Positions 1 to 64,000 of a stretch of 64,000 nt of DNA are shown piece after piece. This DNA comes from Stenomitos rutilans HA7619-LM2 (GTDB lineage: Bacteria > Cyanobacteriota > Cyanobacteriia > Leptolyngbyales > Leptolyngbyaceae), in assembly GCA_019358945.1 (NCBI GenBank), contig JAHHIE010000036.1, positions 1 to 64,000 on the forward strand, in the 5' to 3' direction. The translations under genes were made by a program, and so were the position numbers. The notes beneath the pieces were generated by a model. The model was not told the origin of the DNA, ran no database searches, and saw nothing but the letters and a program-made list of their open reading frames with translations. The stretch's first letter is position 1; every line of letters starts with the position of its first letter.

Positions 1-120
1 GCAGCAAGGGAGTGTCAAGGGCATGGCTACTTTAGAGGGCAACGTACTAGGTTTAACATTCCAGCCGCCAGCGCTTTACCCTGCTCAAGCTAGAGGTTAG
101 CTATCCTTACACCTTTAGGA

Positions 121-534
121 CTACCAATTGATGCTAATCACGCCCAGGTTTCCCAGCGCAGCGGCTTCACCCGCGCGATCGTGGCTTTTTTGTGCCAGTG
201 CAAGACTTTGCTGATAGTACGCAGTGGCCTGACTGTAATTCGCCATCACATAGTAGGCATTGCCTAAATTGCGGAGGGTTTTGACAGTTTTGGGTTGATC
301 AGCCAGTGCCTGATAAAGAGTCAATGCCTGCTGAAGGGTGGCGATCGCCTGCGTGGGTTGCCCAGTGCGATATTGCTGCGTTCCTTGCTCTAGCAGGCGA
401 TCGGCTTGGGACTGGCGCGAATCTGTTTGGGCAAAGCGTGTGGCGAGTGGCGCATTAGCGTTGACAGGCAGCACGACTGGCTGGCAAAGCGCCATCATGA
501 TCAGCATCAGAGACATTCGATACATTGACATCAC
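121..534 (-). pseudogene. Truncated secreted TPR protein
   Basis: 137 codons. The N-terminus has a hydrophobic stretch ending near VNANA that looks like a signal peptide, so export is likely. It is followed by a low-complexity linker and about two tetratricopeptide repeats (ATLQQALTLYQALADQPK, then LRNLGNAYYVMANYSQATAYY). The frame stops at GNLGVISINW, in the first helix of what should be a third repeat. Downstream DNA (1-120) in any frame does not continue the repeat. Cyanobacterial TPR proteins of this kind usually carry many repeats and often a C-terminal CHAT domain, so this is probably a broken remnant. A genuinely short TPR protein is the alternative. Confidence 0.5.
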
Positions 535-753
535 TCACCTAACCAAGGCTCAAGAAATTTGAACGCCAGATCAAACGATTTGCGTCAAAACAAGACGACA
601 TTATGTTGATTGCACTCGTTTCAAAGCGATCCTGAACCATCATAAACGCCTCGATCGCAAGCGTTTCCGCTACCTTTATGAAGGAACATCCCCTCGCGAT
701 CGCTCGATCGATGCTTTAGGGCACTCTGAAGCAAGCCTCATGCCTTAGCAGTC

Positions 754-2133
754 ATGGCTGTTCTGATGACTGCCCTCGCCCCCATGAACCAAGCCTGGAT
801 TCAGTTTTTGCCGCCATTCCTCCGTTCTAAGCTGGACGGGCGCTATACGCTACAAAAAATTCTGAGCAATACAGGATGGCTGTTTGCCGATCGCCTCCTT
901 CGCATGGGTGCTGGGCTGGTCGTTGGGGTTTGGATTGCCCGCTATTTGGGACCAGAGCAGTACGGTTTATTTAATTACGTTGTGGCGTTTGTGGCGCTAT
1001 GGACGCCGCTGGCTGGGTTGGGCTTAGAAGGCATTGTGGTGCGGGATCTGGTGCGCGAGCCTGACTGCCAAAACGAAACCCTTGGCACAGCCTTTGTCCT
1101 CAAGCTTTTTGCTGGAACGATCACGTTTTTTGCGGCATTGGGCGCGATCGTCTGCTTGCGTCCGGGCGATCAACTCGACCAGTGGCTTGTGGGCATCGTT
1201 GCAGGCGGAATGGTGCTGCAAGCGGTGGATACGATCGACTTTTGGTTTCAGTCGCAGGTGCAGTCAAAGTATGTGGTCTACGCCCGTAACCTATCCTTTG
1301 TGCTGGCTACCTTGATGCGATTGATGCTGATTCAACAACATGCACCGTTGATTGCGTTTGCCTGGACTGGTCTGTTGGAAGGCGCGATCGCGTGTATTGG
1401 CTTGATTGTTGCCTACCAGACAACGGGTCAGCGCTTAACAGCCTGGAAGGTCAGCCTTGCGCGTGCAAAAACACTCCTTGCCGATAGCTGGGCGCTTATT
1501 CTATCGGGCCTTGCCATCATGATTTACATGAAAATTGACCAGTTCATGTTGGGTGAAATGGCAGGCAATCACGCCGTTGGTATCTACTCTGCGGCCACCC
1601 GCATTTCAGAAGTCTGGTACTTTATCCCCACCGCGATCGTTGCTTCAGCTTCGCCTGCCATTATTGAAGCGAAAGCAATCAATGAAGCGCTTTATTATCA
1701 GCGATTGCAGCAGTTATTCAATCTGATGGCGGTCATCGCTATAGCAATTTCTCTCCCAATTGCCTTTCTAGCAGATCCTCTTATAACGCTCTTGTTTGGT
1801 AAAAACTATTCTGAAGCTGGAGTGGTGTTAGCAGTACATATATGGTCATCACTGTTCGTCTTTCTGGGTGTTGCTCAATCTCCTTGGGATCTAGCTGAGA
1901 ATTTACAGAAAATAGCGTTTCTTAAAGTTCTGCTGGGTGCCGCTATCAATGTCCTGCTTAACCTCTTGCTTATTCCGAAATATGGAGCGCTGGGAGCGGC
2001 TGTAGCAACTTGTATCTCCTACGCGATTGTAAACTATATTTCTAATCTCTTTATATCCAGAATGTCTGTTATATTTCGCCTTCAAACCAAAGCTATATTA
2101 ATGGATTTCTTTAGAGCAGATAAAAATACTTAA
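754..2133 (+). CDS. Wzx-type polysaccharide flippase (oligosaccharide lipid translocase)
   Basis: 459 residues, almost entirely hydrophobic helices (about 12-14 membrane spans), as in the MATE-like/MOP superfamily polysaccharide translocases (RfbX/Wzx family). The segment after residue 30 (TGWLFADRLLRMGAGLVVG) matches the usual first helix of this family, and GPEQYGLFNYV is typical of its loop. It would flip undecaprenyl-linked glycan repeat units across the inner membrane. It is the first gene of a long plus-strand glycan locus. In-frame ATGs at 769 and 784 are alternative starts; no strong ribosome binding site separates them. The last ~400 bp are more AT-rich than the rest. Confidence 0.85.
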   Translation: MAVLMTALAPMNQAWIQFLPPFLRSKLDGRYTLQKILSNTGWLFADRLLRMGAGLVVGVWIARYLGPEQYGLFNYVVAFVALWTPLAGLGLEGIVVRDLVREPDCQNETLGTAFVLKLFAGTITFFAALGAIVCLRPGDQLDQWLVGIVAGGMVLQAVDTIDFWFQSQVQSKYVVYARNLSFVLATLMRLMLIQQHAPLIAFAWTGLLEGAIACIGLIVAYQTTGQRLTAWKVSLARAKTLLADSWALILSGLAIMIYMKIDQFMLGEMAGNHAVGIYSAATRISEVWYFIPTAIVASASPAIIEAKAINEALYYQRLQQLFNLMAVIAIAISLPIAFLADPLITLLFGKNYSEAGVVLAVHIWSSLFVFLGVAQSPWDLAENLQKIAFLKVLLGAAINVLLNLLLIPKYGALGAAVATCISYAIVNYISNLFISRMSVIFRLQTKAILMDFFRADKNT

Positions 2134-2269
2134 GAAATTAGCTTTAGACATGATCCTGATTCGTTTAAAGGCAAAACTAGTGTTTTTTGCTTCTAAATCT
2201 AAAAGAATGAGACAAATCTTTCGATGACAAATACCAGTAAGTCAAGCTTAAACTTAGAGAGCAAGCCAA

Positions 2270-3607
2270 ATGAAAGTTCTATTTAGTAATCCTCCGTGGT
2301 GGGAAAGTAAAGAAGGCAAATTTTTCCATAAGAAATGGCGTGCAGGGGTTCGTGCTGGTTCGCGTTGGCCTTTTACCTACTTAGTGAGCTCTAGCCCCGA
2401 TCGCTTCAAATTTGGCGACTACTTGCCGTATCCATTCTTCATGGGGTATGCCACAACCTATGTCCAAAAAGAAACGGGAGCAGAGGTTCATTTTCGTGAC
2501 AGTATTGCATTGCGGGAGTCCTACGATCGCTACTTTCAGCACTTAGAGGCCGAGCAGTACGACTACATTTTCATCGAAATTGCCACACCCAGTTGGGAAC
2601 ACGATTCTAAGCTCATTGGTGACATTCATACACAGCTTCCCAAGGCCAAAATCGTCGTTACAGGCCCGATTACCACCACCAAATCGGAGGAAATTCTCGC
2701 GCACTATCCGGTTCACGCGTGCATTAAAGGGGAATACGAAAAAGGTAGTGTGCGCGTTCTCAACGGTGCCTCTGGCGTGATTGAACACGACCTGCTAACG
2801 CTCGAAGAAATGAATGCTGCGCCCTTTCCCTACTTCGACGAGCAGTACGCCCATCGCTACTGGGATGCCAACCCGATCGGGCAACAAACCCCTCAAGCCC
2901 AAATCTGGAGCAGTCGAGGTTGTCCGTTTAAGTGCATTTTTTGCGTTTGGCCTGCCACGATGACAGGCAACGACCCCGAAGGCACAACAACGCGCACGGT
3001 GCGCCAGTATTCACCTGCCTACATGGAAGCGTTTATTAAGGAACTGGGCGATCGCTATCACTTCAAATCAATCTACTTTGATGACGATACGTTCAATCTG
3101 GGCAATAAGCATGTGGTGGAGATGTGTGCCGTCATGAAGCGGATCGGGCTACCCTGGTCTGCCATGTGCCGCGCTGACACCATCAAGCTCGAAACCTGGC
3201 AACTGATGAAAGAGAGCGGTTGCTTTGGCGTGAAGTTGGGCTTTGAAAGCGGCAATCAATGGGTGGTCGATAAAATCGTCAACAAGCACCTCAATCTGGA
3301 CTATGCTGCCGAAGTTGTACGTGAGTTGAAGCGTCTGGGCATGACGGTACACGGCACGTTTACCTACGGCTTACCAGGCGAAACTCGTGAACAAATGCTC
3401 GATACCAAGCGCTTTATTCATGGCTTGCCCTTTGACACCTTTCAGGAATCTGGTACTGCTGAAATTGAAGGCACTCCTCTGCATACGCTGCGACAAAAAG
3501 GCAAATTGGAGCAGTATGAAGGCGCACAAATGGACGACCACTATCACCAAAACACGGACGGCAGCAAGAAGTGGCAGCAGGTTGTGGTGGAGCTACAGGA
3601 GAATTAA
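2270..3607 (+). CDS. B12-binding-type radical SAM protein in the glycan locus
   Basis: 445 residues. The N-terminal ~190 residues form a Rossmann-like, cobalamin-binding-type region starting MKVLFSNPPWW. A radical SAM core follows, with the cluster motif CxxxCxxC seen as RGCPFKCIFCVWP around residue 225 and the downstream FDDDTFNLGN and GVKLGFESGN motifs usual in this class. The canonical DxHxxG cobalamin motif is not obvious, so B12 use is unproven. The family methylates or rearranges unactivated carbons. Inside a polysaccharide cluster it could modify a sugar or lipid carrier (inference). Its TAA stop shares one base with the ATG of the next gene, indicating translational coupling. Confidence 0.8.
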   Translation: MKVLFSNPPWWESKEGKFFHKKWRAGVRAGSRWPFTYLVSSSPDRFKFGDYLPYPFFMGYATTYVQKETGAEVHFRDSIALRESYDRYFQHLEAEQYDYIFIEIATPSWEHDSKLIGDIHTQLPKAKIVVTGPITTTKSEEILAHYPVHACIKGEYEKGSVRVLNGASGVIEHDLLTLEEMNAAPFPYFDEQYAHRYWDANPIGQQTPQAQIWSSRGCPFKCIFCVWPATMTGNDPEGTTTRTVRQYSPAYMEAFIKELGDRYHFKSIYFDDDTFNLGNKHVVEMCAVMKRIGLPWSAMCRADTIKLETWQLMKESGCFGVKLGFESGNQWVVDKIVNKHLNLDYAAEVVRELKRLGMTVHGTFTYGLPGETREQMLDTKRFIHGLPFDTFQESGTAEIEGTPLHTLRQKGKLEQYEGAQMDDHYHQNTDGSKKWQQVVVELQEN

Positions 3608-4497
3608 TGTCTATGCCAAAAATCTCCCTCTACATTCCCTGCTACAACGTGGAGGCGTATATCGCGTCCTGCATTGAAGGGGTGTTGAAGCAAACCTATC
3701 CAGTTGATGAGATTTTGCTGATTGATGATGGCTGTCGCGATCGCACCCTCGACATTGCTAGCCGCTACCCAGTACGAGTCATTCGACATGAGGTCAACAA
3801 AGGCTTGGCAGCCGCACGCAATACAGCGTTCCATCATGCTCGCAACGAACTTGTCGCCTCACTGGATGCAGATTGTGTGCCTGATCCACACTGGTTAGAA
3901 CGTCTGGTACCGCTGTTTGAGGATGAAACGGTGGCGATCGTAGGCGGGCGGCTGGTGGAAACAGTCCTCGATTCTGTGGCTGATCGCTGGCGTAAGGCAC
4001 ACATGACTCAGGACTGGGGCGAACTGCGGGTAAAAAATCCGAGCTTCATGTTTGGCAACAACAACCTTATTCGCAAATCCTTTCTAGAGCAGGTCGGCGG
4101 CTATAACGAGCAGCTTCGCACGAATGGAGAGGATGCCGACTTATCGCGTCGTTTGATGACAGCAGGCTGTACCGCTATTTATGAACCGGGAGCGATCGTC
4201 AGCCATCTGCGCCGCGACACAGTGCCCTCGATTCTGGACAACTACTGGCGCTACTGGTGCTTTGGTTCGCGTGTAGACTTCGGCCATTTTCAACCCAAAA
4301 CCTTTCTCCGCCACCAGCAGCACCACTTCCAACGGCAGCTGGTAGATGTTGTTAAGCACGATTGGCAGCAGCGAGACTATGAACTTCTCTGGCTGGACAT
4401 ACTTTTGCCGTTCTATATGCTCTACCGCGATAGCCAGGCAGTGCTAAAACGCAACCCTTGCTCTGCCCTATTGCCAACCCTGGAAACGGCTCCATGA
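3607..4497 (+). CDS. Family 2 glycosyltransferase
   Basis: 296 residues. The N-terminus ISLYIPCYNVEAYI, the acidic motif LLIDDGCRDRT and LDADCVPDPHW (the DxD-type nucleotide-sugar/metal site) define a GT-A fold family 2 transferase. NGEDADLSRRL near residue 190 carries the ED catalytic-base motif. The start at 3607 overlaps the upstream stop (TAATG); an in-frame upstream extension lies inside the radical SAM gene and is unlikely. It should add one sugar to the growing lipid-linked repeat unit on the cytoplasmic face of the membrane. Sugar and acceptor cannot be told from sequence. It ends in ATGA overlap with the next gene. Confidence 0.88.
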   Translation: MSMPKISLYIPCYNVEAYIASCIEGVLKQTYPVDEILLIDDGCRDRTLDIASRYPVRVIRHEVNKGLAAARNTAFHHARNELVASLDADCVPDPHWLERLVPLFEDETVAIVGGRLVETVLDSVADRWRKAHMTQDWGELRVKNPSFMFGNNNLIRKSFLEQVGGYNEQLRTNGEDADLSRRLMTAGCTAIYEPGAIVSHLRRDTVPSILDNYWRYWCFGSRVDFGHFQPKTFLRHQQHHFQRQLVDVVKHDWQQRDYELLWLDILLPFYMLYRDSQAVLKRNPCSALLPTLETAP

Positions 4498-5420
4498 CCC
4501 TTGTAACTCCAGTAGCGTTCTTCATTTTTAACCGTCCTCAGCTTACGCAGCGGGTATTTGATGCGATTCGTCAAGCGAAACCCGCGAGGCTGCTTGTGGT
4601 GGCAGATGGCCCCCGGCGCGATCGCTCTGGCGAAGCAGAACTTTGTGCCCAAACTCGCGCTGTGATTCAACAGGTGGATTGGCCTTGTCAGGTTTTGACC
4701 AATTTTTCGGACACCAACCTTGGCTGCAAACGACGAGTCTCCAGTGGGCTAGATTGGGTTTTTGACACGGTAGAAGAAGCGATCATCTTAGAAGACGACT
4801 GCTTGCCACACCCAACTTTCTTCCCCTTCTGCGAGACGTTATTAGAGCACTATCGCAATGACACACGGGTGATGGTAATTTCAGGCAATAACTTTCAGTT
4901 TGGGCACCAGCGCACATCAGATAGCTACTACTTCTCACGCTATAACCACATCTGGGGTTGGGCAACTTGGCGACGAGCATGGCGCTACTACGATGTGGAA
5001 ATGACGCTCTGGTCGGTGATTAAACAAGGCCATTGGCTTCATGATTTGCTAGGAGAGGATCGCGCTGTCCGCTATTGGACTGATAGCTTTGAAGCTGTAG
5101 CGAACGATCGTTTAGATACCTGGGATTTCCAGTGGACATTTGCTTGCTGGATTCAACACGGTTTAAGTATTCTTCCGAATATCAATTTGGTGTCTAATAT
5201 TGGGTTCCATCCAGAGGCGACGCATACAAAAGATGCTAATAGTCGAGTATCTAATCTTCCAAGTGAAGCCATCAAACTTCCACTCAAGCATCCTCAATTT
5301 ATCATACGTGATACATTTGCTGATCAATCCACGCAGAGACTATTATTTCCTTACTTACGCTTTGTCAGCTTAAAGCAAGATGTCAAAAAAGCTTTGAAGT
5401 TTTTGAGAGTAGAACTATGA
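4494..5420 (+). CDS. Glycosyltransferase, HlpA-like GT-A fold
   Basis: 308 residues. It begins MTLVTPVAFFIFNRPQLTQ and contains LVVADGPR and EEAIILEDDCLPHPTFF, the pattern of a GT-A glycosyltransferase group often annotated as hemolytic-protein HlpA-like or GNT-I-like. The aspartates of ILEDDC are probably the metal/nucleotide-sugar ligands. The ATG at 4494 overlaps the previous TGA (ATGA), and the gene ends with another ATGA overlap at 5417, so three consecutive genes are translationally coupled. An ATG 36 bases upstream exists, but it lies in the preceding gene without a ribosome binding site. The 3' third is AT-richer than the 5' part. Confidence 0.78.
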   Translation: MTLVTPVAFFIFNRPQLTQRVFDAIRQAKPARLLVVADGPRRDRSGEAELCAQTRAVIQQVDWPCQVLTNFSDTNLGCKRRVSSGLDWVFDTVEEAIILEDDCLPHPTFFPFCETLLEHYRNDTRVMVISGNNFQFGHQRTSDSYYFSRYNHIWGWATWRRAWRYYDVEMTLWSVIKQGHWLHDLLGEDRAVRYWTDSFEAVANDRLDTWDFQWTFACWIQHGLSILPNINLVSNIGFHPEATHTKDANSRVSNLPSEAIKLPLKHPQFIIRDTFADQSTQRLLFPYLRFVSLKQDVKKALKFLRVEL

Positions 5421-6382
5421 AGCCATACTGTCCGATTAGTCATAGCCATAACGTAGTTTTACTTGATAAAATTCAATCGAAAGAATTGGCTCAGTTATAT
5501 CGTCGAGTATTAAATATCGATGTGGAATTAGAATTTAGTCAAATCAGTGAGTTAGGACTATATTACTGCCCTGATTCAGATTTAAAGTTCTTTTATCCTC
5601 CAGTAACTGGTTCGGAATTTTTTTATGAGAAGCTTCAGGCATTTCCCTGGTACTACACCAACTATAGGTATGAGTACGATTACACAAAGCAATTCTTGAG
5701 AGAATCAGATTCAATTCTTGAGATTGGTTGTGGTAAAGGAGTCTTCGCGGAACAGGCTTCTGTGGAGCATTACATAGGCCTTGAATATAATCAGAAAGCT
5801 ATTGAGTTAGCCTCCAGTAGAAGTATTACAGTTCTGAATGAATCTGTGCAAACACATGCTGTTAATAACAGCTTAAAATATGATGTTGTTTGTGCTTTTC
5901 AAGTGCTGGAACATGTAGCAGATATCTTATCTTTTATTACAGCCAGCATTGATTGTCTAAAACCAGGTGGTTTTATTATTTATTCTGTTCCTAGCTCTGA
6001 CTCCTTTTTATCTGTTGCTGTCAATAATATTCTCAATATGCCACCCCACCATGTTAGCTGCTGGTCCGACAAGTGCCTAAGATTTATTGGTCATAAATTT
6101 GGATTAGAAATCATTGACATTAAACATGAGAAGTTGGCAGAAGAGCATAAAAACTGGTATCTCTCTACTGTAATTATGGAGAGTTTACGGCAGAGATTTG
6201 GTCTTAAACACTCTTTAATTGAGCGATCGCTAAAACATAAATTGCTAGCAACAATTGCAGCTTTTGGAGGAAGCTTTCTGGTTGAAGGATTAAAAAATCC
6301 GAACCTACTTCCTAATGGACACTCTGCTATTGCTGTTTATCAAAAACCGAAAGGAGAGCCTTTTGAACGTTTTACTCCTTAA
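5417..6382 (+). CDS. SAM-dependent class I methyltransferase
   Basis: 321 residues. Motif I ILEIGCGKGVFAEQA lies near residue 100. Further along are the acidic YIGLEYNQKAIELA and FQVLEHVADI, typical of Methyltransf_11/23-type enzymes. The N-terminal ~90 residues, with paired Cys/Tyr motifs (LYYCPDSDLKFFYP), resemble the start of sugar C-methyltransferase-like or Ubie-like proteins, but the zinc ligands are incomplete. In this setting it probably methylates a glycan residue. Codon use is clearly AT-richer than in flanking genes (5400-6300), suggesting separate acquisition of this stretch. It overlaps the next gene by 20 nt. Confidence 0.82.
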   Translation: MKPYCPISHSHNVVLLDKIQSKELAQLYRRVLNIDVELEFSQISELGLYYCPDSDLKFFYPPVTGSEFFYEKLQAFPWYYTNYRYEYDYTKQFLRESDSILEIGCGKGVFAEQASVEHYIGLEYNQKAIELASSRSITVLNESVQTHAVNNSLKYDVVCAFQVLEHVADILSFITASIDCLKPGGFIIYSVPSSDSFLSVAVNNILNMPPHHVSCWSDKCLRFIGHKFGLEIIDIKHEKLAEEHKNWYLSTVIMESLRQRFGLKHSLIERSLKHKLLATIAAFGGSFLVEGLKNPNLLPNGHSAIAVYQKPKGEPFERFTP

Positions 6383-7631
6383 TGCTAATGATATTCATGG
6401 CGGTGCAGCACGAGCAGCCTATCGATTACACCAAGGGTTAACAAGGCTTGATGTTACTACTCAGATGCTGGTGCAGGTGAAGTCAAGTGGTGATGCTACT
6501 GTTGTTGCACCACACACGAGGTTGGGCAAAAACGCGGCTAAGCTACGGCCATTGCTTGATCCTTTACCCTCTAAGCTGTATCTACAGCGTGAGCAAACAG
6601 CGTTCTCGACTCAATGGGTTCCAGACTCTATTGCACCCAAAATTGAACAGCTTGCACCCGACCTCGTGAACTTGCATTGGGTCTGTGATGGTTTTTTGCA
6701 AATTGAAACACTGGCAACGCTAAAGCGACCGATCGTGTGGACACTACACGATATGTGGGCGTTTACAGGTGGTTGTCATTACAGCCAGGAGTGCGATCGC
6801 TACATGGCATCCTGTGGAAGTTGTCCAGAACTGCATAGCCATCAAACGTATGACTTGTCTCGCTGGATCTGGACTCGTAAAGCCAGAGCTTGGAAAGACT
6901 TAAATTTGACAATTGTCACTCCCAGCCATTGGTTAGCAAAGTGTGCTTCTACCAGCAGTCTTTTGCAGGAGGTGCCAGTCGAGGTCATTCCCTACGGTAT
7001 TGATTTAGAGCAATACAAACCCATTGAGCGTTCACTGGCACGTCACATCTTGAACCTGCCACAAGACAAACAACTGATTCTCTTTACCGCTGCCCGTGCC
7101 ACCACCGATCGCCGTAAAGGTTTTCATCTGCTTCGTGAGGCACTAGAGCACTTTAAGCAATCTGATTGGGCAAAAAAGACAGAATTGTTAGTTGTTGGTG
7201 CTTCTCAATCAACTGACTCGATTGCATTAGGGCTACCAACGCGTTATTTAGGTAGGCTAATTGATGATGTTGCTCTAGCGCTGACGTATGCTGCTGCCGA
7301 TGTCTTCGTCGCTCCCTCAATGCAGGACAATTTGCCCAATACAGTGATGGAAGCGATCGCCTGCGGCACTCCCTGTGTTGCATTCAACATCGGTGGTATG
7401 CCTGACTTGATTGAACATCAGCGTAACGGCTACCTGGCTCAACCCTTTCACACGGAGGAACTCGCTCATGGCATCGCCTGGATACTGGCAGATCCAGAGC
7501 GGCATCACCAGTTAGCAGAGGCCGCTCGTCAAAAGGCAGAGCAAGAATTTGCACTCAAGACGCAGGCAAGCCGTTACGTCACGTTATTCCACCAATTGCT
7601 GACTGGCACGCGCCCCTCCTCCCACCATTGA
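6363..7631 (+). CDS. Family 4 glycosyltransferase (TTG start)
   Basis: 422 residues. I chose the TTG at 6363 because AAAGGAGAG lies 6 nt upstream and the product then begins MNVLLLNANDIHGGAARAA, the normal GT-B start with its glycine-rich loop. The C-terminal nucleotide-sugar domain has AAADVFVAPSMQDNLPNT, VMEAIACGTPCVAFNIGG and the family 4 EX7E-type glutamates. It would transfer a sugar from a nucleotide donor to the lipid-linked glycan with retention. The start lies inside the end of the methyltransferase gene (20-nt overlap), suggesting coupled translation. Confidence 0.88.
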   Translation: MNVLLLNANDIHGGAARAAYRLHQGLTRLDVTTQMLVQVKSSGDATVVAPHTRLGKNAAKLRPLLDPLPSKLYLQREQTAFSTQWVPDSIAPKIEQLAPDLVNLHWVCDGFLQIETLATLKRPIVWTLHDMWAFTGGCHYSQECDRYMASCGSCPELHSHQTYDLSRWIWTRKARAWKDLNLTIVTPSHWLAKCASTSSLLQEVPVEVIPYGIDLEQYKPIERSLARHILNLPQDKQLILFTAARATTDRRKGFHLLREALEHFKQSDWAKKTELLVVGASQSTDSIALGLPTRYLGRLIDDVALALTYAAADVFVAPSMQDNLPNTVMEAIACGTPCVAFNIGGMPDLIEHQRNGYLAQPFHTEELAHGIAWILADPERHHQLAEAARQKAEQEFALKTQASRYVTLFHQLLTGTRPSSHH

Positions 7632-7656
7632 AGTAAGTCTTAACTTGGTTGTATCA

Positions 7657-8556
7657 ATGTTTTCGAAAGAACCTATTTATATTCTTATTCCTGTTCACAA
7701 CCGTAGACGAATTACTTTGAAGTGCCTGACAACGCTCAGCCAAAACGGTGACGTGGAGCGGTATCACGTTGTTGTGATCGATGATGGTTCCACAGATGGC
7801 ACTGGGCAGGCAATCTGCGAGCAATATCCAGAGGTTGAAGTGCTAACAGGCGATGGCAAATTATGGTGGACGGGGGCGATCGCGACAGGCATGAAGTATG
7901 CACTTTCTCAGGGTGCTCACTATATCATCTGGTTAAATGATGACTGTTTGCCCCAACCAGGCGCGATCACAAAACTGTTAAAGATTTGTCAGACGACTCC
8001 ACGAACGGTCGTCGGTGGTCAGGCGTTTGATCCAGAGACTCACCAACCTAGTTACGGTGGGTTAGTAAACCACAGGTTCAACAGTACGCCGATCCATGCG
8101 ACCTCGCTCCAGCTTATAGAGTGTGATGGTTTAAACGGTAATCTCGTCTGTCTACCTTGCAGTCTTGTAAAGGCTATTGGTTATCCAAACCATCAGCGTT
8201 TTCCCCATTATCACGGCGATACAGCATATACCCATCTTGCCAAACGCAATGGTTATACCCTATTGCTTGATGGTGGCGCAGTTTCATTTTGCAAGAATAC
8301 CAATACACCGATTTCCTGGTTGGTTACAGACCGTTCGATCGATCAGCTTTGGCAAGACCGTTTTACTATTAAATCACCGCATTATTGGAAAGCTCATTTA
8401 GGTTTTTACCAGGAAATGTTTGGATGGTTTGGCACGGGAGTTTACTTGTACGAGCTGCTAATCAAATTTTTTATCATTGCTGCGATCGCAAGGCTTATTC
8501 CTTACCACTACCGCGTGCAATTAAAACAGTTTCTTAGTCGTTCCCAAGCTACTTAA
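7657..8556 (+). CDS. Family 2 glycosyltransferase, rhamnosyltransferase-like
   Basis: 299 residues from ATG 7657 (a TTG 12 nt upstream is possible). It starts MFSKEPIYILIPVHNRR and carries VVIDDGSTDGT and the donor-site motif IIWLNDDCLPQPGA. The segment TGDGKLWWTGAIATGM, with its paired tryptophans, is typical of rhamnosyltransferase-like GT2 proteins. The C-terminus ends in a hydrophobic stretch (about residues 255-285) that may anchor it in the membrane. It lies 25 nt after the previous GT4 gene in the same orientation and so in the same probable operon. Confidence 0.85.
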   Translation: MFSKEPIYILIPVHNRRRITLKCLTTLSQNGDVERYHVVVIDDGSTDGTGQAICEQYPEVEVLTGDGKLWWTGAIATGMKYALSQGAHYIIWLNDDCLPQPGAITKLLKICQTTPRTVVGGQAFDPETHQPSYGGLVNHRFNSTPIHATSLQLIECDGLNGNLVCLPCSLVKAIGYPNHQRFPHYHGDTAYTHLAKRNGYTLLLDGGAVSFCKNTNTPISWLVTDRSIDQLWQDRFTIKSPHYWKAHLGFYQEMFGWFGTGVYLYELLIKFFIIAAIARLIPYHYRVQLKQFLSRSQAT

Positions 8557-8577
8557 ATATCCAGGAATGCTGCTTTA

Positions 8578-9885
8578 ATGATACGAGTTGCTTACGATGC
8601 ATCTGTGCTGGGAATGGGTTATCTTAACCCAAAGGCTCGAACGGGCATTTTTCGTATGGTTGAGGCATTGTTATTGGAATTAGTTGCTCATTCTAATTTA
8701 GAGATAAAGGTCATTTCTTTTGACTCAGAATCAACCTTTTGGGATAATATTGGGACATCTTTATATATCAAAAATCTATACCCCTCTCTTGCAAAGAATT
8801 TTCAGTCTGTTTATTCGAGTCGCTTCAACCTGTACGCTTTATACACTCACGTTGTAACGTGGCAGCGATCGTTGATTAAAGCGTCTACTCCAGACCGAAT
8901 CTGGCTTTATAAATCTGCCAGAGCAATGCAGATTCTTTTTGAGAAAGTAGCCAGGCTTGATATGGAAGCTCAGTTTCACTCAGCTTCTTTTGATCTATAT
9001 CATTCACTTTACTATCCACTTCCGTCGCGTGCCATTACTGGAAATATCTCTCGCATTTTGACGGTGCATGATTTAATTCCAGTTCTATTTCCGCAGTTTG
9101 TAATTCCCAGAGTTTATCAGCGTTGCGTGGCGACATTAAATAGCATTGATCGCGATCGTGACTGGATTATTTGCAACTCTCAGTACACTAAACAAGATTT
9201 TTGTGAGTATACCGGGATGGATGGCGATCGAGTCTTTGTCACTCCTTTAGCCGCTGCTGACTTTTTCCAGCCTGTAACCGATACAGCGCTCATTGCATCA
9301 ACCCTGCAACGCCACCAGATTCCCAACTATCCTTACTTACTTAGCTTGGCGACATTGGAACCCCGTAAGAATTTGGGCTTCCTGATTCGCTGCTTCTCAC
9401 AAATTATTCAGGATGCCCCAGCACTTGATCTAAACCTGGTACTGGTAGGCGTGAGCGGTTGGCAGACAGCAGAAATTTTTCAGGCAGCCAGACACAATCC
9501 CCAACTTCGTTCGCGCATCATCTTCACAGGATACCTGCCCGATCGTGACTTGAGTGCCATTTATAGCGGAGCCACTGCGTTCGTCTATCCTTCTTTATAC
9601 GAGGGGTTTGGCTTGCCGCCCTTAGAAGCGATGCAGTGTGGCACCCCTGTCATTACGGCCAGCACTAGTTCTCTACCTGAAGTGGTTGGTGATGCTGGTA
9701 TATTGATCGATCCCACCCAGGAAGACGATCTTTGTCAGGCAATCCTCAACGTTATGCATGACGCTCAACGGCGAGCAGACTTGTCGCAACGGGCTACACA
9801 AAGAGCCAGTCAATTTAGTTGGGCAAGCTGTGCGCAGCAAACCGCCGAAATCTACCAAACTGCGGCCGCTAATTCATCTCAGTGA
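8578..9885 (+). CDS. Family 4 glycosyltransferase
   Basis: 435 residues. The N-terminal GT-B domain starts MIRVAYDASVLGMGY, and TGIFRMVEALL is the usual acceptor-side helix of the GT4 (WbaZ/mannosyltransferase-B-like) group. ILTVHDLIPVLFPQF and ICNSQYTKQD follow. The donor domain shows LSLATLEPRKN, YPSLYEGFGLPPLEAM (EX7E) and GTPVITASTSSLPEVVGDAG. Retaining sugar transfer onto the lipid-linked glycan is the expected role. The specific sugar is not inferable. Residues 40-130 are AT-rich compared with the C-terminal half. The TGA stop overlaps the GTG/ATG start region of the next gene. Confidence 0.88.
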   Translation: MIRVAYDASVLGMGYLNPKARTGIFRMVEALLLELVAHSNLEIKVISFDSESTFWDNIGTSLYIKNLYPSLAKNFQSVYSSRFNLYALYTHVVTWQRSLIKASTPDRIWLYKSARAMQILFEKVARLDMEAQFHSASFDLYHSLYYPLPSRAITGNISRILTVHDLIPVLFPQFVIPRVYQRCVATLNSIDRDRDWIICNSQYTKQDFCEYTGMDGDRVFVTPLAAADFFQPVTDTALIASTLQRHQIPNYPYLLSLATLEPRKNLGFLIRCFSQIIQDAPALDLNLVLVGVSGWQTAEIFQAARHNPQLRSRIIFTGYLPDRDLSAIYSGATAFVYPSLYEGFGLPPLEAMQCGTPVITASTSSLPEVVGDAGILIDPTQEDDLCQAILNVMHDAQRRADLSQRATQRASQFSWASCAQQTAEIYQTAAANSSQ

Positions 9886-9893
9886 CGTTCTTC

Positions 9894-11078
9894 ATGCAAC
9901 TGCTTTACACACTCACAGCCTATCCTCCCTACATTGGTGGCGCACAGCTTCATCAGCATATTCTGGCGCAGCAGTTGAAAACGCGGCATTCTGTGCAGGT
10001 GGTCAGCCATTGGGATCGCAACCGCACAGACTGGCTCTTAGGTACGACGCTACGGGCACCTTCAATCTGTAAGGATTACGTCGTCGATGATATTCCCGTT
10101 CATCGGCTCGGCCTCTCGCTCTGGGAGAAATGCAAGCTAGCTCCCTTTGTGCCGCTGTATTACCCGCTAATGCAGGTGGCACTGCCGCCGACCGCCAACC
10201 TGCTAGAAACCCATATCACGCCCTATGCTGCTAAGGCAGATGTGGTGCATAACATCCGCATTGGGCGCGAAGGCTTGAGCTATGCCTCCTACCAGGCTGC
10301 CCGACGACACGATCGTCCCTTTGTGTTCACTCCAGTCCATCATCCTCGTTGGGTGGGCTGGCGCTATCGAGCCTACCTGCGGTTATATCAGATGGCCGAT
10401 GCTGTGATTGCCCTGACGCAAGCAGAAAAGCGTATTTTAGTAGGGTTAGGTGTGCGTGAGGAACGCATTACGGTCACAGGCGTTGGCCCGGTATTAGCCC
10501 CCACTGCTGATCCAACCGCCTTTCTAAAGCAGTATGGGCTAGAAGGGCCGATCGTCCTGTTTCTAGGACAACACTATCCCTACAAGGGCTATCAGCAGAT
10601 GTTGCAAGCGGCTCCTATCGTGTGGCAGAAGGTGCCAGACGCGCAGTTTGTCTTCATGGGGCCACCCGTCGCTGATTCGGAAAAAGCGTTTGCTCAGGTG
10701 AGCGATCGTCGCCTTCGTCGTCTAGGCAATGTTGATCTGCAAACCAAAACGGATGCACTCGCTGCCTGCACACTGCTCTGCGTTCCTTCCAGCCAGGAAA
10801 GCTTTGGCGGCGTGTATACCGAAGCCTGGAGTTTTGGGAAACCTGTGATTGGCTGCAACATTCCAGCCGTAGCGGAAGTGATCAGCGATCGCGTGGATGG
10901 ATTACTCACAGCCCAAGAGCCGAACCAAATTGCCGATCGCATCCTGCATCTATTAACCCACCCAGTCGAAGCTGCCGCAATGGGAACCTCTGGAAAACAA
11001 AAAGTTGAATCTCGCTTTACGTGGGAAAAAATTGCTGAACAGATGGAGGGCGTTTATCGAGGGTTAGTGAGTGGCTAG
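9894..11078 (+). CDS. Family 4 glycosyltransferase
   Basis: 394 residues from ATG 9894 (product begins MQLLYTLTAYPPYIGGAQ). A GTG at 9882 overlaps the previous stop as GTGA and would add four residues. The N-terminal loop YPPYIGGAQLHQHILA and the C-terminal CVPSSQESFGGVYTEAWSFG (EX7E region) are standard GT4 motifs, and LFLGQHYPYKGYQQML is the nucleotide-contacting turn. It is expected to act on the cytosolic side during repeat-unit assembly. It ends the tightly packed part of the locus; a 200-nt gap of repeated CTCCTGA-type sequence follows. Confidence 0.87.
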   Translation: MQLLYTLTAYPPYIGGAQLHQHILAQQLKTRHSVQVVSHWDRNRTDWLLGTTLRAPSICKDYVVDDIPVHRLGLSLWEKCKLAPFVPLYYPLMQVALPPTANLLETHITPYAAKADVVHNIRIGREGLSYASYQAARRHDRPFVFTPVHHPRWVGWRYRAYLRLYQMADAVIALTQAEKRILVGLGVREERITVTGVGPVLAPTADPTAFLKQYGLEGPIVLFLGQHYPYKGYQQMLQAAPIVWQKVPDAQFVFMGPPVADSEKAFAQVSDRRLRRLGNVDLQTKTDALAACTLLCVPSSQESFGGVYTEAWSFGKPVIGCNIPAVAEVISDRVDGLLTAQEPNQIADRILHLLTHPVEAAAMGTSGKQKVESRFTWEKIAEQMEGVYRGLVSG

Positions 11079-11085
11079 GATTGAG

Positions 11086-11280
11086 AAAGGGAGGCCGAGG
11101 GCAGAAGGTAAAAGGCTAAAGAAGTTGTTAGTTGTTGGTTTTGAGAAGATAGCTGATAGCTGACCGCTAAACGCTGACGGCTAATTCAAAACTCTCCTGA
11201 CTCCTGACTCCTTAACTCTAAACTCTAAACTCTCCTGACTGCTGGCTCCTGACTCCTGACTTCTTAACTCAAAACTCCCC
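11086..11280. repeat. Low-complexity polypurine then CTGACTCCT-type tract
   Basis: The gap between two glycan genes begins purine-rich (GAGAAAGGGAGGCCGAGGG). It then repeats short pyrimidine-rich words (CTCCTGACTCCTGAC, AACTCTAAACTCT) up to the next ATG. The same type of filler recurs at 17.80-17.92, 27.72-27.84, 59.76-59.84 and 63.40-63.60 kb. No gene, promoter or hairpin is apparent. Confidence 0.55.
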
Positions 11281-12060
11281 ATGCCCGCCCTTCCTTCTCA
11301 ATTCATTTTGTATACTCGCGTTGATGCGACGAGTTACACAGATGCTTGCGATCGCATTCAAGTCTGGGCCACTGCAAAACAATCCTGTTACATCGTGGCG
11401 GCAAATGTGCATGTAGTGATGACGGGCTACTGGCATCGATCGTTTCAGAAGGTGGTTAACGGTGCTACGCTAGTCACGCCGGATGGGATGCCGTTAGTTG
11501 TGGGAATGCGACTATTGGGAGTGAAACAGCAACAGCGAGTCTACGGCCCTGACTTAATGCTGGCATGGTGCGATCGAGCGGCGCAGACAGGGATGCCAAT
11601 CTACCTTTATGGCGGCACACAAACCATGCTAGAAACACTTCAGCATAAACTTCAAGCACGTTTTCCAGAACTGGCGATCGCGGGAAGCTATGCCCCACCG
11701 TTTCGTCCACTGACTCTGGAGGAAGAGAAAGCGGATTGCGATCGCATTCACGCGTCCGGTGCGGCTGTCGTCTTCGTTGGGTTAGGGTGTCCCAAGCAGG
11801 AAGAATGGATGGCGCGGCAGCAGGGACTTTTGCAGGTTGTGATGATCGGTGTGGGGGCGGCGTTTAGCTTTCACAGTGGTGAGGTATCGCAAGCACCCCG
11901 CTGGATGATGGCGTGGGGCTTGGAGTGGCTGTACCGCTTTGCGATGGAGCCAGGACGGTTATGGCAGCGCTATCTGGTGAACAATCCTGCTTTTTTAATC
12001 CTGTTTGGCTGGCAATTATTGTGCGATCGACGATCAGGCAAACCCAATCGCAACCGTTAG
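11281..12060 (+). CDS. WecG/TagA/CpsF family glycosyltransferase
   Basis: 259 residues, the usual length for the GT26 family. Diagnostic motifs are VTPDGMPLVVGMRLLG (with the catalytic-region Asp), QRVYGPDLML, PIYLYGG, and VGLGCPKQEEWMA near the C-terminus. Members such as WecG (UDP-N-acetyl-mannosaminuronate transferase) and TagA add the second sugar to a polyprenyl-diphosphate-linked sugar at the membrane. That fits the neighbouring polyprenyl-phosphate sugar transferase, which would make the first intermediate. The substrate is inferred from family only. Confidence 0.88.
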   Translation: MPALPSQFILYTRVDATSYTDACDRIQVWATAKQSCYIVAANVHVVMTGYWHRSFQKVVNGATLVTPDGMPLVVGMRLLGVKQQQRVYGPDLMLAWCDRAAQTGMPIYLYGGTQTMLETLQHKLQARFPELAIAGSYAPPFRPLTLEEEKADCDRIHASGAAVVFVGLGCPKQEEWMARQQGLLQVVMIGVGAAFSFHSGEVSQAPRWMMAWGLEWLYRFAMEPGRLWQRYLVNNPAFLILFGWQLLCDRRSGKPNRNR

Positions 12061-12196
12061 AAACCGCCGTCACTAGAAACCTGAGCGCTAGCGATAACTT
12101 TTGGTGCGGTTTGCGGAATACTCAACCTATTGCCCCACAAGCCTGAAGCCGAAACCATTCAGCATCAGGACTTGCCTTCTCGTGAGCCTCACCGCA

Positions 12197-13624
12197 ATGG
12201 ATCATCCTGGTGCTGCCTACCCAAAAGCAACGGATATTCGTGCCCCGCACAGTATAGAGTGGCATCGACTCTTTCGCTGGCCGTGGCATCGAGCGATCGC
12301 CTTGCTTTTGTGTGATATTGCCGCCGTGGTGATCGCGGGTCGAGTTGCGGCTCACCTCAACCAGTTTTATGCACCGTTACCGCCGCCGCTCATCCTGGGT
12401 ACCTGGTTGGGACTGCCAGGACTGTTCTGGATTTTGATGATCGTGACGCTGCTGCTGTTTGCCCGCAGTGGACTGTACAGCGCTTCGAGCCAGTGGAAAT
12501 ACGTGCGATCGGGCAAGCTGGTGAGTGTTGTTTACCTCTCGGCGCTGCTGCTAGGTTACTTTTATGATCCCAAATTGGCACCCCCGCGATCGCTGTTTAT
12601 CACGGCTTGGGTGGGCAGCGTGGTGCTGGTGATTGGCTTTCGGCTGTTGGCAAGTCTGGTGCTGAAGCAATTTGAACACGTTCAAACCAGAGTCTTTTTG
12701 CTGGCACGGGCAGAACGTCTACCCTCGTTGGCACAGATGCTGAAGCGGCGATCGCACTACAATGTCGTCGGGGCAGTTGCGTCTACCACCAGCATTTCTG
12801 CAACGATTCAAGCCATCTTGAGTTCTGGTGCACAGGAAGTGTTTGCCGAAAATCTGCCGCAAACCGAACTGGCATCGGGCTTGTACTGGCAACTCCGTCG
12901 CGCTGGCATCACGCTCCGGCTGATTCCCTCCAGCGTGGAATTATTACATCGTCGTGGCGTACCCGAAGTCATAGCGGGCATTCCCACACTGCGAATGGAA
13001 GCCACCCTGCTGGGCGGTTGGGATTATCGGCTCAAGCGCTGGCTCGATTTTGTGGGTGCTTTGGTTGGCCTATTGCTGCTGTCACCGCTGTTTCTGGTTG
13101 TGGCGATCGCCATCAAACTATCGTCTCCCGGTGCCGTTTTCTTCTGTCAGGAGCGGATGGGACTGCACGGGCGCGTCTTTCAGATGTGGAAATTTCGCAC
13201 CATGCTTCCTCATGCTGAAGCGTTGCAGGCAGAGCTAGAACAGCAGAATGAAGCCAGCGATGGCGTGATGTTTAAAATTCGGCGTGATCCTCGGATTACG
13301 GCGATCGGGCATTTTCTGCGGCGCACCAGCATTGATGAACTACCGCAATTGTTCAACGTCTTGTTAGGACAGATGAGCCTGGTTGGGCCACGTCCCCTCC
13401 CCTTGCGCGATGTGGAACGGTTTGACCCTTGGCACCACACCCGCCATCAAGTGCTGCCTGGTATAACAGGTCTGTGGCAAGTCTCCGGGCGATCGTCTTT
13501 GGATGCGTTCAACGATGCGGCCCGGCTCGACCTGTACTATATTGACCACTGGTCGCTCAACCTCGACCTCGAAATCTTGCTGGAAACTGTCAAAATTGTC
13601 CTTTGTGGCAAGGGCGCTTACTGA
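12197..13624 (+). CDS. Polyprenyl-phosphate sugar-1-phosphate transferase (exopolysaccharide initiation)
   Basis: 475 residues from ATG 12197; in-frame GTGs upstream (12101, 12182) are less likely. The N-terminal half has four to five membrane spans and a Rossmann-like middle domain. The C-terminal bacterial sugar transferase domain has [45 protein letters not shown] and [13 protein letters not shown]. WbaP/WcaJ-type enzymes transfer hexose-1-phosphate to undecaprenyl phosphate, the first step of repeat-unit synthesis. It is the last gene of the locus, so the initiating enzyme sits at the 3' end. No Wzy polymerase, Wza or Wzc is visible inside the window. Confidence 0.9.
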
Positions 13625-13641
13625 ACGTTGGCTGAATTGGC

Positions 13642-13681
13642 AAAAAAATCACTGCTAGAGAACCGTTCTTTCTAGCAGTGA
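13642..13681 (-). terminator. Intrinsic terminator of tRNA-Leu
   Basis: Read on the minus strand, a perfect 11-bp stem (TCACTGCTAGA with TCTAGCAGTGA, further closed by AAC/GTT inside) is followed directly by seven T residues. It lies 27 nt past the tRNA 3' end. On the plus strand it could also help stop the glycan operon, but the T-run is only on the minus-strand side. Confidence 0.85.
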
Positions 13682-13707
13682 CACGTTTAGGCTGTGTTTC
13701 TTAACTA

Positions 13708-13789
13708 TGGGCGGAGCGAGACTCGAACTCGCAAGCCTTTCAGCGCCGCATTTTGAGTGCGGTGCGTCTACCAATTCCGCCATCCGCCC
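13708..13789 (-). tRNA. trnL: tRNA-Leu (anticodon CAA)
   Basis: On the minus strand a complete class II cloverleaf can be drawn. The acceptor pair is GGGCGGA/TCCGCCC, with discriminator A. The D-arm contains GGAATTGGTAGA. The anticodon stem is CCGCA/TGCGG around loop CTCAAAA, giving anticodon CAA (plus-strand positions 13753-13755). A long variable arm (CGCTGAAAGGCTT) and a T-arm with GAG-TTCGAGT-CTC follow. CCA is not encoded. It would read UUG leucine codons. Confidence 0.96.
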
Positions 13790-14018
13790 GTGGCTTTAGC
13801 TTTCCTACTATACCGGATGAGGCGACGTTAGGGCAACAAGCGAATTTTTGATCACTAACGCCAGAACGCCTGCATCGCAACCGCGAGTGTACCACTGTTG
13901 AGACGCTAGCTGAACGATGCGATCGCCCCTGCTCAGGCCATTGCCACGTCAAGAGCATTCGCTAAGCCCTGCCGCAAAAGCTTGTTGCGTGCGCAGGCAG
14001 GGCGATGGCGCTTACTCT

Positions 14019-14465
14019 CTAGTTGCCAAAAGCATCTTTGATGTTATCAACTGCGCTTTCAACGGCATTCTTCGTTTTGTCGATCGCGTTCTGAGTCCGG
14101 GCGGAGTCTTTATCCGCTTTGCGCTCAATGCGAGCGGCATCTTTCTTGGCCTTGCGTGCAATTGCGCTATCGTTATCCGTTGCACGGTCAACCTTTGCCG
14201 CATTGGTTTTTGCCGTTTTCTTCAGCTTATCGGTTGTATCGCGCACAAACCCTTTGGTACGACCAGCATCTTTACCGGCTTTCCCTTGCACTTCACTACC
14301 TGCATCTGCGGCAGCGATTAAGTGTGCGTTAGGGCTAGCCAGCGCTGCGGTGTCTGTGAAAAAGGAACCTTGCCAGACGAAGGCAATCGCCGATACACAG
14401 AGAATCGCTGCTGTCAGCAAGCGTCCCAGAACAGGTAGCTGTTTTGCAAAGTAATTCAGTTTCAT
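14019..14465 (-). CDS. Secreted LEA-like charged helical protein
   Basis: 148 residues from ATG 14465; an upstream in-frame extension to 14603 lacks support, and GGAG sits 10 nt before the chosen ATG. A hydrophobic segment (LLTAAILCVSAIAFVWQG) followed by a small-residue region suggests a signal peptide or N-terminal anchor. The mature part is rich in Lys, Asp and Ala in a heptad-like rhythm (KVDRATDNDSAIARKAKKDAARIERKADKD), predicting an amphipathic, possibly disordered helix like late-embryogenesis-abundant or apolipoprotein-like proteins. No catalytic motif is present. A role in envelope stress or desiccation is only an analogy. Confidence 0.6.
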   Translation of the reverse strand: MKLNYFAKQLPVLGRLLTAAILCVSAIAFVWQGSFFTDTAALASPNAHLIAAADAGSEVQGKAGKDAGRTKGFVRDTTDKLKKTAKTNAAKVDRATDNDSAIARKAKKDAARIERKADKDSARTQNAIDKTKNAVESAVDNIKDAFGN

Positions 14466-14682
14466 AGAATACAAGCTCCGGTCAATTTTGTACTCTATTT
14501 CTACTTCACTGGGCAGATCGGTCATATCGTTCCTCAGACAGAAGTTCCTTATTGTGCTAAATCCATCCAGGTGAACAGTGCTTTTATCAGAACGGCTGTC
14601 CATCTACGTCTTCGCAAGGTTCCTGCTGCCATCATACGAGTCAGACACAATGCCCTTAATGGCGATTCTCGATCGAGTCAGC

Positions 14683-14817
14683 CATAGCTGAATGGTACTG
14701 AAATAAGCAGAAACTAGCCCCTAAATCCACCAAGTCTGGGAGACTTTATGGTTCGGCTCCCCCAGATTTGGGGGCTGGGGGCGGTTTGGATCATTAAGTC
14801 AGTGCCATTCAGCTATG
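14683..14817. mobile_element. MITE-like element with 24-bp terminal inverted repeats
   Basis: 135 bp bounded by inverted CATAGCTGAATGG-type ends (21 of 24 positions identical: left CATAGCTGAATGGTACTGA, right complement CATAGCTGAATGGCACTGA). The interior is non-coding and contains a GC-rich palindrome (CCCCCAGATTTGGGGG). No clear target-site duplication is visible. The features fit a non-autonomous miniature transposable element, located in the 812-nt region upstream of nrtA. The parent transposon family is not identifiable here. Confidence 0.6.
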
Positions 14818-14873
14818 ACTAGACCAAGCCGGATGCGGTGTGTTGGATGTGGTGAATTCAAACGCAAGCGGTT

Positions 14874-14887
14874 GTAGAAGCTTCTAT
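14874..14887 (+). promoter_or_regulatory. Weak NtcA-box-like motif upstream of nrtA
   Basis: GTAGAAGCTTCTAT matches the NtcA consensus GTA-N8-TAC except for the last base and is nearly palindromic. It lies ~390 nt before nrtA and no good -10 box follows at the usual ~22 nt, so the assignment is tentative. I found no better GTA-N8-TAC between 14640 and 15277. Apart from this and the MITE, I see nothing defined in that intergenic region. Confidence 0.2.
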
Positions 14888-15277
14888 GCTGCCATGTTAA
14901 GTGTAAAGCTTGGGGCGATGGCAGCGAAGGATGATCAGAAGGCATCCATAAGTAAATCTTTGCCTTTGCATGTTAAGTCTCAATGCCTCATTGATTGATC
15001 TTTCAGATCTGTGACGGTAAAGTAATTTCAAGATAGATTTTTGATTATCTAAAAACAAAAATAGATAGATAAAAATCGATGACAAAGGATGAAAGTCTTC
15101 ATGATGCTTTGAGCCACACCTATGATTCTTGGGTTCCTACCAATGTTTGAGCGCGTTTAGCCAGGTAGAACCAGTCATGAATGGTTCATTTTGAACCTGA
15201 ACGGTGTGTCACAAGCCGCTCAGGCACATACTCACGGCCTGTTTTGATTGCAATTTTTACTGGGAGGTTAGAATCCT

Positions 15278-16627
15278 ATGTCTGTGTTTTCAATGCTTTC
15301 ACGTCGTCGCTTTATCGCGATCGCGGGTGCGTCTACCGCAACAACGCTGCTGCACGGCTGTTTGGGAAATCCACCTGAAACGACCAGTGCGGGTCAAGGC
15401 TTGATCGCGGCAAGTCCAGTTGCGGATATCAAGCCAGACGCAATGCCAGAGGTCAAAGTCGCCAAACTGGGGTATCTGCCCATTGTGGAAGCTGCGCCGC
15501 TGATTGTGGCTAAAGAGAAAGGGCTGTTTGCAAAATACGGCATGCCTGATGTTGAAATTGCTAAACAGGCCAACTGGGGTTCGGCGCGGGATAACGTCAA
15601 AATTGGCTCGGCTGGTGGTGGCATTGATGGTGGACAGTGGCAAATGCCGATGCCTTACCTGATTTCGGAAGGCATTATTACAGACAACACAAAGGTACCG
15701 ATGTATGTGCTGGCGCAACTGAATACGCAGGGAAATGGCATTGCAATCGCCAGTAAGCATCTGAGTAAAGGCTTATCCCTCAAGATTTCTGAGCAAGTTG
15801 CTTTCTTTGACAAATTGAAGTCAGGAGGTTCAAAATTTAAGGCGGCTTACACGTTTCCTAAAGCCAACCAGGAATTTTGGATCCGGTATTGGTTGGCTGG
15901 GAACGGCGTTGATCCTGACAAAGAAGTGGAACTGCTGACGGTGCCAACGGCTCAAACGGTTGCCGATATGAAGCGAGGCGCAATGGATGCGTTTAGCACG
16001 GGTGATCCCTGGCCTTACCGAATTGTGGCAGATAAGATTGGGTTCATTTCAGCGCTGACGGCAGAGATTTGGAAAAATCACCCAGAAGAATATCTGGCGA
16101 TTCGGAAGGACTGGGTTGATCAATACCCCAAGGCGACGAAAGCCATTCTTAAAGCGCTGATGGAAGCCCAGCAGTGGTGCGATAACTTTGACAATCGCAA
16201 GGAATTGGCTTCTATTCTGGCAAGGCGTGAATACTTTGGTGTGTCAGAAGCAATTTTGATTGACCCGTTGATGGGCAAATATAATCTGGGTGAGCGATCG
16301 ATTGACGACAAATCAATGGCTCCGTTGTACTGGAAGGATGAAAAGGGCAGCGTGTCCTATCCTTACCAGAGTCATGATTTGTGGTTTTTGACGGAAAGCG
16401 TCCGCTGGGGCTTTTTGCCGAAGGATACGCTGGCGAAGGCAAAGGATTTGATTAAGCAGGTGAACCGCGAAGATCTTTGGCGGGAAGCTGCGAAGGAACT
16501 GGGGGTTGCAGCAGCGGATATTCCCACCAGTACGTCGCGCGGGGTTGAAACGTTTTTTGATGGTGCAACGTTTGACCCTGAGAAGCCACAGGCATATTTG
16601 GATAGCTTGAAAATTAAGCGAGTCTAG
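15278..16627 (+). CDS. nrtA: Nitrate/nitrite ABC transporter substrate-binding lipoprotein
   Basis: 449 residues. The N-terminus [21 protein letters not shown] combines a twin-arginine-like start with a lipobox ending in Cys, so export and membrane anchoring are expected. NrtA and its bicarbonate paralogue CmpA are close relatives. Here [16 protein letters not shown] and [12 protein letters not shown] match the nitrate-binding type rather than the CmpA type (GAHILTPMP, CVGEPWN). The start is supported by GGGAGG 12 nt upstream. It is followed by nrtB, nrtC and nrtD on the same strand, the canonical order. NtcA-dependent nitrogen control is expected from the family, but the site seen is weak. 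Confidence 0.92.
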
Positions 16628-16946
16628 AGGCTTGTTGGCTGGGTTAAGAGGCTGTTTGAAAAATCCTTGCCATCGTGTTTTTAAAGCGTGAGCGGGATTG
16701 ATTTGAGATTGCAACGATTTCTGGCAAACCCGGAATCAGGGGACTTCCCCCCGAACCCCCGCTGCTTGGGAGCCTAACTCCCCCAAACCCCCCGAAAGGG
16801 TTGTCTGTGAGTGCTGTTGACACAACGATGACTTACTTGTGTGAGTTTGAGAGTCGTTACACCAGGGTTTCACAGGCTCTCTAGGCAGCGTTCACACACT
16901 GACAAAGAAGTTGACCATTCACCATTGCATTTGAAGGAGATAGACT
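16628..16946. other. Long nrtA-nrtB intergenic gap, no gene
   Basis: 319 nt containing C-rich runs (CCCCCCGAACCCCC, CCCCAAACCCCCC) and no plausible open frame. The length is unusual within a nrt operon and could hold a processing site or attenuating structure, but I do not see a clean terminator. Confidence 0.5.
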
Positions 16947-17792
16947 ATGACGATCGCCCGTAAGCAACCAACTGCGAAAACGTTTGATTTTCCCTTGCTG
17001 ACTCGTTTTAAGGTGAAAGAACGGTTGGGTGATTTATTTCCACCTGCGATTGCGATCGCCATCTTTCTGGTCATTTGGCAGCTCTTTTCCTGGATTCCTG
17101 GAGCTACGTTGCCGGGGCCGATCAGGGTTGTACAAGAAACATGGACGCTGATCCTCTATCCCTTTTATGACAAAGGCGGCACGGATAAGGGCCTGTTCTG
17201 GCAGGTGTTTGCGAGTTTGCAACGAGTGGCGATCGGCTATACCTTTGCGGCTCTTGTTGGCATCAGTTTGGGCATTTGGGTCGGGTTGAATAAAACCTTA
17301 TCCAAAGCGCTCGATCCCATCTTTCAGTTGTTGCGAACCGTTCCACCGCTGGCATGGGTGCCGATCGCCCTGGCTGCATTGCAACAAAACCAACCTGCGG
17401 CGTTGTTTGTGATTTTCATTACGGCGGTGTGGCCTATCCTCATCAACACAGCCGTTGGGGTACGACAAATTCCACAGGATTACAACAATGTGGCACGGGT
17501 ATTACGGCTATCGCGCAAAAAGTATTTCTTTAAAGTCCTCTTTCCCGCTGCCTTACCCTACATCTTCACAGGTTTACGTATTTCCATCGGTCTGGCATGG
17601 CTAGCCATTATTGCCGCCGAAATTGTGATGTCGGGCATTGTGGGGATTGGCTTCTTTATCTGGAATGCCTACCAAAACAGCCAGGTGAGTGAAATTATTC
17701 TGGCACTGTTTTACATCGGCATCGTAGGGCTGTTGCTGGATAAATTGATGGCTTGGCTTCAAACCAGAATTCTGCCAGAAGAACAGCGGTAA
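16947..17792 (+). CDS. nrtB: Nitrate/nitrite ABC transporter permease
   Basis: 281 residues with about six membrane spans in the BPD_transp_1 fold. The cytoplasmic EAA-like coupling loop is seen around residues 165-195 (RVLRLSRKKYFFKVLFPAALPYIFTGLR), and LRTVPPLAWVPIALA is typical of the SsuC/TauC/NrtB group. AAGGAGATAG lies just before the ATG, a strong ribosome binding site. It forms the membrane channel that accepts nitrate from NrtA and is driven by NrtC and NrtD. Confidence 0.92.
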   Translation: MTIARKQPTAKTFDFPLLTRFKVKERLGDLFPPAIAIAIFLVIWQLFSWIPGATLPGPIRVVQETWTLILYPFYDKGGTDKGLFWQVFASLQRVAIGYTFAALVGISLGIWVGLNKTLSKALDPIFQLLRTVPPLAWVPIALAALQQNQPAALFVIFITAVWPILINTAVGVRQIPQDYNNVARVLRLSRKKYFFKVLFPAALPYIFTGLRISIGLAWLAIIAAEIVMSGIVGIGFFIWNAYQNSQVSEIILALFYIGIVGLLLDKLMAWLQTRILPEEQR

Positions 17793-17924
17793 TGGAAAGT
17801 TTTGAGTGCCAAGTTCTGAGTTTTGAGTTAGCCATCAGCGTTCAGCTATCAGCTTTTTAACCTTTAGCCTCCATCCTTCATCCCTCTGCCTTTAACCGAC
17901 TCCCCACTCTCTACTCCCCCTCCC
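17793..17924. repeat. Low-complexity pyrimidine-rich filler between nrtB and nrtC
   Basis: 132 nt of TTTTGAGT words followed by CTCCATCC/CTCCCC-type pyrimidine runs, of the same style as the other polypyrimidine tracts in this window. No gene or hairpin is evident. Confidence 0.45.
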
Positions 17925-19925
17925 ATGACTACCTTCGTTACTGTTGAAAAAATTGAGAAAACCTTTCCCTTGTCTAATGGCGATCGCTATGTGGCATTGA
18001 AAGGCATTGATCTAGACATTCAAAAAGGTGAATTTATTTCACTCATTGGTCACTCTGGTTGTGGTAAATCAACCCTGCTGAATCTGATTGCAGGGTTGGA
18101 TTTGCCTTCTGATGGCATGGTGATTCTGGATGGTGAAACTATTCGCCGACCAGGCCCAGACAAAATGGTGGTATTTCAAAATTATTCTTTGCTGCCCTGG
18201 CTGACGGTGCGAGAGAATATTGCGCTGGCAGTGGATGAGGTCTTGTCTCATGTCAGTGCCAAAGAACGAGATGACGTGATCGAACATCACATTGATTTGG
18301 TGGGTTTGCGCCATGCGGCTGATAAGCCACCGGCTCAGTTGTCGGGTGGCATGAAGCAGCGAGTGGCAATCGCCCGTGCCCTCGCAATTCGTCCCAAACT
18401 GCTATTGCTGGATGAACCGTTTGGCGCACTGGATGCGTTGACTCGCGGCAATTTGCAGGAACGCTTGATGCAAATCTGTGAAGAAAGCCACGTGACGGCG
18501 ATCATGGTCACTCATGATGTGGACGAGGCACTGCTTTTGAGCGATCGTGTGGTGATGCTGACGAACGGGCCTGAATCGAAGATTGGGCAAGTTTTAGACG
18601 TAGATTTACCTCGTCCCCGCAAACGGTTAGAAGTGGTGAACCACCCCAGCTATTATTCAATGCGGAGTGAAATCATTTATTTTCTAAACCAGCAAAAGCG
18701 GATTAAACAACTGCGATCGCGCAAAAAAAGTGCGATCGCCCGTCATGGTTTAGAGAAAGTAAACCTGGAAATTGGCTTTGTGCCGCTGACGGCCTGTGCA
18801 CCCCTGGCGATCGCGAAGGAGAAAGGGTTTTTTGCCCATCATGGCTTGGATGACGTGAATCTGGTGCGTGAATCGAGTTGGCGCGGCATTCAAGATGGGA
18901 TTGCTGGAGATTATCTAGATGTGGCTCAAATGCCATCTGGCATGCCAATCTGGCTAACCCTGGGAGGCATGGATGGACGTTCCTTGCCGACGGTCACTGC
19001 CCTCACGCTCACCCGCAACGGCAATGCCATTACCCTCGACAAACGCTTCTATGAACAGGGCATTCATACCCTGCCAGATCTCAAGCGGATGCTGCTAGAA
19101 ACTCGAACGAAACAGCATGTCTTTGGTATGGTTCATCCTGCTTCTATGCACAATCTGCTGCTACGCTATTGGTTAGCCGCAGGAGGCATTCATCCTGATC
19201 ACGATATTCAACTCAATACCATCCCACCGGCCCAAATGATTGCCAACCTGCAAGCAGGCAATATTGATGGTTTTTGTGTGGGTGAACCCTGGAATGTCCG
19301 TGCAGCCGTTGAAGGCATCGGCTATACGATCGCCACCGATCTGGAAGTGTGGAATGGACATCCTGGTAAAGTGCTGGGTGTGCGGGAAGAGTGGGCACTG
19401 GCCTACCCCAATACTCACATTGCATTGGTGAAAGCACTGCTAGAAGCCTGTCGCTACTGTACCGATGAGGCAAACCATGAAGAGATTCGTGAAATCTTAT
19501 CGCGTCGTGAATATCTGGGCACTGATCTGCAATACATCTATTTGGGCGATCCCAATCCCCAGGTTTGTAGTATCCATCCCTCACCGAAAGAGTATGCCCA
19601 TCACCAGTTCTACGGGCAGGGGGTTAACCGTCCCAGTCGCACTGAGCATCTCTGGATGATGACGCAAATGGCCCGTTGGGGCGATATTCCCTTTCCCCGT
19701 AACTGGGTGGAAATTCTAGAGCGCGTTTGTCGGGTCAGCGCCTTCAGTACGGCAGCACGGGAATTAGGCTTATCTGATCTCACCTACAGTCGAGGTGCTA
19801 TTCAACTCTTTGATGGCACGACCTTTAATGCAGATGATCCGATCGCCTATCTCAACAGCTTAGAGATCAAGCATGACATTTACATGGCTGAAGTGCCCTT
19901 GACGCATGCTTTGAGAACCGCCTGA
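17925..19925 (+). CDS. nrtC: Nitrate/nitrite ABC ATPase fused to NrtA-like regulatory domain
   Basis: 666 residues. The first ~255 form an ABC ATPase: Walker A GHSGCGKST, signature LSGGMKQR, Walker B LLLLDEPFGALDALT and H-loop VTHDVDEA. A basic linker leads to a second domain of ~390 residues (from about 275) that resembles NrtA (LEIGFVPLTACAPLAIAKEKG). In characterised cyanobacteria this domain mediates ammonium-triggered inhibition of nitrate uptake. In this domain FCVGEPWNVRAA is closer to the CmpA-type sequence than to the STGDPWPYR of NrtA in the same operon, so its ligand may differ. Confidence 0.93.
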   Translation: MTTFVTVEKIEKTFPLSNGDRYVALKGIDLDIQKGEFISLIGHSGCGKSTLLNLIAGLDLPSDGMVILDGETIRRPGPDKMVVFQNYSLLPWLTVRENIALAVDEVLSHVSAKERDDVIEHHIDLVGLRHAADKPPAQLSGGMKQRVAIARALAIRPKLLLLDEPFGALDALTRGNLQERLMQICEESHVTAIMVTHDVDEALLLSDRVVMLTNGPESKIGQVLDVDLPRPRKRLEVVNHPSYYSMRSEIIYFLNQQKRIKQLRSRKKSAIARHGLEKVNLEIGFVPLTACAPLAIAKEKGFFAHHGLDDVNLVRESSWRGIQDGIAGDYLDVAQMPSGMPIWLTLGGMDGRSLPTVTALTLTRNGNAITLDKRFYEQGIHTLPDLKRMLLETRTKQHVFGMVHPASMHNLLLRYWLAAGGIHPDHDIQLNTIPPAQMIANLQAGNIDGFCVGEPWNVRAAVEGIGYTIATDLEVWNGHPGKVLGVREEWALAYPNTHIALVKALLEACRYCTDEANHEEIREILSRREYLGTDLQYIYLGDPNPQVCSIHPSPKEYAHHQFYGQGVNRPSRTEHLWMMTQMARWGDIPFPRNWVEILERVCRVSAFSTAARELGLSDLTYSRGAIQLFDGTTFNADDPIAYLNSLEIKHDIYMAEVPLTHALRTA

Positions 19926-20072
19926 TATTCCAATTAAAGCAGGGGCGCACGGCTCGTCCTTACAAAAAATCTACAGCCGTTTTCCTTTAGATTCACCACA
20001 CCCTAAACCCCACACCCCTCTTACCATTCTCACTTCCCCCTTAACCCTGATATCCATTCACCCTTTCTACCT

Positions 20073-20906
20073 ATGCAAACTCTAGCAACTCCACTCTCAG
20101 CTCATTCCCAGTCCAACCAGGAACCGTTTCTCATCATTGACAATGTTTCTAAAGTCTACCCAACGCCTAAAGGTGACTATGTTGTGCTTGAGGAGGTTAA
20201 TTTACAAGTTCAAGAAGGTGAATTTGTCTGTGTGATTGGTCATTCTGGCTGTGGCAAATCAACCTTGTTGAATATGGTTTCTGGCTTCTCAAAGCCTACA
20301 GATGGTTTGGTTACATTGCACGGTAAACGGATTGTTGAACCAGGCCCCGATCGCATGGTGGTTTTCCAGGGCTATGCGCTCTTACCCTGGCTCACCGCGT
20401 ATGAAAACATCTACCTGGCAGTGGATTCGGTCTACCCTCAAAAATCTGAAGCTGAAAAGAAGCAGATTGTTCGGGAACATTTGGCGATGGTTGGGCTAAC
20501 AGAAGCTGCGCACAAGCAACCGGGTCAACTTTCGGGCGGGATGCGTCAACGGGTGTCGATCGCCCGTGCTCTGGCAATTCGCCCAGAAGTCTTGATTCTT
20601 GATGAACCGTTTGGTGCTTTGGATGCAATTACCAAAGAGGAATTGCAGGTTGAACTGTTGAAAATCTGGAATGATCATCGCTGTACCGTCTTGATGATTA
20701 CCCATGACATCGATGAAGCGCTCTTTCTCGCTGATCGCCTTGTGATGATGACCAATGGCCCAGCGGCAAAGATTGGCGAAATTTTAGAGATTCCGTTTCC
20801 ACGACCCCGCGATCGCGATCGCATTATGGAAGATCCTGAATTCTATAAACTCCGAAACTACATCCTGGATTATCTCTACAATCGCTTTGCTCACGACGAT
20901 GAATGA
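20073..20906 (+). CDS. nrtD: Nitrate/nitrite ABC transporter ATPase
   Basis: 277 residues with Walker A GHSGCGKST, Q-loop VVFQGYALLPWLT, signature LSGGMRQRVSIARAL, Walker B LILDEPFGALDAIT and the ITHDIDEAL switch region. It has the single-domain layout of NrtD, with a ~25-residue N-terminal extension. It pairs with NrtC to energise NrtB. It is the last gene of the operon: no nitrate or nitrite reductase follows, and a convergent gene lies beyond the palindrome at 20981-21056. Confidence 0.92.
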   Translation: MQTLATPLSAHSQSNQEPFLIIDNVSKVYPTPKGDYVVLEEVNLQVQEGEFVCVIGHSGCGKSTLLNMVSGFSKPTDGLVTLHGKRIVEPGPDRMVVFQGYALLPWLTAYENIYLAVDSVYPQKSEAEKKQIVREHLAMVGLTEAAHKQPGQLSGGMRQRVSIARALAIRPEVLILDEPFGALDAITKEELQVELLKIWNDHRCTVLMITHDIDEALFLADRLVMMTNGPAAKIGEILEIPFPRPRDRDRIMEDPEFYKLRNYILDYLYNRFAHDDE

Positions 20907-20980
20907 GTGTTGCTTGGAGTTTCTAGACCTTGTTCACGACAACAGCTTTACACTAATTCTACATAACTTGCAGACAAACG

Positions 20981-21056
20981 GTAGGTTGGGTTGAGTCTAA
21001 CGAAACCCAACAGGATTCGGTCATTGTTGGGTTTCACGCTGTTCTACCCAACCTAC
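20981..21056. repeat. Nested palindromic repeat (GTAGGTTGGGT family)
   Basis: Outer arms GTAGGTTGGGT and ACCCAACCTAC are perfect complements, and inner arms CGAAACCCAACA / TGTTGGGTTTC pair as well. The element sits between the convergent nrtD and adenosine deaminase genes, where the transcribed hairpin could act as a bidirectional terminator. Palindromes of this wording are common dispersed intergenic repeats in cyanobacteria. Confidence 0.75.
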
Positions 21057-21086
21057 AATTCTGTGTATCTTCAAAAGGACTTGGTA

Positions 21087-22682
21087 TTAGTGCAGCCAGG
21101 GCAGTGCTTCAAATTCAGCAAAGTCAGCTTCCAGTTGCCATTGAGCACGGGCGCGATCGCTCCCTTGAAGCAAGGCCGCACAGCCTTTCGATGGGGAAAT
21201 AGAACCGGGGCGATCGTCTGCACAAGCGGTTTGCATCGTCTCAAACTTAGAGGATTGCCAGAGGCTCTGCCCTGCCAAAAAGCTGTACTCCAGGCTATTT
21301 CGAGCCAGTCGCTTGAGGTCTCCATACTTCAAGCCGTACCGAAGCGTGGCGAGCTGGTATTCGTGGCTCAAATCCACACGAGCAATGCCTTCATCATCAG
21401 AGGCTAGCGTCACGGGCACACCCGCCGCCCAATAGGTTAGAAAGGGATGATTCTGCCCTTGCACATTCAAAATGGTTTCATTGCTAGAAAGGCAGATTTC
21501 CACCAGTACCTCCCGTTGTCGCATGCGTTCCATCAAGGCAAAGGGATCATCTTCATAGAGAAGATCCACACCGTGTCCAATGCGATCGGCTTGAGCCAGT
21601 TCCACTGCTTGGCGGATGTGGAAGCGCAAATCCTCCAGCGGCACCAGTCTCAGGGTTAATTCTCCGGCATGAAGTGATACCTTCACCTCCGGGAATTGAC
21701 GGTGCAGAAATTGCAGCATTTCCATTTGCAAGGTGTAGTCGCGCAACGCAATGGGATGGTCTTCTGGTGCGACTAAGTTAATGCCCACTACTCGGCGATC
21801 GGTCTTGGCTAATTCAAACGCATAAACAAATTGAGCAAAAACCTCGTTCGGTGCTTTCAGTCGCGTGGTTTGCTGCAAAAAGCGGATTGTAACATTGCAT
21901 CCAGCTTGCGCTTTCACTGTGCCACATTTCAGGGCAGTTGCCGTTTGGCGCTCGATTCGATCCAGTTCTTGCTTGCCATCCGCCACGATCGACATCAGTC
22001 CCTTTGCCAGCAGTTGACGACGCTGCTCCGCAAAATTGTTGGGATTCCACCCGATCGATCGCGCCAACTGTTGCATCGCGCTGCCCTGGGTGGTTAACAA
22101 CAGTTCCAAATACGACACATGCTGGGATGCCGCACGCTTTGCCACTTCGGCTACCATGTCGCCTTTTCGGGTCGGGGAGGAAGAAATTAAATCAAAGCCA
22201 TCGAATGCCTGAAAAAACTGGTCGTGCCCTGATTTTCCAGTAAACAATGAATTTCGCAGCGACCACCGATCGATCAACGCATTGTAAATGCCACTGCGCT
22301 TAAAAAGTTCCGTTGCTGGGAAAGCGTTTGGAGTTTTGCTGCAATCTTGCGGCAGCACCAGTTTAATGGCGACAGCATCTACACAGTAGCCGTCCGCTGC
22401 TCCCCACGCTAGATAGTGTTCGGCGTAGACTGCTCCGCTCAAATGGGTGTGAATGTCGCCACCTTTTGGCATGCGTTGCACAAAGGCCCGAACAACAGGT
22501 GGACGATCGCGGTGTCGCTCTAGCCACGCAGAAACTTGCTCTTCCGATCGGGTTTGAGCGAGTTGTGCCGTTTCTGCATCCTGTGCTGCAACCCGTGAAA
22601 CCACCAATGCAGAACCAACCAGCAAGCCGAAGCACAACGGCAGATTAACGCCTTTTGACATCCGCTTTGACATCCGCAGCAT
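21087..22682 (-). CDS. Secreted adenosine deaminase-like enzyme
   Basis: 531 residues from ATG 22682; other in-frame starts are a TTG at 22697 and ATGs at 22673 and 22661. A signal peptide (LPLCFGLLVGSALVVSRVAAQ) precedes a metal-dependent deaminase fold. Zinc and catalytic motifs in order are GGDIHTHLSGAV, VSLHAGELTLR, RIGHGVDLLYE and LASDDEGIARV. The protein is larger than cytosolic adenosine deaminases (~340) and resembles the secreted ADGF/CECR1-like group. It would convert adenosine to inosine in the periplasm or outside the cell, probably for purine scavenging. TATAGT at about 22711-22716 could be its -10 box. Confidence 0.82.
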   Translation of the reverse strand: MLRMSKRMSKGVNLPLCFGLLVGSALVVSRVAAQDAETAQLAQTRSEEQVSAWLERHRDRPPVVRAFVQRMPKGGDIHTHLSGAVYAEHYLAWGAADGYCVDAVAIKLVLPQDCSKTPNAFPATELFKRSGIYNALIDRWSLRNSLFTGKSGHDQFFQAFDGFDLISSSPTRKGDMVAEVAKRAASQHVSYLELLLTTQGSAMQQLARSIGWNPNNFAEQRRQLLAKGLMSIVADGKQELDRIERQTATALKCGTVKAQAGCNVTIRFLQQTTRLKAPNEVFAQFVYAFELAKTDRRVVGINLVAPEDHPIALRDYTLQMEMLQFLHRQFPEVKVSLHAGELTLRLVPLEDLRFHIRQAVELAQADRIGHGVDLLYEDDPFALMERMRQREVLVEICLSSNETILNVQGQNHPFLTYWAAGVPVTLASDDEGIARVDLSHEYQLATLRYGLKYGDLKRLARNSLEYSFLAGQSLWQSSKFETMQTACADDRPGSISPSKGCAALLQGSDRARAQWQLEADFAEFEALPWLH

Positions 22683-22754
22683 CCCATCTGTACACAAAAC
22701 TGAGTCAGACTATACTGCCGTTCTGGGTGTCAGGATATTAAATTTTGACCACGA

Positions 22755-23747
22755 TTAACGAAACATACTGCTTACAGAGGTGTCTTCATGGATGCGCCAA
22801 ATCGTTTCACCCAGCAGGTTGGCAACCGAAAGCACCGTCAACTGTGGAAACCGATCGCCCTCAGGAATGGGAATTGTATTGGTCACGATCACTTCTTCAA
22901 ACAAACCGCTGGAGAGACGCTCGATCGCCGGGGGCGAGAAGACTGCATGGGTGGCGCAAGCATACACCTGACGCGCCCCTTCCTGCTTCAACAACCGTGC
23001 TCCTTCAATAATCGTGCCTGCGGTGTCGATCATGTCATCGACCAGCACTGCCGTTTTGCCAGAGACATCGCCAATCAAATTCATGACTTCTGCCACGTTA
23101 TGCGCCTGCCGCCGTTTGTCAATAATGGCTAGTGGTGCATCATGCAGCTTCTTTGCAAACGCCCTTGCCCGCGCCACACCGCCGACATCAGGCGAAACGA
23201 CAACCAGGTCAGACAACTGCTTGCTAGAAAGGTAGTCAATCAACGTTGGCGAGCCATACACATGATCCAGCGGAATATCGAAATAGCCCTGAATCTGTGC
23301 TGAGTGCAGATCCATCGCCAACACTCGATGTGCACCTGCCTGCGTAATCAAGTTTGCTACCAGTTTGGCGCTAATGGATTCTCGCCCTGCCGTTTTGCGG
23401 TCTGCTCTGGCGTAGCCGTAGTAAGGCATGACGGCTGTAATCTGTCGTGCAGAAGCCCGTCGGCAGGCATCAATCATAATCAGCAACTCCATCATGTTGT
23501 CGTTGACTGGACGACAGGTGGGCTGGAGCAAATAAACATCGCAGCCCCGGATGGACTCTTGAATTTGAATGTAAAGCTCACCATCAGCAAACCGCTTCCG
23601 TACCATCGGGCTAAGATCCATGCCCAGGTAGCGCGCTACTTCCCGAGACAGTGGCATATTGGCTGAACCAGAGAGCAGCCGTAACCGATTGTGGTCACTT
23701 AAAGACGGCAGGCTTGCTTGAGGTGTAAGAGTTGCAGAGCGGATCAC
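22755..23747 (-). CDS. prs: Ribose-phosphate pyrophosphokinase (PRPP synthetase)
   Basis: 330 residues, the normal length for class I enzymes. Recognised motifs are LRLLSGSANMPLSREVARYLG at the start, the flexible-loop region PYYGYARADRKTAGRE, the cation-binding AMDLHSAQIQGYFDIP, and the PRPP-binding VLVDDMIDTAGTI. It makes 5-phosphoribosyl diphosphate from ribose-5-phosphate and ATP for purine, pyrimidine, His and Trp synthesis in the cytosol. It lies 72 nt upstream of the adenosine deaminase gene on the same strand; co-transcription is possible but not shown. Confidence 0.96.
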   Translation of the reverse strand: MIRSATLTPQASLPSLSDHNRLRLLSGSANMPLSREVARYLGMDLSPMVRKRFADGELYIQIQESIRGCDVYLLQPTCRPVNDNMMELLIMIDACRRASARQITAVMPYYGYARADRKTAGRESISAKLVANLITQAGAHRVLAMDLHSAQIQGYFDIPLDHVYGSPTLIDYLSSKQLSDLVVVSPDVGGVARARAFAKKLHDAPLAIIDKRRQAHNVAEVMNLIGDVSGKTAVLVDDMIDTAGTIIEGARLLKQEGARQVYACATHAVFSPPAIERLSSGLFEEVIVTNTIPIPEGDRFPQLTVLSVANLLGETIWRIHEDTSVSSMFR

Positions 23748-24236
23748 GGTGTGCCCTCGAACGTAGTCATCGCAATATTACCATTCAGATTCAAAAACAT
23801 TCCTCAGGATATACCCTTGAGAACGATTACATACGACCTGCCACGGCGCTTCTCAAGGCTCCGTTAAAAACCGGGTACTGAGAAGTATTCGCCCGATCGC
23901 ACCGAAAGCTTTTGAAAGCTATGGAACGGCCTGCTAAGCCAGAAACTGCTAGCAGGATTACCGTACCCTTCGCTTCTTATTCTCCTTTGATCCTTAAAAA
24001 ACAAATCAGTGAATCTACAGAAACCACTATTACAATTTTATTCAATTCAAGCATCCCTTTTACCAGGGTCGATCGCCTTCACCCCCACAAAGCACCCCTC
24101 TGGTCAAAACTTAATGCGCTTAAATGGGTGTGGCTGTTCTCCTAAAAGCAACTCAATTGTCAACCGCCTTTAACAACATGGGTCATACAAGCAAAATAGT
24201 TAATGTAAGTAGATTAAGCGTCGAGGATTTAAGGCC
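23748..24236. other. 489-nt divergent intergenic region, no gene
   Basis: This separates the divergent PRPP synthetase and YqeY-like genes and should contain both promoters. Short frames here (for example 23912-24145) lack ribosome binding sites and have non-coding composition. AGGTATAATGTAAGTAG-like -10 words are not clear enough to assign. Confidence 0.4.
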
Positions 24237-24695
24237 ATGAGTTTAAAGGATCGCGTTAGTGAAGAGATTAAAACGGCGATGAAAGCGAAAGATAAAATTC
24301 GGCTGGAAACCGTTCGTAGCATCAAAAAGCTCATCCTGGAGAAAGAATCAAGCGTGCGTGCTTCTGGTCAAGAAGAGTTAACGGAAGCCCAAGAAATTGA
24401 ACTCTTGGTGCAACTTGCAAAGCAGCGACGCGATTCGATCACTCAATACCAGCAGGCCAACCGCTCCGATTTAGCCGATCAAGAAGCTCAGGAATTAGCC
24501 ATCTTAGAAGAGTATCTACCCAGGCAACTCTCAGATGAGGAAATTGGGGCTGCGATCGACCAAATTATGGCGCAAGTCGGTGCCACCTCTGCCAAGGACA
24601 TGGGTAAAGTGATGGGATCAGCCATGCAGCAGCTTAAAGGCAAAGCAGACGGCAAAAAAGTGCAGGATCTGGTGAAGGCAAAATTAGGCGGGTAG
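24237..24695 (+). CDS. GatB/YqeY domain protein
   Basis: 152 residues, the full length of stand-alone YqeY proteins. It starts MSLKDRVSEEIKTAMKAKDK and includes RRDSITQYQQANRSDLADQE and EEYLPRQLSDEEI, ending with the helical tail GKVMGSAMQQLKGKADGK. The same helical domain forms the C-terminus of the GatB subunit of tRNA amidotransferase, where it contacts tRNA. The role of the free protein is not settled; tRNA-linked amidotransfer or RNA binding is inferred from homology. GAGG lies 11 nt upstream of ATG. Confidence 0.88.
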   Translation: MSLKDRVSEEIKTAMKAKDKIRLETVRSIKKLILEKESSVRASGQEELTEAQEIELLVQLAKQRRDSITQYQQANRSDLADQEAQELAILEEYLPRQLSDEEIGAAIDQIMAQVGATSAKDMGKVMGSAMQQLKGKADGKKVQDLVKAKLGG

Positions 24696-24951
24696 TGAAA
24701 GAAGGCTGAAAGCAGACGGCTGACTGCTGTAGCTTGCTTTCCACGAAGTTGGCTCGCTAAAAGCGCTTCTCTATCTTCATCTCAAATGAATCGCCGCCCC
24801 TCTGTCAGAATAAGAGAGACTGAGGGAGCGGGATCAGACAAATCAGAAAACCAAGGTTTTAAAGCCGTCTTCAATCCTTTCTCCGCCATCCATCCCCCAA
24901 GCTTCATTCCCAACCATTTGCGCCCGTTATCCAGTTAGTCATTTCTTTCCT

Positions 24952-26835
24952 ATGCGACCACCGATTCCCGCTAGCTCTACCTTGCAGAACCGTTACCGTA
25001 TCCTTAGTGTTTTGGGGCAGGGAGGGTTCGGTCGCACTTACCTGGCAGAGGACCAGGGACGCTTTAACGAACGCTGCGCACTCAAAGAACTAATTCCCGC
25101 CCAGGGTGGAGCTTATGCGCTGGATAAATCGAAAGAGCTCTTTCAGCGGGAGGCACAGACCTTGTACCAGATTCAGCATCCGCAGATTCCCCAGTTCCGG
25201 GCGACGTTTGAGGAAGATCAGCGCCTGTTTTTAGTGCAGGATTATGTGGAAGGACAAACCTATCGGGCGTTGCTGGAACAACGCCAGGTGCAAGGGCTGG
25301 CCTTTTCGGAAGCAGAGGTGTTGCAGCTCATTCGACAGTTGTTGCCTGTGCTGGCACACATTCATAGTAAGGGCATCATTCACCGTGATATTGCACCAGA
25401 CAATATTATGCTGCGGCAGCAAGATGGAAAGCCCGTCTTGATTGATTTTGGTGTCGTGAAAGAATTGGCAACGCGGTTTCAATCGCCAAATCTGACGGCG
25501 CAAAACACGACGGTTGGTAAGCCTGGGTTTGCGCCAAGCGAACAAATGCAATCGGGACGTGCCTATCCTAGCAGTGACCTCTATTCGCTGGCAGTGACAG
25601 CCGTCGTGTTGCTCACTGGGCGAGAACCACAGACGTTGTTTGATGATACCACGTTGACCTGGTACTGGCAGCGATGGGTAACGGTCAGCCCCGGTTTCGC
25701 CCAGGTATTGAACAAAATGCTGAGCTATCGTCCGGGCGATCGCTTTCAGTCGGTTGCCGAAGTGGTGCAAGCGCTTCAGTCTCCTATTCCCGCTACTTAC
25801 ACCCAGCCTCCCTATCAGCCGCCCCCTGTTCAAACGGTGCCACCGCCGACATCCGATGTCTCTCAAATGGCAACGATGGCAGTCGGGCGACAACCCGATC
25901 CGCTACCAGTCACGACCAGCCCGAATCGATCTGCCCCAGTCGTGCCAGCGGCTCGCAGCTCGGTTTGGGATGATCCGTTAGCCGTGATTGCGATCGGGCT
26001 GGGGCTGGTGGTATTGACTGGTGTTGGCACCTGGGCTGTGGTACGTGCTGTGCTGAACAATCAGCCCACACCGACTCCTACACCCACAATCACTACCTCA
26101 TTCAGCCCATCTCCCACTGTTTCGCTCACCCCGACGCCGAAACCAACCAATACCCCCATCACTTACAGCCAGGATCTAGCTATCAACCCGGATACGAAGG
26201 TCACGAAGACTGGCTCGTTGCGATCAAACGAAACCGTAAACTATACTCTGGCTGGCGTGCAGGGACAACAATTAAACGCGGTAATTTCGGGTGAAGGGGT
26301 CTTGATGTCGATGCTGGGACCCGATCGACAACCGCTTCCAGGACAATCGAATCGCGTGTCGCTTTGGCAAGGAACGTTACCTTACACAGGCAGCTACTAC
26401 ATTCAACTCAGCCCCGTCAAAGGCCTGGACAAGAGCGACTATCGACTGGATGTTAGCTTGAGAAGTGCAGTAGCACCTAGCCCAACCCCAACCCAAACAA
26501 CGCCTCCACCTAGCCCATCACCATCAACGCCAACTGTGGAACCGCATCGCGTCAGGTTTGAAGCGGGGCAAACGTCAACAACCGTAGGCGATCGCGCCAA
26601 TCCATTGCTGATTCACCGCTATCTAGTGAGAGCGACCGAAGGGCAGATCTTCAAAGCGGCCGTGCGTGATGGTACAGTAACACTCAACATTACGGCTCCT
26701 GATGGACAACCAATTCAGGCTGCAACCAACGTCTTATCATGGGAAGATCAACTACCTTTGAGCGGTACCTATCAAATTGACGTGATTGCGACCCAAGACA
26801 CCACGTTCAGCCTAGATATCAGCGTGCGAAATTAG
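24952..26835 (+). CDS. Membrane-anchored Ser/Thr protein kinase
   Basis: 627 residues. The cytosolic kinase domain (about 12-275) has GQGGFGRTYLA (Gly loop), CALKEL (ATP-binding Lys), HRDIAPDNIML (catalytic loop, with IAPDN replacing the usual LKPEN) and IDFGV. A Pro-rich linker and one membrane span (about 343-367) follow. The exterior part has two beta-rich segments (about 400-500 and 540-627) separated by Pro/Thr-Ser-rich linkers (PTPTPTPTITTS, SPTPTQTTPPPSPSPST). These segments resemble PPC-like sensor modules, suggesting detection of an envelope signal. The ligand is unknown. Confidence 0.9.
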   Translation: MRPPIPASSTLQNRYRILSVLGQGGFGRTYLAEDQGRFNERCALKELIPAQGGAYALDKSKELFQREAQTLYQIQHPQIPQFRATFEEDQRLFLVQDYVEGQTYRALLEQRQVQGLAFSEAEVLQLIRQLLPVLAHIHSKGIIHRDIAPDNIMLRQQDGKPVLIDFGVVKELATRFQSPNLTAQNTTVGKPGFAPSEQMQSGRAYPSSDLYSLAVTAVVLLTGREPQTLFDDTTLTWYWQRWVTVSPGFAQVLNKMLSYRPGDRFQSVAEVVQALQSPIPATYTQPPYQPPPVQTVPPPTSDVSQMATMAVGRQPDPLPVTTSPNRSAPVVPAARSSVWDDPLAVIAIGLGLVVLTGVGTWAVVRAVLNNQPTPTPTPTITTSFSPSPTVSLTPTPKPTNTPITYSQDLAINPDTKVTKTGSLRSNETVNYTLAGVQGQQLNAVISGEGVLMSMLGPDRQPLPGQSNRVSLWQGTLPYTGSYYIQLSPVKGLDKSDYRLDVSLRSAVAPSPTPTQTTPPPSPSPSTPTVEPHRVRFEAGQTSTTVGDRANPLLIHRYLVRATEGQIFKAAVRDGTVTLNITAPDGQPIQAATNVLSWEDQLPLSGTYQIDVIATQDTTFSLDISVRN

Positions 26836-26994
26836 ACAATAGTTGTTGATTGTTAGTTTTTAGTGGTTAGATACAATGACTCACCAGGTTAGCCTGCGAC
26901 GTGATTCTCAAACATTTCTGGTTCAAAAGCAAAGTTCGGTTAATATTCCGAATCACTACACTCAACAACTAACAACCAACTACTCCTAACTCTC

Positions 26995-27717
26995 TTGAAC
27001 GCTCTACTTATTACTGGAACAGATACCGACGCGGGTAAAACAGTCCTCACGACAGCGCTAGCCGCTTACTGGAAAACTTATTGTGTGACACAAACATTAG
27101 GCATTTTAAAACCCATTCAAACGGGTGGAAGTAGCCTGGATGGAGCGCAAACTGGGAGCGATCGAGCGCTCTACAGCCGCCTGTTTAACCTGGCTGAAGA
27201 TGAAGTCACACCGCTGCACTTTGCGGCACCCCTGGCCCCCCCCTTAGCCGCTACCCGTGAAGGTCGTCGGGTAGAGTTAGATAAACTGTGGCAAGCCTTT
27301 GAAGCCATGCGCCAGCAATACGACTGGATGCTGGTAGAAGCCTTGGGTGGACTCGGTTCTCCCATCACCTATGAAACAACCGTGGCCGATCTCGCGTGGG
27401 ATTGGCACCTACCAGCCGTTCTCGTTGTGCCTGTAAAATTGGGCGCGATCGGTCAAACCGTTGCCAATGTTGCCCTTGCCCGTCAGACCCGCGTTCACCT
27501 CAAAGGCATTGTCCTGAACTGTGTACAGCCCTGCACAGAGCAAGAAATCGCGGATTGGGCACCCGCTGATTTGATTCGATCGCTCACCAACATTCCCATT
27601 CTGGGACTCATTCCCCACTTGTCAGACCCTTCAGATTTGAACGAACTCGCTCAAGCTGCCGCCAACCTGGACTTAGAATGCTTACTGCCGCTGGTAAACT
27701 TGCGTTTGGTGGGGTAG
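26995..27717 (+). CDS. bioD: ATP-dependent dethiobiotin synthetase
   Basis: 240 residues. It starts at TTG 26995 (MNALLITGTDTDAGKTVLTTAL); no ATG is suitably placed, and the P-loop GTDTDAGKT must be near the N-terminus. KPIQTGG and EALGGLGSPI are the diaminopelargonate- and nucleotide-binding motifs. It closes the ureido ring of dethiobiotin from 7,8-diaminopelargonate, CO2 and ATP in the cytosol. No other bio genes are adjacent, as is common in cyanobacteria. Confidence 0.93.
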   Translation: MNALLITGTDTDAGKTVLTTALAAYWKTYCVTQTLGILKPIQTGGSSLDGAQTGSDRALYSRLFNLAEDEVTPLHFAAPLAPPLAATREGRRVELDKLWQAFEAMRQQYDWMLVEALGGLGSPITYETTVADLAWDWHLPAVLVVPVKLGAIGQTVANVALARQTRVHLKGIVLNCVQPCTEQEIADWAPADLIRSLTNIPILGLIPHLSDPSDLNELAQAAANLDLECLLPLVNLRLVG

Positions 27718-27718
27718 A

Positions 27719-27840
27719 AGAAGGCAGAGAGCAGAGGGTGGAGAGTAGGGAGTTGGAAGTAGGGGAAGCAGAGGGGGCAGGGGAAGCGGAGGGGGCAGAG
27801 GGAGCAGGGGAAGCAAGGGAATGGGAGTGGAGAGTTGGGG
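27719..27840 (+). repeat. Polypurine tract with ~18-bp tandem words
   Basis: About 120 nt with almost only A and G on the plus strand. It includes repeats of GGGGAAGCAGAGGGGGCA-type words (27763-27820). It lies just after bioD. An open frame through it encodes only Gly/Glu/Ala low-complexity sequence and is not treated as a gene. Confidence 0.6.
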
Positions 27841-27923
27841 AAACTCAAACCTCTTACATCTCTCACCTCTCTTCCAACTCAAAACTCTTCATCCTTCATC
27901 CCTTATCCTTCACGCTGCTGCGA

Positions 27924-28537
27924 TCACCTAAACACCATCGCTACAATACCGTAGCCATAAAAGCGATCGATCCCTAAGCAGTTCCGCATCATCATTGGTA
28001 CCGCATCGGGCGGCAGTGGCACAAAGCTTAACCGCGTATAGAATTGCAGCCGATGTGGTTGGCTTGCTAGATAAAGGGGTAAGGTGGCTTCGTCGGTTAA
28101 CCGCTGCACTAAGTGTGATCCAACCTCTTGCCCACGCCATGCCGAATCGACACAAACTAAATACGCCTCAGAGTGAGTGTGATAGCAAAACAGCTTGACG
28201 CAACCGATGACCTTGCCGTCACATTCTGCGACCCAAAAATTTGTTAAAGCTCCAAGCGTATACTGATTAGCTTGCAGTATCAGCAGGCTGAGGAAGAGCG
28301 ATAGACCAAAGACCTGTGAGTAAGACCTGTGTAGCGCCAGCACAACCATCAGTGCCCCAACTCCAAGCGCGTCGCCCACAAGACTTCATGCGGAAGCTGC
28401 TTGATCCACTTGATCTGAGAGATTTGCAGCGACTGATGAAACTGACGCACGAGCCGCTCAATGGCTTTGCGATCGCACGCTTGAGCAGGACGAATCAGGC
28501 AAGGTGACGAATCGGGCGATTGTGAAGGTCGTGTCAT
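27924..28537 (-). pseudogene. GNAT-family N-acetyltransferase interrupted by a frameshift
   Basis: The N-terminal part (ATG 28537; CLIRPAQACDRKAIERLVRQF) ends at a stop at 28349. The remainder continues in another frame: a hydrophobic stretch, then FWVAECDGKVIGCVKLF, the acetyl-CoA loop VDSAWRGQEVGSHLVQRL, and LQFYTRLSFVPLP. The two frames join naturally (LELG-ALMVV) if one base is restored in the run of four C at 28355-28358 (G on the coding strand). Together they give one ~205-residue acetyltransferase with an internal hydrophobic hairpin. Either the gene is inactivated, or a homopolymer base was lost in sequencing. Confidence 0.72.
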
Positions 28538-28653
28538 AGAAAGATCAAAATCGCAAGCCAAAGCACTGGCGCAAAGTCGCTAAAGTAGACATATTGCAAG
28601 CGGTAGTCCCTTTCAGGATGCCCAGGGTTTTATTGAGAGGCACAGTGAACACT

Positions 28654-29862
28654 ATGGTTTCGATTTCCCTGTCCCCCCATCCTGTCGATACAACTCGTAT
28701 CCGTGCAGCGATCCAGGCATTGCAGCCAGACCTAGTGGCATGGCGACGGCAACTGCACCAAAAACCAGAACTGGGGTTTCGAGAGCAACTCACGGCTGCC
28801 TTTATTGCGCAGAAGCTAGAAGCATGGGGCATTGAACACCAGACAGGCATCGCGCAAACGGGCGTTGTAGCGGTGATTCAGGGCGATCGTCCCGGTGCTG
28901 TTCTGGGTATTCGTGCGGATATGGATGCCTTACCCATTCAGGAAGAAAACGATGTGCCCTATAAATCTCAGCACGATGGCATGATGCACGCTTGCGGCCA
29001 CGATGGTCACGTGACGATCGCCCTCGGCACGGCCTACTACCTCTCTCAGCACAGAGACTTTGCAGGCACCGTCAAAATCATCTTCCAGCCTGCTGAAGAA
29101 GGCCCCGGCGGCGCGAAACCGATGATTGAGGCAGGGGTTCTCAATCATCCAGATGTGGATGCTATCGTCGGGCTACACCTGTGGAACAATCTGCCGCTGG
29201 GCATGGTTGGGGTGCGAAGTGGTGCGCTCATGGCGGCTGTAGAACTTTTTAACTGCACTATTTTGGGCAAGGGCGGTCATGGCGCGATTCCGCAACAGAC
29301 GATCGACTCCATTGTGGTGGCCTCTCAAGTGGTGACGGCGCTACAGACGATCGTGGCACGCAACGTCGATCCGCTAGAATCTGCTGTGGTTACAGTGGGC
29401 AAATTCAATGCGGGTACAGCACACAACGTCATTGCAGCAACGGCTCAGATGAGTGGCACCGTGCGGTACTTCAATCCTCAATTTGATGGCTACTTTGAGC
29501 AACGCATCAAACAAGTGGTGAGTGGTATCTGCCAGAGCTACGGCGCTGACTACAAGCTGGAGTATTACAGCCTCTATCCACCCGTCATTAATGATGAACG
29601 GATGGCAAACCTGGTGCGATCAGTCGCCGAAACCGTCATCGAATCCCCGATTGGCATAGTGCCCCAATGCCAAACAATGGGCGGCGAAGACATGTCCTTT
29701 TTCCTTCAAGAAGTGCCCGGTTGCTATTTTTTCCTCGGTTCTGCCAACGCCGACAAAGACCTGGCGTATCCACACCACCATCCCCGCTTCAACTTTGACG
29801 AAACAGCCCTGGGTATGGGTGTGGAAATCTTTGCTCGTTGCGTGGAGCAGTACTGCCATTAA
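28654..29862 (+). CDS. M20-family amidohydrolase (IAA-amino-acid/hippurate hydrolase-like)
   Basis: 402 residues from ATG 28654; a GTG at 28645 lies nearer to GAGAGG and is an alternative. Metal-binding motifs are GIRADMDALPI, HACGHDGHVTIALG, QPAEEGPGGA and the final PHHHPRF, with the dimerisation lid near residues 185-300. Family members cleave N-acyl or amide bonds (hippurate, N-acetyl-amino acids, auxin conjugates) using two metal ions. The substrate cannot be fixed from sequence. It stands alone, divergent from the broken acetyltransferase. Confidence 0.88.
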   Translation: MVSISLSPHPVDTTRIRAAIQALQPDLVAWRRQLHQKPELGFREQLTAAFIAQKLEAWGIEHQTGIAQTGVVAVIQGDRPGAVLGIRADMDALPIQEENDVPYKSQHDGMMHACGHDGHVTIALGTAYYLSQHRDFAGTVKIIFQPAEEGPGGAKPMIEAGVLNHPDVDAIVGLHLWNNLPLGMVGVRSGALMAAVELFNCTILGKGGHGAIPQQTIDSIVVASQVVTALQTIVARNVDPLESAVVTVGKFNAGTAHNVIAATAQMSGTVRYFNPQFDGYFEQRIKQVVSGICQSYGADYKLEYYSLYPPVINDERMANLVRSVAETVIESPIGIVPQCQTMGGEDMSFFLQEVPGCYFFLGSANADKDLAYPHHHPRFNFDETALGMGVEIFARCVEQYCH

Positions 29863-29891
29863 GGTTCAGCCCATACGACTATTTCTACTTT

Positions 29892-30647
29892 TTATCGTTT
29901 GGAGGTATTTGAAACGGAGGTATTATCGGTATTGCGAATCGCTTGAATGCGATCGCGCACCCGCCGCTCTTCCTTCAGGTGTCCGCTGGTTCGATAGAGG
30001 TCAGCCGCTCGCAGCAACGAAATCAGACCACTGCGGATTTCTCCTTTAGCAATCTGTTTAGTGGCGATCGCCTCATAGGTTTCAGGCGTTTGCAGAGGTG
30101 CCGATTGCACCATCGGTTGTCCTTGTGTCATGGGTGCATCTACCGTCAAAGAGGTCTCTGCTGTCGAAGGGACATCCGCGATGTATAAGCGACTGGGAAA
30201 GGTGGTAAACGTATGCCCATCCCAGGTAGCAACCCGTCCCACAATGCAAATAGGCCCTTCATCGACCTGAATACCCCAATCACTACTATAGCTATCGGTA
30301 CCCAGCAGATAACTTTGTCCTGGTTCAGCGTACCAATACTTAAAGATGCGCTTTGGCGCGTCGGGATGGTAGAGCGAAATAATGGTGGCGGTGGCGGTGT
30401 TATTGACCAGCTTAATCGGGCCAACTCTGCTATCCAGTAAGCCAACTTTTGTGCGCTGCTGGATGGTACCAGGACTATACGATGAGTTGCAGGTTGGTGT
30501 TTGTGCGCTTGCCTGATCGACAGAAACGAGCACGATCGAGGCGGTTGGCACCAGCGCAGATAAAACCGTGAGTGTGAGAATCTTCGCAACAGGAAGACGT
30601 TCCTGCAATAGGCAGCTTGCCTGAAGAAAATTCTGTTTGTCAATCAT
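29892..30647 (-). CDS. Secreted protein of unknown function
   Basis: 251 residues. The N-terminus has a basic start, a hydrophobic core (ILTLTVLSALVPTASIVLVSV) and ASAQ, a likely signal-peptidase site. A beta-rich middle part (VGPIKLVNNTATATIISLYHPDAP, FKYWYAEPGQSYLLG, WGIQVDEGPICIVG) contains two cysteines. The C-terminus is an alpha-helical, TPR-like segment (IRSGLISLLRAADLYRTSGHLKEE). I do not recognise the family. The domain order suggests a periplasmic or extracellular adhesion or assembly role, but this is only inference. Confidence 0.6.
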   Translation of the reverse strand: MIDKQNFLQASCLLQERLPVAKILTLTVLSALVPTASIVLVSVDQASAQTPTCNSSYSPGTIQQRTKVGLLDSRVGPIKLVNNTATATIISLYHPDAPKRIFKYWYAEPGQSYLLGTDSYSSDWGIQVDEGPICIVGRVATWDGHTFTTFPSRLYIADVPSTAETSLTVDAPMTQGQPMVQSAPLQTPETYEAIATKQIAKGEIRSGLISLLRAADLYRTSGHLKEERRVRDRIQAIRNTDNTSVSNTSKR

Positions 30648-30991
30648 TTTGCACTCATGAACGCAATTAACCGTGCAGCGTTGACAGGTGCGGCAATAGT
30701 GGGTGTCTTCAAAGGGTTACCCCTGCACCTGTTTCAGGCTGCCTCTCCTTTCTACAGAAAAAGCGATCGCCATCAGGATTTTGACGCTCAACTTCAAGAT
30801 AGCTTTGCGTTCAACGTCACTACACGGTCTTTAGCTTTGCGATGTCTTTACTTAGCCACAAATACCACTTTGGTTTTCAAAAGCAACACACGGCACGCTT
30901 GGGAAGTCAGGAGTCAGAATGCATACTGCTCCTGGCTTCTAACTCCGTGCTGACGTTATTCTGAAGCCTCTCGTGGATCAAAAGTTGGTAG

Positions 30992-33900
30992 TCAACGATT
31001 CGATGTCACTTCTTGGCTCGTCCGCGTTTTGCCATCGGGGTCTGTATCGGGTGCATCAGCAAGCGCAGGCTTGTAAGGGCCACGTCGATAGCGCACTTCT
31101 GCCGTTTTGATAACAATGTACAGAATGGGCACAACAAACAGACTGAGAACTGTTGCAACGCACATCCCGCCGACGATCGCCGTGCCTAGCGATTGACGAG
31201 CTGCGGCCCCTGCACCCGTTGCTACAAAGAGGGGAATGGCCCCCACGATCGTCGCGATCGCGGTCATCAAAATAGGGCGTAACCGTTCTTGCGATGCCTC
31301 TAGAGCCGCTTTGACGATGCTCCACCCCTGCTCGTGAAGCTGGTTTGCAAATTCTACAATCAGAATCCCGTTCTTGCTTGCCATCCCAATCAGCATGACA
31401 AAGCCAATCTGGGTATAAACATCGTTTGCCGTGCCTCGCAGCAAGAGCGCAATCAGCGCACCGAGAATCGCCAATGGTACGGTCAGCAGAATGATCAGTG
31501 GATCGACGTAGCTTTCATACTGCGCCGCTAGCGTGAGATAGACAAAGATAATCCCCAGCGCGAAGATGAAGACCGCACTACCACCCGCCTGAATCTCCTC
31601 CAGCGATAACCCAGACCATTCATAGCCAAAGCCTCTAGGCAGGGTTTCTTGGGCCGCTGCTTCCATTGCTTTCAAGGCTTGACCAGAACTAACACCCGGT
31701 GCCGCCGCACCTGTGATTTCAACGGAGCGAAACAGGTTGTAGTGGGTAATGATCGAAGGCCCAATCGTCTGCTTAACCGTGATCAGGTTACTGAGGGGAA
31801 TCATCCGACCCGTTTGCGATCGCACATACAGCCGCTTAATGTCTTCTGGATTAGAGCGAAACTGTTGATCGGCCTGCACATAGACGCGATAAGTGCGTTC
31901 AAACTGGTTGAAATCATTCACATAGGTTGAACCTAGTGACGTTTGCAGCGTGTTGAAAATATCTTGCAATGGCACCTGGAGTTGATTGGCCCGCGTGCGA
32001 TCGACCTCCACCGAAATTTGTGGCGTATTTGCATTAAACGTTGGACGCAAGCCCGTCACTTGAGGGTTATTGGGCGATGGATACGTGGCAGCACGACCCA
32101 GCAACTTATTGAGATTTTCACCAATGACATCAAAGCCCAGACCTGTACGATCTTGCAATTGAAAATCGAAGCCTCCAAAGTTGCCCACGCCCTGTAGCGC
32201 GGGGGGAGATACAGGAATGACCGTGGCTTCTTTAATGCCCAGCATCTGAGGGAAAAGACCGGACGGCTTTGGAAAGAAGCCCCCAATAATAGATTTGACC
32301 GACTGTTCAGCCTTTTTGCGTTCTCCCCAGGGCTTGAGTGTGGTGAAGATGAGGCCGTTGTTGGGGGTTGAGCCACTAAAACTAAAGCCGCCGACCGCAA
32401 AAATGTTTTCAATTTCTGGCTGCTGCTTCAGAATCTCTTCGGCTTGCTCCAGCACACCGCGCGTGTAGTTGAGCGAAACGCCCTCTGGTGCCTGGACGAT
32501 CGTAATGAAATACCCCTGATCTTCTTCTGGTAGAAACCCGCCCGGCACGATCGTGTAAACCCAGTAGGTTAGCCCCAAAGCAGCGGCGAACAGCCCAACT
32601 ACCAATCCTTTGCGGCGTGTCAAGCTTCCAAGGGTATGACCGTAACTCTGTCGGGTTTTGTCAATTGCGATGTTAATGCGGTTGAAAAACCAGTTGTTGG
32701 GCACCTGTCCCCGGCGCAGCAGCAGTGCTGATAGGGTGGGTGTGAGGGTAATGGCGTTAAAGGTGGAAACAACAATGGAAAAGGCGATCGTCAGAGCAAA
32801 CTGCTTGTAAAGCTGCCCTGTAGTGCCAGGGAAAAAGGCAACAGGCACAAACACGGTCACGAGCACAATGGAGGTGGCAACCACCGCACCGATGAGTGCA
32901 TTCATAGACGCGATCGCGGCCTCTAAGGGTCGCATCCCATCTTCTTGAATCCGTCGGGTAATATCCTCTACCACCACAATGGCATCGTCTACCACCAAAC
33001 CTGTTGCTAAGGTTAAGCCAAACAGGGTAAGAGTATTAATCGAAAAGCCCAGCAGCTTCACAAAGATGAAGGTGCCCAGCAGCGCGACTGGAATAGCAAT
33101 CGAGGCAATTAGCGCTGATCGCCAATTCTGCAAAAAGAGAAAGATAATGAGGACAACCAGGGCGATCGCCAGAGCCAGTGAGAAGATGACTTCCTCTGCA
33201 CCCGCTTCAATAAAGGTTGTCGTATCAAACGCAACGGCATAGCGCATTCCCGGCGGAAAGCTTTCTGCCAGTTTCTTCATTTCCTCCTTCACGTCGTGGG
33301 CTGTATCCAGCGCGTTGCTGCCAAACTGTTGCGTAATGCCTAGCCCAATCCCTTGATGGGTAATGCGATCGCTGGGTGTAAAACGCAAGAGTGATCCATA
33401 GTTTTCAGCCCCTAGCTCAGCGCGACCCACGTCTCGCAGCTTAACTAACGTACCAGTTTGCGTCGTTTTAACGACCAGATCGTTGAACTCTTCCGCATTT
33501 TTGAGCCGCCCTTGCGCCGTCACAGCGTATTGATACTGCTGCCCGTCATTGACAGGAGGTTGCCCGATTTGTCCCGCACCCACCTGAAGGTTCTGCTGTT
33601 GCAGCGCTGTGACGACATCTTGCGGGGTTAATCCACGACTGGCCAGGCGTTCGGGGTCAACCCAAAGCCGCATGGCGTATTTGCGTTCGCCGAAGGTTTG
33701 TACGCCACCAACCCCTTTGATCCGCTTCAGCGCATCTGCCACGTACAAGTCGGCATAGTTACTGAGGTAGGTACTGTCGTAAACATCCTGTCTCGTTTTT
33801 TCATCACGATCGGAATATAGACCGACTGCCAACAAGAAATTACTGTTTGCCTTTGTTACCTGCACGCCCGTCTGCGTCACAGGCCCCGGCAAACGCGATT

Positions 33901-34255
33901 GCACCGTGGATACCTTGTTCTGCACGTCTACCGCTGCCAGATCCTGATCGCGCCCCAGCTCAAACGTCAGGTTAATGCTGCTGGAACCATCATTGGCGCT
34001 GGTCGATTTGATATAGCGCACGTCGTTGATGCCATTTAGCTCTCGTTCCAAAAGATTGGTCACGGTTGATTCCACCGTTTCCGCACTCGCGCCAATGTAG
34101 TTGGATGTCACCGTGACCTGCGGTGGTGCAATGTCAGGATATTGGGCGATCGGCAAGGTGGGGATACACGCAATCCCTAGCAGCGTCACCACAATTGAAC
34201 AAACCGTCGCAAAGATTGGGCGCTGAATAAAAAAGTTGGAGATGGAGAGAATCAT
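30992..34255 (-). CDS. RND multidrug efflux transporter (AcrB/HAE1 type)
   Basis: 1087 residues, the expected size. It begins FFIQRPIFATVCSIVVTLLG with the periplasmic motif TLPIAQYPDIAPPQV. The fourth helix contains GLVVDDAIVVVEDITRR, carrying the paired aspartates of the proton relay. Twelve membrane spans and two large periplasmic loops are evident, and GMASKNGILIVEFANQ marks the tenth helix. It exports hydrophobic compounds using the proton gradient. It follows the adaptor gene on the same strand with a 101-nt gap. No TolC-like outer-membrane partner is present here. Confidence 0.94.
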   Translation of the reverse strand: MILSISNFFIQRPIFATVCSIVVTLLGIACIPTLPIAQYPDIAPPQVTVTSNYIGASAETVESTVTNLLERELNGINDVRYIKSTSANDGSSSINLTFELGRDQDLAAVDVQNKVSTVQSRLPGPVTQTGVQVTKANSNFLLAVGLYSDRDEKTRQDVYDSTYLSNYADLYVADALKRIKGVGGVQTFGERKYAMRLWVDPERLASRGLTPQDVVTALQQQNLQVGAGQIGQPPVNDGQQYQYAVTAQGRLKNAEEFNDLVVKTTQTGTLVKLRDVGRAELGAENYGSLLRFTPSDRITHQGIGLGITQQFGSNALDTAHDVKEEMKKLAESFPPGMRYAVAFDTTTFIEAGAEEVIFSLALAIALVVLIIFLFLQNWRSALIASIAIPVALLGTFIFVKLLGFSINTLTLFGLTLATGLVVDDAIVVVEDITRRIQEDGMRPLEAAIASMNALIGAVVATSIVLVTVFVPVAFFPGTTGQLYKQFALTIAFSIVVSTFNAITLTPTLSALLLRRGQVPNNWFFNRINIAIDKTRQSYGHTLGSLTRRKGLVVGLFAAALGLTYWVYTIVPGGFLPEEDQGYFITIVQAPEGVSLNYTRGVLEQAEEILKQQPEIENIFAVGGFSFSGSTPNNGLIFTTLKPWGERKKAEQSVKSIIGGFFPKPSGLFPQMLGIKEATVIPVSPPALQGVGNFGGFDFQLQDRTGLGFDVIGENLNKLLGRAATYPSPNNPQVTGLRPTFNANTPQISVEVDRTRANQLQVPLQDIFNTLQTSLGSTYVNDFNQFERTYRVYVQADQQFRSNPEDIKRLYVRSQTGRMIPLSNLITVKQTIGPSIITHYNLFRSVEITGAAAPGVSSGQALKAMEAAAQETLPRGFGYEWSGLSLEEIQAGGSAVFIFALGIIFVYLTLAAQYESYVDPLIILLTVPLAILGALIALLLRGTANDVYTQIGFVMLIGMASKNGILIVEFANQLHEQGWSIVKAALEASQERLRPILMTAIATIVGAIPLFVATGAGAAARQSLGTAIVGGMCVATVLSLFVVPILYIVIKTAEVRYRRGPYKPALADAPDTDPDGKTRTSQEVTSNR

Positions 34256-34356
34256 AAAGCACAGGTGCCGTGAAAGAACTGCCCGCTGTCAGTGGTCATA
34301 AGCAATGGACGGCGGACGATCGACCAACAGTCCAATTCAGGTTTATGAGAGGGTGC

Positions 34357-35811
34357 TTATTTGGGGGGTGGCGCTGCCTGTTGAATTAGTAGACAGTTTT
34401 GCAGGTTAAGGATTCCAGAGGTTGCAATGCGATCGCTGCCGCTGAGTCCTGTCTGCACCTCCTGATTGTTGTCGACAATCCTGCCGAGCTTGACGGCTTT
34501 TTGCACGGTTACCAGCTGGTCAGGGGCAACATCTTTGGGTGGCGGCGCACCCTGACCTGCTGCCGGGGCTTTACAGCCTGAAGCGTTGTAGGTTGTAGCA
34601 ACAAAGACAAAATCCCTGCCGCCCAGACGTGAGATGGCAGTTATGGGTACCAGCACCCCCGGCTTTGTGGCCCAAATCACTCGAACACGGGCAAATTGAG
34701 AGGTACGCAACTGGTTCCCAGGATTATTAAACACGGCTTTTGCCTGCACAGACTGGGTAGACGAGTCCACATCTGGCGCAATGAAAGAAAGCCTGCCTGT
34801 TTGGATCACCTTACCTTGCTCATTCAATAGCTGCACGGGCAAACCTAACCGTAGCGCCCCCGTTCTATCGAGAGGAATTTGCATTTGCACTTCTAAGCGA
34901 TCGTTCTGGGTGATGCGCAGCATTTGGCTCGTGTTATCCACAAAATCGCCGACCTTAATCGGAATGTTGCCAACTACCCCCGCAAAGGGCGCTTTGATGG
35001 TGTAGTACTGAAGCGCAGCCTCCCCTTCCGAAACATTAGCCTCCGCCTGTTGCAGGGTGCGCTGATTTTTGGCAACCGTTGCCTGCGATCGTGCAATGGT
35101 TCCTTGTTGGGCCTGCATATCAGCCTCTGTTTGCCGGAGAATAGCGCGTGCCGTTTGCACCGCATTTAATTTCTGATCCAACACCTGCTTACTGCTGGCT
35201 CCCTGGGCATACAAATCCTGGTAGCGCTTGTATTCACCCTCATTGAACTGTACGTCAGACTGATTGGCCGTCCGCTTTGCCTGGAGCGATCGCAAGGTCT
35301 CTCTGGCGCTTGCCACATCTGATTGAGCGACCGAAATATCAGCCGCCGCAGATTCTACTGCCGCACCCCGGCTGGCAACCTGTGCCCGCTGTTGCTCGGC
35401 ATCAATTTGCACAATGGGTGCTCCTGCCTCTACCCGCTCACCCGCCTTTACATAAATGGCTGAAACCTGACCAGAAACGCGCGGTTGTAGCGTCACAGAT
35501 TGCCGCGAGTCTAAATTGGCTGCATAGTCTGAACTATCGGCGATGGATGCGACTTTAGGGTTCGCTAAATCAACCTGAGTGAACTGCGGCTTCATTCCGC
35601 TGAAAATGATAATCGGTAAAATGATGCGGTTGAACACCACCCAACCCACGCCGCCCAACACCGCTAAACTAATCAACGCTGGTACAAGAAAGCGCCGCCA
35701 CCCTTTGCGGGGTGGTTGAGGATCATGATCAGAATCGCCTTTGCGAGGTGGGTCGATCGGCTCATGAAAAGGAGGAGTATCGCGGTTCTTGCTTGTCCCT
35801 TCGAGATTCAT
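34357..35811 (-). CDS. RND efflux periplasmic adaptor (membrane fusion protein)
   Basis: 484 residues from ATG 35811; a GTG at 35868 would add 19 residues of unlikely sequence. A cytosolic Pro/Asp-rich tail precedes one membrane span (FLVPALISLAVLGGVGWVVF). Then come the lipoyl-like half motifs (LQPRVSGQVSAIYVKAGERVEAG, YYTIKAPFAGVVGNIPIKVGD) on each side of a long coiled coil (about 150-260), and a beta-barrel. It links the inner-membrane RND pump to an outer-membrane channel. Its substrate range is unknown. Confidence 0.92.
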   Translation of the reverse strand: MNLEGTSKNRDTPPFHEPIDPPRKGDSDHDPQPPRKGWRRFLVPALISLAVLGGVGWVVFNRIILPIIIFSGMKPQFTQVDLANPKVASIADSSDYAANLDSRQSVTLQPRVSGQVSAIYVKAGERVEAGAPIVQIDAEQQRAQVASRGAAVESAAADISVAQSDVASARETLRSLQAKRTANQSDVQFNEGEYKRYQDLYAQGASSKQVLDQKLNAVQTARAILRQTEADMQAQQGTIARSQATVAKNQRTLQQAEANVSEGEAALQYYTIKAPFAGVVGNIPIKVGDFVDNTSQMLRITQNDRLEVQMQIPLDRTGALRLGLPVQLLNEQGKVIQTGRLSFIAPDVDSSTQSVQAKAVFNNPGNQLRTSQFARVRVIWATKPGVLVPITAISRLGGRDFVFVATTYNASGCKAPAAGQGAPPPKDVAPDQLVTVQKAVKLGRIVDNNQEVQTGLSGSDRIATSGILNLQNCLLIQQAAPPPK

Positions 35812-35868
35812 AGGGTTAATGCTAAATAAACAAACCTTGCAAAGCGTCACCATGCTTAGAGAAGCCAC

Positions 35869-36204
35869 GCTCTGAGCAGACTAAGCCCTGGAAAACAAAG
35901 TAATTCACTTGCCAGAGTCTCAGAAGCGTGCCGTCACGTTTGATCATTGCACCTGATGCTAAGGTTTTGCTAAGTGTACGACTTTACTGTAGTCAGACTA
36001 CTGCAATCAGTTGAGCGATACTTCACCTAACCAAATCGCCCAATCGGAGGATTGCAAACATTTGGGCTGGAGAATAACTGTCTAAGGCAAACTGGTGCAA
36101 TTGTATCAGTGAGACTTCATCGACCACAAGTCCTAAGTAGACGCTTCCAGTAATCTGACACGTCCTTAAAGCCGTCAGCTTTCAGCCCATGAATATGTTC
36201 AATT
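35869..36204. other. Non-coding region upstream of the efflux operon
   Basis: About 335 nt with no credible gene. It should carry the promoter of the minus-strand efflux genes, but I could not single out -35/-10 boxes. Confidence 0.35.
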
Positions 36205-36498
36205 TCATTGTTCCGGATGCTTACACTTAATGGATCGTCTTTCATCGTTTGCTTTGGCAACCTTTAGGCTAAACGTGTGGCAACTCCTTGCGGCTGCTTT
36301 GAAGACATTGATCGAGGGCGGCTTGGGCGTGACTCTGAATAGTTGGATTATCATCTGATGGACTTGATCATAAACGGTAAAGCAGATTTCAATTCTCAAA
36401 GCCTGCGAAGCTCTCTGAAGATCTGTCAAGTTATACGGTGAGACTCTCAAAACGTGGCAGGCGGCGATCGCTAATGCCTTTGAGCTTTGCTGAATCAA
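36205..36498 (-). CDS. Possible small hypothetical protein
   Basis: 97 codons from a TTG at 36498. The composition (ACHVLRVSPYNLTDLQRASQ, SINVFKAAARSCHTFSLKVAKAND) is more protein-like than that of neighbouring spurious frames and predicts mostly helices. There is no clear ribosome binding site and I do not recognise the family. It may be a real small gene, a decayed gene or chance. Confidence 0.25.
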   Translation of the reverse strand: MIQQSSKALAIAACHVLRVSPYNLTDLQRASQALRIEICFTVYDQVHQMIIQLFRVTPKPPSINVFKAAARSCHTFSLKVAKANDERRSIKCKHPEQ

Positions 36499-36576
36499 GC
36501 ATTCAGGCGTTAGTTGGATAACCTTCTGACTCCTGAATGCGAGCTTCTGGCTTCTAGCGGCTTTACGCTTGATCGC

Positions 36577-39411
36577 TTAAGTTGTCTCGGAAGGAACCGC
36601 AGCGGTGGGTTGCACCTGTGGCTGGAACTGGAAGACGGAGTAGACAACATCCCGGCGAATTTCTGTCATCATTTCCAGGAAGATTTCGTACCCTTCGCTC
36701 TTGTATTCAATCAGTGGGTCTTTCTGACCGTAGCCGCGTAGCCCAACCGATTCACGCAACGCATCCATCTGTTGCAGGTGTTCGCGCCAGAGGGTATCAA
36801 TGCGTTGAAGGATGAAAAACCGTTCTGCCTGACGCATGAGACCGGGTTGAATCTGATCGATTTGAGCTTCCTTCAGGTCATAGGCAATGCGAACTTGCTC
36901 GTGGAGGAAGGTTTTAATTTCACCGATCGTCATATCCGCGAGGTGGTCCGGCTCCAAATCGGATAGCAGGTAGACAAATTCTTGCACCTTGCTCACCAGA
37001 CTCTTGAGATCCCATTCTTCAGGGGGCAGGTCGGGGTTTACTTTGGCTTCAACGATGTCATCCATCGTGCGCTCAGCATACTTAATGACCTGCTCTTTCA
37101 GGTCTTGCCCTTCGAGAACGCGGCGACGCTCGGCGTAAATGGCACGACGCTGATTATTCATCACTTCATCGTATTCAAAGACCTGTTTGCGGATGTCGTA
37201 GTAGTAGGTTTCCACCTTACGCTGGGCACCTTCCAGCGATCGCGTGAGCATTCCTGACTCGATCGGCATATCTTCTTCCACACGGAAGGCATTCATCAAG
37301 CCTGCGACCCGATCGCCGCCAAAAATGCGCAGCAGGTTGTCTTGCAAACTCAGGAAGAACTTGGTCGAACCAGGGTCACCTTGCCGTCCGGCTCGACCAC
37401 GGAGTTGGTTATCAATGCGGCGCGATTCGTGCCGTTCTGTCCCAATCACATGCAAGCCACCTAACTGAACGACTTCATCGTGTTCGCGGGTCGTAAACGC
37501 TTCGTATTCTTTGCGAATGAGGTTGTAAACCTCGCGCAGCTTTTGGATCACCAGATCATCAGTGGGCGCTTTTTCAGAGGCCACCGCGACCCGATCTTCA
37601 GCCTCAAGTTCGGGCAGCGATCGCTCCCCGTATTGCTGTACGGCAGTATCAACAGCACCTTTGAGCAAGCGTTCGGCTTCTTTAGAAAGCGGGGTGGGAT
37701 AAATTTGGGGCGACGCTTTCCAAGACTTCACCTTCTTGCCGGGAACAAAGCCTTGCCCGCCACCGCGACTGCTTGCTACAGCGGGCACATCCGTCACCCC
37801 AAAGCTATCTTCGTCTTCGGGTTGCACAATGCGGGGCATGAAGTATTCCCGCACCTTCAGGCGTGCCATGTAGTCGGCGTTACCACCGAGAATGATGTCA
37901 GTACCGCGCCCTGCCATGTTCGTGGCGATCGTCACCGCTCCTTTGCGTCCGGCTTGCGCAATAATTTCTGACTCTCGCTCAACGTTCTCTGGTTTAGCAT
38001 TCAGCAGGTTCAGCGGAATGTTGCGATCGCCCAGCAGCCGCGCGAGCAGTTCCGATTTTTCAACGCTGGTCGTACCAACCAGTACCGGGCGACCCACTTC
38101 ATGCATCTGAGCGCATTCTTCGGCGATTGCGTTCCACTTCGCGTCTTCCGTTTTGTACACCACATCCGACAGGTCACGCCGTCCCGTGGGACGGTTGGTC
38201 GGCACTGTAGCGACTTCCAGGTTGTAGATTTTGCCAAACTCAGCTTCTTCCGTCTTAGCGGTGCCAGTCATGCCCGCCAGCTTAGGGTAGAGCAAGAAGA
38301 AGTTTTGGTAAGTAATGGTCGCTAAAGTCTGGGTTTCGGGCTGAATTTCGACGCGCTCTTTGGCTTCGATCGCCTGATGCAATCCATCGCTCCAGCGACG
38401 ACCGGGCATCACCCGTCCGGTGAACTCATCCACAATTACGATCTCATCATTGCGGACAATGTAGTTCACATCGTCAATAAACAGTTCCTTTGCTTTGATG
38501 GCGTTGAAAATGTAGTGTGCCCACGGGTCTTGCGGGTCAAATAGATCGGTCACGCCCAGCAGTCGCTCTGATTCAATAAACCCTTCATCGGCAAGAATCA
38601 CGTTGCGCTGCTTTTCATCCACTTCGTAGTGACCATTTGGGTCATCTTCGTCGGCTTTACGGATGAGCGCGGCAGCAACTTCTGCGGCTCGCATGTACTT
38701 CTCACTTGGCCGCTCTACCTGTCCAGAAATAATCAGCGGCGTGCGGGCTTCATCAATGAGGACGGAGTCTACTTCGTCGATGATGCAGTAGTTAAACGGA
38801 CGCTGCACTACGTCAACCATTGCGGTCGCCATGTTGTCGCGCAGGTAGTCAAACCCCAGTTCGCTGTTGGTAGCGTAGGTAATGTCGCATTCGTAGTTCC
38901 GCTGGCGATCGGTGGCGGTCATGCTCTGCTGAATCAGCCCCACACTCAGGCCCAAAAAGCGATGGACTTGTCCCATCCATTCGGCATCGCGCCGTGCCAG
39001 ATAATCGTTGACAGTGACGACGTGAACGCCCTTACCTTCGATCGCGTTGAGATAGGCTGGTAGCGTTGAAACCAGAGTTTTCCCTTCTCCCGTTTTCATT
39101 TCGGCAAGATGCCCTTTCACGCGACCTGCTTCGTTGTCGTGCAAAAGGATGCCGCCCAATACTTGAACGTCAAAGTGGCGCATGCCCAACACGCGTCGTG
39201 CGGCTTCTCTCACAACCGCAAAGGCTTCAGGCAGCAGGTCATCCAGGGTTTCGCCCTTCTCAAGGCGTTGCCTGAACTCTATGGTTTTACCCTGAAGTTC
39301 CTGGTCAGAAAGCGGCTGTATCTCCGCTTCTAGCAAAGCAACCTCAGTGACAAGCGGTTGGTACTTCTTGAGTTTACGTGCGTTGGGGTCACCCAGCAGA
39401 GTCTTAAACAT
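36577..39411 (-). CDS. secA: Preprotein translocase ATPase SecA
   Basis: 944 residues from ATG 39411, where the product starts [16 protein letters not shown]; an open frame runs 285 nt further upstream but is not SecA-like. Walker A is [20 protein letters not shown] and the DEAD-type Walker B is [29 protein letters not shown] and [16 protein letters not shown] belong to the second nucleotide-binding fold, and [18 protein letters not shown] to its arginine finger region. The C-terminus ends in a Gln/Pro-rich tail and lacks the CxCxnCH zinc site found in E. coli SecA, as in other cyanobacteria. It drives unfolded proteins through SecYEG. Confidence 0.97.
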
Positions 39412-39744
39412 GGCAGAAAAATATCTAGTTCCTGGTGTTAGAAGTGTGCGAAACGATGTGCATAGAATATGCGCCTTTGAAGGTTGGCGCTGCGATTTCC
39501 CTACTTCTTCAACAGAAGAAGCGTTAGAACCCTCGTTTAAAGAGCCTCTGGGAAATCTATATCTGCGATCGTCCTGGCTGAGACGCATCCGATCGTCTCT
39601 AGCGCTCAAAGTGCTGAATCCCTCAGAGAGAAGCACAACGCGGTGTCCTTTCATCCTATCACCGCAGTTAAAGGTGAGGGAAAGCAGAATGCCCAAAGCT
39701 AAACGCTGAATCGATTTAGCTTTAGCTTTAGCCTTCAGCCTTTC
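39412..39744. other. secA leader region, no gene
   Basis: 333 nt between secA and the cytochrome gene (both minus strand). The secA promoter and 5' leader should lie here. An AT-rich stem (AAAGCTAAA / TTTAGCTTT, 39696-39724) lies just after the cytochrome gene and might act as its weak terminator. Confidence 0.35.
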
Positions 39745-40365
39745 CTACGGCGCGTTCTGCCATTCTGCGGTCAGGCTACGAAAATCATACTTGCCTGCAC
39801 CTGGGTGGCAAGAAACACAACTGTTAAGCCCAACACGCGTTGGTAGCGTCACTTTGGGATGCAGTGTCTTGAAGTAGCGCGATTGATAAATTCTGTAGGG
39901 AATGTCTTCGTCTGCGCCCTGGGGCCGAGAAAAGGCGCGGACATACTGCCAGACAATTTGCAGACTGGGTTCCACAAGCGGCTGTATCTGTGCACCGTAA
40001 TGCTGTGAATCCTGGATAAGTTGCCGCCACGTTTCCGTCGGCATCACCTGTGGTGGTACTCCAACATGGCAACTCGCACAGTTTTCTAAATAAAGCTCTT
40101 GGCCCAGCTTCAAGCCCTTGGGTACGACATCAACGGTGCCAATGGTTGTAGGTTGAGGGGCACTGGTGGCTGGCTGCGGTTGAGCGACAGGTTCGATCGC
40201 ACGCGGTTCTTTCGCCTGTGCCAAGCCCCATCCCAAGCACAAGCTCCAGGTCAACAGCAGCAGCAGCAAGACGAACAGCGATCGCCCTCGTTTACGCCAA
40301 AGCCCGCGATCAATGAGTGATCGGTGAGGAGAGTGACGAGAAGGTAGGCGATCGAGATAGGGCAT
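39745..40365 (-). CDS. Dihaem c-type cytochrome
   Basis: 206 residues. A basic N-terminus followed by LFVLLLLLLTWSLCLGWGLAQA is a signal peptide or anchor. A Pro/Gln/Thr-rich linker precedes two haem-binding motifs, CASCH near residue 95 and CVSCH near 182. The surrounding sequence (YLENCASCHVGVPPQVMPTETW, VGLNSCVSCHPGAGKYDFRSL) matches cyanobacterial dihaem cytochrome c proteins. It probably shuttles electrons on the lumenal or periplasmic side; the partner is unknown. It ends with its last codons in the Sec-exported globular domain. Confidence 0.88.
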   Translation of the reverse strand: MPYLDRLPSRHSPHRSLIDRGLWRKRGRSLFVLLLLLLTWSLCLGWGLAQAKEPRAIEPVAQPQPATSAPQPTTIGTVDVVPKGLKLGQELYLENCASCHVGVPPQVMPTETWRQLIQDSQHYGAQIQPLVEPSLQIVWQYVRAFSRPQGADEDIPYRIYQSRYFKTLHPKVTLPTRVGLNSCVSCHPGAGKYDFRSLTAEWQNAP

Positions 40366-40602
40366 AAAGAGTCTGGAATGGTTGAGCTATAAGCGCTCTT
40401 CTGGAGTGTGGCAGCAAACAAGACAGCAGCACTCAAAACGCAAGGCTTACAACTACTGTGTGTATTCTAGCTGGCAGCGGACAAGCTTTCAGGTGAACGA
40501 GTCGAAAAAAAGTGCAATGAGGTTCCTCGTAGGCTGACAATATAACGCTTTGTAACGTTAAATTAGGCAGAAGAAACCAATGTTGTTCTGTCTGGTGTTG
40601 GC

Positions 40603-41073
40603 ATGGACTGTTGTCGGATTCAGTTTAGTAACCAGAAGCGGGTTGATTTACTCCAGCTTCAAGCCCTCTTTCAAGTGGGTGCTTTTTGGGCCGCCGATCG
40701 ACGTGTGGAAGATTTGGCCCTGGCGATCGCCAATAGCGATCCAGTCATTACGGCCTGGGATGATGATTTAATGATTGGCTTTGCCAGAGCCACATCGGAT
40801 GGTGTTTACCGAGCCACCATATGGGATGTGGTGATTCATCCCGACTACCAGGGCTTAGGTTTAGGGCGACAACTAGTGCAAGCCGTGTTGAGCCATCCCA
40901 AAATGAATCGTGTTGAACGCATTTATCTGATGACGACGCATCAACAGCCGTTCTACGAGCGCATTGGGTTTGAGTGCAATAGCAGCACGACGATGGTGCT
41001 ACACAAGCCGTCCCTCGCCACAGAACGATCGCCTCTCGCGGTTAACCAGCCAGTGTCCTCCACAGCCACGTAA
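40603..41073 (+). CDS. GNAT-family N-acetyltransferase
   Basis: 156 residues from ATG 40603. The acetyl-CoA pyrophosphate loop is VVIHPDYQGLGLGRQLVQAVL. It is preceded by IGFARATSDGVYRATIWDV and followed by PFYERIGFECNS, the arrangement seen in Ycf52-like cyanobacterial and plastid acetyltransferases. It transfers acetyl groups from acetyl-CoA to an amine; the target is unknown. The last 32 nt overlap the 3' end of the convergent DUF4112 gene. Confidence 0.85.
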   Translation: MDCCRIQFSNQKRVDLLQLQALFQVGAFWAADRRVEDLALAIANSDPVITAWDDDLMIGFARATSDGVYRATIWDVVIHPDYQGLGLGRQLVQAVLSHPKMNRVERIYLMTTHQQPFYERIGFECNSSTTMVLHKPSLATERSPLAVNQPVSSTAT

Positions 41074-41530
41074 CCACAAAGGCGGCGATGACGGCAATCC
41101 CCACCAAAAGCAGCACGAGTGCGCAGATGATGAGCACCACGAAGCCACGATCGGCTGCTTTTTTGGGTTCTGGGGTTGCAATGTGAGCCTCTAGCAATGC
41201 CAGGTTTCGACTGTTGGCTTTCCAGGTGGCATCAAACACGTCTCCCACCACTGGAAGCGACCCGCCGATCGAATCCAGAACTAGATTCGTCACCATTTGC
41301 GTCAGGGCTTGCCGTGGTAGCCCAAAGCGAGCCGCTTCAATCACGATGTAGGCAGAAAGAGCCGCGCCGAGAAAATCGCCTGCACCGGGCAAGAGTCCCA
41401 GAACCGGATCTAGCCCCAGCCGAAAGCGCGTACCGGGGATGGGGATGGCATTGTCGAGTAAATGGCTCACCGTGCGAATGCGTTGCAGTGCCGCAGGGTT
41501 ATGGATGGGTTTGGGAGAGCTAAGAGGCAT
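41042..41530 (-). CDS. DUF4112 membrane protein
   Basis: 162 residues. It contains LLDNAIPIPGTRFRLGLDPVLGLLPGAGD, the hallmark of DUF4112, then one hydrophobic helix (LGAALSAYIVIEAARFG), DSIGGSLPVVGDVFDATWKAN, and a C-terminal membrane span (VVLIICALVLLLVGIAVIAAF). The function of this family is not established. It is convergent with, and overlaps, the acetyltransferase gene. Confidence 0.88.
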   Translation of the reverse strand: MPLSSPKPIHNPAALQRIRTVSHLLDNAIPIPGTRFRLGLDPVLGLLPGAGDFLGAALSAYIVIEAARFGLPRQALTQMVTNLVLDSIGGSLPVVGDVFDATWKANSRNLALLEAHIATPEPKKAADRGFVVLIICALVLLLVGIAVIAAFVVTWLWRTLAG

Positions 41531-41765
41531 GGCTTCCTATCAGAACTTTCCTCAGGATACCTGCCTTACGCTAGGGGCTGTCATCAATGACTCATACACA
41601 TGCTTTACAGCGACGGTTCTAGCCCCTAGCCTCGTTTGTGAGAACGGGCGCGGTAAGGCTGCTCAAGATTCTTGAGCTTAATTGATGACGCGCCCTATAG
41701 CGGCTGATAGACCTGTAAAGTAGGGTTAGCAATAGCTTGGAACCCGTCTTGCTCCCTCCCAACCT

Positions 41766-42434
41766 ATGACCCAACCCGTTGAGCCGATCGCGACCAGCAG
41801 CATTGTGATTGAGTATGACCGCATCTCTGGCGATCAAGAGTCAGAGTTTAGGAAATGGCAGTCAGAGATCCAGTCGGGTGTGAGCCAGTTTGACGGACAT
41901 GTGCGCACCGATGTGTTTCCGCCGATTCAGGGGGCACAAGCGCGATGGTATATCGTGGTTCATTTTGATAGCCCTGCGACCTTAAGCCAGTGGCTAGATT
42001 CGGACACGCGACACGCGTTGATCAGTCGAGGGAAACGTCGCTTTGGGGCGTACCGTTATCACGTAGGGAATGGCTTGACTGGGCTAGAAGCGTGGTTTTC
42101 TAAACGCCTTGATGCGGATGGGAAGCGATCGAACCCACCTGCCTGGAAACAAAACTTTGCGGTGCTCTTTGGGCTGTATCCAACGGTAATGGTGGAAACC
42201 TTGCTGTTTGCCAAGTTGGGCTTTATGAAATCCTGGGCACCACCGTATTACATGTTTGTGAGCAATTTAGTCAGTTGCTCTCTGTTGACTTGGGCGGTCA
42301 TGCCGTTTGTGACCTGGCTGCTTAACTTCTGGTTGAAACCGCAGCAACGGCAACCAAAGCTAAACCTGATTGGTGCCTTACTGGTGTTTGTGGGCTATGG
42401 CTTGATGGTCGCTGTTTTTCGCTTTTTCGCTTAG
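41766..42434 (+). CDS. Antibiotic-biosynthesis-monooxygenase-like (ABM) domain fused to membrane segments
   Basis: 222 residues. Residues ~10-105 form a dimeric alpha-beta-barrel-like ABM domain (IVIEYDRISGDQESEFRKW, RWYIVVHFDSPATLSQWLDS). Three hydrophobic helices follow (about 125-215: FAVLFGLYPTVMVETLLFA, FVSNLVSCSLLTWAVMPF, LIGALLVFVGYGLMVAVF). The fused form is common in bacteria, but its role is uncertain: a stress-related oxygenase or sensor. It lies ~100 nt upstream of an MFS transporter on the same strand. Confidence 0.8.
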   Translation: MTQPVEPIATSSIVIEYDRISGDQESEFRKWQSEIQSGVSQFDGHVRTDVFPPIQGAQARWYIVVHFDSPATLSQWLDSDTRHALISRGKRRFGAYRYHVGNGLTGLEAWFSKRLDADGKRSNPPAWKQNFAVLFGLYPTVMVETLLFAKLGFMKSWAPPYYMFVSNLVSCSLLTWAVMPFVTWLLNFWLKPQQRQPKLNLIGALLVFVGYGLMVAVFRFFA

Positions 42435-42539
42435 CGTTTGGTCAATCGATCGATGTGATGACTTATACGGATCATTTGCATCAAACCTCTTTACGCCCTT
42501 TCAAACTACTTCTTACAATCACATTGGACGCGATCGCGA

Positions 42540-43850
42540 ATGGACGAAGATGAATCAACTTCTGCTGCCACGCAACCATTGCTGTCGGCACTTCAACTCT
42601 CCAATCATCGTGTTTGGCTGCTGGCGATCGGTCGCCTGCTGTGTCAGACCGGATCGGGGCTGCTAAATTTCTACATCCCACTGGTCTTTGTGAATCAGGT
42701 AGGGCTATCAGCGACAGCGGTTGGCTTCAGTATTGGTATTGGTTCGCTGGCAGAAGTTGCAGGGCACGTTGTAGGCGGCGCACTCGCCGATACACCGCGC
42801 TTTGGTCGCAAACTAACGCTGCTGGTGTCGATCGTGCTGGGCGCGATCGTCTCTTTTCTACTGGTGGTCACAAACAGTTTGCCACTGTTGTTCTTTGCCT
42901 GTTTGCTATTGGGATTTGGGGTGGGCATTTATTGGACGGCCGCCGATGCTGCCATGATGGATGTGACTGCACCAGAAGACCGATCGCAAGCGTTTGCGAT
43001 CGCGACCGTGGCAGACAATATCGGGACAGGCATTGGTGTGCTGGGAGGCGGCTTGCTGCTTCTGCGCGTCAGCCAAACGCCTCAGTTGGTGTTTGTTGGG
43101 TGTGGGCTGATTTTCCTGGTATTTTTAGGCGCACAGCTTTTTATGCCAGAAACGCGTCAGGCGGATGTAGGCTCCGAAAAAACTGCTGTGCAAGGCATGA
43201 TGGTAGCGCTAAAAGATAAAGCACTGCTGATTCTGTTTTTGGCTAACGCCTTGCTTACAACCTACATTGCGATCGTAAGCAGCACCGTACCGCTCTACTT
43301 CACAAACTTCATCCCCCTCGATCGCACGCCCAATGCGTCAGTAGACAACGTTGCCAACCTCTTTACCTGGTGCTACATCGGTGTGGGAACGGTCGTACAG
43401 TTACCGATCGCCCATTTCTTTAGTGGGTTTCAGCATGTGCGCGTGCTGATGCTGTCGATGGTGATGTGGGCTGTGGGCTTCTTGCTGCTGTGGACAACGG
43501 GCACTGTGGCAACGGCTCAATTGGGATGGGGCATTGCGGCACTTTGCACGATGTCGATCGCCGCAACCTTACATAAACCCTATGTCGCTGCGATCGTGTC
43601 TGAACTAGCTCCCCCTGCTCTACGGGGTGCCTATGTTGGAGTCAATTCGCAAAGTTGGGCGATCGGGTTCTTTATTGGCCCCGCTTTAGGTGGCTGGGCA
43701 ATGGATCAGCCCCAGATAATTGCCGATAGCACCTGGTTAATCGCAGCAGCCACTACCTTCGCTGGCCTGCTAATCCTGTATGTGTTAGAACGCATCGGGA
43801 CTGAAAGCAGCCTGGATCAGGTTACAGATCCCGAATCATCGCTATCTTAA
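42540..43850 (+). CDS. MFS transporter
   Basis: 436 residues with about 12 membrane spans. ADTPRFGRKLTLLVSIVLGA is the loop 2-3 signature of the major facilitator superfamily (DxxGRK-like), and AFAIATVADNIGTGIGVLGGG resembles the proton/substrate helix region. The second half repeats the fold after a central cytosolic loop. It is probably a drug or small-metabolite exporter; the substrate is not inferable. The end overlaps the convergent small gene by 4 nt. Confidence 0.88.
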   Translation: MDEDESTSAATQPLLSALQLSNHRVWLLAIGRLLCQTGSGLLNFYIPLVFVNQVGLSATAVGFSIGIGSLAEVAGHVVGGALADTPRFGRKLTLLVSIVLGAIVSFLLVVTNSLPLLFFACLLLGFGVGIYWTAADAAMMDVTAPEDRSQAFAIATVADNIGTGIGVLGGGLLLLRVSQTPQLVFVGCGLIFLVFLGAQLFMPETRQADVGSEKTAVQGMMVALKDKALLILFLANALLTTYIAIVSSTVPLYFTNFIPLDRTPNASVDNVANLFTWCYIGVGTVVQLPIAHFFSGFQHVRVLMLSMVMWAVGFLLLWTTGTVATAQLGWGIAALCTMSIAATLHKPYVAAIVSELAPPALRGAYVGVNSQSWAIGFFIGPALGGWAMDQPQIIADSTWLIAAATTFAGLLILYVLERIGTESSLDQVTDPESSLS

Positions 43851-44101
43851 TCCATCAAAGTTAACAGTTTTTTGAGCTGGTCGATATGCTTCGTGGTGTA
43901 GGGGTCAGCATAATCGATCGCCCAACAACGCTCAAAATATTCTCGTCGCTGCTCGTGAAAATGTTCCTGCGTCAAGGCATTGAGCAGCGATCGCCAAATT
44001 TGGCTTAACAATAATGTATTAAGAAGCCGGCTTCCTTTCGGTTCTATCGCCGATTCGGGAATAAGTTCCAATTCTTTGTAAGCCTGCCATTGATTATTCA
44101 T
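43847..44101 (-). CDS. Small hypothetical protein
   Basis: 84 residues, mostly helical and rich in aromatic and charged residues (SQIWRSLLNALTQEHFHEQRREYFERCWAIDYADPY). AGGAG 7 nt upstream of the ATG makes it a convincing gene despite its size. I do not recognise the family. It is convergent with the MFS gene. The 324-nt stretch up to the urate hydroxylase gene shows nothing else definable. Confidence 0.65.
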   Translation of the reverse strand: MNNQWQAYKELELIPESAIEPKGSRLLNTLLLSQIWRSLLNALTQEHFHEQRREYFERCWAIDYADPYTTKHIDQLKKLLTLMD

Positions 44102-44425
44102 ATCATGCTCCTAACGGAAAAATACTCCTGTTTGTAGTGTGGTTAAAGTCGCAAAGCTCTTAGAGTGCTTAATGGTAAGCCTTGTGGCTGTCTCATACGT
44201 TATGGTGTGCTGAGATAGTAGGGTGAAGAAAGATTTCATTTAAATCAGCACGCCTAAATAAATCAACACACTTAAAGACAACTGGATGAAACCAACAGCT
44301 TCAATTTTAAGGGTAATTAAAGCAACCAGCATCGTCCCGTTGGTGGATTTTGTATCAAAAGCTTCAGATTATTTGAATTGATTGTGTATCTAGCAGCACT
44401 AAGGCAGTCATTTGGAGAGCGCATC

Positions 44426-45589
44426 ATGAATCACCTGAAAGTCATTGTGATTGGAGCCGGAATGGGCGGCTTAACCACTGGAATTGCCCTACAGCAAGCG
44501 GGGTACACGGTCGAAATCTACGATCGCGTCAGTGAATTGCGTCCCGCAGGAGCGGCAATCTCCCTCTGGTCAAACGGGGTAAAAGTGCTGAACCGCCTCG
44601 GCCTGGGAGACGACATTGCCAGCATTGGCGGCATCATGGATCGAATGGCGTATTACAGTTGTACAGGTGAAAAACTCAACGACTTTAGCCTCTATCCCCT
44701 CATTGAACGGGTGGGACAACGACCGTATCCGGTAGCACGCGCCTCTCTTCAGCACATGCTGCTACAAGCCTTTGGGCAAGAACAGGTGCAATTAGGCGCA
44801 AAGTGTGTCCGGGTGGAGCAAGATGCAGATAGCGTCACGGCTTTTTTTGAGGATGGCAGAACCACAACGGGCGATGTACTCGTCGCTGCGGATGGCACCC
44901 ATTCAATTCTGCGTCCCTACGTGCTGGGGCATCCCCTCGATCGCCGCTACGTTGGCTACGTCAACTGGAATGGACTGGTACCCGCCAGTGAAGATCTGGC
45001 TCCCAAAACAAGCTGGGTTATCTATGTGGGTGAACACAAACGCGCTTCGCTGATGCCGATCGCGGATGATCAGTTCTACTTCTTCTTTGATGTGCCCATG
45101 CCCAAAGAGCAAGCCCACGAAGCAGGCGAGATTCGCGCCGATTTAGAACACTTTTTCTCCGGTTGGGCAACCCCAGTGCAAACCTTAATCCAGCGCCTGG
45201 AGCCAGAGAAAACCAATCGCGTGTTGATCCACGATATTGAACCCCTCCAAACCCTGGTCAAGGGGCGAGTTGCCTTGCTAGGCGATTCGGGACACGGCAC
45301 CGCACCCGATTTGGGACAGGGCGGCAGTCAGGCGATCGAAGCCGCCTATGTCCTTGCTACCTGTCTGACAACCACCAACATTAGTGTCGCTGATGCCCTC
45401 AAGCGCTACGAAGCCGAACGCAAAGACCGCGTAGCCGACATCATCACCCGCGCCCGCAAACGCGCCGACATGATTCACGGCAAAGACCCGGAAAAAACCC
45501 AAAAGTGGTACGAAGAACTGAAATACGATGATGGCACCGAAACGATCGACGGCATTGCGAAGACCATTTTGGGGGGGCCGCTGCGGTGA
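44426..45589 (+). CDS. hpxO: FAD-dependent urate hydroxylase (HpxO-like)
   Basis: 387 residues from ATG 44426 (GGAG 9 nt upstream; an ATT/ATG extension upstream is not supported). The FAD-binding GxGxxG is IVIGAGMGGLTTGIAL, followed by AAISLWSNGVKVLNRLG, RYVGYVNWNGLV, FYFFFDVPMP, VALLGDSGHGTAPDLGQGG and MIHGKDPEKTQKWYEELK. From memory, these motifs in the same order are those of Klebsiella HpxO, which uses NADH and O2 to turn urate into 5-hydroxyisourate. No hydroxyisourate hydrolase or OHCU decarboxylase lies nearby. Confidence 0.78.
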   Translation: MNHLKVIVIGAGMGGLTTGIALQQAGYTVEIYDRVSELRPAGAAISLWSNGVKVLNRLGLGDDIASIGGIMDRMAYYSCTGEKLNDFSLYPLIERVGQRPYPVARASLQHMLLQAFGQEQVQLGAKCVRVEQDADSVTAFFEDGRTTTGDVLVAADGTHSILRPYVLGHPLDRRYVGYVNWNGLVPASEDLAPKTSWVIYVGEHKRASLMPIADDQFYFFFDVPMPKEQAHEAGEIRADLEHFFSGWATPVQTLIQRLEPEKTNRVLIHDIEPLQTLVKGRVALLGDSGHGTAPDLGQGGSQAIEAAYVLATCLTTTNISVADALKRYEAERKDRVADIITRARKRADMIHGKDPEKTQKWYEELKYDDGTETIDGIAKTILGGPLR

Positions 45590-45613
45590 GGAAGGGGCGT
45601 AGAAAGTTTTGAG

Positions 45614-46021
45614 TTACCGCAGGAGGGCGATGAAACCTGCTTGTTCAAAATGGCGGTCGTAAGCAAGCGCTTCCTGAATGTTCTGCTGCTGCATGATGCA
45701 AAATGAGGCGCAATCAGTATGGCTCCATGATTGATCCAGGCGTTGGCTATAGAGATCGAAAGCAGCTTGAAAGAGGTCGCTGGTTTGGGGAACTACAACA
45801 ACATTTGGATTCCTAACAGATCCTCGAATCAGAGTGACAGCGGACTGTTTTAGAAAATTCCCACGCTTTGAGAAGGCGTTAAGCACTTCTGTAAAAACCA
45901 TTTCACTGGTTACAATTTTGGCTGTTAATGCTGCTGTTAGCGATGCAGCCTTTTGATGCAGGTTGTCTTGTGGATCAAGAAGCGCAATCCAATAACCTGT
46001 ATCTGCGAAAATGGTGGTCAT
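45614..46021 (-). CDS. PIN-domain toxin (VapC-like)
   Basis: 135 residues. The N-terminal acidic motif IFADTGYWIALLDPQD, the central VFTEVLNAFSKRG, and the C-terminal DQSWSHTDCASFCIM and EALAYDRHFEQAGF provide the conserved Asp/Glu residues of the PIN RNase fold. VapC toxins cleave RNA, often tRNA or rRNA. The ATG overlaps the stop of the upstream antitoxin gene (ATGA), the usual antitoxin-toxin order. It is the distal member of the minus-strand accessory array. Confidence 0.85.
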   Translation of the reverse strand: MTTIFADTGYWIALLDPQDNLHQKAASLTAALTAKIVTSEMVFTEVLNAFSKRGNFLKQSAVTLIRGSVRNPNVVVVPQTSDLFQAAFDLYSQRLDQSWSHTDCASFCIMQQQNIQEALAYDRHFEQAGFIALLR

Positions 46022-46290
46022 TCCTCAACTTTGGGGGAGCCGTAGAGATAGTGATCGTGGTTGATAGACAAATCGCGGGGTAATTTCTCCCATTCTTCAG
46101 GCGGCACTTGGGCATGGATTTGGGCAACCAGATCCAGCAGAGAGGCGATTCCACCTTCAGAGGGTGGTGAAGGTTTGGGTATTTTTTGCTGCTGCCGTTG
46201 TTTGAGGAAAAGGCAAAAATCGAGGATTTCCTCAAGCATTGCGTCGGGTGCATGTTCAAGCTCGTTAAGCAACTGTTCTTTGGCACTCAT
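46018..46290 (-). CDS. Antitoxin of the PIN toxin
   Basis: 90 residues from ATG 46290 (an in-frame GTG at 46320 is possible). The start MSAKEQLLNELEHAPDAMLEEILDF is the pattern of cyanobacterial antitoxins of the DUF2281/VapB-like type. The C-terminal half (SEGGIASLLDLVAQIHAQVPPEEWEKLPRD) is the probable toxin-binding tail. It overlaps the toxin gene by 4 nt. Confidence 0.72.
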   Translation of the reverse strand: MSAKEQLLNELEHAPDAMLEEILDFCLFLKQRQQQKIPKPSPPSEGGIASLLDLVAQIHAQVPPEEWEKLPRDLSINHDHYLYGSPKVEE

Positions 46291-46353
46291 CTGATTCTGC
46301 GCCTCGTGTTTCTGTTGCACTCATTGTAGGGCGATCGCTTCAGCACTTTCAAA

Positions 46354-46458
46354 GCTGGTGTGGAGTTTGCTGGAATTGCAGAAGCGGTCAAGAGGGTGAG
46401 TGAAAGGTGGTGTTGGGTTAATTTGTGGAGCGATCGTGCTTAACGGTCGTGTTCAGCG
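46354..46458. repeat. 105-bp direct repeat, copy 1
   Basis: About 90% identical without gaps to 48271-48375 (offset 1917). It runs into the attC-like site at 46438. On the plus strand both copies read as the same ~28-residue peptide (core EFAGIAE, end NLWSDRA), with the TAA stop lying inside the attC core GCTTAAC. No start codon is available here, so it looks like a duplicated gene end or cassette leader. Confidence 0.85.
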
Positions 46459-46524
46459 TACGCAAATATCCTTTGCCACTTACCCGACCGATTTTCAGCT
46501 TACAGTGCAGCGACTCGATTAGAC
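46438..46524 (-). other. attC-like site C (degenerate)
   Basis: 87 bp. In minus-strand reading it runs from GTCTAAT (R'' core, one mismatch to RYYYAAC) to GTTAAGC (R' core, GTTRRRY). Inner arms around CGCTGCAC / GTTCAGCG pair only partly. The stop codon of the DUF2442 gene lies in the first core box, the usual relation of a cassette gene to its attC. It is weaker than the other three sites. Confidence 0.5.
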
Positions 46525-46827
46525 CGTCGCCACTCGACTACTTAACCACCGCTGAAACGATTTTTGACTTTCGCCAGATGGTTGCCCAAGAATCAGATTC
46601 TTGATGCTGATGTCTTCGTCTAGCTGATTCCAATGAATGCCGTTGCCACCAGCAATGAAGCGATAGTCGTTGCGTTCTTCGATCGAGGCATGCAACAGGC
46701 GAGGATACCATGCTATTGGCACAGATATAGTGCGCCCATCAGATAAATCCACAGAAAGCGTGTCGTCTGTGACTGTCACTTGCTGAATTGTGGGCATTTC
46801 AAGCAGTTCATTCGTTAAAGAATTCAT
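46519..46827 (-). CDS. DUF2442 domain protein
   Basis: 102 residues. The core VTVTDDTLSVDLSDGRTISVP, followed by WYPRLLHAS and RFIAGGNGIHWNQLDEDIS, is characteristic of DUF2442. These small proteins usually sit beside DUF4160 genes and the pair is often regarded as toxin-antitoxin-like, though this is not established for this pair. It overlaps the upstream DUF4160 gene by 20 nt; an internal ATG at 46797 would remove the overlap. The stop codon lies within attC-like site C. Confidence 0.82.
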   Translation of the reverse strand: MNSLTNELLEMPTIQQVTVTDDTLSVDLSDGRTISVPIAWYPRLLHASIEERNDYRFIAGGNGIHWNQLDEDISIKNLILGQPSGESQKSFQRWLSSRVATV

Positions 46828-47044
46828 TCCAGCCTACTAGCAATTGCTCTTTATGTTCTTCAACAAGTTTTTGAATGCGGTTAATCTCTGTGCGACTAAA
46901 CCCTCTGTTACTTTGAAGGCGTATGGGTTCAAGCCAAAACTTGGCTTCGTCCTTATCACGCTCAACATGTACGTGGGGTGGCTCATCCCGATCGCCTGCG
47001 TAACGGAAGAAACGGTATGGACCAACGGTCAACAGCGTAGGCAT
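46808..47044 (-). CDS. DUF4160 domain protein
   Basis: 78 residues. The sequence VGPYRFFRYAGDRDEPPHVHVERD is diagnostic of DUF4160, and AKFWLEPIRL, NRGFSRTEINRIQKLV and LVGWNEFF complete the domain. It is translated just before, and overlapping, the DUF2442 gene, forming the standard two-gene unit. Function is unproven; a toxin-antitoxin-like role is proposed in the literature for similar pairs. The pair forms one cassette between attC-like sites A and C. Confidence 0.85.
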   Translation of the reverse strand: MPTLLTVGPYRFFRYAGDRDEPPHVHVERDKDEAKFWLEPIRLQSNRGFSRTEINRIQKLVEEHKEQLLVGWNEFFNE

Positions 47045-47140
47045 TCAAAAAATTCGGTTTTCCAACCTGTTTCAATAGTCTAAAACACGTCAGAAGGCTT
47101 GAGCGAGGATCGCACTAAATCCTTTAAGCAAGTATATAGA

Positions 47141-47160
47141 GTGGGCACTGCCCACCCTAC
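47141..47160. repeat. Dispersed short palindrome GTGGGCACTGCCCAC
   Basis: GTGGGCACTGCCCACCCTAC here and GTGGGCAGTGCCCACCCTAC at 55154-55173 differ by one base. They are short self-complementary intergenic repeats found upstream of small genes in both places. Confidence 0.6.
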
Positions 47161-47198
47161 TTTAGCTGAAATACGACTTGTGGAGAGAGCGATCGTGC

Positions 47199-47284
47199 AT
47201 TTAACGGCTAAGTTGAGCGGCGGCTAGTCTCCTTTGCATCCTCACCGAGATCTCTAGCTCGTCCGCTCCAACGTGTTGTTAGAC
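47199..47284 (-). other. attC-like site A
   Basis: 86 bp. In minus-strand reading it starts GTCTAAC (RYYYAAC) and ends GTTAAAT (GTTRRRY). The arm GTTGGAGCGG pairs with the complement of GTTGAGCGG, leaving one unpaired G, the extrahelical base that gives attC sites strand polarity. CGAGCTAG/GGCTAG continues the stem. The antitoxin gene upstream reads through most of it before its stop. Confidence 0.72.
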
Positions 47285-47435
47285 CGCGTTTTCGCGACAG
47301 GGTTACAACTTCTCTTCCGCTTTCCGCTTGCTGCTTTTGTAAATCAGCAAAGATGGCTTTCAAGTCATGATTGAATGACCGAGAATACTCTTCACGAATT
47401 CTATGGATCTCTTCTACAATCTCATCTTGAAACAT
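47208..47435 (-). CDS. Antitoxin-like protein with attC-derived C-terminus
   Basis: 75 residues from ATG 47435 (GGAGG 6 nt upstream). MFQDEIVEEIHRIREEYSRSFN, then IFADLQKQQAESGREVVTLSRKR, is a familiar cyanobacterial antitoxin-like sequence found beside PIN genes. After SRKR the reading frame enters the attC-like site and adds about 24 residues (LTTRWSGRARDLGED...) before a stop. That tail is therefore encoded by recombination-site DNA rather than by the original gene. It overlaps the PIN toxin gene end by a few bases. Confidence 0.7.
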   Translation of the reverse strand: MFQDEIVEEIHRIREEYSRSFNHDLKAIFADLQKQQAESGREVVTLSRKRGLTTRWSGRARDLGEDAKETSRRST

Positions 47436-47437
47436 AA

Positions 47438-47911
47438 TCAACCTCCGAGAAGTTCATAGGGTGTACAAAGAATTGGCAACTCGTATCCAAAATCAAGGCT
47501 GATCTCTGCCAACTTTCCCTGGATTTGAGCATTGGCGATGTGCTTGCAGTTCCAGGTCAACAGATAATCCATGCCGTGAACGGTTGCGGCTGCAATATGA
47601 ACAGCGTCAACATCAGCTTTTGCGGGAAGGTTACTGCGTCCCAAGAATTGTTCTGCTAAATCAAGTACAGATTGGTTCAAGTCTAGGAGCGAAAAATCGC
47701 GAAGGATTTCTAGCCGTTGAGAGGCGATCGCAGCATCTCCTTGGGAGGTCTCTTTCACGACTGCTTGAGATGAGTAGAGTTGGAAGTAGCTGCGGCGCGT
47801 ATCCCACCACTCCCTTGTAATCTCAATATTGGCAACTACGACAATATCTCTGCCGGGTCGAGCAGTAAGGTAGCCTAAGATGCTGGTCTCGATATAGACC
47901 GTTTCGCTCAT
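47438..47911 (-). CDS. PIN-domain toxin
   Basis: 157 residues from ATG 47911 (product starts MSETVYIETSILGYL; an upstream extension to 48040 is not supported). ETSILGYLTARPGRD contributes the first acidic residue, VVKETSQGD the second, and KADVDAVHIAAATVHGMDYLLTWNCKHIAN the third acidic site and the C-terminal strand, together forming a PIN RNase fold. It is first in a toxin-antitoxin pair, with the antitoxin gene starting within its last bases. Both lie between attC-like sites B and A. Confidence 0.82.
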   Translation of the reverse strand: MSETVYIETSILGYLTARPGRDIVVVANIEITREWWDTRRSYFQLYSSQAVVKETSQGDAAIASQRLEILRDFSLLDLNQSVLDLAEQFLGRSNLPAKADVDAVHIAAATVHGMDYLLTWNCKHIANAQIQGKLAEISLDFGYELPILCTPYELLGG

Positions 47912-48103
47912 ACAGAGTGGGCTGGGAGTTTCTTCATTGTACCCCAGACCTTCAGTCCGACTTAGAAGCTGTACGGATGCGATCGCATACAGGTTGCTTA
48001 GGTTTAGTTGGTTATGTATGAGGCGCGACTTCCATCCCAACTCTAACCCCGAAATACGTCTCTATCTGATACTGCTTGACTCGATGTCACAGAACCAAAC
48101 GTT

Positions 48104-48141
48104 CGACCATCGAAAGGTCGGACAAAAAGCGTGCTTTGTCC
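48104..48141. other. Two adjacent hairpins in the PIN cassette leader
   Basis: CGACC/GGTCG (48104-48120) is followed without a gap by GGACAAA/TTTGTCC (48120-48141, loop AAGCGTGC). They lie in the ~360 nt between attC-like site B and the PIN toxin gene. No T-run follows in either direction, so they may be regulatory RNA structure rather than a terminator. Confidence 0.4.
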
Positions 48142-48270
48142 GTTCTCAAAAGCTACGTAGGAAGCTGTACCGCCATTCCAACTCCAACCTCGAAAGCGAT
48201 CGCTACTCTACTCTTTGCCTCCTCCATAATACCTTGCAAACCAAAGATGATAGGCATTGCCCACCTACCT

Positions 48271-48375
48271 GCTAGTGTGGAGTTTGCCGGAATCGCAGAA
48301 GTGGTCAAGAGGGTAGGTGAAAGGTGGTGTTGGATTAATTTGTGGAGCGATCGTGCTTAACGATTGCGTTCAGCG
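48271..48375. repeat. 105-bp direct repeat, copy 2
   Basis: Ungapped, ~90% identical partner of 46354-46458. It runs into attC-like site B and sits at the start of the PIN-toxin cassette; copy 1 sits at the start of the VapBC-like unit. Both toxin-antitoxin units thus share the same leader after their attC. Confidence 0.85.
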
Positions 48376-48440
48376 GATGCAATGAGATTAGACCAGGCAT
48401 CGAAATCACCTATAATTCCGCTGCAACGCAGTTGTTATAC
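48355..48440 (-). other. attC-like site B
   Basis: 86 bp. In minus-strand reading it runs GTATAAC ... GTTAAGC. The arm TGCGTTGCAGCGGA pairs with the complement of TGCGTTCAGCGGA, leaving a single extrahelical G, the classic attC signature. The preceding gene (48435-49226) has its TAA stop inside GTATAAC. The centre (about 35 nt) is the variable terminal structure. Confidence 0.78.
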
Positions 48441-49226
48441 AGATTCTTCAGAGTTTATAGTCTCTTCCGAGAGAGAGATAACATATTGATCACCCTCACG
48501 AAACATCCATCTTGAAGTTTCAAGAACTTTATTACAAGTTTTTAGAATCAGCTTCTTAGGTGACGTAGCAATGTGCAGTCCTGCAATCATAGTTGGCTTA
48601 TCATTTTCCAGTTTAAAGGTGACTAACCAAGGCTCTACGCTCATTACCCGAAAATAACCTTCAGGACAGTCATCAGTAGTCCAACCGTATACGTCAAGAG
48701 GCAATAACTGACTCAATGTAAGGATACATTGATGCAACCAAGCACCTATTTCATGGTTTTTTGCTCTGTCAAAGATAGTTTTAGCTTCATAAGGCATTAA
48801 CTTATCTACGTGAGCTGACAGTTGATCTCTCACACTTCGAATTGCACTCGTTTTATCAAGTGGGACAACTTTCAGAAAATCTTCAAGAGTTTTATTAATC
48901 TCTGCCCTCTGAACTTTATTGAATTGATTTCGCATCTCAAGTGCAGAGTTTAAGTAGTTACATAAATCTCGAATCGCTACGCATAGTGAGTACAGAGGAA
49001 TTACCAATATTTTGGTACGCCGCCTCCGTTCTTCATCATTGCTTAGAATAGCGGTACCTTTTAATAAATTTGCAATATCTTCTAGTGCCTCAAAACATCG
49101 CCAAAGATTTATGGCAGGAGGATTCGAGGGATGCCAAGCAGTAATCTCTACTTCCTCTAATGCTGAATTAGCGAACTTCCGTTTAGCTTCATCTAGGTAT
49201 ATTGGGATACCCTTCTTCTCTTCCAT
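48435..49226 (-). CDS. Cassette-borne protein of unknown function
   Basis: 263 residues from ATG 49226. It starts MEEKKGIPIYLDEAKRKFANS. The long helical middle (about 45-150: RCFEALEDIANLLKG, LYSLCVAIRDLCNYLNSALEMRNQFNKVQRAEINKTLEDF) could be a coiled bundle, and DQLSAHVDKLMP resembles HEPN-like or abortive-infection-type R-x4-6-H motifs, but the match is loose. The C-terminal third is beta-rich (YFRVMSVEPWLVTFKLEND). I do not recognise the family. The base composition is AT-richer than the neighbours and its stop lies in attC-like site B, both signs of acquisition. Confidence 0.72.
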   Translation of the reverse strand: MEEKKGIPIYLDEAKRKFANSALEEVEITAWHPSNPPAINLWRCFEALEDIANLLKGTAILSNDEERRRRTKILVIPLYSLCVAIRDLCNYLNSALEMRNQFNKVQRAEINKTLEDFLKVVPLDKTSAIRSVRDQLSAHVDKLMPYEAKTIFDRAKNHEIGAWLHQCILTLSQLLPLDVYGWTTDDCPEGYFRVMSVEPWLVTFKLENDKPTMIAGLHIATSPKKLILKTCNKVLETSRWMFREGDQYVISLSEETINSEESV

Positions 49227-49329
49227 AAAACTTAATCCGGAGCGCAAAATAGTAATCCTGGTCTATTCTAGCCAACCCAGCTAAGTTAGGGGCTTCTCCA
49301 AGAGACAAATGCCAGGTTACAAACTTTCT

Positions 49330-49412
49330 GTATAACGTTCGCGCTCACCGGATGCACGTAGCCTTCGCAGCCAACCAAATTACGAAATTCCGGTGCAGAG
49401 CGGTTGTTAGGC
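49330..49412 (-). other. attC-like site D
   Basis: 83 bp. In minus-strand reading it runs from GCCTAAC (perfect RYYYAAC) to GTTATAC. The arm CGCTCTGCACCGGA pairs with the complement of CGCTCACCGGA, leaving two unpaired bases (TG). The centre contains TTCG/CGAA pairing. The preceding gene stops one base before the core box. Confidence 0.75.
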
Positions 49413-49413
49413 A

Positions 49414-49914
49414 TCACTCCTTTAACGCGAAGGAGCAATTGAACGGGCGTGTGTATACATTGTTCCAAAGCTCATCTTGCGCGCTGGCAATTAAGAGTGG
49501 CGCAGAGCCTTTAGCAATCATCGTCTCAATGGCGCTAATCGGCACGAACACGCGATGCGACTTTCTAGCCTCAATAGCTGTTGGGCATCCGTTTGAGATT
49601 GCATGGTAAGAGAGGCTAGAGTGAACCCAACCGAGCCTGCGTGGAACTCGCTTGAACTTCCAGAGATACGAAATTCGTTCACGGAGGCTGGGTTGACGAT
49701 CCAGATAGAGAAAGCCAATGCTAGCCAAGTGAATATCGTGATTGGACACGTTACGAACGATTATATAAACACCTCCTTCAGTCTTCTCGTTTTTGGTTTC
49801 TACACCAAATACCAGATCAATGCGGAAGCGGGGCTGGGATTGAAAGACGTTCCACACGAATACAATTGTGGAAAGAGCGGCGGCGTATATAGCCAGATAA
49901 TCAGTGATCTTCAT
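49414..49914 (-). CDS. Cassette-borne membrane-anchored protein of unknown function
   Basis: 166 residues from ATG 49914 (a GTG at 49932 is possible). An N-terminal membrane span (DYLAIYAAALSTIVFVWNVF) leads to a short beta-rich domain (FRIDLVFGVETKNEKTEGGVYIIVRNVSNHDIHLASIGFLY) with an immunoglobulin-like strand pattern often seen in small bacterial proteins of unknown role. It would face the cytosol or the periplasm; topology is uncertain. It is the first recognisable gene of the minus-strand cassette array. Confidence 0.7.
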   Translation of the reverse strand: MKITDYLAIYAAALSTIVFVWNVFQSQPRFRIDLVFGVETKNEKTEGGVYIIVRNVSNHDIHLASIGFLYLDRQPSLRERISYLWKFKRVPRRLGWVHSSLSYHAISNGCPTAIEARKSHRVFVPISAIETMIAKGSAPLLIASAQDELWNNVYTRPFNCSFALKE

Positions 49915-49962
49915 CTGTTGTAATGTACCCACCGCAAGTCCTTGAGTGCGAAGCCTAACTAC

Positions 49963-50150
49963 TGTTTAGACAGACGGAGTCTGTCTAAGATCCCTGATTC
50001 GAGTAATTAGGCTGAAGTTCGGCAGTCTAAGATCCCAGACTGGGTAGTTGGGCAGACAGCACCCTGTCTAAGATCCGAAATTGGGTAGTTAGGCGGACAG
50101 GTTTCTGCATAAGATCCCAGACTGGGCAGTTGGACAGACCGACTCAGTAT
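49963..50150. repeat. 41-bp tandem repeats (about 4.6 copies)
   Basis: Units start at 49963, 50004, 50045, 50086 and (partial) 50127, each containing TAAGATCC and ending in a GGG/GAG word, with TAGTTGGGC/TAGTTAGGC at the start. Units 1 and 3 contain internal hairpins (GACAG/CTGTC). Units 3, 4 and 5 begin with GTTGGGC, GTTAGGC and GTTGGAC, which fit the attC core GTTRRRY. There are no spacers, so this is not a CRISPR. Confidence 0.8.
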
Positions 50151-50157
50151 AACTACC

Positions 50158-50693
50158 CCCTCTCGGCGGGCAGCTAAGTATGAAGGATTATTTCGAGATT
50201 GACAGAAAAATTTATCCTGGCACTTTCCATGCAAACACAACGATCGCTCCTCATCTAGACTGCATGAACACCAACCGGAATATTACTTCTGCTGGAAAGC
50301 GATCGTGCATCCACACATCCTCAATACACAACAAATTAATCAACGGGTGATTTGCTGAATCATTTCGCCAATTTACTTTCTCATTGCAGCTATTCGCTTT
50401 CTCAATTTAGTATTTTCCGCAAGCAAATAGGCAATCCGCTTTCTCAAACGGCGGTTTGCTTACTCATTTCAGTAGATCGCGCATTCATTTTGGTGTTTTC
50501 CGCAAGCAAACGGGCAAATTGCTTTTTCAAACGGCGGTTTGCTTACTCATTTCAGTAGATCGCGCATTCTTGATCCAGGATTGCCATGTAGCAAAAGCGA
50601 TCGACAATTTGCTGAAATTTGCTCAGGTTGATCCATTTAGAAATTTCTTAACGTGAAAGAATATTAACTCTGACCAATCACACCGCACCCACT
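50158..50693. other. Non-coding repeat-bearing region
   Basis: About 535 nt before the next gene with no convincing coding frame. It contains the 82-nt-period repeat pair described separately and a preceding decayed stretch with similar words (CTTTCTCAATT, CGCTTTCTCAA). Confidence 0.5.
50410..50567. repeat. 82-nt-period direct repeat (two copies)
   Basis: 50410-50485 and 50492-50567 match at about 69 of 76 positions. They share TTTTCCGCAAGCAAA, CAAACGGCGGTTTGCTTACTC and TCAGTAGATCGCGCATTC. The inner word AAACGGCGGTTTG is nearly self-complementary. Confidence 0.85.
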
Positions 50694-51140
50694 ATGGCAC
50701 GTCGAAAACGAACCTCTCCCGTCTTAGAAAAAGCCGTCCGTCGCATGGCTGGCATGACTTCCATCGATCCCAATTTAGATGTTGGTAATGGGCTTACCCT
50801 GCCCTCTTTCTCCACCCTGATCGAAACCATGCGAACCAGGGAAAACGCCTACAACAGCGCCCTTTCCAACCTGGACAAACTCTATCGTGAACTGCTGGAA
50901 ACCGAACGCGACCTGGGAGACATGGCAGAACACATGCTGTTAGGCGTTGCGACCAAATACGGCAAAAGCAGCGTCGAGTATGGCATGGCAGGTGGCGTGC
51001 CCAAAAACCAGCGTCGTAAAGGATTGCGCGGCGAATCAACCACATCGGTTGCTGCACAACCTCCCTTCATTGCCACTGCAAACGGTAATGGTAGCGCCAC
51101 CAGCACCACAAATGGCAGGACAGCGACTACAACGGCTTAG
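50694..51140 (+). CDS. Small basic hypothetical protein
   Basis: 148 residues. A basic N-terminus (MARRKRTSPVLEKAVRRMAGM) leads to a helical part (FSTLIETMRTRENAYNSALSNLDKLYRELLETERDLG). VATKYGKSSVEYGMAGGVPKNQRRKG is a motif seen in small cyanobacterial and Bacteroidetes proteins of unknown role. The C-terminus is a Thr/Ala/Asn-rich tail. It may be related in context to the small protein at 59925-60398, since these two types tend to occur near each other (from memory, not verified). No function is assigned. Confidence 0.68.
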   Translation: MARRKRTSPVLEKAVRRMAGMTSIDPNLDVGNGLTLPSFSTLIETMRTRENAYNSALSNLDKLYRELLETERDLGDMAEHMLLGVATKYGKSSVEYGMAGGVPKNQRRKGLRGESTTSVAAQPPFIATANGNGSATSTTNGRTATTTA

Positions 51141-51514
51141 GCTGTGCGTTCGCTCACAGGTAAAACCCGCTTCATGCGATGTGCGATCGCCCCTTATCTT
51201 TATTGAAGATGAGCGATCGCATTGCATCAACTCACCAATGCTTTCAATCAATCCACCTGGAAGTCAATTCCCTATCATTGAATGCTGCTGGCAGAGCAGA
51301 TTCTGCTGCCGCCTTCATTGCAGGGCTTGATTCCAGTGCTGATCGATCGCTTGCCGAGGCGTAAATGAACAAGTCAGCGCGACCTGTCGCCTCCATCAAT
51401 GCTAAACATAATAGTGAGGGGGCTGAGTCTTTTGGTTGATTTCGGCGTACTCCCCGCTCCTTTTCGTTTCCAGAACACACGTTAGCTTGTGACTCGTTTC
51501 TGCTTTCCCAACTG

Positions 51515-51621
51515 CTGATCCAACGCCAGCACAAATGATTCAACATTTGCAACGAGCAAATCAGATTGCCATGCGTGCGCAGGACTTTCGGCATCATCCG
51601 TTTGCCTGGTTTCACTTCTAG
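51515..51621 (+). pseudogene. 5' fragment of a nucleoside deaminase gene
   Basis: CTGATCCAACGCCAGCACAA and the following ~75 nt closely match 52501-52595, the start of the intact deaminase. The frame encodes MIQHLQRANQIAMRAQDF and HHPF, then diverges and stops at TAG after AWFHF. It lacks all zinc ligands. It marks a partial duplication flanking the ATP-grasp gene. Confidence 0.75.
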
Positions 51622-51668
51622 CTTGAGCGCAAAAGAACAGCAAACATAGAAAGATTAAGGATTAAGCA

Positions 51669-52496
51669 ATGACACAAAAAGTAAATTGGCTGCTTGAACA
51701 AAAGATCTTCGATGCCGAAACACAGTTTTTAGAGGCAATACAGAAGCAAGGCTACACTTACAAAGAAACAAAATACCTCGCTTTTCGCCGCGAAGAAGCA
51801 GATCAATATTTTCCTGATCACGAATGCGTTTTATTTCGCGGCACTCTCGGCTTGGGCAGAGATATTTTGAGGACATCCTGGGTGCCAGGTGCATATATGG
51901 ATGAAAAGAATCTTCGCTGCTCCACTTACTACACGTACTTTGGTTCGTATCTGCTTAACAACAAGTATTTCATTCTTTCTCTGGGCGAGCTAATTAGAAG
52001 AAAAGAAGAAATTTTGGAATATTTTAAATCTAATGGCGAAATTTTTATACGACCTGACAGCAACATGAAATCATTTCGTGCCGGGGTCTTCAATCTTGAA
52101 GTCTTGAATACTATGCAGGCTTTGAGCAGCGAGCTTAAACGAGATGAAACAACTCTAGTGCTGGTTAGTAGCAAGCGATCGATTGCTAGAGAATGGCGAT
52201 TCTTCGTCTACAAAAATGAGATTGTTACTGGTTCACTTTACTTGATAGGAGAAGAAAGAATTGATGAGAGAATTGAAGGAGGTTATTTGAAGAACTACTT
52301 AAGTGACGTGCTAAAACAGGTCAAGTGGTATCCTGAATCGCTTTACACAATAGACATCTGTGAATCGGAAGGTGAGCTTTATATACTGGAACTTGGTTCT
52401 TACAGTTGCGCTGGAGAATATGGTTGCGACGTTGGTTTAATTGTCGAAGCTGGTGCAAAAGCAGCCTGGGAGGATTATGAAACTGTAAATGGTTAA
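51669..52496 (+). CDS. ATP-grasp domain protein (R2K-type)
   Basis: 275 residues. The C-terminal half has ATP-grasp features: FIRPDSNMKSFRAGVF, TLVLVSSKRSIAREWRFFVYKNEIVTGSLY, and YTIDICESEGELYILELGSYSCAG (metal-binding D/E near the end). The spacing fits the R2K clade of ATP-grasp proteins, often linked to peptide or amide ligation. The substrate is unknown. The gene is AT-richer than its surroundings and is inserted between a deaminase fragment and the intact deaminase, overlapping the latter's ATG by 8 nt. Confidence 0.75.
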   Translation: MTQKVNWLLEQKIFDAETQFLEAIQKQGYTYKETKYLAFRREEADQYFPDHECVLFRGTLGLGRDILRTSWVPGAYMDEKNLRCSTYYTYFGSYLLNNKYFILSLGELIRRKEEILEYFKSNGEIFIRPDSNMKSFRAGVFNLEVLNTMQALSSELKRDETTLVLVSSKRSIAREWRFFVYKNEIVTGSLYLIGEERIDERIEGGYLKNYLSDVLKQVKWYPESLYTIDICESEGELYILELGSYSCAGEYGCDVGLIVEAGAKAAWEDYETVNG

Positions 52497-52995
52497 TCAT
52501 TCTGATCCAACACCAGCAAAGATAATTCAGCATCTGCAACGCGCCAACCAGATTGCCATGCGTGCCCGTGACTTTGGACATCATCCCTTTGGGGCACTGC
52601 TGGTAGCACCTGATCATGAGACAGTGCTGCTGGAGCAGGGCAACGTCGATACCGTGAATCATGCGGAAGCGGTACTCGTTCGCACAGCTTGGCTCAATTT
52701 CTCGCCGGAGTATTTGTGGGACTGTACGCTTTACACTACGGCTGAACCCTGCGCGATGTGTGCAGGAACGCAGTATTGGGCAAATATTGGTCGCCTGGTG
52801 TACGGCATCGCTGAAACGCGCTTGCTAGAGCTAACAGGAAACGACGAGCAGAACCCGACCTTGAATTTGCCGTGCCGTGAGGTGTTCGATCGCGGTCAGA
52901 AACCCATTAAAGTTTGGGGACCAATTCCCGATGTTGAAGAGGCGATCGTAGCTGTACACCGCGATTTCTGGAAAACGGGCGATCGCTCACACTAA
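52489..52995 (+). CDS. Nucleoside/guanine deaminase (zinc-dependent)
   Basis: 168 residues. The zinc site is VNHAEAVLVRTA (His and catalytic Glu) plus TAEPCAMCAGTQYW (two Cys), the cytidine/deoxycytidylate-deaminase fold in its guanine- or adenosine-type subgroup (tadA/guaD-like). HHPFGALLV is the typical N-terminal strand. It lies 120 nt before the 8-oxoguanine deaminase gene on the same strand, which supports a purine-base substrate (inference). The ATG overlaps the end of the ATP-grasp gene, so the current transcript may include both. Confidence 0.85.
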   Translation: MVNHSDPTPAKIIQHLQRANQIAMRARDFGHHPFGALLVAPDHETVLLEQGNVDTVNHAEAVLVRTAWLNFSPEYLWDCTLYTTAEPCAMCAGTQYWANIGRLVYGIAETRLLELTGNDEQNPTLNLPCREVFDRGQKPIKVWGPIPDVEEAIVAVHRDFWKTGDRSH

Positions 52996-53115
52996 GCGGT
53001 TGAGGGGTGCGATCGGGCAATCATTGACCCGTTGCATAGTGATAACGCATCTCAGGCTACAGTACCTGTGGTAGTTTCTTCGGTACACTGCGACTCGCCA
53101 AATCGCTAAACGCCC

Positions 53116-54477
53116 ATGCCGACACTGCTAATCAAAAATATTCATACTCTGGTGACGATGGATGCCACGCGACGAGAACTGCGTCATGGGGCAATCTTTG
53201 TGCGCGACAACGTGATTGAGCAGGTCGGCACGACAGACGCGCTACCACCAACTGCGGATGAAGTGCTGGATTTGCACGATCGACATGTCGTGCTTCCAGG
53301 TCTGGTCAACACGCACCATCACTTCTACCAAACGCTGACGCGCGTGATTCCAGCGGCGCAAGATTGTACGTTGTTCAACTGGCTGCAAACGCTGTATCCC
53401 ATTTGGGCAAACCTCACAGCAGAAGGCATTTACATCAGCGCTCAAATGGCGGCGGCAGAGTTAATGCTGTCTGGCTGCACAACGGCCAGCGATCATCTTT
53501 ACATCTATCCCAACGATTGCACGTTGGATCATGAGATTGAAGCGATTCAGGCGATCGGGCTGCGGTTTCATGCCAGTCGCGGCAGCATGAGTGTGGGCGA
53601 AAGTCAGGGCGGTTTGCCTCCCGATTCTGTTGTGGAGAAGGAAGCGGACATTCTTAAAGACTCCCAGCGGTTGATCGAGCAGTATCACAATAATGACCGT
53701 CATGCCATGCTGCGAATGACGTTAGCGCCCTGTTCACCCTTCAGCGTCTCGCCCGATCTCATGCGCGAGTCGGCAACGCTGGCGCGATCGTATCCCGGTG
53801 TGCGACTGCATACGCACCTAGCAGAAAACAAGTCAGATGTCACCTATAGCCTGGAAACCTTTGGCATGATTCCAGGAGACTTTGCCGAATCGGTGGGCTG
53901 GCTGGGGGAAGATGTGTGGCACGCTCACTGTGTGCAACTCAGCGATGATTCGATCGCCAAATTTGGCAGAACGGGTACAGGTGTGGCGCACTGCCCCTGT
54001 AGCAATATGCGCCTCGCCAGCGGTATTGCCCCCATCCGCAAGATGCTGAACCATAACGTCCCTGTGGGGATTGGTGTAGACGGCTCTGCGTCGAATGACA
54101 CCAGCAATCTGCTGCAAGAAGCCCGTATCGCCTTCCTGCTGGCACGAGTGCGTGATTGTGACCCTACGGTTATGTCAGCAAGGGAGATTTTAGAAGTCGC
54201 TACGTTAGGTGGTGCTAGAGTTTTGGGTCGGGATGATATTGGCGCGATCGCTCCTGGCATGTCCGCCGATTTTATTGCCGTTAATGTCGATCACCATCGC
54301 TTCTCCGGTGCTCATCATGACATCGTTGCCGCACTCATTTTCTGTCAGGTGGATACGGTGGATTACAGCTTTATTAATGGGAAAAAGGTGGTCGATCGAG
54401 GACAGTTAACCACCATTGAACTCCCTACGCTGGTGGAAAAGCATAATCAAATTGCACAGCAACTCGTGGCTGACTAA
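53116..54477 (+). CDS. 8-oxoguanine deaminase-type amidohydrolase
   Basis: 453 residues. Metal and catalytic motifs of the amidohydrolase superfamily are NTHHHFYQTLTR, RLHTHLAEN, VWHAHCVQLSDD and GIGVDGSASNDTSNLL. The FNWLQTLYPIWANL segment and the overall order match cytosine/8-oxoguanine deaminases (Pseudomonas Pa0142-like). It would release ammonia from 8-oxoguanine to give urate, feeding the urate hydroxylase encoded 8 kb upstream. Related TRZ/ATZ enzymes on other substrates remain possible. Confidence 0.83.
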   Translation: MPTLLIKNIHTLVTMDATRRELRHGAIFVRDNVIEQVGTTDALPPTADEVLDLHDRHVVLPGLVNTHHHFYQTLTRVIPAAQDCTLFNWLQTLYPIWANLTAEGIYISAQMAAAELMLSGCTTASDHLYIYPNDCTLDHEIEAIQAIGLRFHASRGSMSVGESQGGLPPDSVVEKEADILKDSQRLIEQYHNNDRHAMLRMTLAPCSPFSVSPDLMRESATLARSYPGVRLHTHLAENKSDVTYSLETFGMIPGDFAESVGWLGEDVWHAHCVQLSDDSIAKFGRTGTGVAHCPCSNMRLASGIAPIRKMLNHNVPVGIGVDGSASNDTSNLLQEARIAFLLARVRDCDPTVMSAREILEVATLGGARVLGRDDIGAIAPGMSADFIAVNVDHHRFSGAHHDIVAALIFCQVDTVDYSFINGKKVVDRGQLTTIELPTLVEKHNQIAQQLVAD

Positions 54478-54533
54478 TGTTTAACCAGAAGCTTCCGAGA
54501 CAGACAGCGGTCTTCCAATGGGCGATCGCAGTA

Positions 54534-55118
54534 CTACCCCTGCGGCATCAACTCATAGAATGACTCTTTGCCCAAATGCTGACCATACTGTTTGACCAGT
54601 GCGTTCAGGTTGGTGGAGCGATCAAGGGCGATCCAATCATCCACTGACCCTAAAAAGCACCATCGTTCTACAACAAACGTTCTGATTTGGACATCCTCTA
54701 ACACAAACTGCATTGTGGGCGAGAAGGAGAGAGACTGAATCAGCGTGGCTCTCATCCTGGTTGCATCGGCGCTGCTGACAGGTAACGCGATTTCCATCAG
54801 ATTGTCCACATTCTGGTCACACAGATAGACCACAATCTGGTTGTCTTTCACATCTATGATGAAGTCGTCAAGCTTGGCGTACTTTTTCACGCCCTCACGG
54901 ACGATCGCAACCTCTTCAGGTGTAATGATCTGCGGTGGAATTTTTCGCAGAAACACCTGAGCGCTGGGATGCTCATAAATCTCATAGCCGTCAGGAATGG
55001 TATTGACCAGCGTGCCTACTGCCTTCATGGAGAAGAAATACTTGGGCTTTCCCGTTTTGGTTTTCCCCTCATGAAGGTAGTGTTTTCTGCCTCTGCGGTT
55101 GGTATATTCAACGCTCAT
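54534..55118 (-). CDS. Hypothetical protein
   Basis: 194 residues from ATG 55118 (AAGGAG 7 nt upstream). The N-terminal segment VEYTNRRGRKHYLHEGKTKTGKPKYFFS, then YEIYEHPSAQVFLRKI, resembles a recurrent bacterial family of unknown role. The C-terminal half has VVERWCFLGSVDDWIALD, a beta-rich globular part. No catalytic motif is recognised. It lies downstream of an orphan HicB-like gene on the same strand. Confidence 0.72.
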   Translation of the reverse strand: MSVEYTNRRGRKHYLHEGKTKTGKPKYFFSMKAVGTLVNTIPDGYEIYEHPSAQVFLRKIPPQIITPEEVAIVREGVKKYAKLDDFIIDVKDNQIVVYLCDQNVDNLMEIALPVSSADATRMRATLIQSLSFSPTMQFVLEDVQIRTFVVERWCFLGSVDDWIALDRSTNLNALVKQYGQHLGKESFYELMPQG

Positions 55119-55153
55119 TGCCACTCTCCTTCATGCTGAACGGTTTAGCAGTG

Positions 55154-55173
55154 GTGGGCAGTGCCCACCCTAC
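55154..55173. repeat. Dispersed short palindrome, second copy
   Basis: GTGGGCAGTGCCCACCCTAC, the one-mismatch partner of 47141-47160, between the hypothetical gene and the HicB-like gene. Confidence 0.6.
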
Positions 55174-55191
55174 GATTCTCAGGCTCATGAA

Positions 55192-55416
55192 TCAAGCGAT
55201 CTGCAATGACGTTCCAAAGACGTTGGGCTCTGGTAGCGATTCATTGTGCTTTACAGCAGATTCAATCAATAACTCCAAAACCTCTTGAGCATGGGTCAAG
55301 GCTTCGCTGTAGGTTTCTCCATACGTGTGGCAAAATTCTCCCCACTCAGGAAGACTGGCGACATAGCACTGATCTTCATCAGACCACTGAATGATGATGG
55401 TATAGCGGCTCTTCAT
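55192..55416 (-). CDS. HicB-family antitoxin-like protein (orphan)
   Basis: 74 residues. YTIIIQWSDEDQCYVASLPEWGEFCHTYGETYSEALTHAQEVLELLIES is the degenerate RNase H-like HicB domain. There is no HicA reading frame directly adjacent on the same strand. The separate HicA-like gene at 59537 has its own partner, so this copy appears unpaired. Confidence 0.85.
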   Translation of the reverse strand: MKSRYTIIIQWSDEDQCYVASLPEWGEFCHTYGETYSEALTHAQEVLELLIESAVKHNESLPEPNVFGTSLQIA

Positions 55417-55524
55417 GCTTCAGCCTGCTTTCAACAAAAGACTCTTCAACTCTCTAATCTTCTTAGGCATTCCCTACACCCCACACCCTATCCCCTAACC
55501 GTGCCTGCGTCATTCAAGATCAGA

Positions 55525-58500
55525 TTAAAGTTCTTTGGCACGCTTTTCAATGGCTTTGGCAATATCTGTCCAAGCCTGGTCACGATCGCCATTCGCTTCA
55601 TCAAACGTAATCACGGCTTTACCATCTCGCGGTAAGGCTTGCAGATCTTTGAGGACAGGTTCGCTGCTCCACAGACACGGACGAACAATGATGGGAATGA
55701 TACCCATGCCCTCTGCTTGACGGCGTTCCAGGAAGCGCGGCATCTCTTCTTTGTAAATGAAGCCTGAATTGATGAAGTCGTCACTCACGAGCAGTAAGGC
55801 TAAGTGGCAGGTATTGATCGCCTCGTGAATGGCGGGATACCATTCTTCACCCGGTTCAATCAGACGATCGTCCCAGGTATCAATGACTCCACGGCGTTTC
55901 AGCCCGCTTAGCATTTTTAACAACTTATCTTTGTGCGGCTCATCAGCACGGGCATAGCTAATGAAGATTTTAGGGGGTTTCATCGTGGGTGTAAGGTCTG
56001 GGGCAAATTGACTCAGGCTTTCTTCCCATTGCTGATGTAGAGTTTCACGCAACGGCGCAAAGCCTGCATGGTCAAAGGGGATGGCGTATAAGTTCAGCAC
56101 CAGATCGAATAAGCTCACTGGATAGTGGGAGGGATTGCAAAAGTCGCCAGGTTTGCACCCACGCAAATCATGGGAGGGGGCTGATGTAGTTTTGCTTTCC
56201 AGAACAAGGGAAAGCAGGCGCTTCTTGCTGACTAAACGTGATTGAATCAGGGTTCGATCGTCTCCCAAGGCTGCCCCAGGTTGCTGCCATGCCTGCTGAT
56301 AGGCAGGTGTATCCAGTACCACGACATAATCATCCGGTTGAACGTGAGCCGCATCGCTCACCAAATAAATGCCCGCATCCCGCAAATCATGCTGGAGGGT
56401 TTTAGCCCACGTTTCCTGGTCTGGCACATAGCTGAGGTAGCAACGAGGAGCCGCCCACTGGCGACGGTAGCCTTTGACGTTGGCAAGGTGGGTTTCATAG
56501 GTATTCCGCAGGCGGGCGATCGCCTCTTCCCGTTGTAGCCAGCTAGAAGCGGTGGTGCCAATACTGGGCTGTTGCGGGGCAGGGAGATCCACTTTGCTGC
56601 CACACTCCTCACAGAAGGCAAAGGTTTTACCTTCTCGACTGCGTTTGGTGACGGTGGCACGCTCTAGGCGGTGATGGTTCTCACAGAGAACGGTTGGGAA
56701 GCGGGTGACTTCGACCTCGCGCTGATAGAGGAACTGCTCAAACAGGGTTTGAAACGCGGTGCGCCCGCTGGATGGCATCTGGTTGCCGTAGTAGAGCACC
56801 AGTTCAATCTCACCTTCGCGGTCTGCAAGCATGCGAAAGCCGCAGATCTGCCCCGCATCCATTTCGTACTGCGCCTGGTTTTGCCAGTGATTGATGCGGA
56901 GAAAGGAGGGCGTATAGCCGAGCAAGACCACCAGCGTGGCGTAGATGTTTTCGACCCGACCGCGCACGATGTAGGAGATGTCATCGCTGAAGGGGGTATC
57001 GTCTTGCAGGGGGCGCTTTTGCTTGATGAGTGCTGGAAAGATCAGCAGGGTATCGGCGTCCAGAGTTTCGCGGAAGCAAATGCTGTGTTCGAGGAAGCGC
57101 AGCACGGCAGCATCCAGCAAAAGCTGCTGTTCGGACGGCTCGAGCCCCTTAATTTCATCAAAGGCGTAGTTGCCTTTTAGCAGTTCTGCTTCATTGATGG
57201 CTCCCAGTTCACGGGGATGTTTGTCTGCCTGGAGGACGATCGACGCTGCCAGACCCACCAGCAGTTCGGGCTTGAGCAGGATGGATTGCTCACCCGCTGA
57301 GCTACGCAGGATGCACACATAGCCATGATTCTCCAGATGCCCTACAGCGGTCATCATTTCGGCATCGGTGAACGTCCAGCCTTCCCAGACCTCGGAGGTT
57401 TCCGAAACCTCCGAGGTCTCAAGTAGAGCGCGCAACTTCGTCGGGCTGACCAACACGTTTTTACGATCGGGCTGTTCCTTGAGTGCCAGCACGTAGTCCT
57501 TAATGCGCTTGAAGGTAACGGTGGTAACGGTGGTGGTCATCTCGTCCCAGGGGATTTGGGCTTTGAGACGCTCCAGCAGTTCTGGTAACCCGTCACCCGT
57601 CATGGCGCTGGTGCTGATATAGCCGCCGCTGATGCCGTAGCGCTGGCAGAACTGATCCAGGTCTTGCTGGGAAAGGGCAGGCGCACCGCGATCGACCCGT
57701 GCCCCGACCAAGACACTGGGCGGCAGTTGAGCGTTGCCTTTTAGCTGCTCCAGCCAGAACTCTGCTCCTTTGAGTGGGTCTTGACGGTTGCTGGGGTCAA
57801 ATAAGACCAGCGAAGCATTCACGTGGTCGAGAAAGATGGAGTGGATGGAGCGATACACATGCTGACCCGCCAGATCCCACAGCACCGCTTCGCATTGGGT
57901 GCCATCCTCGCGGGTTTTGCCCAGTTCATCAATCACCCAGAACTGCTGACCGTGGGTGGAGGCATGTTCCTTAAATTCGTTGTGCGCCAGCCGATAGCCC
58001 AGACCTGTTTTGCCGACACCGGAGTCCCCTACCAGGACAAGTTTGGCTGTAGTGTAGTGGACGCTTTTCTGTGCCTGTCCGAGCAAAAGGCTCTCGTCTA
58101 GTTCCCAAACGCGGATGGTGCTGTCTTTTCCCCCCAAGGTTGCCAGGAGGGGTTGGCAAGAATGGAATGCAACAGCAGGAGGCCAAACACTAGCTGAGGA
58201 TTCTTCTAGCACTGCTACGCAAGTCCAAGTGTCGCAACGCCATAGGCGAACGGTATGATCATCATTACTACCTTTGGACGCTAGCCAACGACCATCGGCG
58301 GAAAAGACAGCACAATTCACTCTACCAGAATGACCCTCTAACACCTTTAGTGTTTTACCACTGGCGATTTCCCATAGGCGGAGAGTGCAATCATTTGCTG
58401 CTGAGACTAAGCATTCCCCATCGGGAAACCAGGCTACGCTATAAACCGATCCAGTATGTCCTCGGAGCGTTTGCAATAACTGACCGCTAGTGAACTTCCA

Positions 58501-59082
58501 TAGACAAATGGTTTGATCTTTCGCAGCCGAGGCAAGGTGCTGCCCGTCGGGTGACCACGCCACGCTATAGACACTTTCGGTATGTCCTTTGAGCGTTTGC
58601 ACCATACTGCCGCTAGCAGCATCCCAAAGGCAGATGGATTTATCTAAGGAAGTGGAAGCAAGGTACTGCCCATCGGGTGACCACGCCACGCTGTATATAG
58701 CACCAGTGTGTCCTTGCAGTGCTTGCAATGGTTTGCCGCTGGGCGCGTCCCATAAGCGAATGGTTTTATCCATAGAAGCTGAGGCAAGGTGCTTTCCATT
58801 GGGTGACCATGCCACGCTGACGACAGAATCAGTATGCTCTTGCAGCACCTGCCACGCTCTGCTGTAAGTAACTTCCCAGAGGCGAATTGTTTGATCGTTT
58901 GAAGGCGAGGCAAGCAGTGAACCATCGGGTGACCAGGCAATACGACCGATCCAATCTACATGCCCTCGCCGCAAAAGACGTCGCAGAGTCAGTCCGGGTA
59001 CGGGCGATTCACCCACCCGCACACCATCGGCAGGTCCACGGTAGTAGTCGGGCAGGTCGGGGAGGAAGGCGGATGGGGGCAT
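55525..59082 (-). CDS. WD40 - Roc GTPase - zinc ribbon - double TIR-like receptor protein
   Basis: 1185 residues. Residues ~40-330 hold seven WD40 repeats (SVAWSPDGQYLASTSLDKSICLW type). A Roc-type GTPase follows: P-loop LVGDSGVGKTGLG (~350), DLAGQH (~400) and VGARVDRG. A COR-like helical/winged region covers ~500-780. A zinc ribbon (CENHH...CEEC, ~798-825) precedes a first TIR-like module (CYLSYVPDQETWAKTLQHDLRDAG, ~876) and a C-terminal TIR_2 domain (IFISYARADEPHKDKLLKML, ~1036). The second TIR retains FIYKEEMPRF, where the catalytic Glu of NAD-cleaving TIRs sits. The layout fits a regulated death or defence effector. Confidence 0.88.
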   Translation of the reverse strand: MPPSAFLPDLPDYYRGPADGVRVGESPVPGLTLRRLLRRGHVDWIGRIAWSPDGSLLASPSNDQTIRLWEVTYSRAWQVLQEHTDSVVSVAWSPNGKHLASASMDKTIRLWDAPSGKPLQALQGHTGAIYSVAWSPDGQYLASTSLDKSICLWDAASGSMVQTLKGHTESVYSVAWSPDGQHLASAAKDQTICLWKFTSGQLLQTLRGHTGSVYSVAWFPDGECLVSAANDCTLRLWEIASGKTLKVLEGHSGRVNCAVFSADGRWLASKGSNDDHTVRLWRCDTWTCVAVLEESSASVWPPAVAFHSCQPLLATLGGKDSTIRVWELDESLLLGQAQKSVHYTTAKLVLVGDSGVGKTGLGYRLAHNEFKEHASTHGQQFWVIDELGKTREDGTQCEAVLWDLAGQHVYRSIHSIFLDHVNASLVLFDPSNRQDPLKGAEFWLEQLKGNAQLPPSVLVGARVDRGAPALSQQDLDQFCQRYGISGGYISTSAMTGDGLPELLERLKAQIPWDEMTTTVTTVTFKRIKDYVLALKEQPDRKNVLVSPTKLRALLETSEVSETSEVWEGWTFTDAEMMTAVGHLENHGYVCILRSSAGEQSILLKPELLVGLAASIVLQADKHPRELGAINEAELLKGNYAFDEIKGLEPSEQQLLLDAAVLRFLEHSICFRETLDADTLLIFPALIKQKRPLQDDTPFSDDISYIVRGRVENIYATLVVLLGYTPSFLRINHWQNQAQYEMDAGQICGFRMLADREGEIELVLYYGNQMPSSGRTAFQTLFEQFLYQREVEVTRFPTVLCENHHRLERATVTKRSREGKTFAFCEECGSKVDLPAPQQPSIGTTASSWLQREEAIARLRNTYETHLANVKGYRRQWAAPRCYLSYVPDQETWAKTLQHDLRDAGIYLVSDAAHVQPDDYVVVLDTPAYQQAWQQPGAALGDDRTLIQSRLVSKKRLLSLVLESKTTSAPSHDLRGCKPGDFCNPSHYPVSLFDLVLNLYAIPFDHAGFAPLRETLHQQWEESLSQFAPDLTPTMKPPKIFISYARADEPHKDKLLKMLSGLKRRGVIDTWDDRLIEPGEEWYPAIHEAINTCHLALLLVSDDFINSGFIYKEEMPRFLERRQAEGMGIIPIIVRPCLWSSEPVLKDLQALPRDGKAVITFDEANGDRDQAWTDIAKAIEKRAKEL

Positions 59083-59290
59083 GGGGAGAGGGCGATTTTT
59101 GTTGCCGTAGTTTGATTATAGGAAAGGGCGTGGGGAAAGGATGAAGGATGAAGGATGAGGGATGAAAAGTAGAGAGAGAAGGGGAGCTACGGGAGGTGGC
59201 GGAAAGGGAGTGAGGGTGAGTCATGTTTTACACTGGAAGGGCAATGCAGCTTATTGCACAGGCTAACGCTAACGCTCAAGAGAGGCAAAC

Positions 59291-59536
59291 GTGGAACCCA
59301 TCATCTATCAAGTTGATGCTATCTGGGACAACGAGGCATCGGTCTGGGTGGCAACGAGCGAAGATGTTCCAGGCTTAGCCACTGAAGCCGATACCATTGA
59401 GGCGCTGAGCCAAACGCTGCGGGACTTAATTCCTGATCTGCTGGTGCTCAATCATGTGATTGCTGCTGACTATGCAGGCGCGATCACGGTGCAACTCACC
59501 AGCCATCGGCAGGAACTCATCCAGGTAGCATCCTAA
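59291..59536 (+). CDS. DUF1902/HicB-like antitoxin
   Basis: 81 residues from GTG 59291 (GAGAGG 5 nt upstream). YQVDAIWDNEASVWVATSEDVPGLATEADTIEALSQTLRDLIPDLL is the DUF1902 variant of the HicB antitoxin fold. Its stop codon directly abuts the ATG of the HicA-like gene, forming a two-gene operon. Confidence 0.85.
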   Translation: MEPIIYQVDAIWDNEASVWVATSEDVPGLATEADTIEALSQTLRDLIPDLLVLNHVIAADYAGAITVQLTSHRQELIQVAS

Positions 59537-59734
59537 ATGCCTGCATCACTCACTCCAGCACTCAAGAGGCTTTTGGTAAACGCAGGCTGCTCCTTTGAGC
59601 GACAGGGTAAAGGAGATCACGAAATCTGGTACAGCCCCATCACCGATCGTCGCTTTGTTGTCGATAATTTCATCAAATCTCGCCATACCGCAAACGCAGT
59701 CTTGAAGCAGGCAGGCTTACCAAAGGCTTTTTAG
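59537..59734 (+). CDS. HicA-like toxin
   Basis: 65 residues. LTPALKRLLVNAGCSFERQGKGDHEIWYSP contains the catalytic His (GDHEIW) of the double-stranded RNA-binding-like HicA fold, and FIKSRHTANAVLKQAGL is the C-terminal helix. HicA proteins cleave mRNA. It is the second gene of a HicBA-type operon in antitoxin-toxin order. Confidence 0.86.
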   Translation: MPASLTPALKRLLVNAGCSFERQGKGDHEIWYSPITDRRFVVDNFIKSRHTANAVLKQAGLPKAF

Positions 59735-59755
59735 CTTCCTGGTATCTTCGCTCAT

Positions 59756-59845
59756 CTCTCCTCCTCTCCTATTTCTCCCTCTCCCTCCTCCCCTGCCCCC
59801 TCTGCCTTCTGCCCTCTACCCTCTACCCTCTCTCCCCCTGAGGGG
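59756..59845 (+). repeat. Polypyrimidine tract
   Basis: About 90 nt of C/T-rich sequence (CTCTCCTCCTCTCC, CCTCCCCTGCCCCCTCTGCC, CCCTCTACCCTCTACCCTCT), the complement-style counterpart of the polypurine tracts seen elsewhere. Confidence 0.55.
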
Positions 59846-59924
59846 TCTCAACCCTTTGCGTAGAGAGCGTAACCTTTAGCACCTTAGATTTATCCCTTCT
59901 ACGGGTGCTTCACCCGCCGTACCG

Positions 59925-60398
59925 ATGAATCCCATTAGTGCTACCCTTTCACCCGACGATCGCGCCACCATTGCCCAGGCGCTGGAACAGATCCGCGATC
60001 GCCTGCCCTTTCTCGTCGATTTGATGGCAGAAGAACGCAAATCGATCCCCAAAATGGGCGACAAAAGCCGCACCTTCGTTAACAAGGCATTGGATATGGC
60101 AAGCAAAAATGCCGAGTTCCTGCCGCGATCGTTTGATGTCGAAGAAATGCGAAAGGATGTGCGCTTGTTTGACGATCTGTCGTCCCTATCGCTCTCGCTG
60201 ACGCAGTTGCAAGATCTGGTGGATGACACCTGCATGGCACTGGGCAATGAGGCGTACACTGCCGCCTTGACCGTCTACACCTACGCCAAAACCACTGGAC
60301 AAAAGACTGATGGCTTAGAACCGCTGGTGGATGAGATGCGCCAACACTTTCGCAAACCCCGCAAAGCCAAGACCAAAGCTGCCGCGATCGCTGGCTAA
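59925..60398 (+). CDS. Small helical hypothetical protein
   Basis: 157 residues. MNPISATLSPDDRATIAQALEQI, then DRLPFLVDLMAEERKSIPKMGDKSR and EFLPRSFDVEEMRKDVRLFDDL, matches a widespread but uncharacterised bacterial family that is nearly all alpha-helical. The C-terminus is basic (RKPRKAKTKAAA). A strong intrinsic terminator follows. There is no clear ribosome binding site before the ATG. It may work with the protein type encoded at 50694; this is unverified. Confidence 0.75.
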   Translation: MNPISATLSPDDRATIAQALEQIRDRLPFLVDLMAEERKSIPKMGDKSRTFVNKALDMASKNAEFLPRSFDVEEMRKDVRLFDDLSSLSLSLTQLQDLVDDTCMALGNEAYTAALTVYTYAKTTGQKTDGLEPLVDEMRQHFRKPRKAKTKAAAIAG

Positions 60399-60425
60399 AC
60401 GACTTCCAATAATCCCTTCATGGTA

Positions 60426-60452
60426 GGGACACAGCATTGCTGTGTCCCTTTT
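60426..60452 (+). terminator. Intrinsic terminator
   Basis: GGGACACAGC and GCTGTGTCCC form a perfect 10-bp stem with loop ATT, followed by TTTT. It lies 28 nt after the small gene at 59925-60398. Confidence 0.9.
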
Positions 60453-60460
60453 CTATGCTG

Positions 60461-60730
60461 GACTCCATTTATTGTGTTCGGAGGCCAATGAATGGAGTGC
60501 TGAGGTAAATTGATCGAGCGCTGAGGCCAATGAATGGAGTTCCCGCTCTCCGTTGATTGCGTTCCAAAGTCAATGGATGGAGTGCTGCCTCTCCGTTGAT
60601 TGCTCTTTAAGGTGAATTAATGGAGTTCCAGGGACAATTATTGAGTCCTCCCTCTCCGTTGATTGAGTTCTCAAGTTAACGGATTGAGTTCAGACGTCAA
60701 TGAGTGGAGTGCGGCAGTCAATGGGTGGCG
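60461..60730. repeat. Degenerate ~21-bp tandem minisatellite (about 13 units)
   Basis: Units follow GTCAATGAATGGAGTGC or the variant TCTCCGTTGATTGAGTTC. Examples are 60482-60500, 60523-60542, 60545-60564, 60565-60585 and the last at ~60714. The shared register is CxxTGAxTGxxGTxC, with unit spacing of about 20-23 nt (two helical turns). It fills most of the gap between the terminator at 60452 and the glucosidase gene; the rest is unremarkable. Confidence 0.8.
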
Positions 60731-60810
60731 ATCGTAGACCCTTTTTACCTTCAAACGATGCGGCGATCGTGCCATCACCCCTGCTCCCCCTGCCTCTTCT
60801 CTCCCCTCTC

Positions 60811-62805
60811 TTACCGTTCCGTCTCCGTCGCCAGCCATGCACGTAAAACCTCAGCGACTGTCCATGCCTGCGCGATACAGCCCTGCGGTTTCATGGGCGC
60901 ATCGCCATCAAAAATTTCGCTGAGATTACCGATTCCGTGCGCGTTGAAGTGGTTTGCCATTGGTTCGAGAAACGCGCGGGCTTTGATGGAATCGCCATAA
61001 ACGCGGAGGTGTGCCAGCACAAAGGGACCAATGAGCCACCCCCATACGGTGCCTTGATGGTAAGCTCCGTCGCGCTGAAGTTGGTCGCCACCGTAGAGGC
61101 TCTGGTAGTCAGGATGATTGGGATCGAGCGATCGCAATCCGTGTGATGTCAACAACGCCCGTCCGCAGGCATCGACGATCCCTTTCTGTTGCGCTGCTGT
61201 TAACGGACTTTCGGGGAGCGAGACGGCAAACAACTGATTGGGTCGTAGGGACGCATCATCGCCATCGGGGCCATCGAGGACATCGTAGCAGTAGCCCAGT
61301 TCGGGGTGCCAAAAGCGCGAGAAGCGTGCCAGGGTACGATCGGCCATCGCTTCGTATTCCTGATGGGGTTTGCCGACGATGCGGGCAAGCTTCGCCATCG
61401 TCCGTAAGGCGTTATACCACAGGGCATTTACTTCAATGGGCTTACCAATGCGCGGTGTAACGACCCAATCGTCTACTTTGGCATCCATCCAGGTCAACTG
61501 CACACCGATTTCGCCTGCATACAGCAACCCATCTGCCGAATCGAGGTGAATGTTGTAGCGGGTGCCGCGACAGTGCCAATCCACAATGTCGGCCAGCACC
61601 GGGAATAATTCCTGCACGAGATCGTCATCTTCGGTCACCCCGTAGTAAGCGCGGACGGCTTCAAAGAACCACAGCGTGGCGTCTACGGTATTGTATTCGG
61701 GCATTTCGCCTGCGTCGGGAAAGCGATTAGGAATCATGCCCTGATTGACGTGACGGGCATAGGTACGCAAAATCGATCGCGCAATTTCAGGCCGACCTGT
61801 GGCAAGGGTGAGTCCCGGCAGGCTAATCATGGTGTCGCGACCCCAATCGCTAAACCAGTGATAGCCTGCAATGATGGTTTTGCCGTGCGGTTCTTCGGGG
61901 GTTGATCGCTGCACGATAAACTGATCGGCTGCTAACACCAACTGGTCAGCAAAGGCGGGAATGTCTTTAGTATCAACGGGACGATTGCTATGCCAGAGTC
62001 CCAACAGCTTGTGTTCATAGGCGCGACGAATTTTGAGCGCGGTTTCGCCATCGCGTTCGGGCCTGCGTTCTGTACTGGCAATCATGGTGAGCGCTTCACC
62101 TGGTTGCAGCGTGGCTTGAAAGGTGGCGGCATGGAGATGATCGTCATGATCATTCAAACCCCGATCGCGCTCGGCAGTCAGTTCAAACCCGTAGTACCAG
62201 TCGTGAGCAGCCGTCACATCAGCACGATCGCTGGTGAGATAAAGCTGGGTTGCTTCGGGGTAAGCAGAGACGTAGACACCATGCTCTGCGGGTACGATGG
62301 TCATGCGCCAACCGTTGCCCACGGTGTTGCTGTGGTAATCCCGGTAGTTTACTAATGCTTTCAGGGTCAGGGTCAGGGGTTGGGAGCCGCGTATCAATTG
62401 ATAATACACATAGGTCGTGTTGGCACCGGGTTGCATCCACACCCGCTTCTCTAGCAACGCGTCTGCACACGCATACTGCCAGGTGGGAATGCTGCCCTCT
62501 AAAACAAAGCGTTCTACATGTCGATAGCCGTGGGGGCCAATGGTGCCGTCTGCCCAGCGGTTGGCATGTAGGGGGTAGAAGCGATCGCCATACAGTGCCG
62601 TATCGTCCAGCTTTGCCAGCATGAGGGTTCGTCCCAGAGGAGGCTGCAAAGCTGCCACCAGAAACCCATGATAGCGACGGGTTAACAGTCCCGCTATTGT
62701 GCCCGAAGCATAGCCACCAATGCCATTTGTGACCAACCATTCGCGTGTTTGTGCCTGGTCAAAGTCACCGCAGACTTCACGCCCGAAGTTTATCCCCACT
62801 GGCAT
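60811..62805 (-). CDS. Amylo-alpha-1,6-glucosidase (glycogen-debranching type)
   Basis: 664 residues from ATG 62805, preceded by GGGAGAGG 5 nt upstream (an ATG at 62838 is possible but lacks this). The N-terminal GDE_N-like domain begins REWLVTNGIGGYASGTIAGLLTRRYHGFL. The (alpha/alpha)6-barrel GDE_C domain has AGYHWFSDWGRDTMISLPGL, NTVDATLWFFEAVRAYYG and HQGTVWGWLIGPFVLAHLRVYG, carrying the conserved Asp and Glu residues. The family trims alpha-1,6-linked glucose from glycogen branches or acts on related alpha-glucosides. No other glycogen gene lies in the window. Confidence 0.9.
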   Translation of the reverse strand: MPVGINFGREVCGDFDQAQTREWLVTNGIGGYASGTIAGLLTRRYHGFLVAALQPPLGRTLMLAKLDDTALYGDRFYPLHANRWADGTIGPHGYRHVERFVLEGSIPTWQYACADALLEKRVWMQPGANTTYVYYQLIRGSQPLTLTLKALVNYRDYHSNTVGNGWRMTIVPAEHGVYVSAYPEATQLYLTSDRADVTAAHDWYYGFELTAERDRGLNDHDDHLHAATFQATLQPGEALTMIASTERRPERDGETALKIRRAYEHKLLGLWHSNRPVDTKDIPAFADQLVLAADQFIVQRSTPEEPHGKTIIAGYHWFSDWGRDTMISLPGLTLATGRPEIARSILRTYARHVNQGMIPNRFPDAGEMPEYNTVDATLWFFEAVRAYYGVTEDDDLVQELFPVLADIVDWHCRGTRYNIHLDSADGLLYAGEIGVQLTWMDAKVDDWVVTPRIGKPIEVNALWYNALRTMAKLARIVGKPHQEYEAMADRTLARFSRFWHPELGYCYDVLDGPDGDDASLRPNQLFAVSLPESPLTAAQQKGIVDACGRALLTSHGLRSLDPNHPDYQSLYGGDQLQRDGAYHQGTVWGWLIGPFVLAHLRVYGDSIKARAFLEPMANHFNAHGIGNLSEIFDGDAPMKPQGCIAQAWTVAEVLRAWLATETER

Positions 62806-63015
62806 AACTGCCTCTCCCTTGAAGTCTTCATCGCCCATTTTGCCTTAAACACCCCTCGATCGTGGCGTGATTGCAACTCTGACACCAAACTTTAGAGTCA
62901 CTAAACTCTAGATCGTAGGCGTGAGGCATGAAGAATAAAACCCTTAATTTTTCCTGAGTACAGGGTAGAGTAAGGCTTAATTCAATTTCAACTGCTATAG
63001 AGAGGATGTTGCACA

Positions 63016-63393
63016 ATGATCAGAATTCCGATTAAGCACGGGTTTGTCTTGGCTGCACTGGCGATCGCGCTTGCCTTTTGCATCCATTTTCTGCAAGCAA
63101 CACCCGCCCTCTCTGCTACGGAAAGCGCTGACGCTGCTCCATTCAGCCAGCTTGATGCTCCAGTCGTCGATCGCGACTCTGAACTCGTCGCTACCGCTGC
63201 TCAACCTCCCAAGCTAGTGCCAGCCGTCCTCGGCGGGAAGCCAGTCTACGTCTTGTACACCACTCAACCTAACGACGTTATTCTGGTGCGCTGTTACCCC
63301 ACTTATCAACCATCGTTAGACGTAAAACCAATGGGCGGACAACCTAAGCAGAAAGAAGGAACGCTGACGTGTAAACCAGGTAATGCAATGTAG
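63016..63393 (+). CDS. Small secreted hypothetical protein
   Basis: 125 residues. A signal peptide (FVLAALAIALAFCIHFLQATPALSA) leads to a short mature domain with KPVYVLYTTQPNDVILVRCYPTYQPSL and two cysteines (RCYP, LTCKPG) that may form a disulfide. GAGG lies 11 nt before the ATG. I do not recognise the family. It lies upstream of argG with ~300 nt of repeat-rich sequence between. Confidence 0.65.
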   Translation: MIRIPIKHGFVLAALAIALAFCIHFLQATPALSATESADAAPFSQLDAPVVDRDSELVATAAQPPKLVPAVLGGKPVYVLYTTQPNDVILVRCYPTYQPSLDVKPMGGQPKQKEGTLTCKPGNAM

Positions 63394-63395
63394 GT

Positions 63396-63612
63396 GGAAG
63401 GCAGGGAGGCAAGAGGGGGCGAGGGAGGCAGGGGGGGCGAGGGAGGCAGGGACGCGAAAGGCGAAAGGGTTGTTTTATGCTTCCTAACTTCTGGCTCTTT
63501 AACTCAAAACTCAAAACTCATAACTACTCCCTTTCCTCATCCCCTGCTTCCTCCGCCTCCTCCGCTTCCCCTGCGTCTGCTTCCTCCCCGCCTTACCCCA
63601 TCCCCTTCTCCA
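63396..63612. repeat. Paired polypurine and polypyrimidine tracts
   Basis: 63396-63460 repeats GGGCGAGGGAGGCAGG-type words, and 63545-63612 is the complementary style (CCTCCGCCTCCTCCGC, CTGCTTCCTCCCC). The two could pair into a long imperfect hairpin between the small secreted gene and argG. Low-complexity frames through it are not genes. Confidence 0.6.
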
Positions 63613-63694
63613 ACTTCTGTGCCCGTTCTGACATGAATTAGTCACAATTCACTGCATAATGATGGCTCAGTTAATTTATCCAACCGAGGCAGTC

Positions 63695-64000
63695 ATGGGT
63701 CGCGCCAAAAAAGTTGTGCTGGCATACTCAGGCGGAGTCGATACCTCCGTCTGCATTCCCTACCTGAAGCACGAATGGGGAGTGGAAGACGTCATTACCC
63801 TCGCGGCTGATCTGGGGCAGGGGGATGAACTGGAACCTGTGCGGGAAAAGGCGCTCAAGTCTGGTGCGTCTGTGTCGCTGGTTGCCGATGCAACGGCAGA
63901 TTTTGTCAAAGATTACGCCTTTCCTGCGATTCAGGCGAATGCCCTGTACGAAAATCAGTATCCGCTTTCGACCGCGCTGGCTCGACCGCTGATTGCCAAG
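63695..64000 (+). CDS. argG: Argininosuccinate synthase, 5' part
   Basis: The first 102 codons are present; the gene runs past the end of the window. [21 protein letters not shown] contains the ATP-pyrophosphatase loop SGGVDTS, and [19 protein letters not shown] and [16 protein letters not shown] are typical of ArgG. The enzyme joins citrulline and aspartate with ATP in arginine synthesis (cytosol). The ATG at 63695 has only a weak upstream GAGG. Confidence 0.95.

Follow-up and report, generated by a model that had tools for sequence, protein, structure and literature searches.

A diverged repeat flanks the ATP-grasp gene

In the window, by which we mean the whole 64,000-nt stretch of DNA analysed here, an ATP-grasp gene lies between a broken and an intact copy of a deaminase start, which raises the question of how it came to stand there and what the repeat around it records. 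The flanking repeat pointed out in the first-pass annotation is real: positions 51515-51604 and 52502-52591 match over 90 nt at 83% identity, in the same frame and with a spacing of 987, and the ATP-grasp gene lies between them (Table 1). Because the next-best site for the upstream copy elsewhere in the 64-kb window agrees at 42 of 90 positions on either strand, a chance origin can be excluded. Counted in whole codons (51514-51603 against 52501-52590), 74 of 90 positions are equal. The annotation had assigned both copies to the same deaminase, which is overstated, as 16/90 positions differ. The upstream copy, hereafter the stub, follows the deaminase frame for 30 codons and then runs into a TAG at 51618-51620. 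Our search of the own genome (7.28 Mb, in which the window spans bases 1-64000 of contig 27) recovered a single full deaminase along with the stub and a distant relative at 37% identity.

Table 1. Features around the ATP-grasp gene, with window coordinates.
Feature	Position	Strand	Basis
HpxO-type FAD-dependent urate hydroxylase	44426..45589	+	95.9% aa identical to G006 protein
Insert separating HpxO from the deaminase region; PIN, DUF2442 and DUF4160 genes in its left part	45590..51513		Landmarks in common with G006; Pfam
148-aa conserved gene, no known family	50694..51140	+	No Pfam, NCBIfam or PADLOC match; orthologue in L041
140-nt gene fragment with stop	51222..51361	+	81% to G000:C89; gap in G006 alignment
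Non-coding leader in common with G006	51387..51513	+	95%; 6 differences in 126 aligned positions
Deaminase 5' stub, dead, 30 codons in frame	51514..51604	+	Repeat match, own-genome search, codon comparison
Unmatched spacer preceding ATP-grasp gene	51605..51668		Own genome and 6 congeners searched, no match
R2K-clade ATP-grasp gene, 275 aa, GC 40%	51669..52496	+	Pfam R2K_2, R2K_3; GC
Intact CDA-type deaminase, 168 aa	52489..52995	+	Pfam dCMP_cyt_deam_1; HAE and PCxxC in translation
8-oxoguanine deaminase	53116..54477	+	NCBIfam NF006055, 686 bits (cut-off 532)
196-aa gene, no known family	54534..55124	-	Beside 8-oxoguanine deaminase in G005 and G001 too

The deaminase and its neighbourhood

The end of the ATP-grasp gene and the start of the deaminase overlap by 8 nt, as described in the annotation, and the deaminase ATG falls in the last ATP-grasp codons. 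A GGAGG at 52469-52473 lies 15 nt before this ATG, within ATP-grasp codons, and translation of the deaminase is probably coupled to that of the ATP-grasp gene, judging from this arrangement. The deaminase is similar in sequence to solved CMP/dCMP, TadA, guanine and guanosine deaminases, and it scored 53.8 bits with the NCBIfam equivalog for TadA, below the cut-off of 150. It is present in all six congeners compared (G001 to G006; 80-93% at the amino acid level), each with a single match at E<=1e-20. Among other genomes, a second copy was found in G034 (74% and 69%), and G057 has a distant second one.

The deaminase belongs to a purine-catabolism neighbourhood of HpxO, deaminase and 8-oxoguanine deaminase, three genes that are contiguous in G005. 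There, the HpxO TGA overlaps the likely GTG start of the deaminase (read by eye), and downstream of the deaminase come the 8-oxoguanine deaminase and then the gene at 54534, as in the window. Four of the six congeners (G001, G002, G004 and G005) have HpxO immediately upstream of the deaminase, at distances that range from an overlap to a gap of ~240 nt, and no HpxO occurs within the 16 kb fetched around the G003 deaminase. The window HpxO is assigned via its identity to the G006 protein, which passes the NCBIfam model urate_HpxO (NF033623) at 621 bits against a cut-off of 500. Compared with the congener arrangement, HpxO in the window is set back by ~7 kb, and the position that overlaps the deaminase start is occupied by the ATP-grasp gene. 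Our literature search returned no paper joining HpxO, guanine deaminase and urate in cyanobacteria.

The intervening insert is common in outline to the window and G006, where four landmarks (46202-46338, 48197-48362, 49954-51219 and 51387-51604) occur in the same order in locus L041. In G006, the last two of these (88.9% and 87.7% identical, respectively) directly precede one whole deaminase, with the 50694 gene again the next gene upstream. An uninterrupted deaminase locus lacking the ATP-grasp gene, which the annotation had proposed to look for in relatives, thus exists behind the same leader. A scan of 44000-56000 with Rfam gave no known RNA element near this leader. The genes after the G006 deaminase sit on another contig of the window's genome, so that side has been rearranged in one of the two lineages.

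Several further features were observed in and around the insert. Its left part (45614-47044, minus strand) carries a PIN-domain gene with a weak DUF2281 partner and a DUF4160/DUF2442 pair, which are toxin-antitoxin-like. Further along, a 270-aa ORF at 48435-49247 (minus strand; GC 39%) is the most atypical in codon use among the 48 window ORFs and has no Pfam or PADLOC match. The stretch 49957-50170 is 94% identical to a site on G002:C35, well above gene-level similarity, and may be mobile; within it, a 41-nt unit stands in three tandem copies at 50025-50147. The fragment at 51222-51361 falls in a 167-nt stretch absent from G006, which puts two diverged gene fragments into a span of less than 400 nt. 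Its relative on G000:C89, an intact gene of the same genome, looks like an AAA ATPase (P-loop seen by eye) and has matches of only 66-67%, in two of the six congeners. Outside the insert, a dispersed repeat of ~130 nt (41570-41697, and L041:3643-3773) recurs in G006, G002 and G000, with tens of copies listed, and the G006 copies are mostly 91-98% alike; the repeat has a strong predicted fold (z -3.66) and no Rfam match. Downstream, a gene at 55525-59082 (minus strand) encodes 1185 aa, with WD40-like repeats in the N-terminal part (by eye) and a C-terminal TIR-like domain (PADLOC ThsB match, residues 1037-1182).

The ATP-grasp gene is probably foreign

The reading frame of the ATP-grasp gene is complete and aligns over its length with homologues of 73-80% identity. 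Its product passes both Pfam R2K_2 (46.8 bits, cut-off 26.2) and R2K_3 (38.1 bits, cut-off 26.3), and an NCBIfam scan gave no match. E175 and R177 of the ExR motif are invariant in 13 of 13 aligned homologues. Candidates for the two lysines (or K/R) of the RAGNYA domain are R128, nearly invariant, and K134, invariant, with a tentative strand assignment from a weak predicted structure (mean pLDDT 65.9). With this model, Foldseek reached E 1e-7 to ATP-grasp ligases but TM-scores of 0.27-0.45, and all 50 listed structural matches are ATP-grasp enzymes by name, with low TM-scores. No ATP-grasp chain came up when PDB sequences were searched by profile.

As the annotation had suggested, the gene is richer in AT than its context: among the 48 window ORFs with at least 120 aa, its GC content of 40.4% is the third lowest (mean 50.9%, z -2.5) and its codon use the second least typical. 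It is absent from 6/6 congeners (E<=0.001). In 58 genomes drawn as relatives it was found in three, the own genome included, and in one of these at only 26%. A match at E<=1e-10 was present in 16 of 388 genomes of the class, again including the own; besides the window these are seven full-length matches at 74-80%, one in G290 at 66% over 62 residues, and otherwise distant ones. A second collection added five records with a close ATP-grasp gene, all in cyanobacterial genera, and on this basis we take the host of the window to be a cyanobacterium as well. Phormidium tenue FACHB-886 and G221 have the same neighbours and were counted as one locus, giving 11 distinct loci outside the window. The listed ORFs at these loci were compared with four queries, the deaminase, the amidohydrolase and the 50694 and 54534 genes, and none of them matched; L079 spans only 3.1 kb in this comparison, and L047 (G015) has little upstream DNA. 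A conserved pairing of ATP-grasp gene and deaminase was rejected on this basis. The neighbours of the gene recur in small groups only (G285 with Tychonema and a Microcoleus MAG; G218 with G290). A close plasmid or phage carrier was likewise rejected, as the 6 plasmid and 42 phage records recovered hold only relatives below 60% identity. Together with the uninterrupted G006 locus, the base composition, codon use and patchy distribution bear out the earlier suggestion of a late, foreign gene wedged in at this place, and we consider a foreign origin probable.

The two deaminase starts differ mostly at silent positions

Between stub and intact deaminase, dN is 0.083 and dS 0.93 (~5.5 changing and 10.5 silent differences), a comparison of 30 codons in which dS values carry wide error. 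Between the window and G006, dS is 0.60-0.88 in 12 of 13 genes and lowest (0.43) in the 50694 gene; the two deaminase starts are thus about as far apart as two species of the genus. To evaluate this pattern we simulated stubs at five divergences, with the constrained copy at a fixed omega of 0.08. Stubs that were dead from the start collected a mean of 12-28 changing differences. Runs with at most 5.5 changing (N) and at least 9 silent (S) differences made up 0% at four of the divergences and 0.27% of 1500 at the fifth and lowest; counted there only among runs with S in 9-12, N<=5.5 was reached by 1.2%. When both copies were constrained, the observed pair was ordinary. The predominance of silent differences therefore indicates that the stub spent most of the period after the two copies separated as part of a working deaminase gene.

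These results bear directly on the proposal that the insertion was mediated by a duplicated target. Such an event, if recent, should have left near-identical copies, and a dead stub should have drifted at all codon positions; neither is seen, and we rejected a recent target duplication. The position and length of the repeat do fit an ATP-grasp insertion that itself duplicated ~90 nt of its target, yet with so few changing differences next to the 12-28 of simulated dead stubs we regard this as very improbable. Homologous recombination, which the annotation had named alongside, is possible, as is the older independent deaminase duplicate that it had listed as a refuting finding.

Which copy is resident

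Two lines of evidence point in different directions. In a tree that includes the stub, the intact copy groups with G006 (96% ultrafast bootstrap), and its dS to G006 is 0.84-0.86, because of which it looks native. The stub leans outside the pair of window and G006 (lnL difference 4.9, p-AU 0.079; none of 200 simulations reached 4.94), in whole-gene data that assume no recombination inside the gene; a tree from the 90 shared nucleotides alone resolved no placement of the stub. By position, the stub looks resident, because its leader adjoins the whole gene in G006.

The leader itself is 95% identical to G006, against 79% for the stub (19/90 positions differ; Fisher p 0.0004). Ten other upstream stretches of 127 nt, some of which may include coding sequence of neighbouring genes, gave 60-81% in eight cases and 90% in two, so the leader is the highest; its conservation may reflect either constraint or recent exchange. 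Relative to G005, dS is 0.74-0.95 for the deaminase, the 8-oxoguanine deaminase and the 54534 gene, against 1.2-1.8 for seven upstream genes. The 8-oxoguanine deaminase of G005 is equally close to that of G006 (dS 0.63), and the 50694 gene has a dS of 0.59 to G005 and 0.75 to G001. From these values, an exchange of the block of deaminase, 8-oxoguanine deaminase and 54534 gene among congeners appears likely.

A recombination scar as the tentative explanation

The reading that we favour, tentatively and at a probability of roughly 0.35, is that the repeat is a recombination scar joining two diverged deaminase alleles, where an incoming stretch brought the ATP-grasp gene and a deaminase and left the resident one as the stub. 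The insert would have separated the usual congener pair of HpxO and deaminase in the lineage of window and G006. In a relative, the foreign ATP-grasp gene would already have landed at a deaminase start. From this putative donor, a stretch with the ATP-grasp gene and the deaminase, perhaps also the 8-oxoguanine deaminase, would have recombined onto the resident deaminase, its right side held by homology and its left end presumably joined illegitimately after codon 30. The resident 5' end would then remain as the dead stub, and the new deaminase ATG in the last ATP-grasp codons would allow coupled translation.

This explanation is supported by the stub/intact dS of 0.93, which matches species-level dS and comes with a purifying pattern; by the stub standing where G006 has a whole gene, behind the same leader and a collinear insert; and by the ATP-grasp gene being absent from all congeners and never beside this deaminase among the ORFs of the 11 other loci. 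The lower dS to G005 across the block than upstream makes an exchange among congeners plausible. Against it, no donor of the ATP-grasp/deaminase stretch was found among the congeners, class genomes and second collection searched, the intact copy has a native look, with the stub tending to fall outside its pair with G006, and a simple resident stub predicts something other than a leader at 95% followed by a stub at 79%. The low dS to G005 of the 50694 gene, which lies outside the block, also speaks against it.

Some of these difficulties would disappear if the two copies were old tandem paralogues; arrival of the ATP-grasp gene would then have truncated the first in the window lineage, and in G006 the pair would have merged or lost one member. 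Such a history would explain the purifying pattern and a divergence older than a recent insertion, as well as the same leader on a less similar G006 gene, and second copies do occur in G034 and, distantly, in G057. Independent losses would be required by the single match in each of the six congeners, and we hold this account to be unlikely, though a serious contender. The native look of the intact copy and the outward lean of the stub would fit the reverse direction. Here a clean insertion would have placed the ATP-grasp gene at the start of the native deaminase, and the stub would be the right-hand end of upstream DNA (~49954-51604) acquired later from a relative whose copy of this DNA ran on into a deaminase. 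Identity to G006 is 90-95% in 49954-50693 and in the leader, against 60-81% in eight of the ten other stretches, and among the 13 genes dS to G006 is lowest for the 50694 gene. That gene is, however, also slow relative to G005 and G001, which makes constraint an alternative; several landmarks of the insert run in the same order as in G006, so that it probably predates the split; and with 19 of 90 positions different the stub is not close to G006. Taken together, we judge this direction unlikely, though likewise a serious contender.

Comparison with known systems

For the R2K clade, formation of peptide-like bonds has been predicted (PMC4431377). The R2K.2 and R2K.3 families described there resemble the window gene, which passes both Pfam models, keeps the ExR motif in 13/13 homologues and is as sporadically distributed. 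The same source links R2K.3 to GNAT genes; the window gene is instead found in a purine-catabolism neighbourhood, a position that is probably an accident of insertion. That it now leads a rewired operon for purine catabolism, coupled to the deaminase and with its ligation acting on or fed by deaminated purines, strikes us as far-fetched, and nothing in this analysis tied the enzyme to purines; if true, an R2K enzyme coupled to a deaminase would be a new functional pairing.

Overall, the locus looks like an ordinary scar of gene acquisition and not a new kind of system. It offers a base-resolution case of a foreign gene entering a conserved gene pair where stop meets start, with a stub left behind that records a second, diverged allele. 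A flanking repeat is not necessarily a target duplication, and counting silent against changing differences is a cheap check for similar scars. The closest known process is homology-facilitated illegitimate recombination. No donor or empty-site pair was found here, and judging microhomology at the visible left join would take a donor; the process (PMC3240628), with one end of incoming linear DNA anchored by homology and the other attached illegitimately, would leave a similar truncated resident copy.
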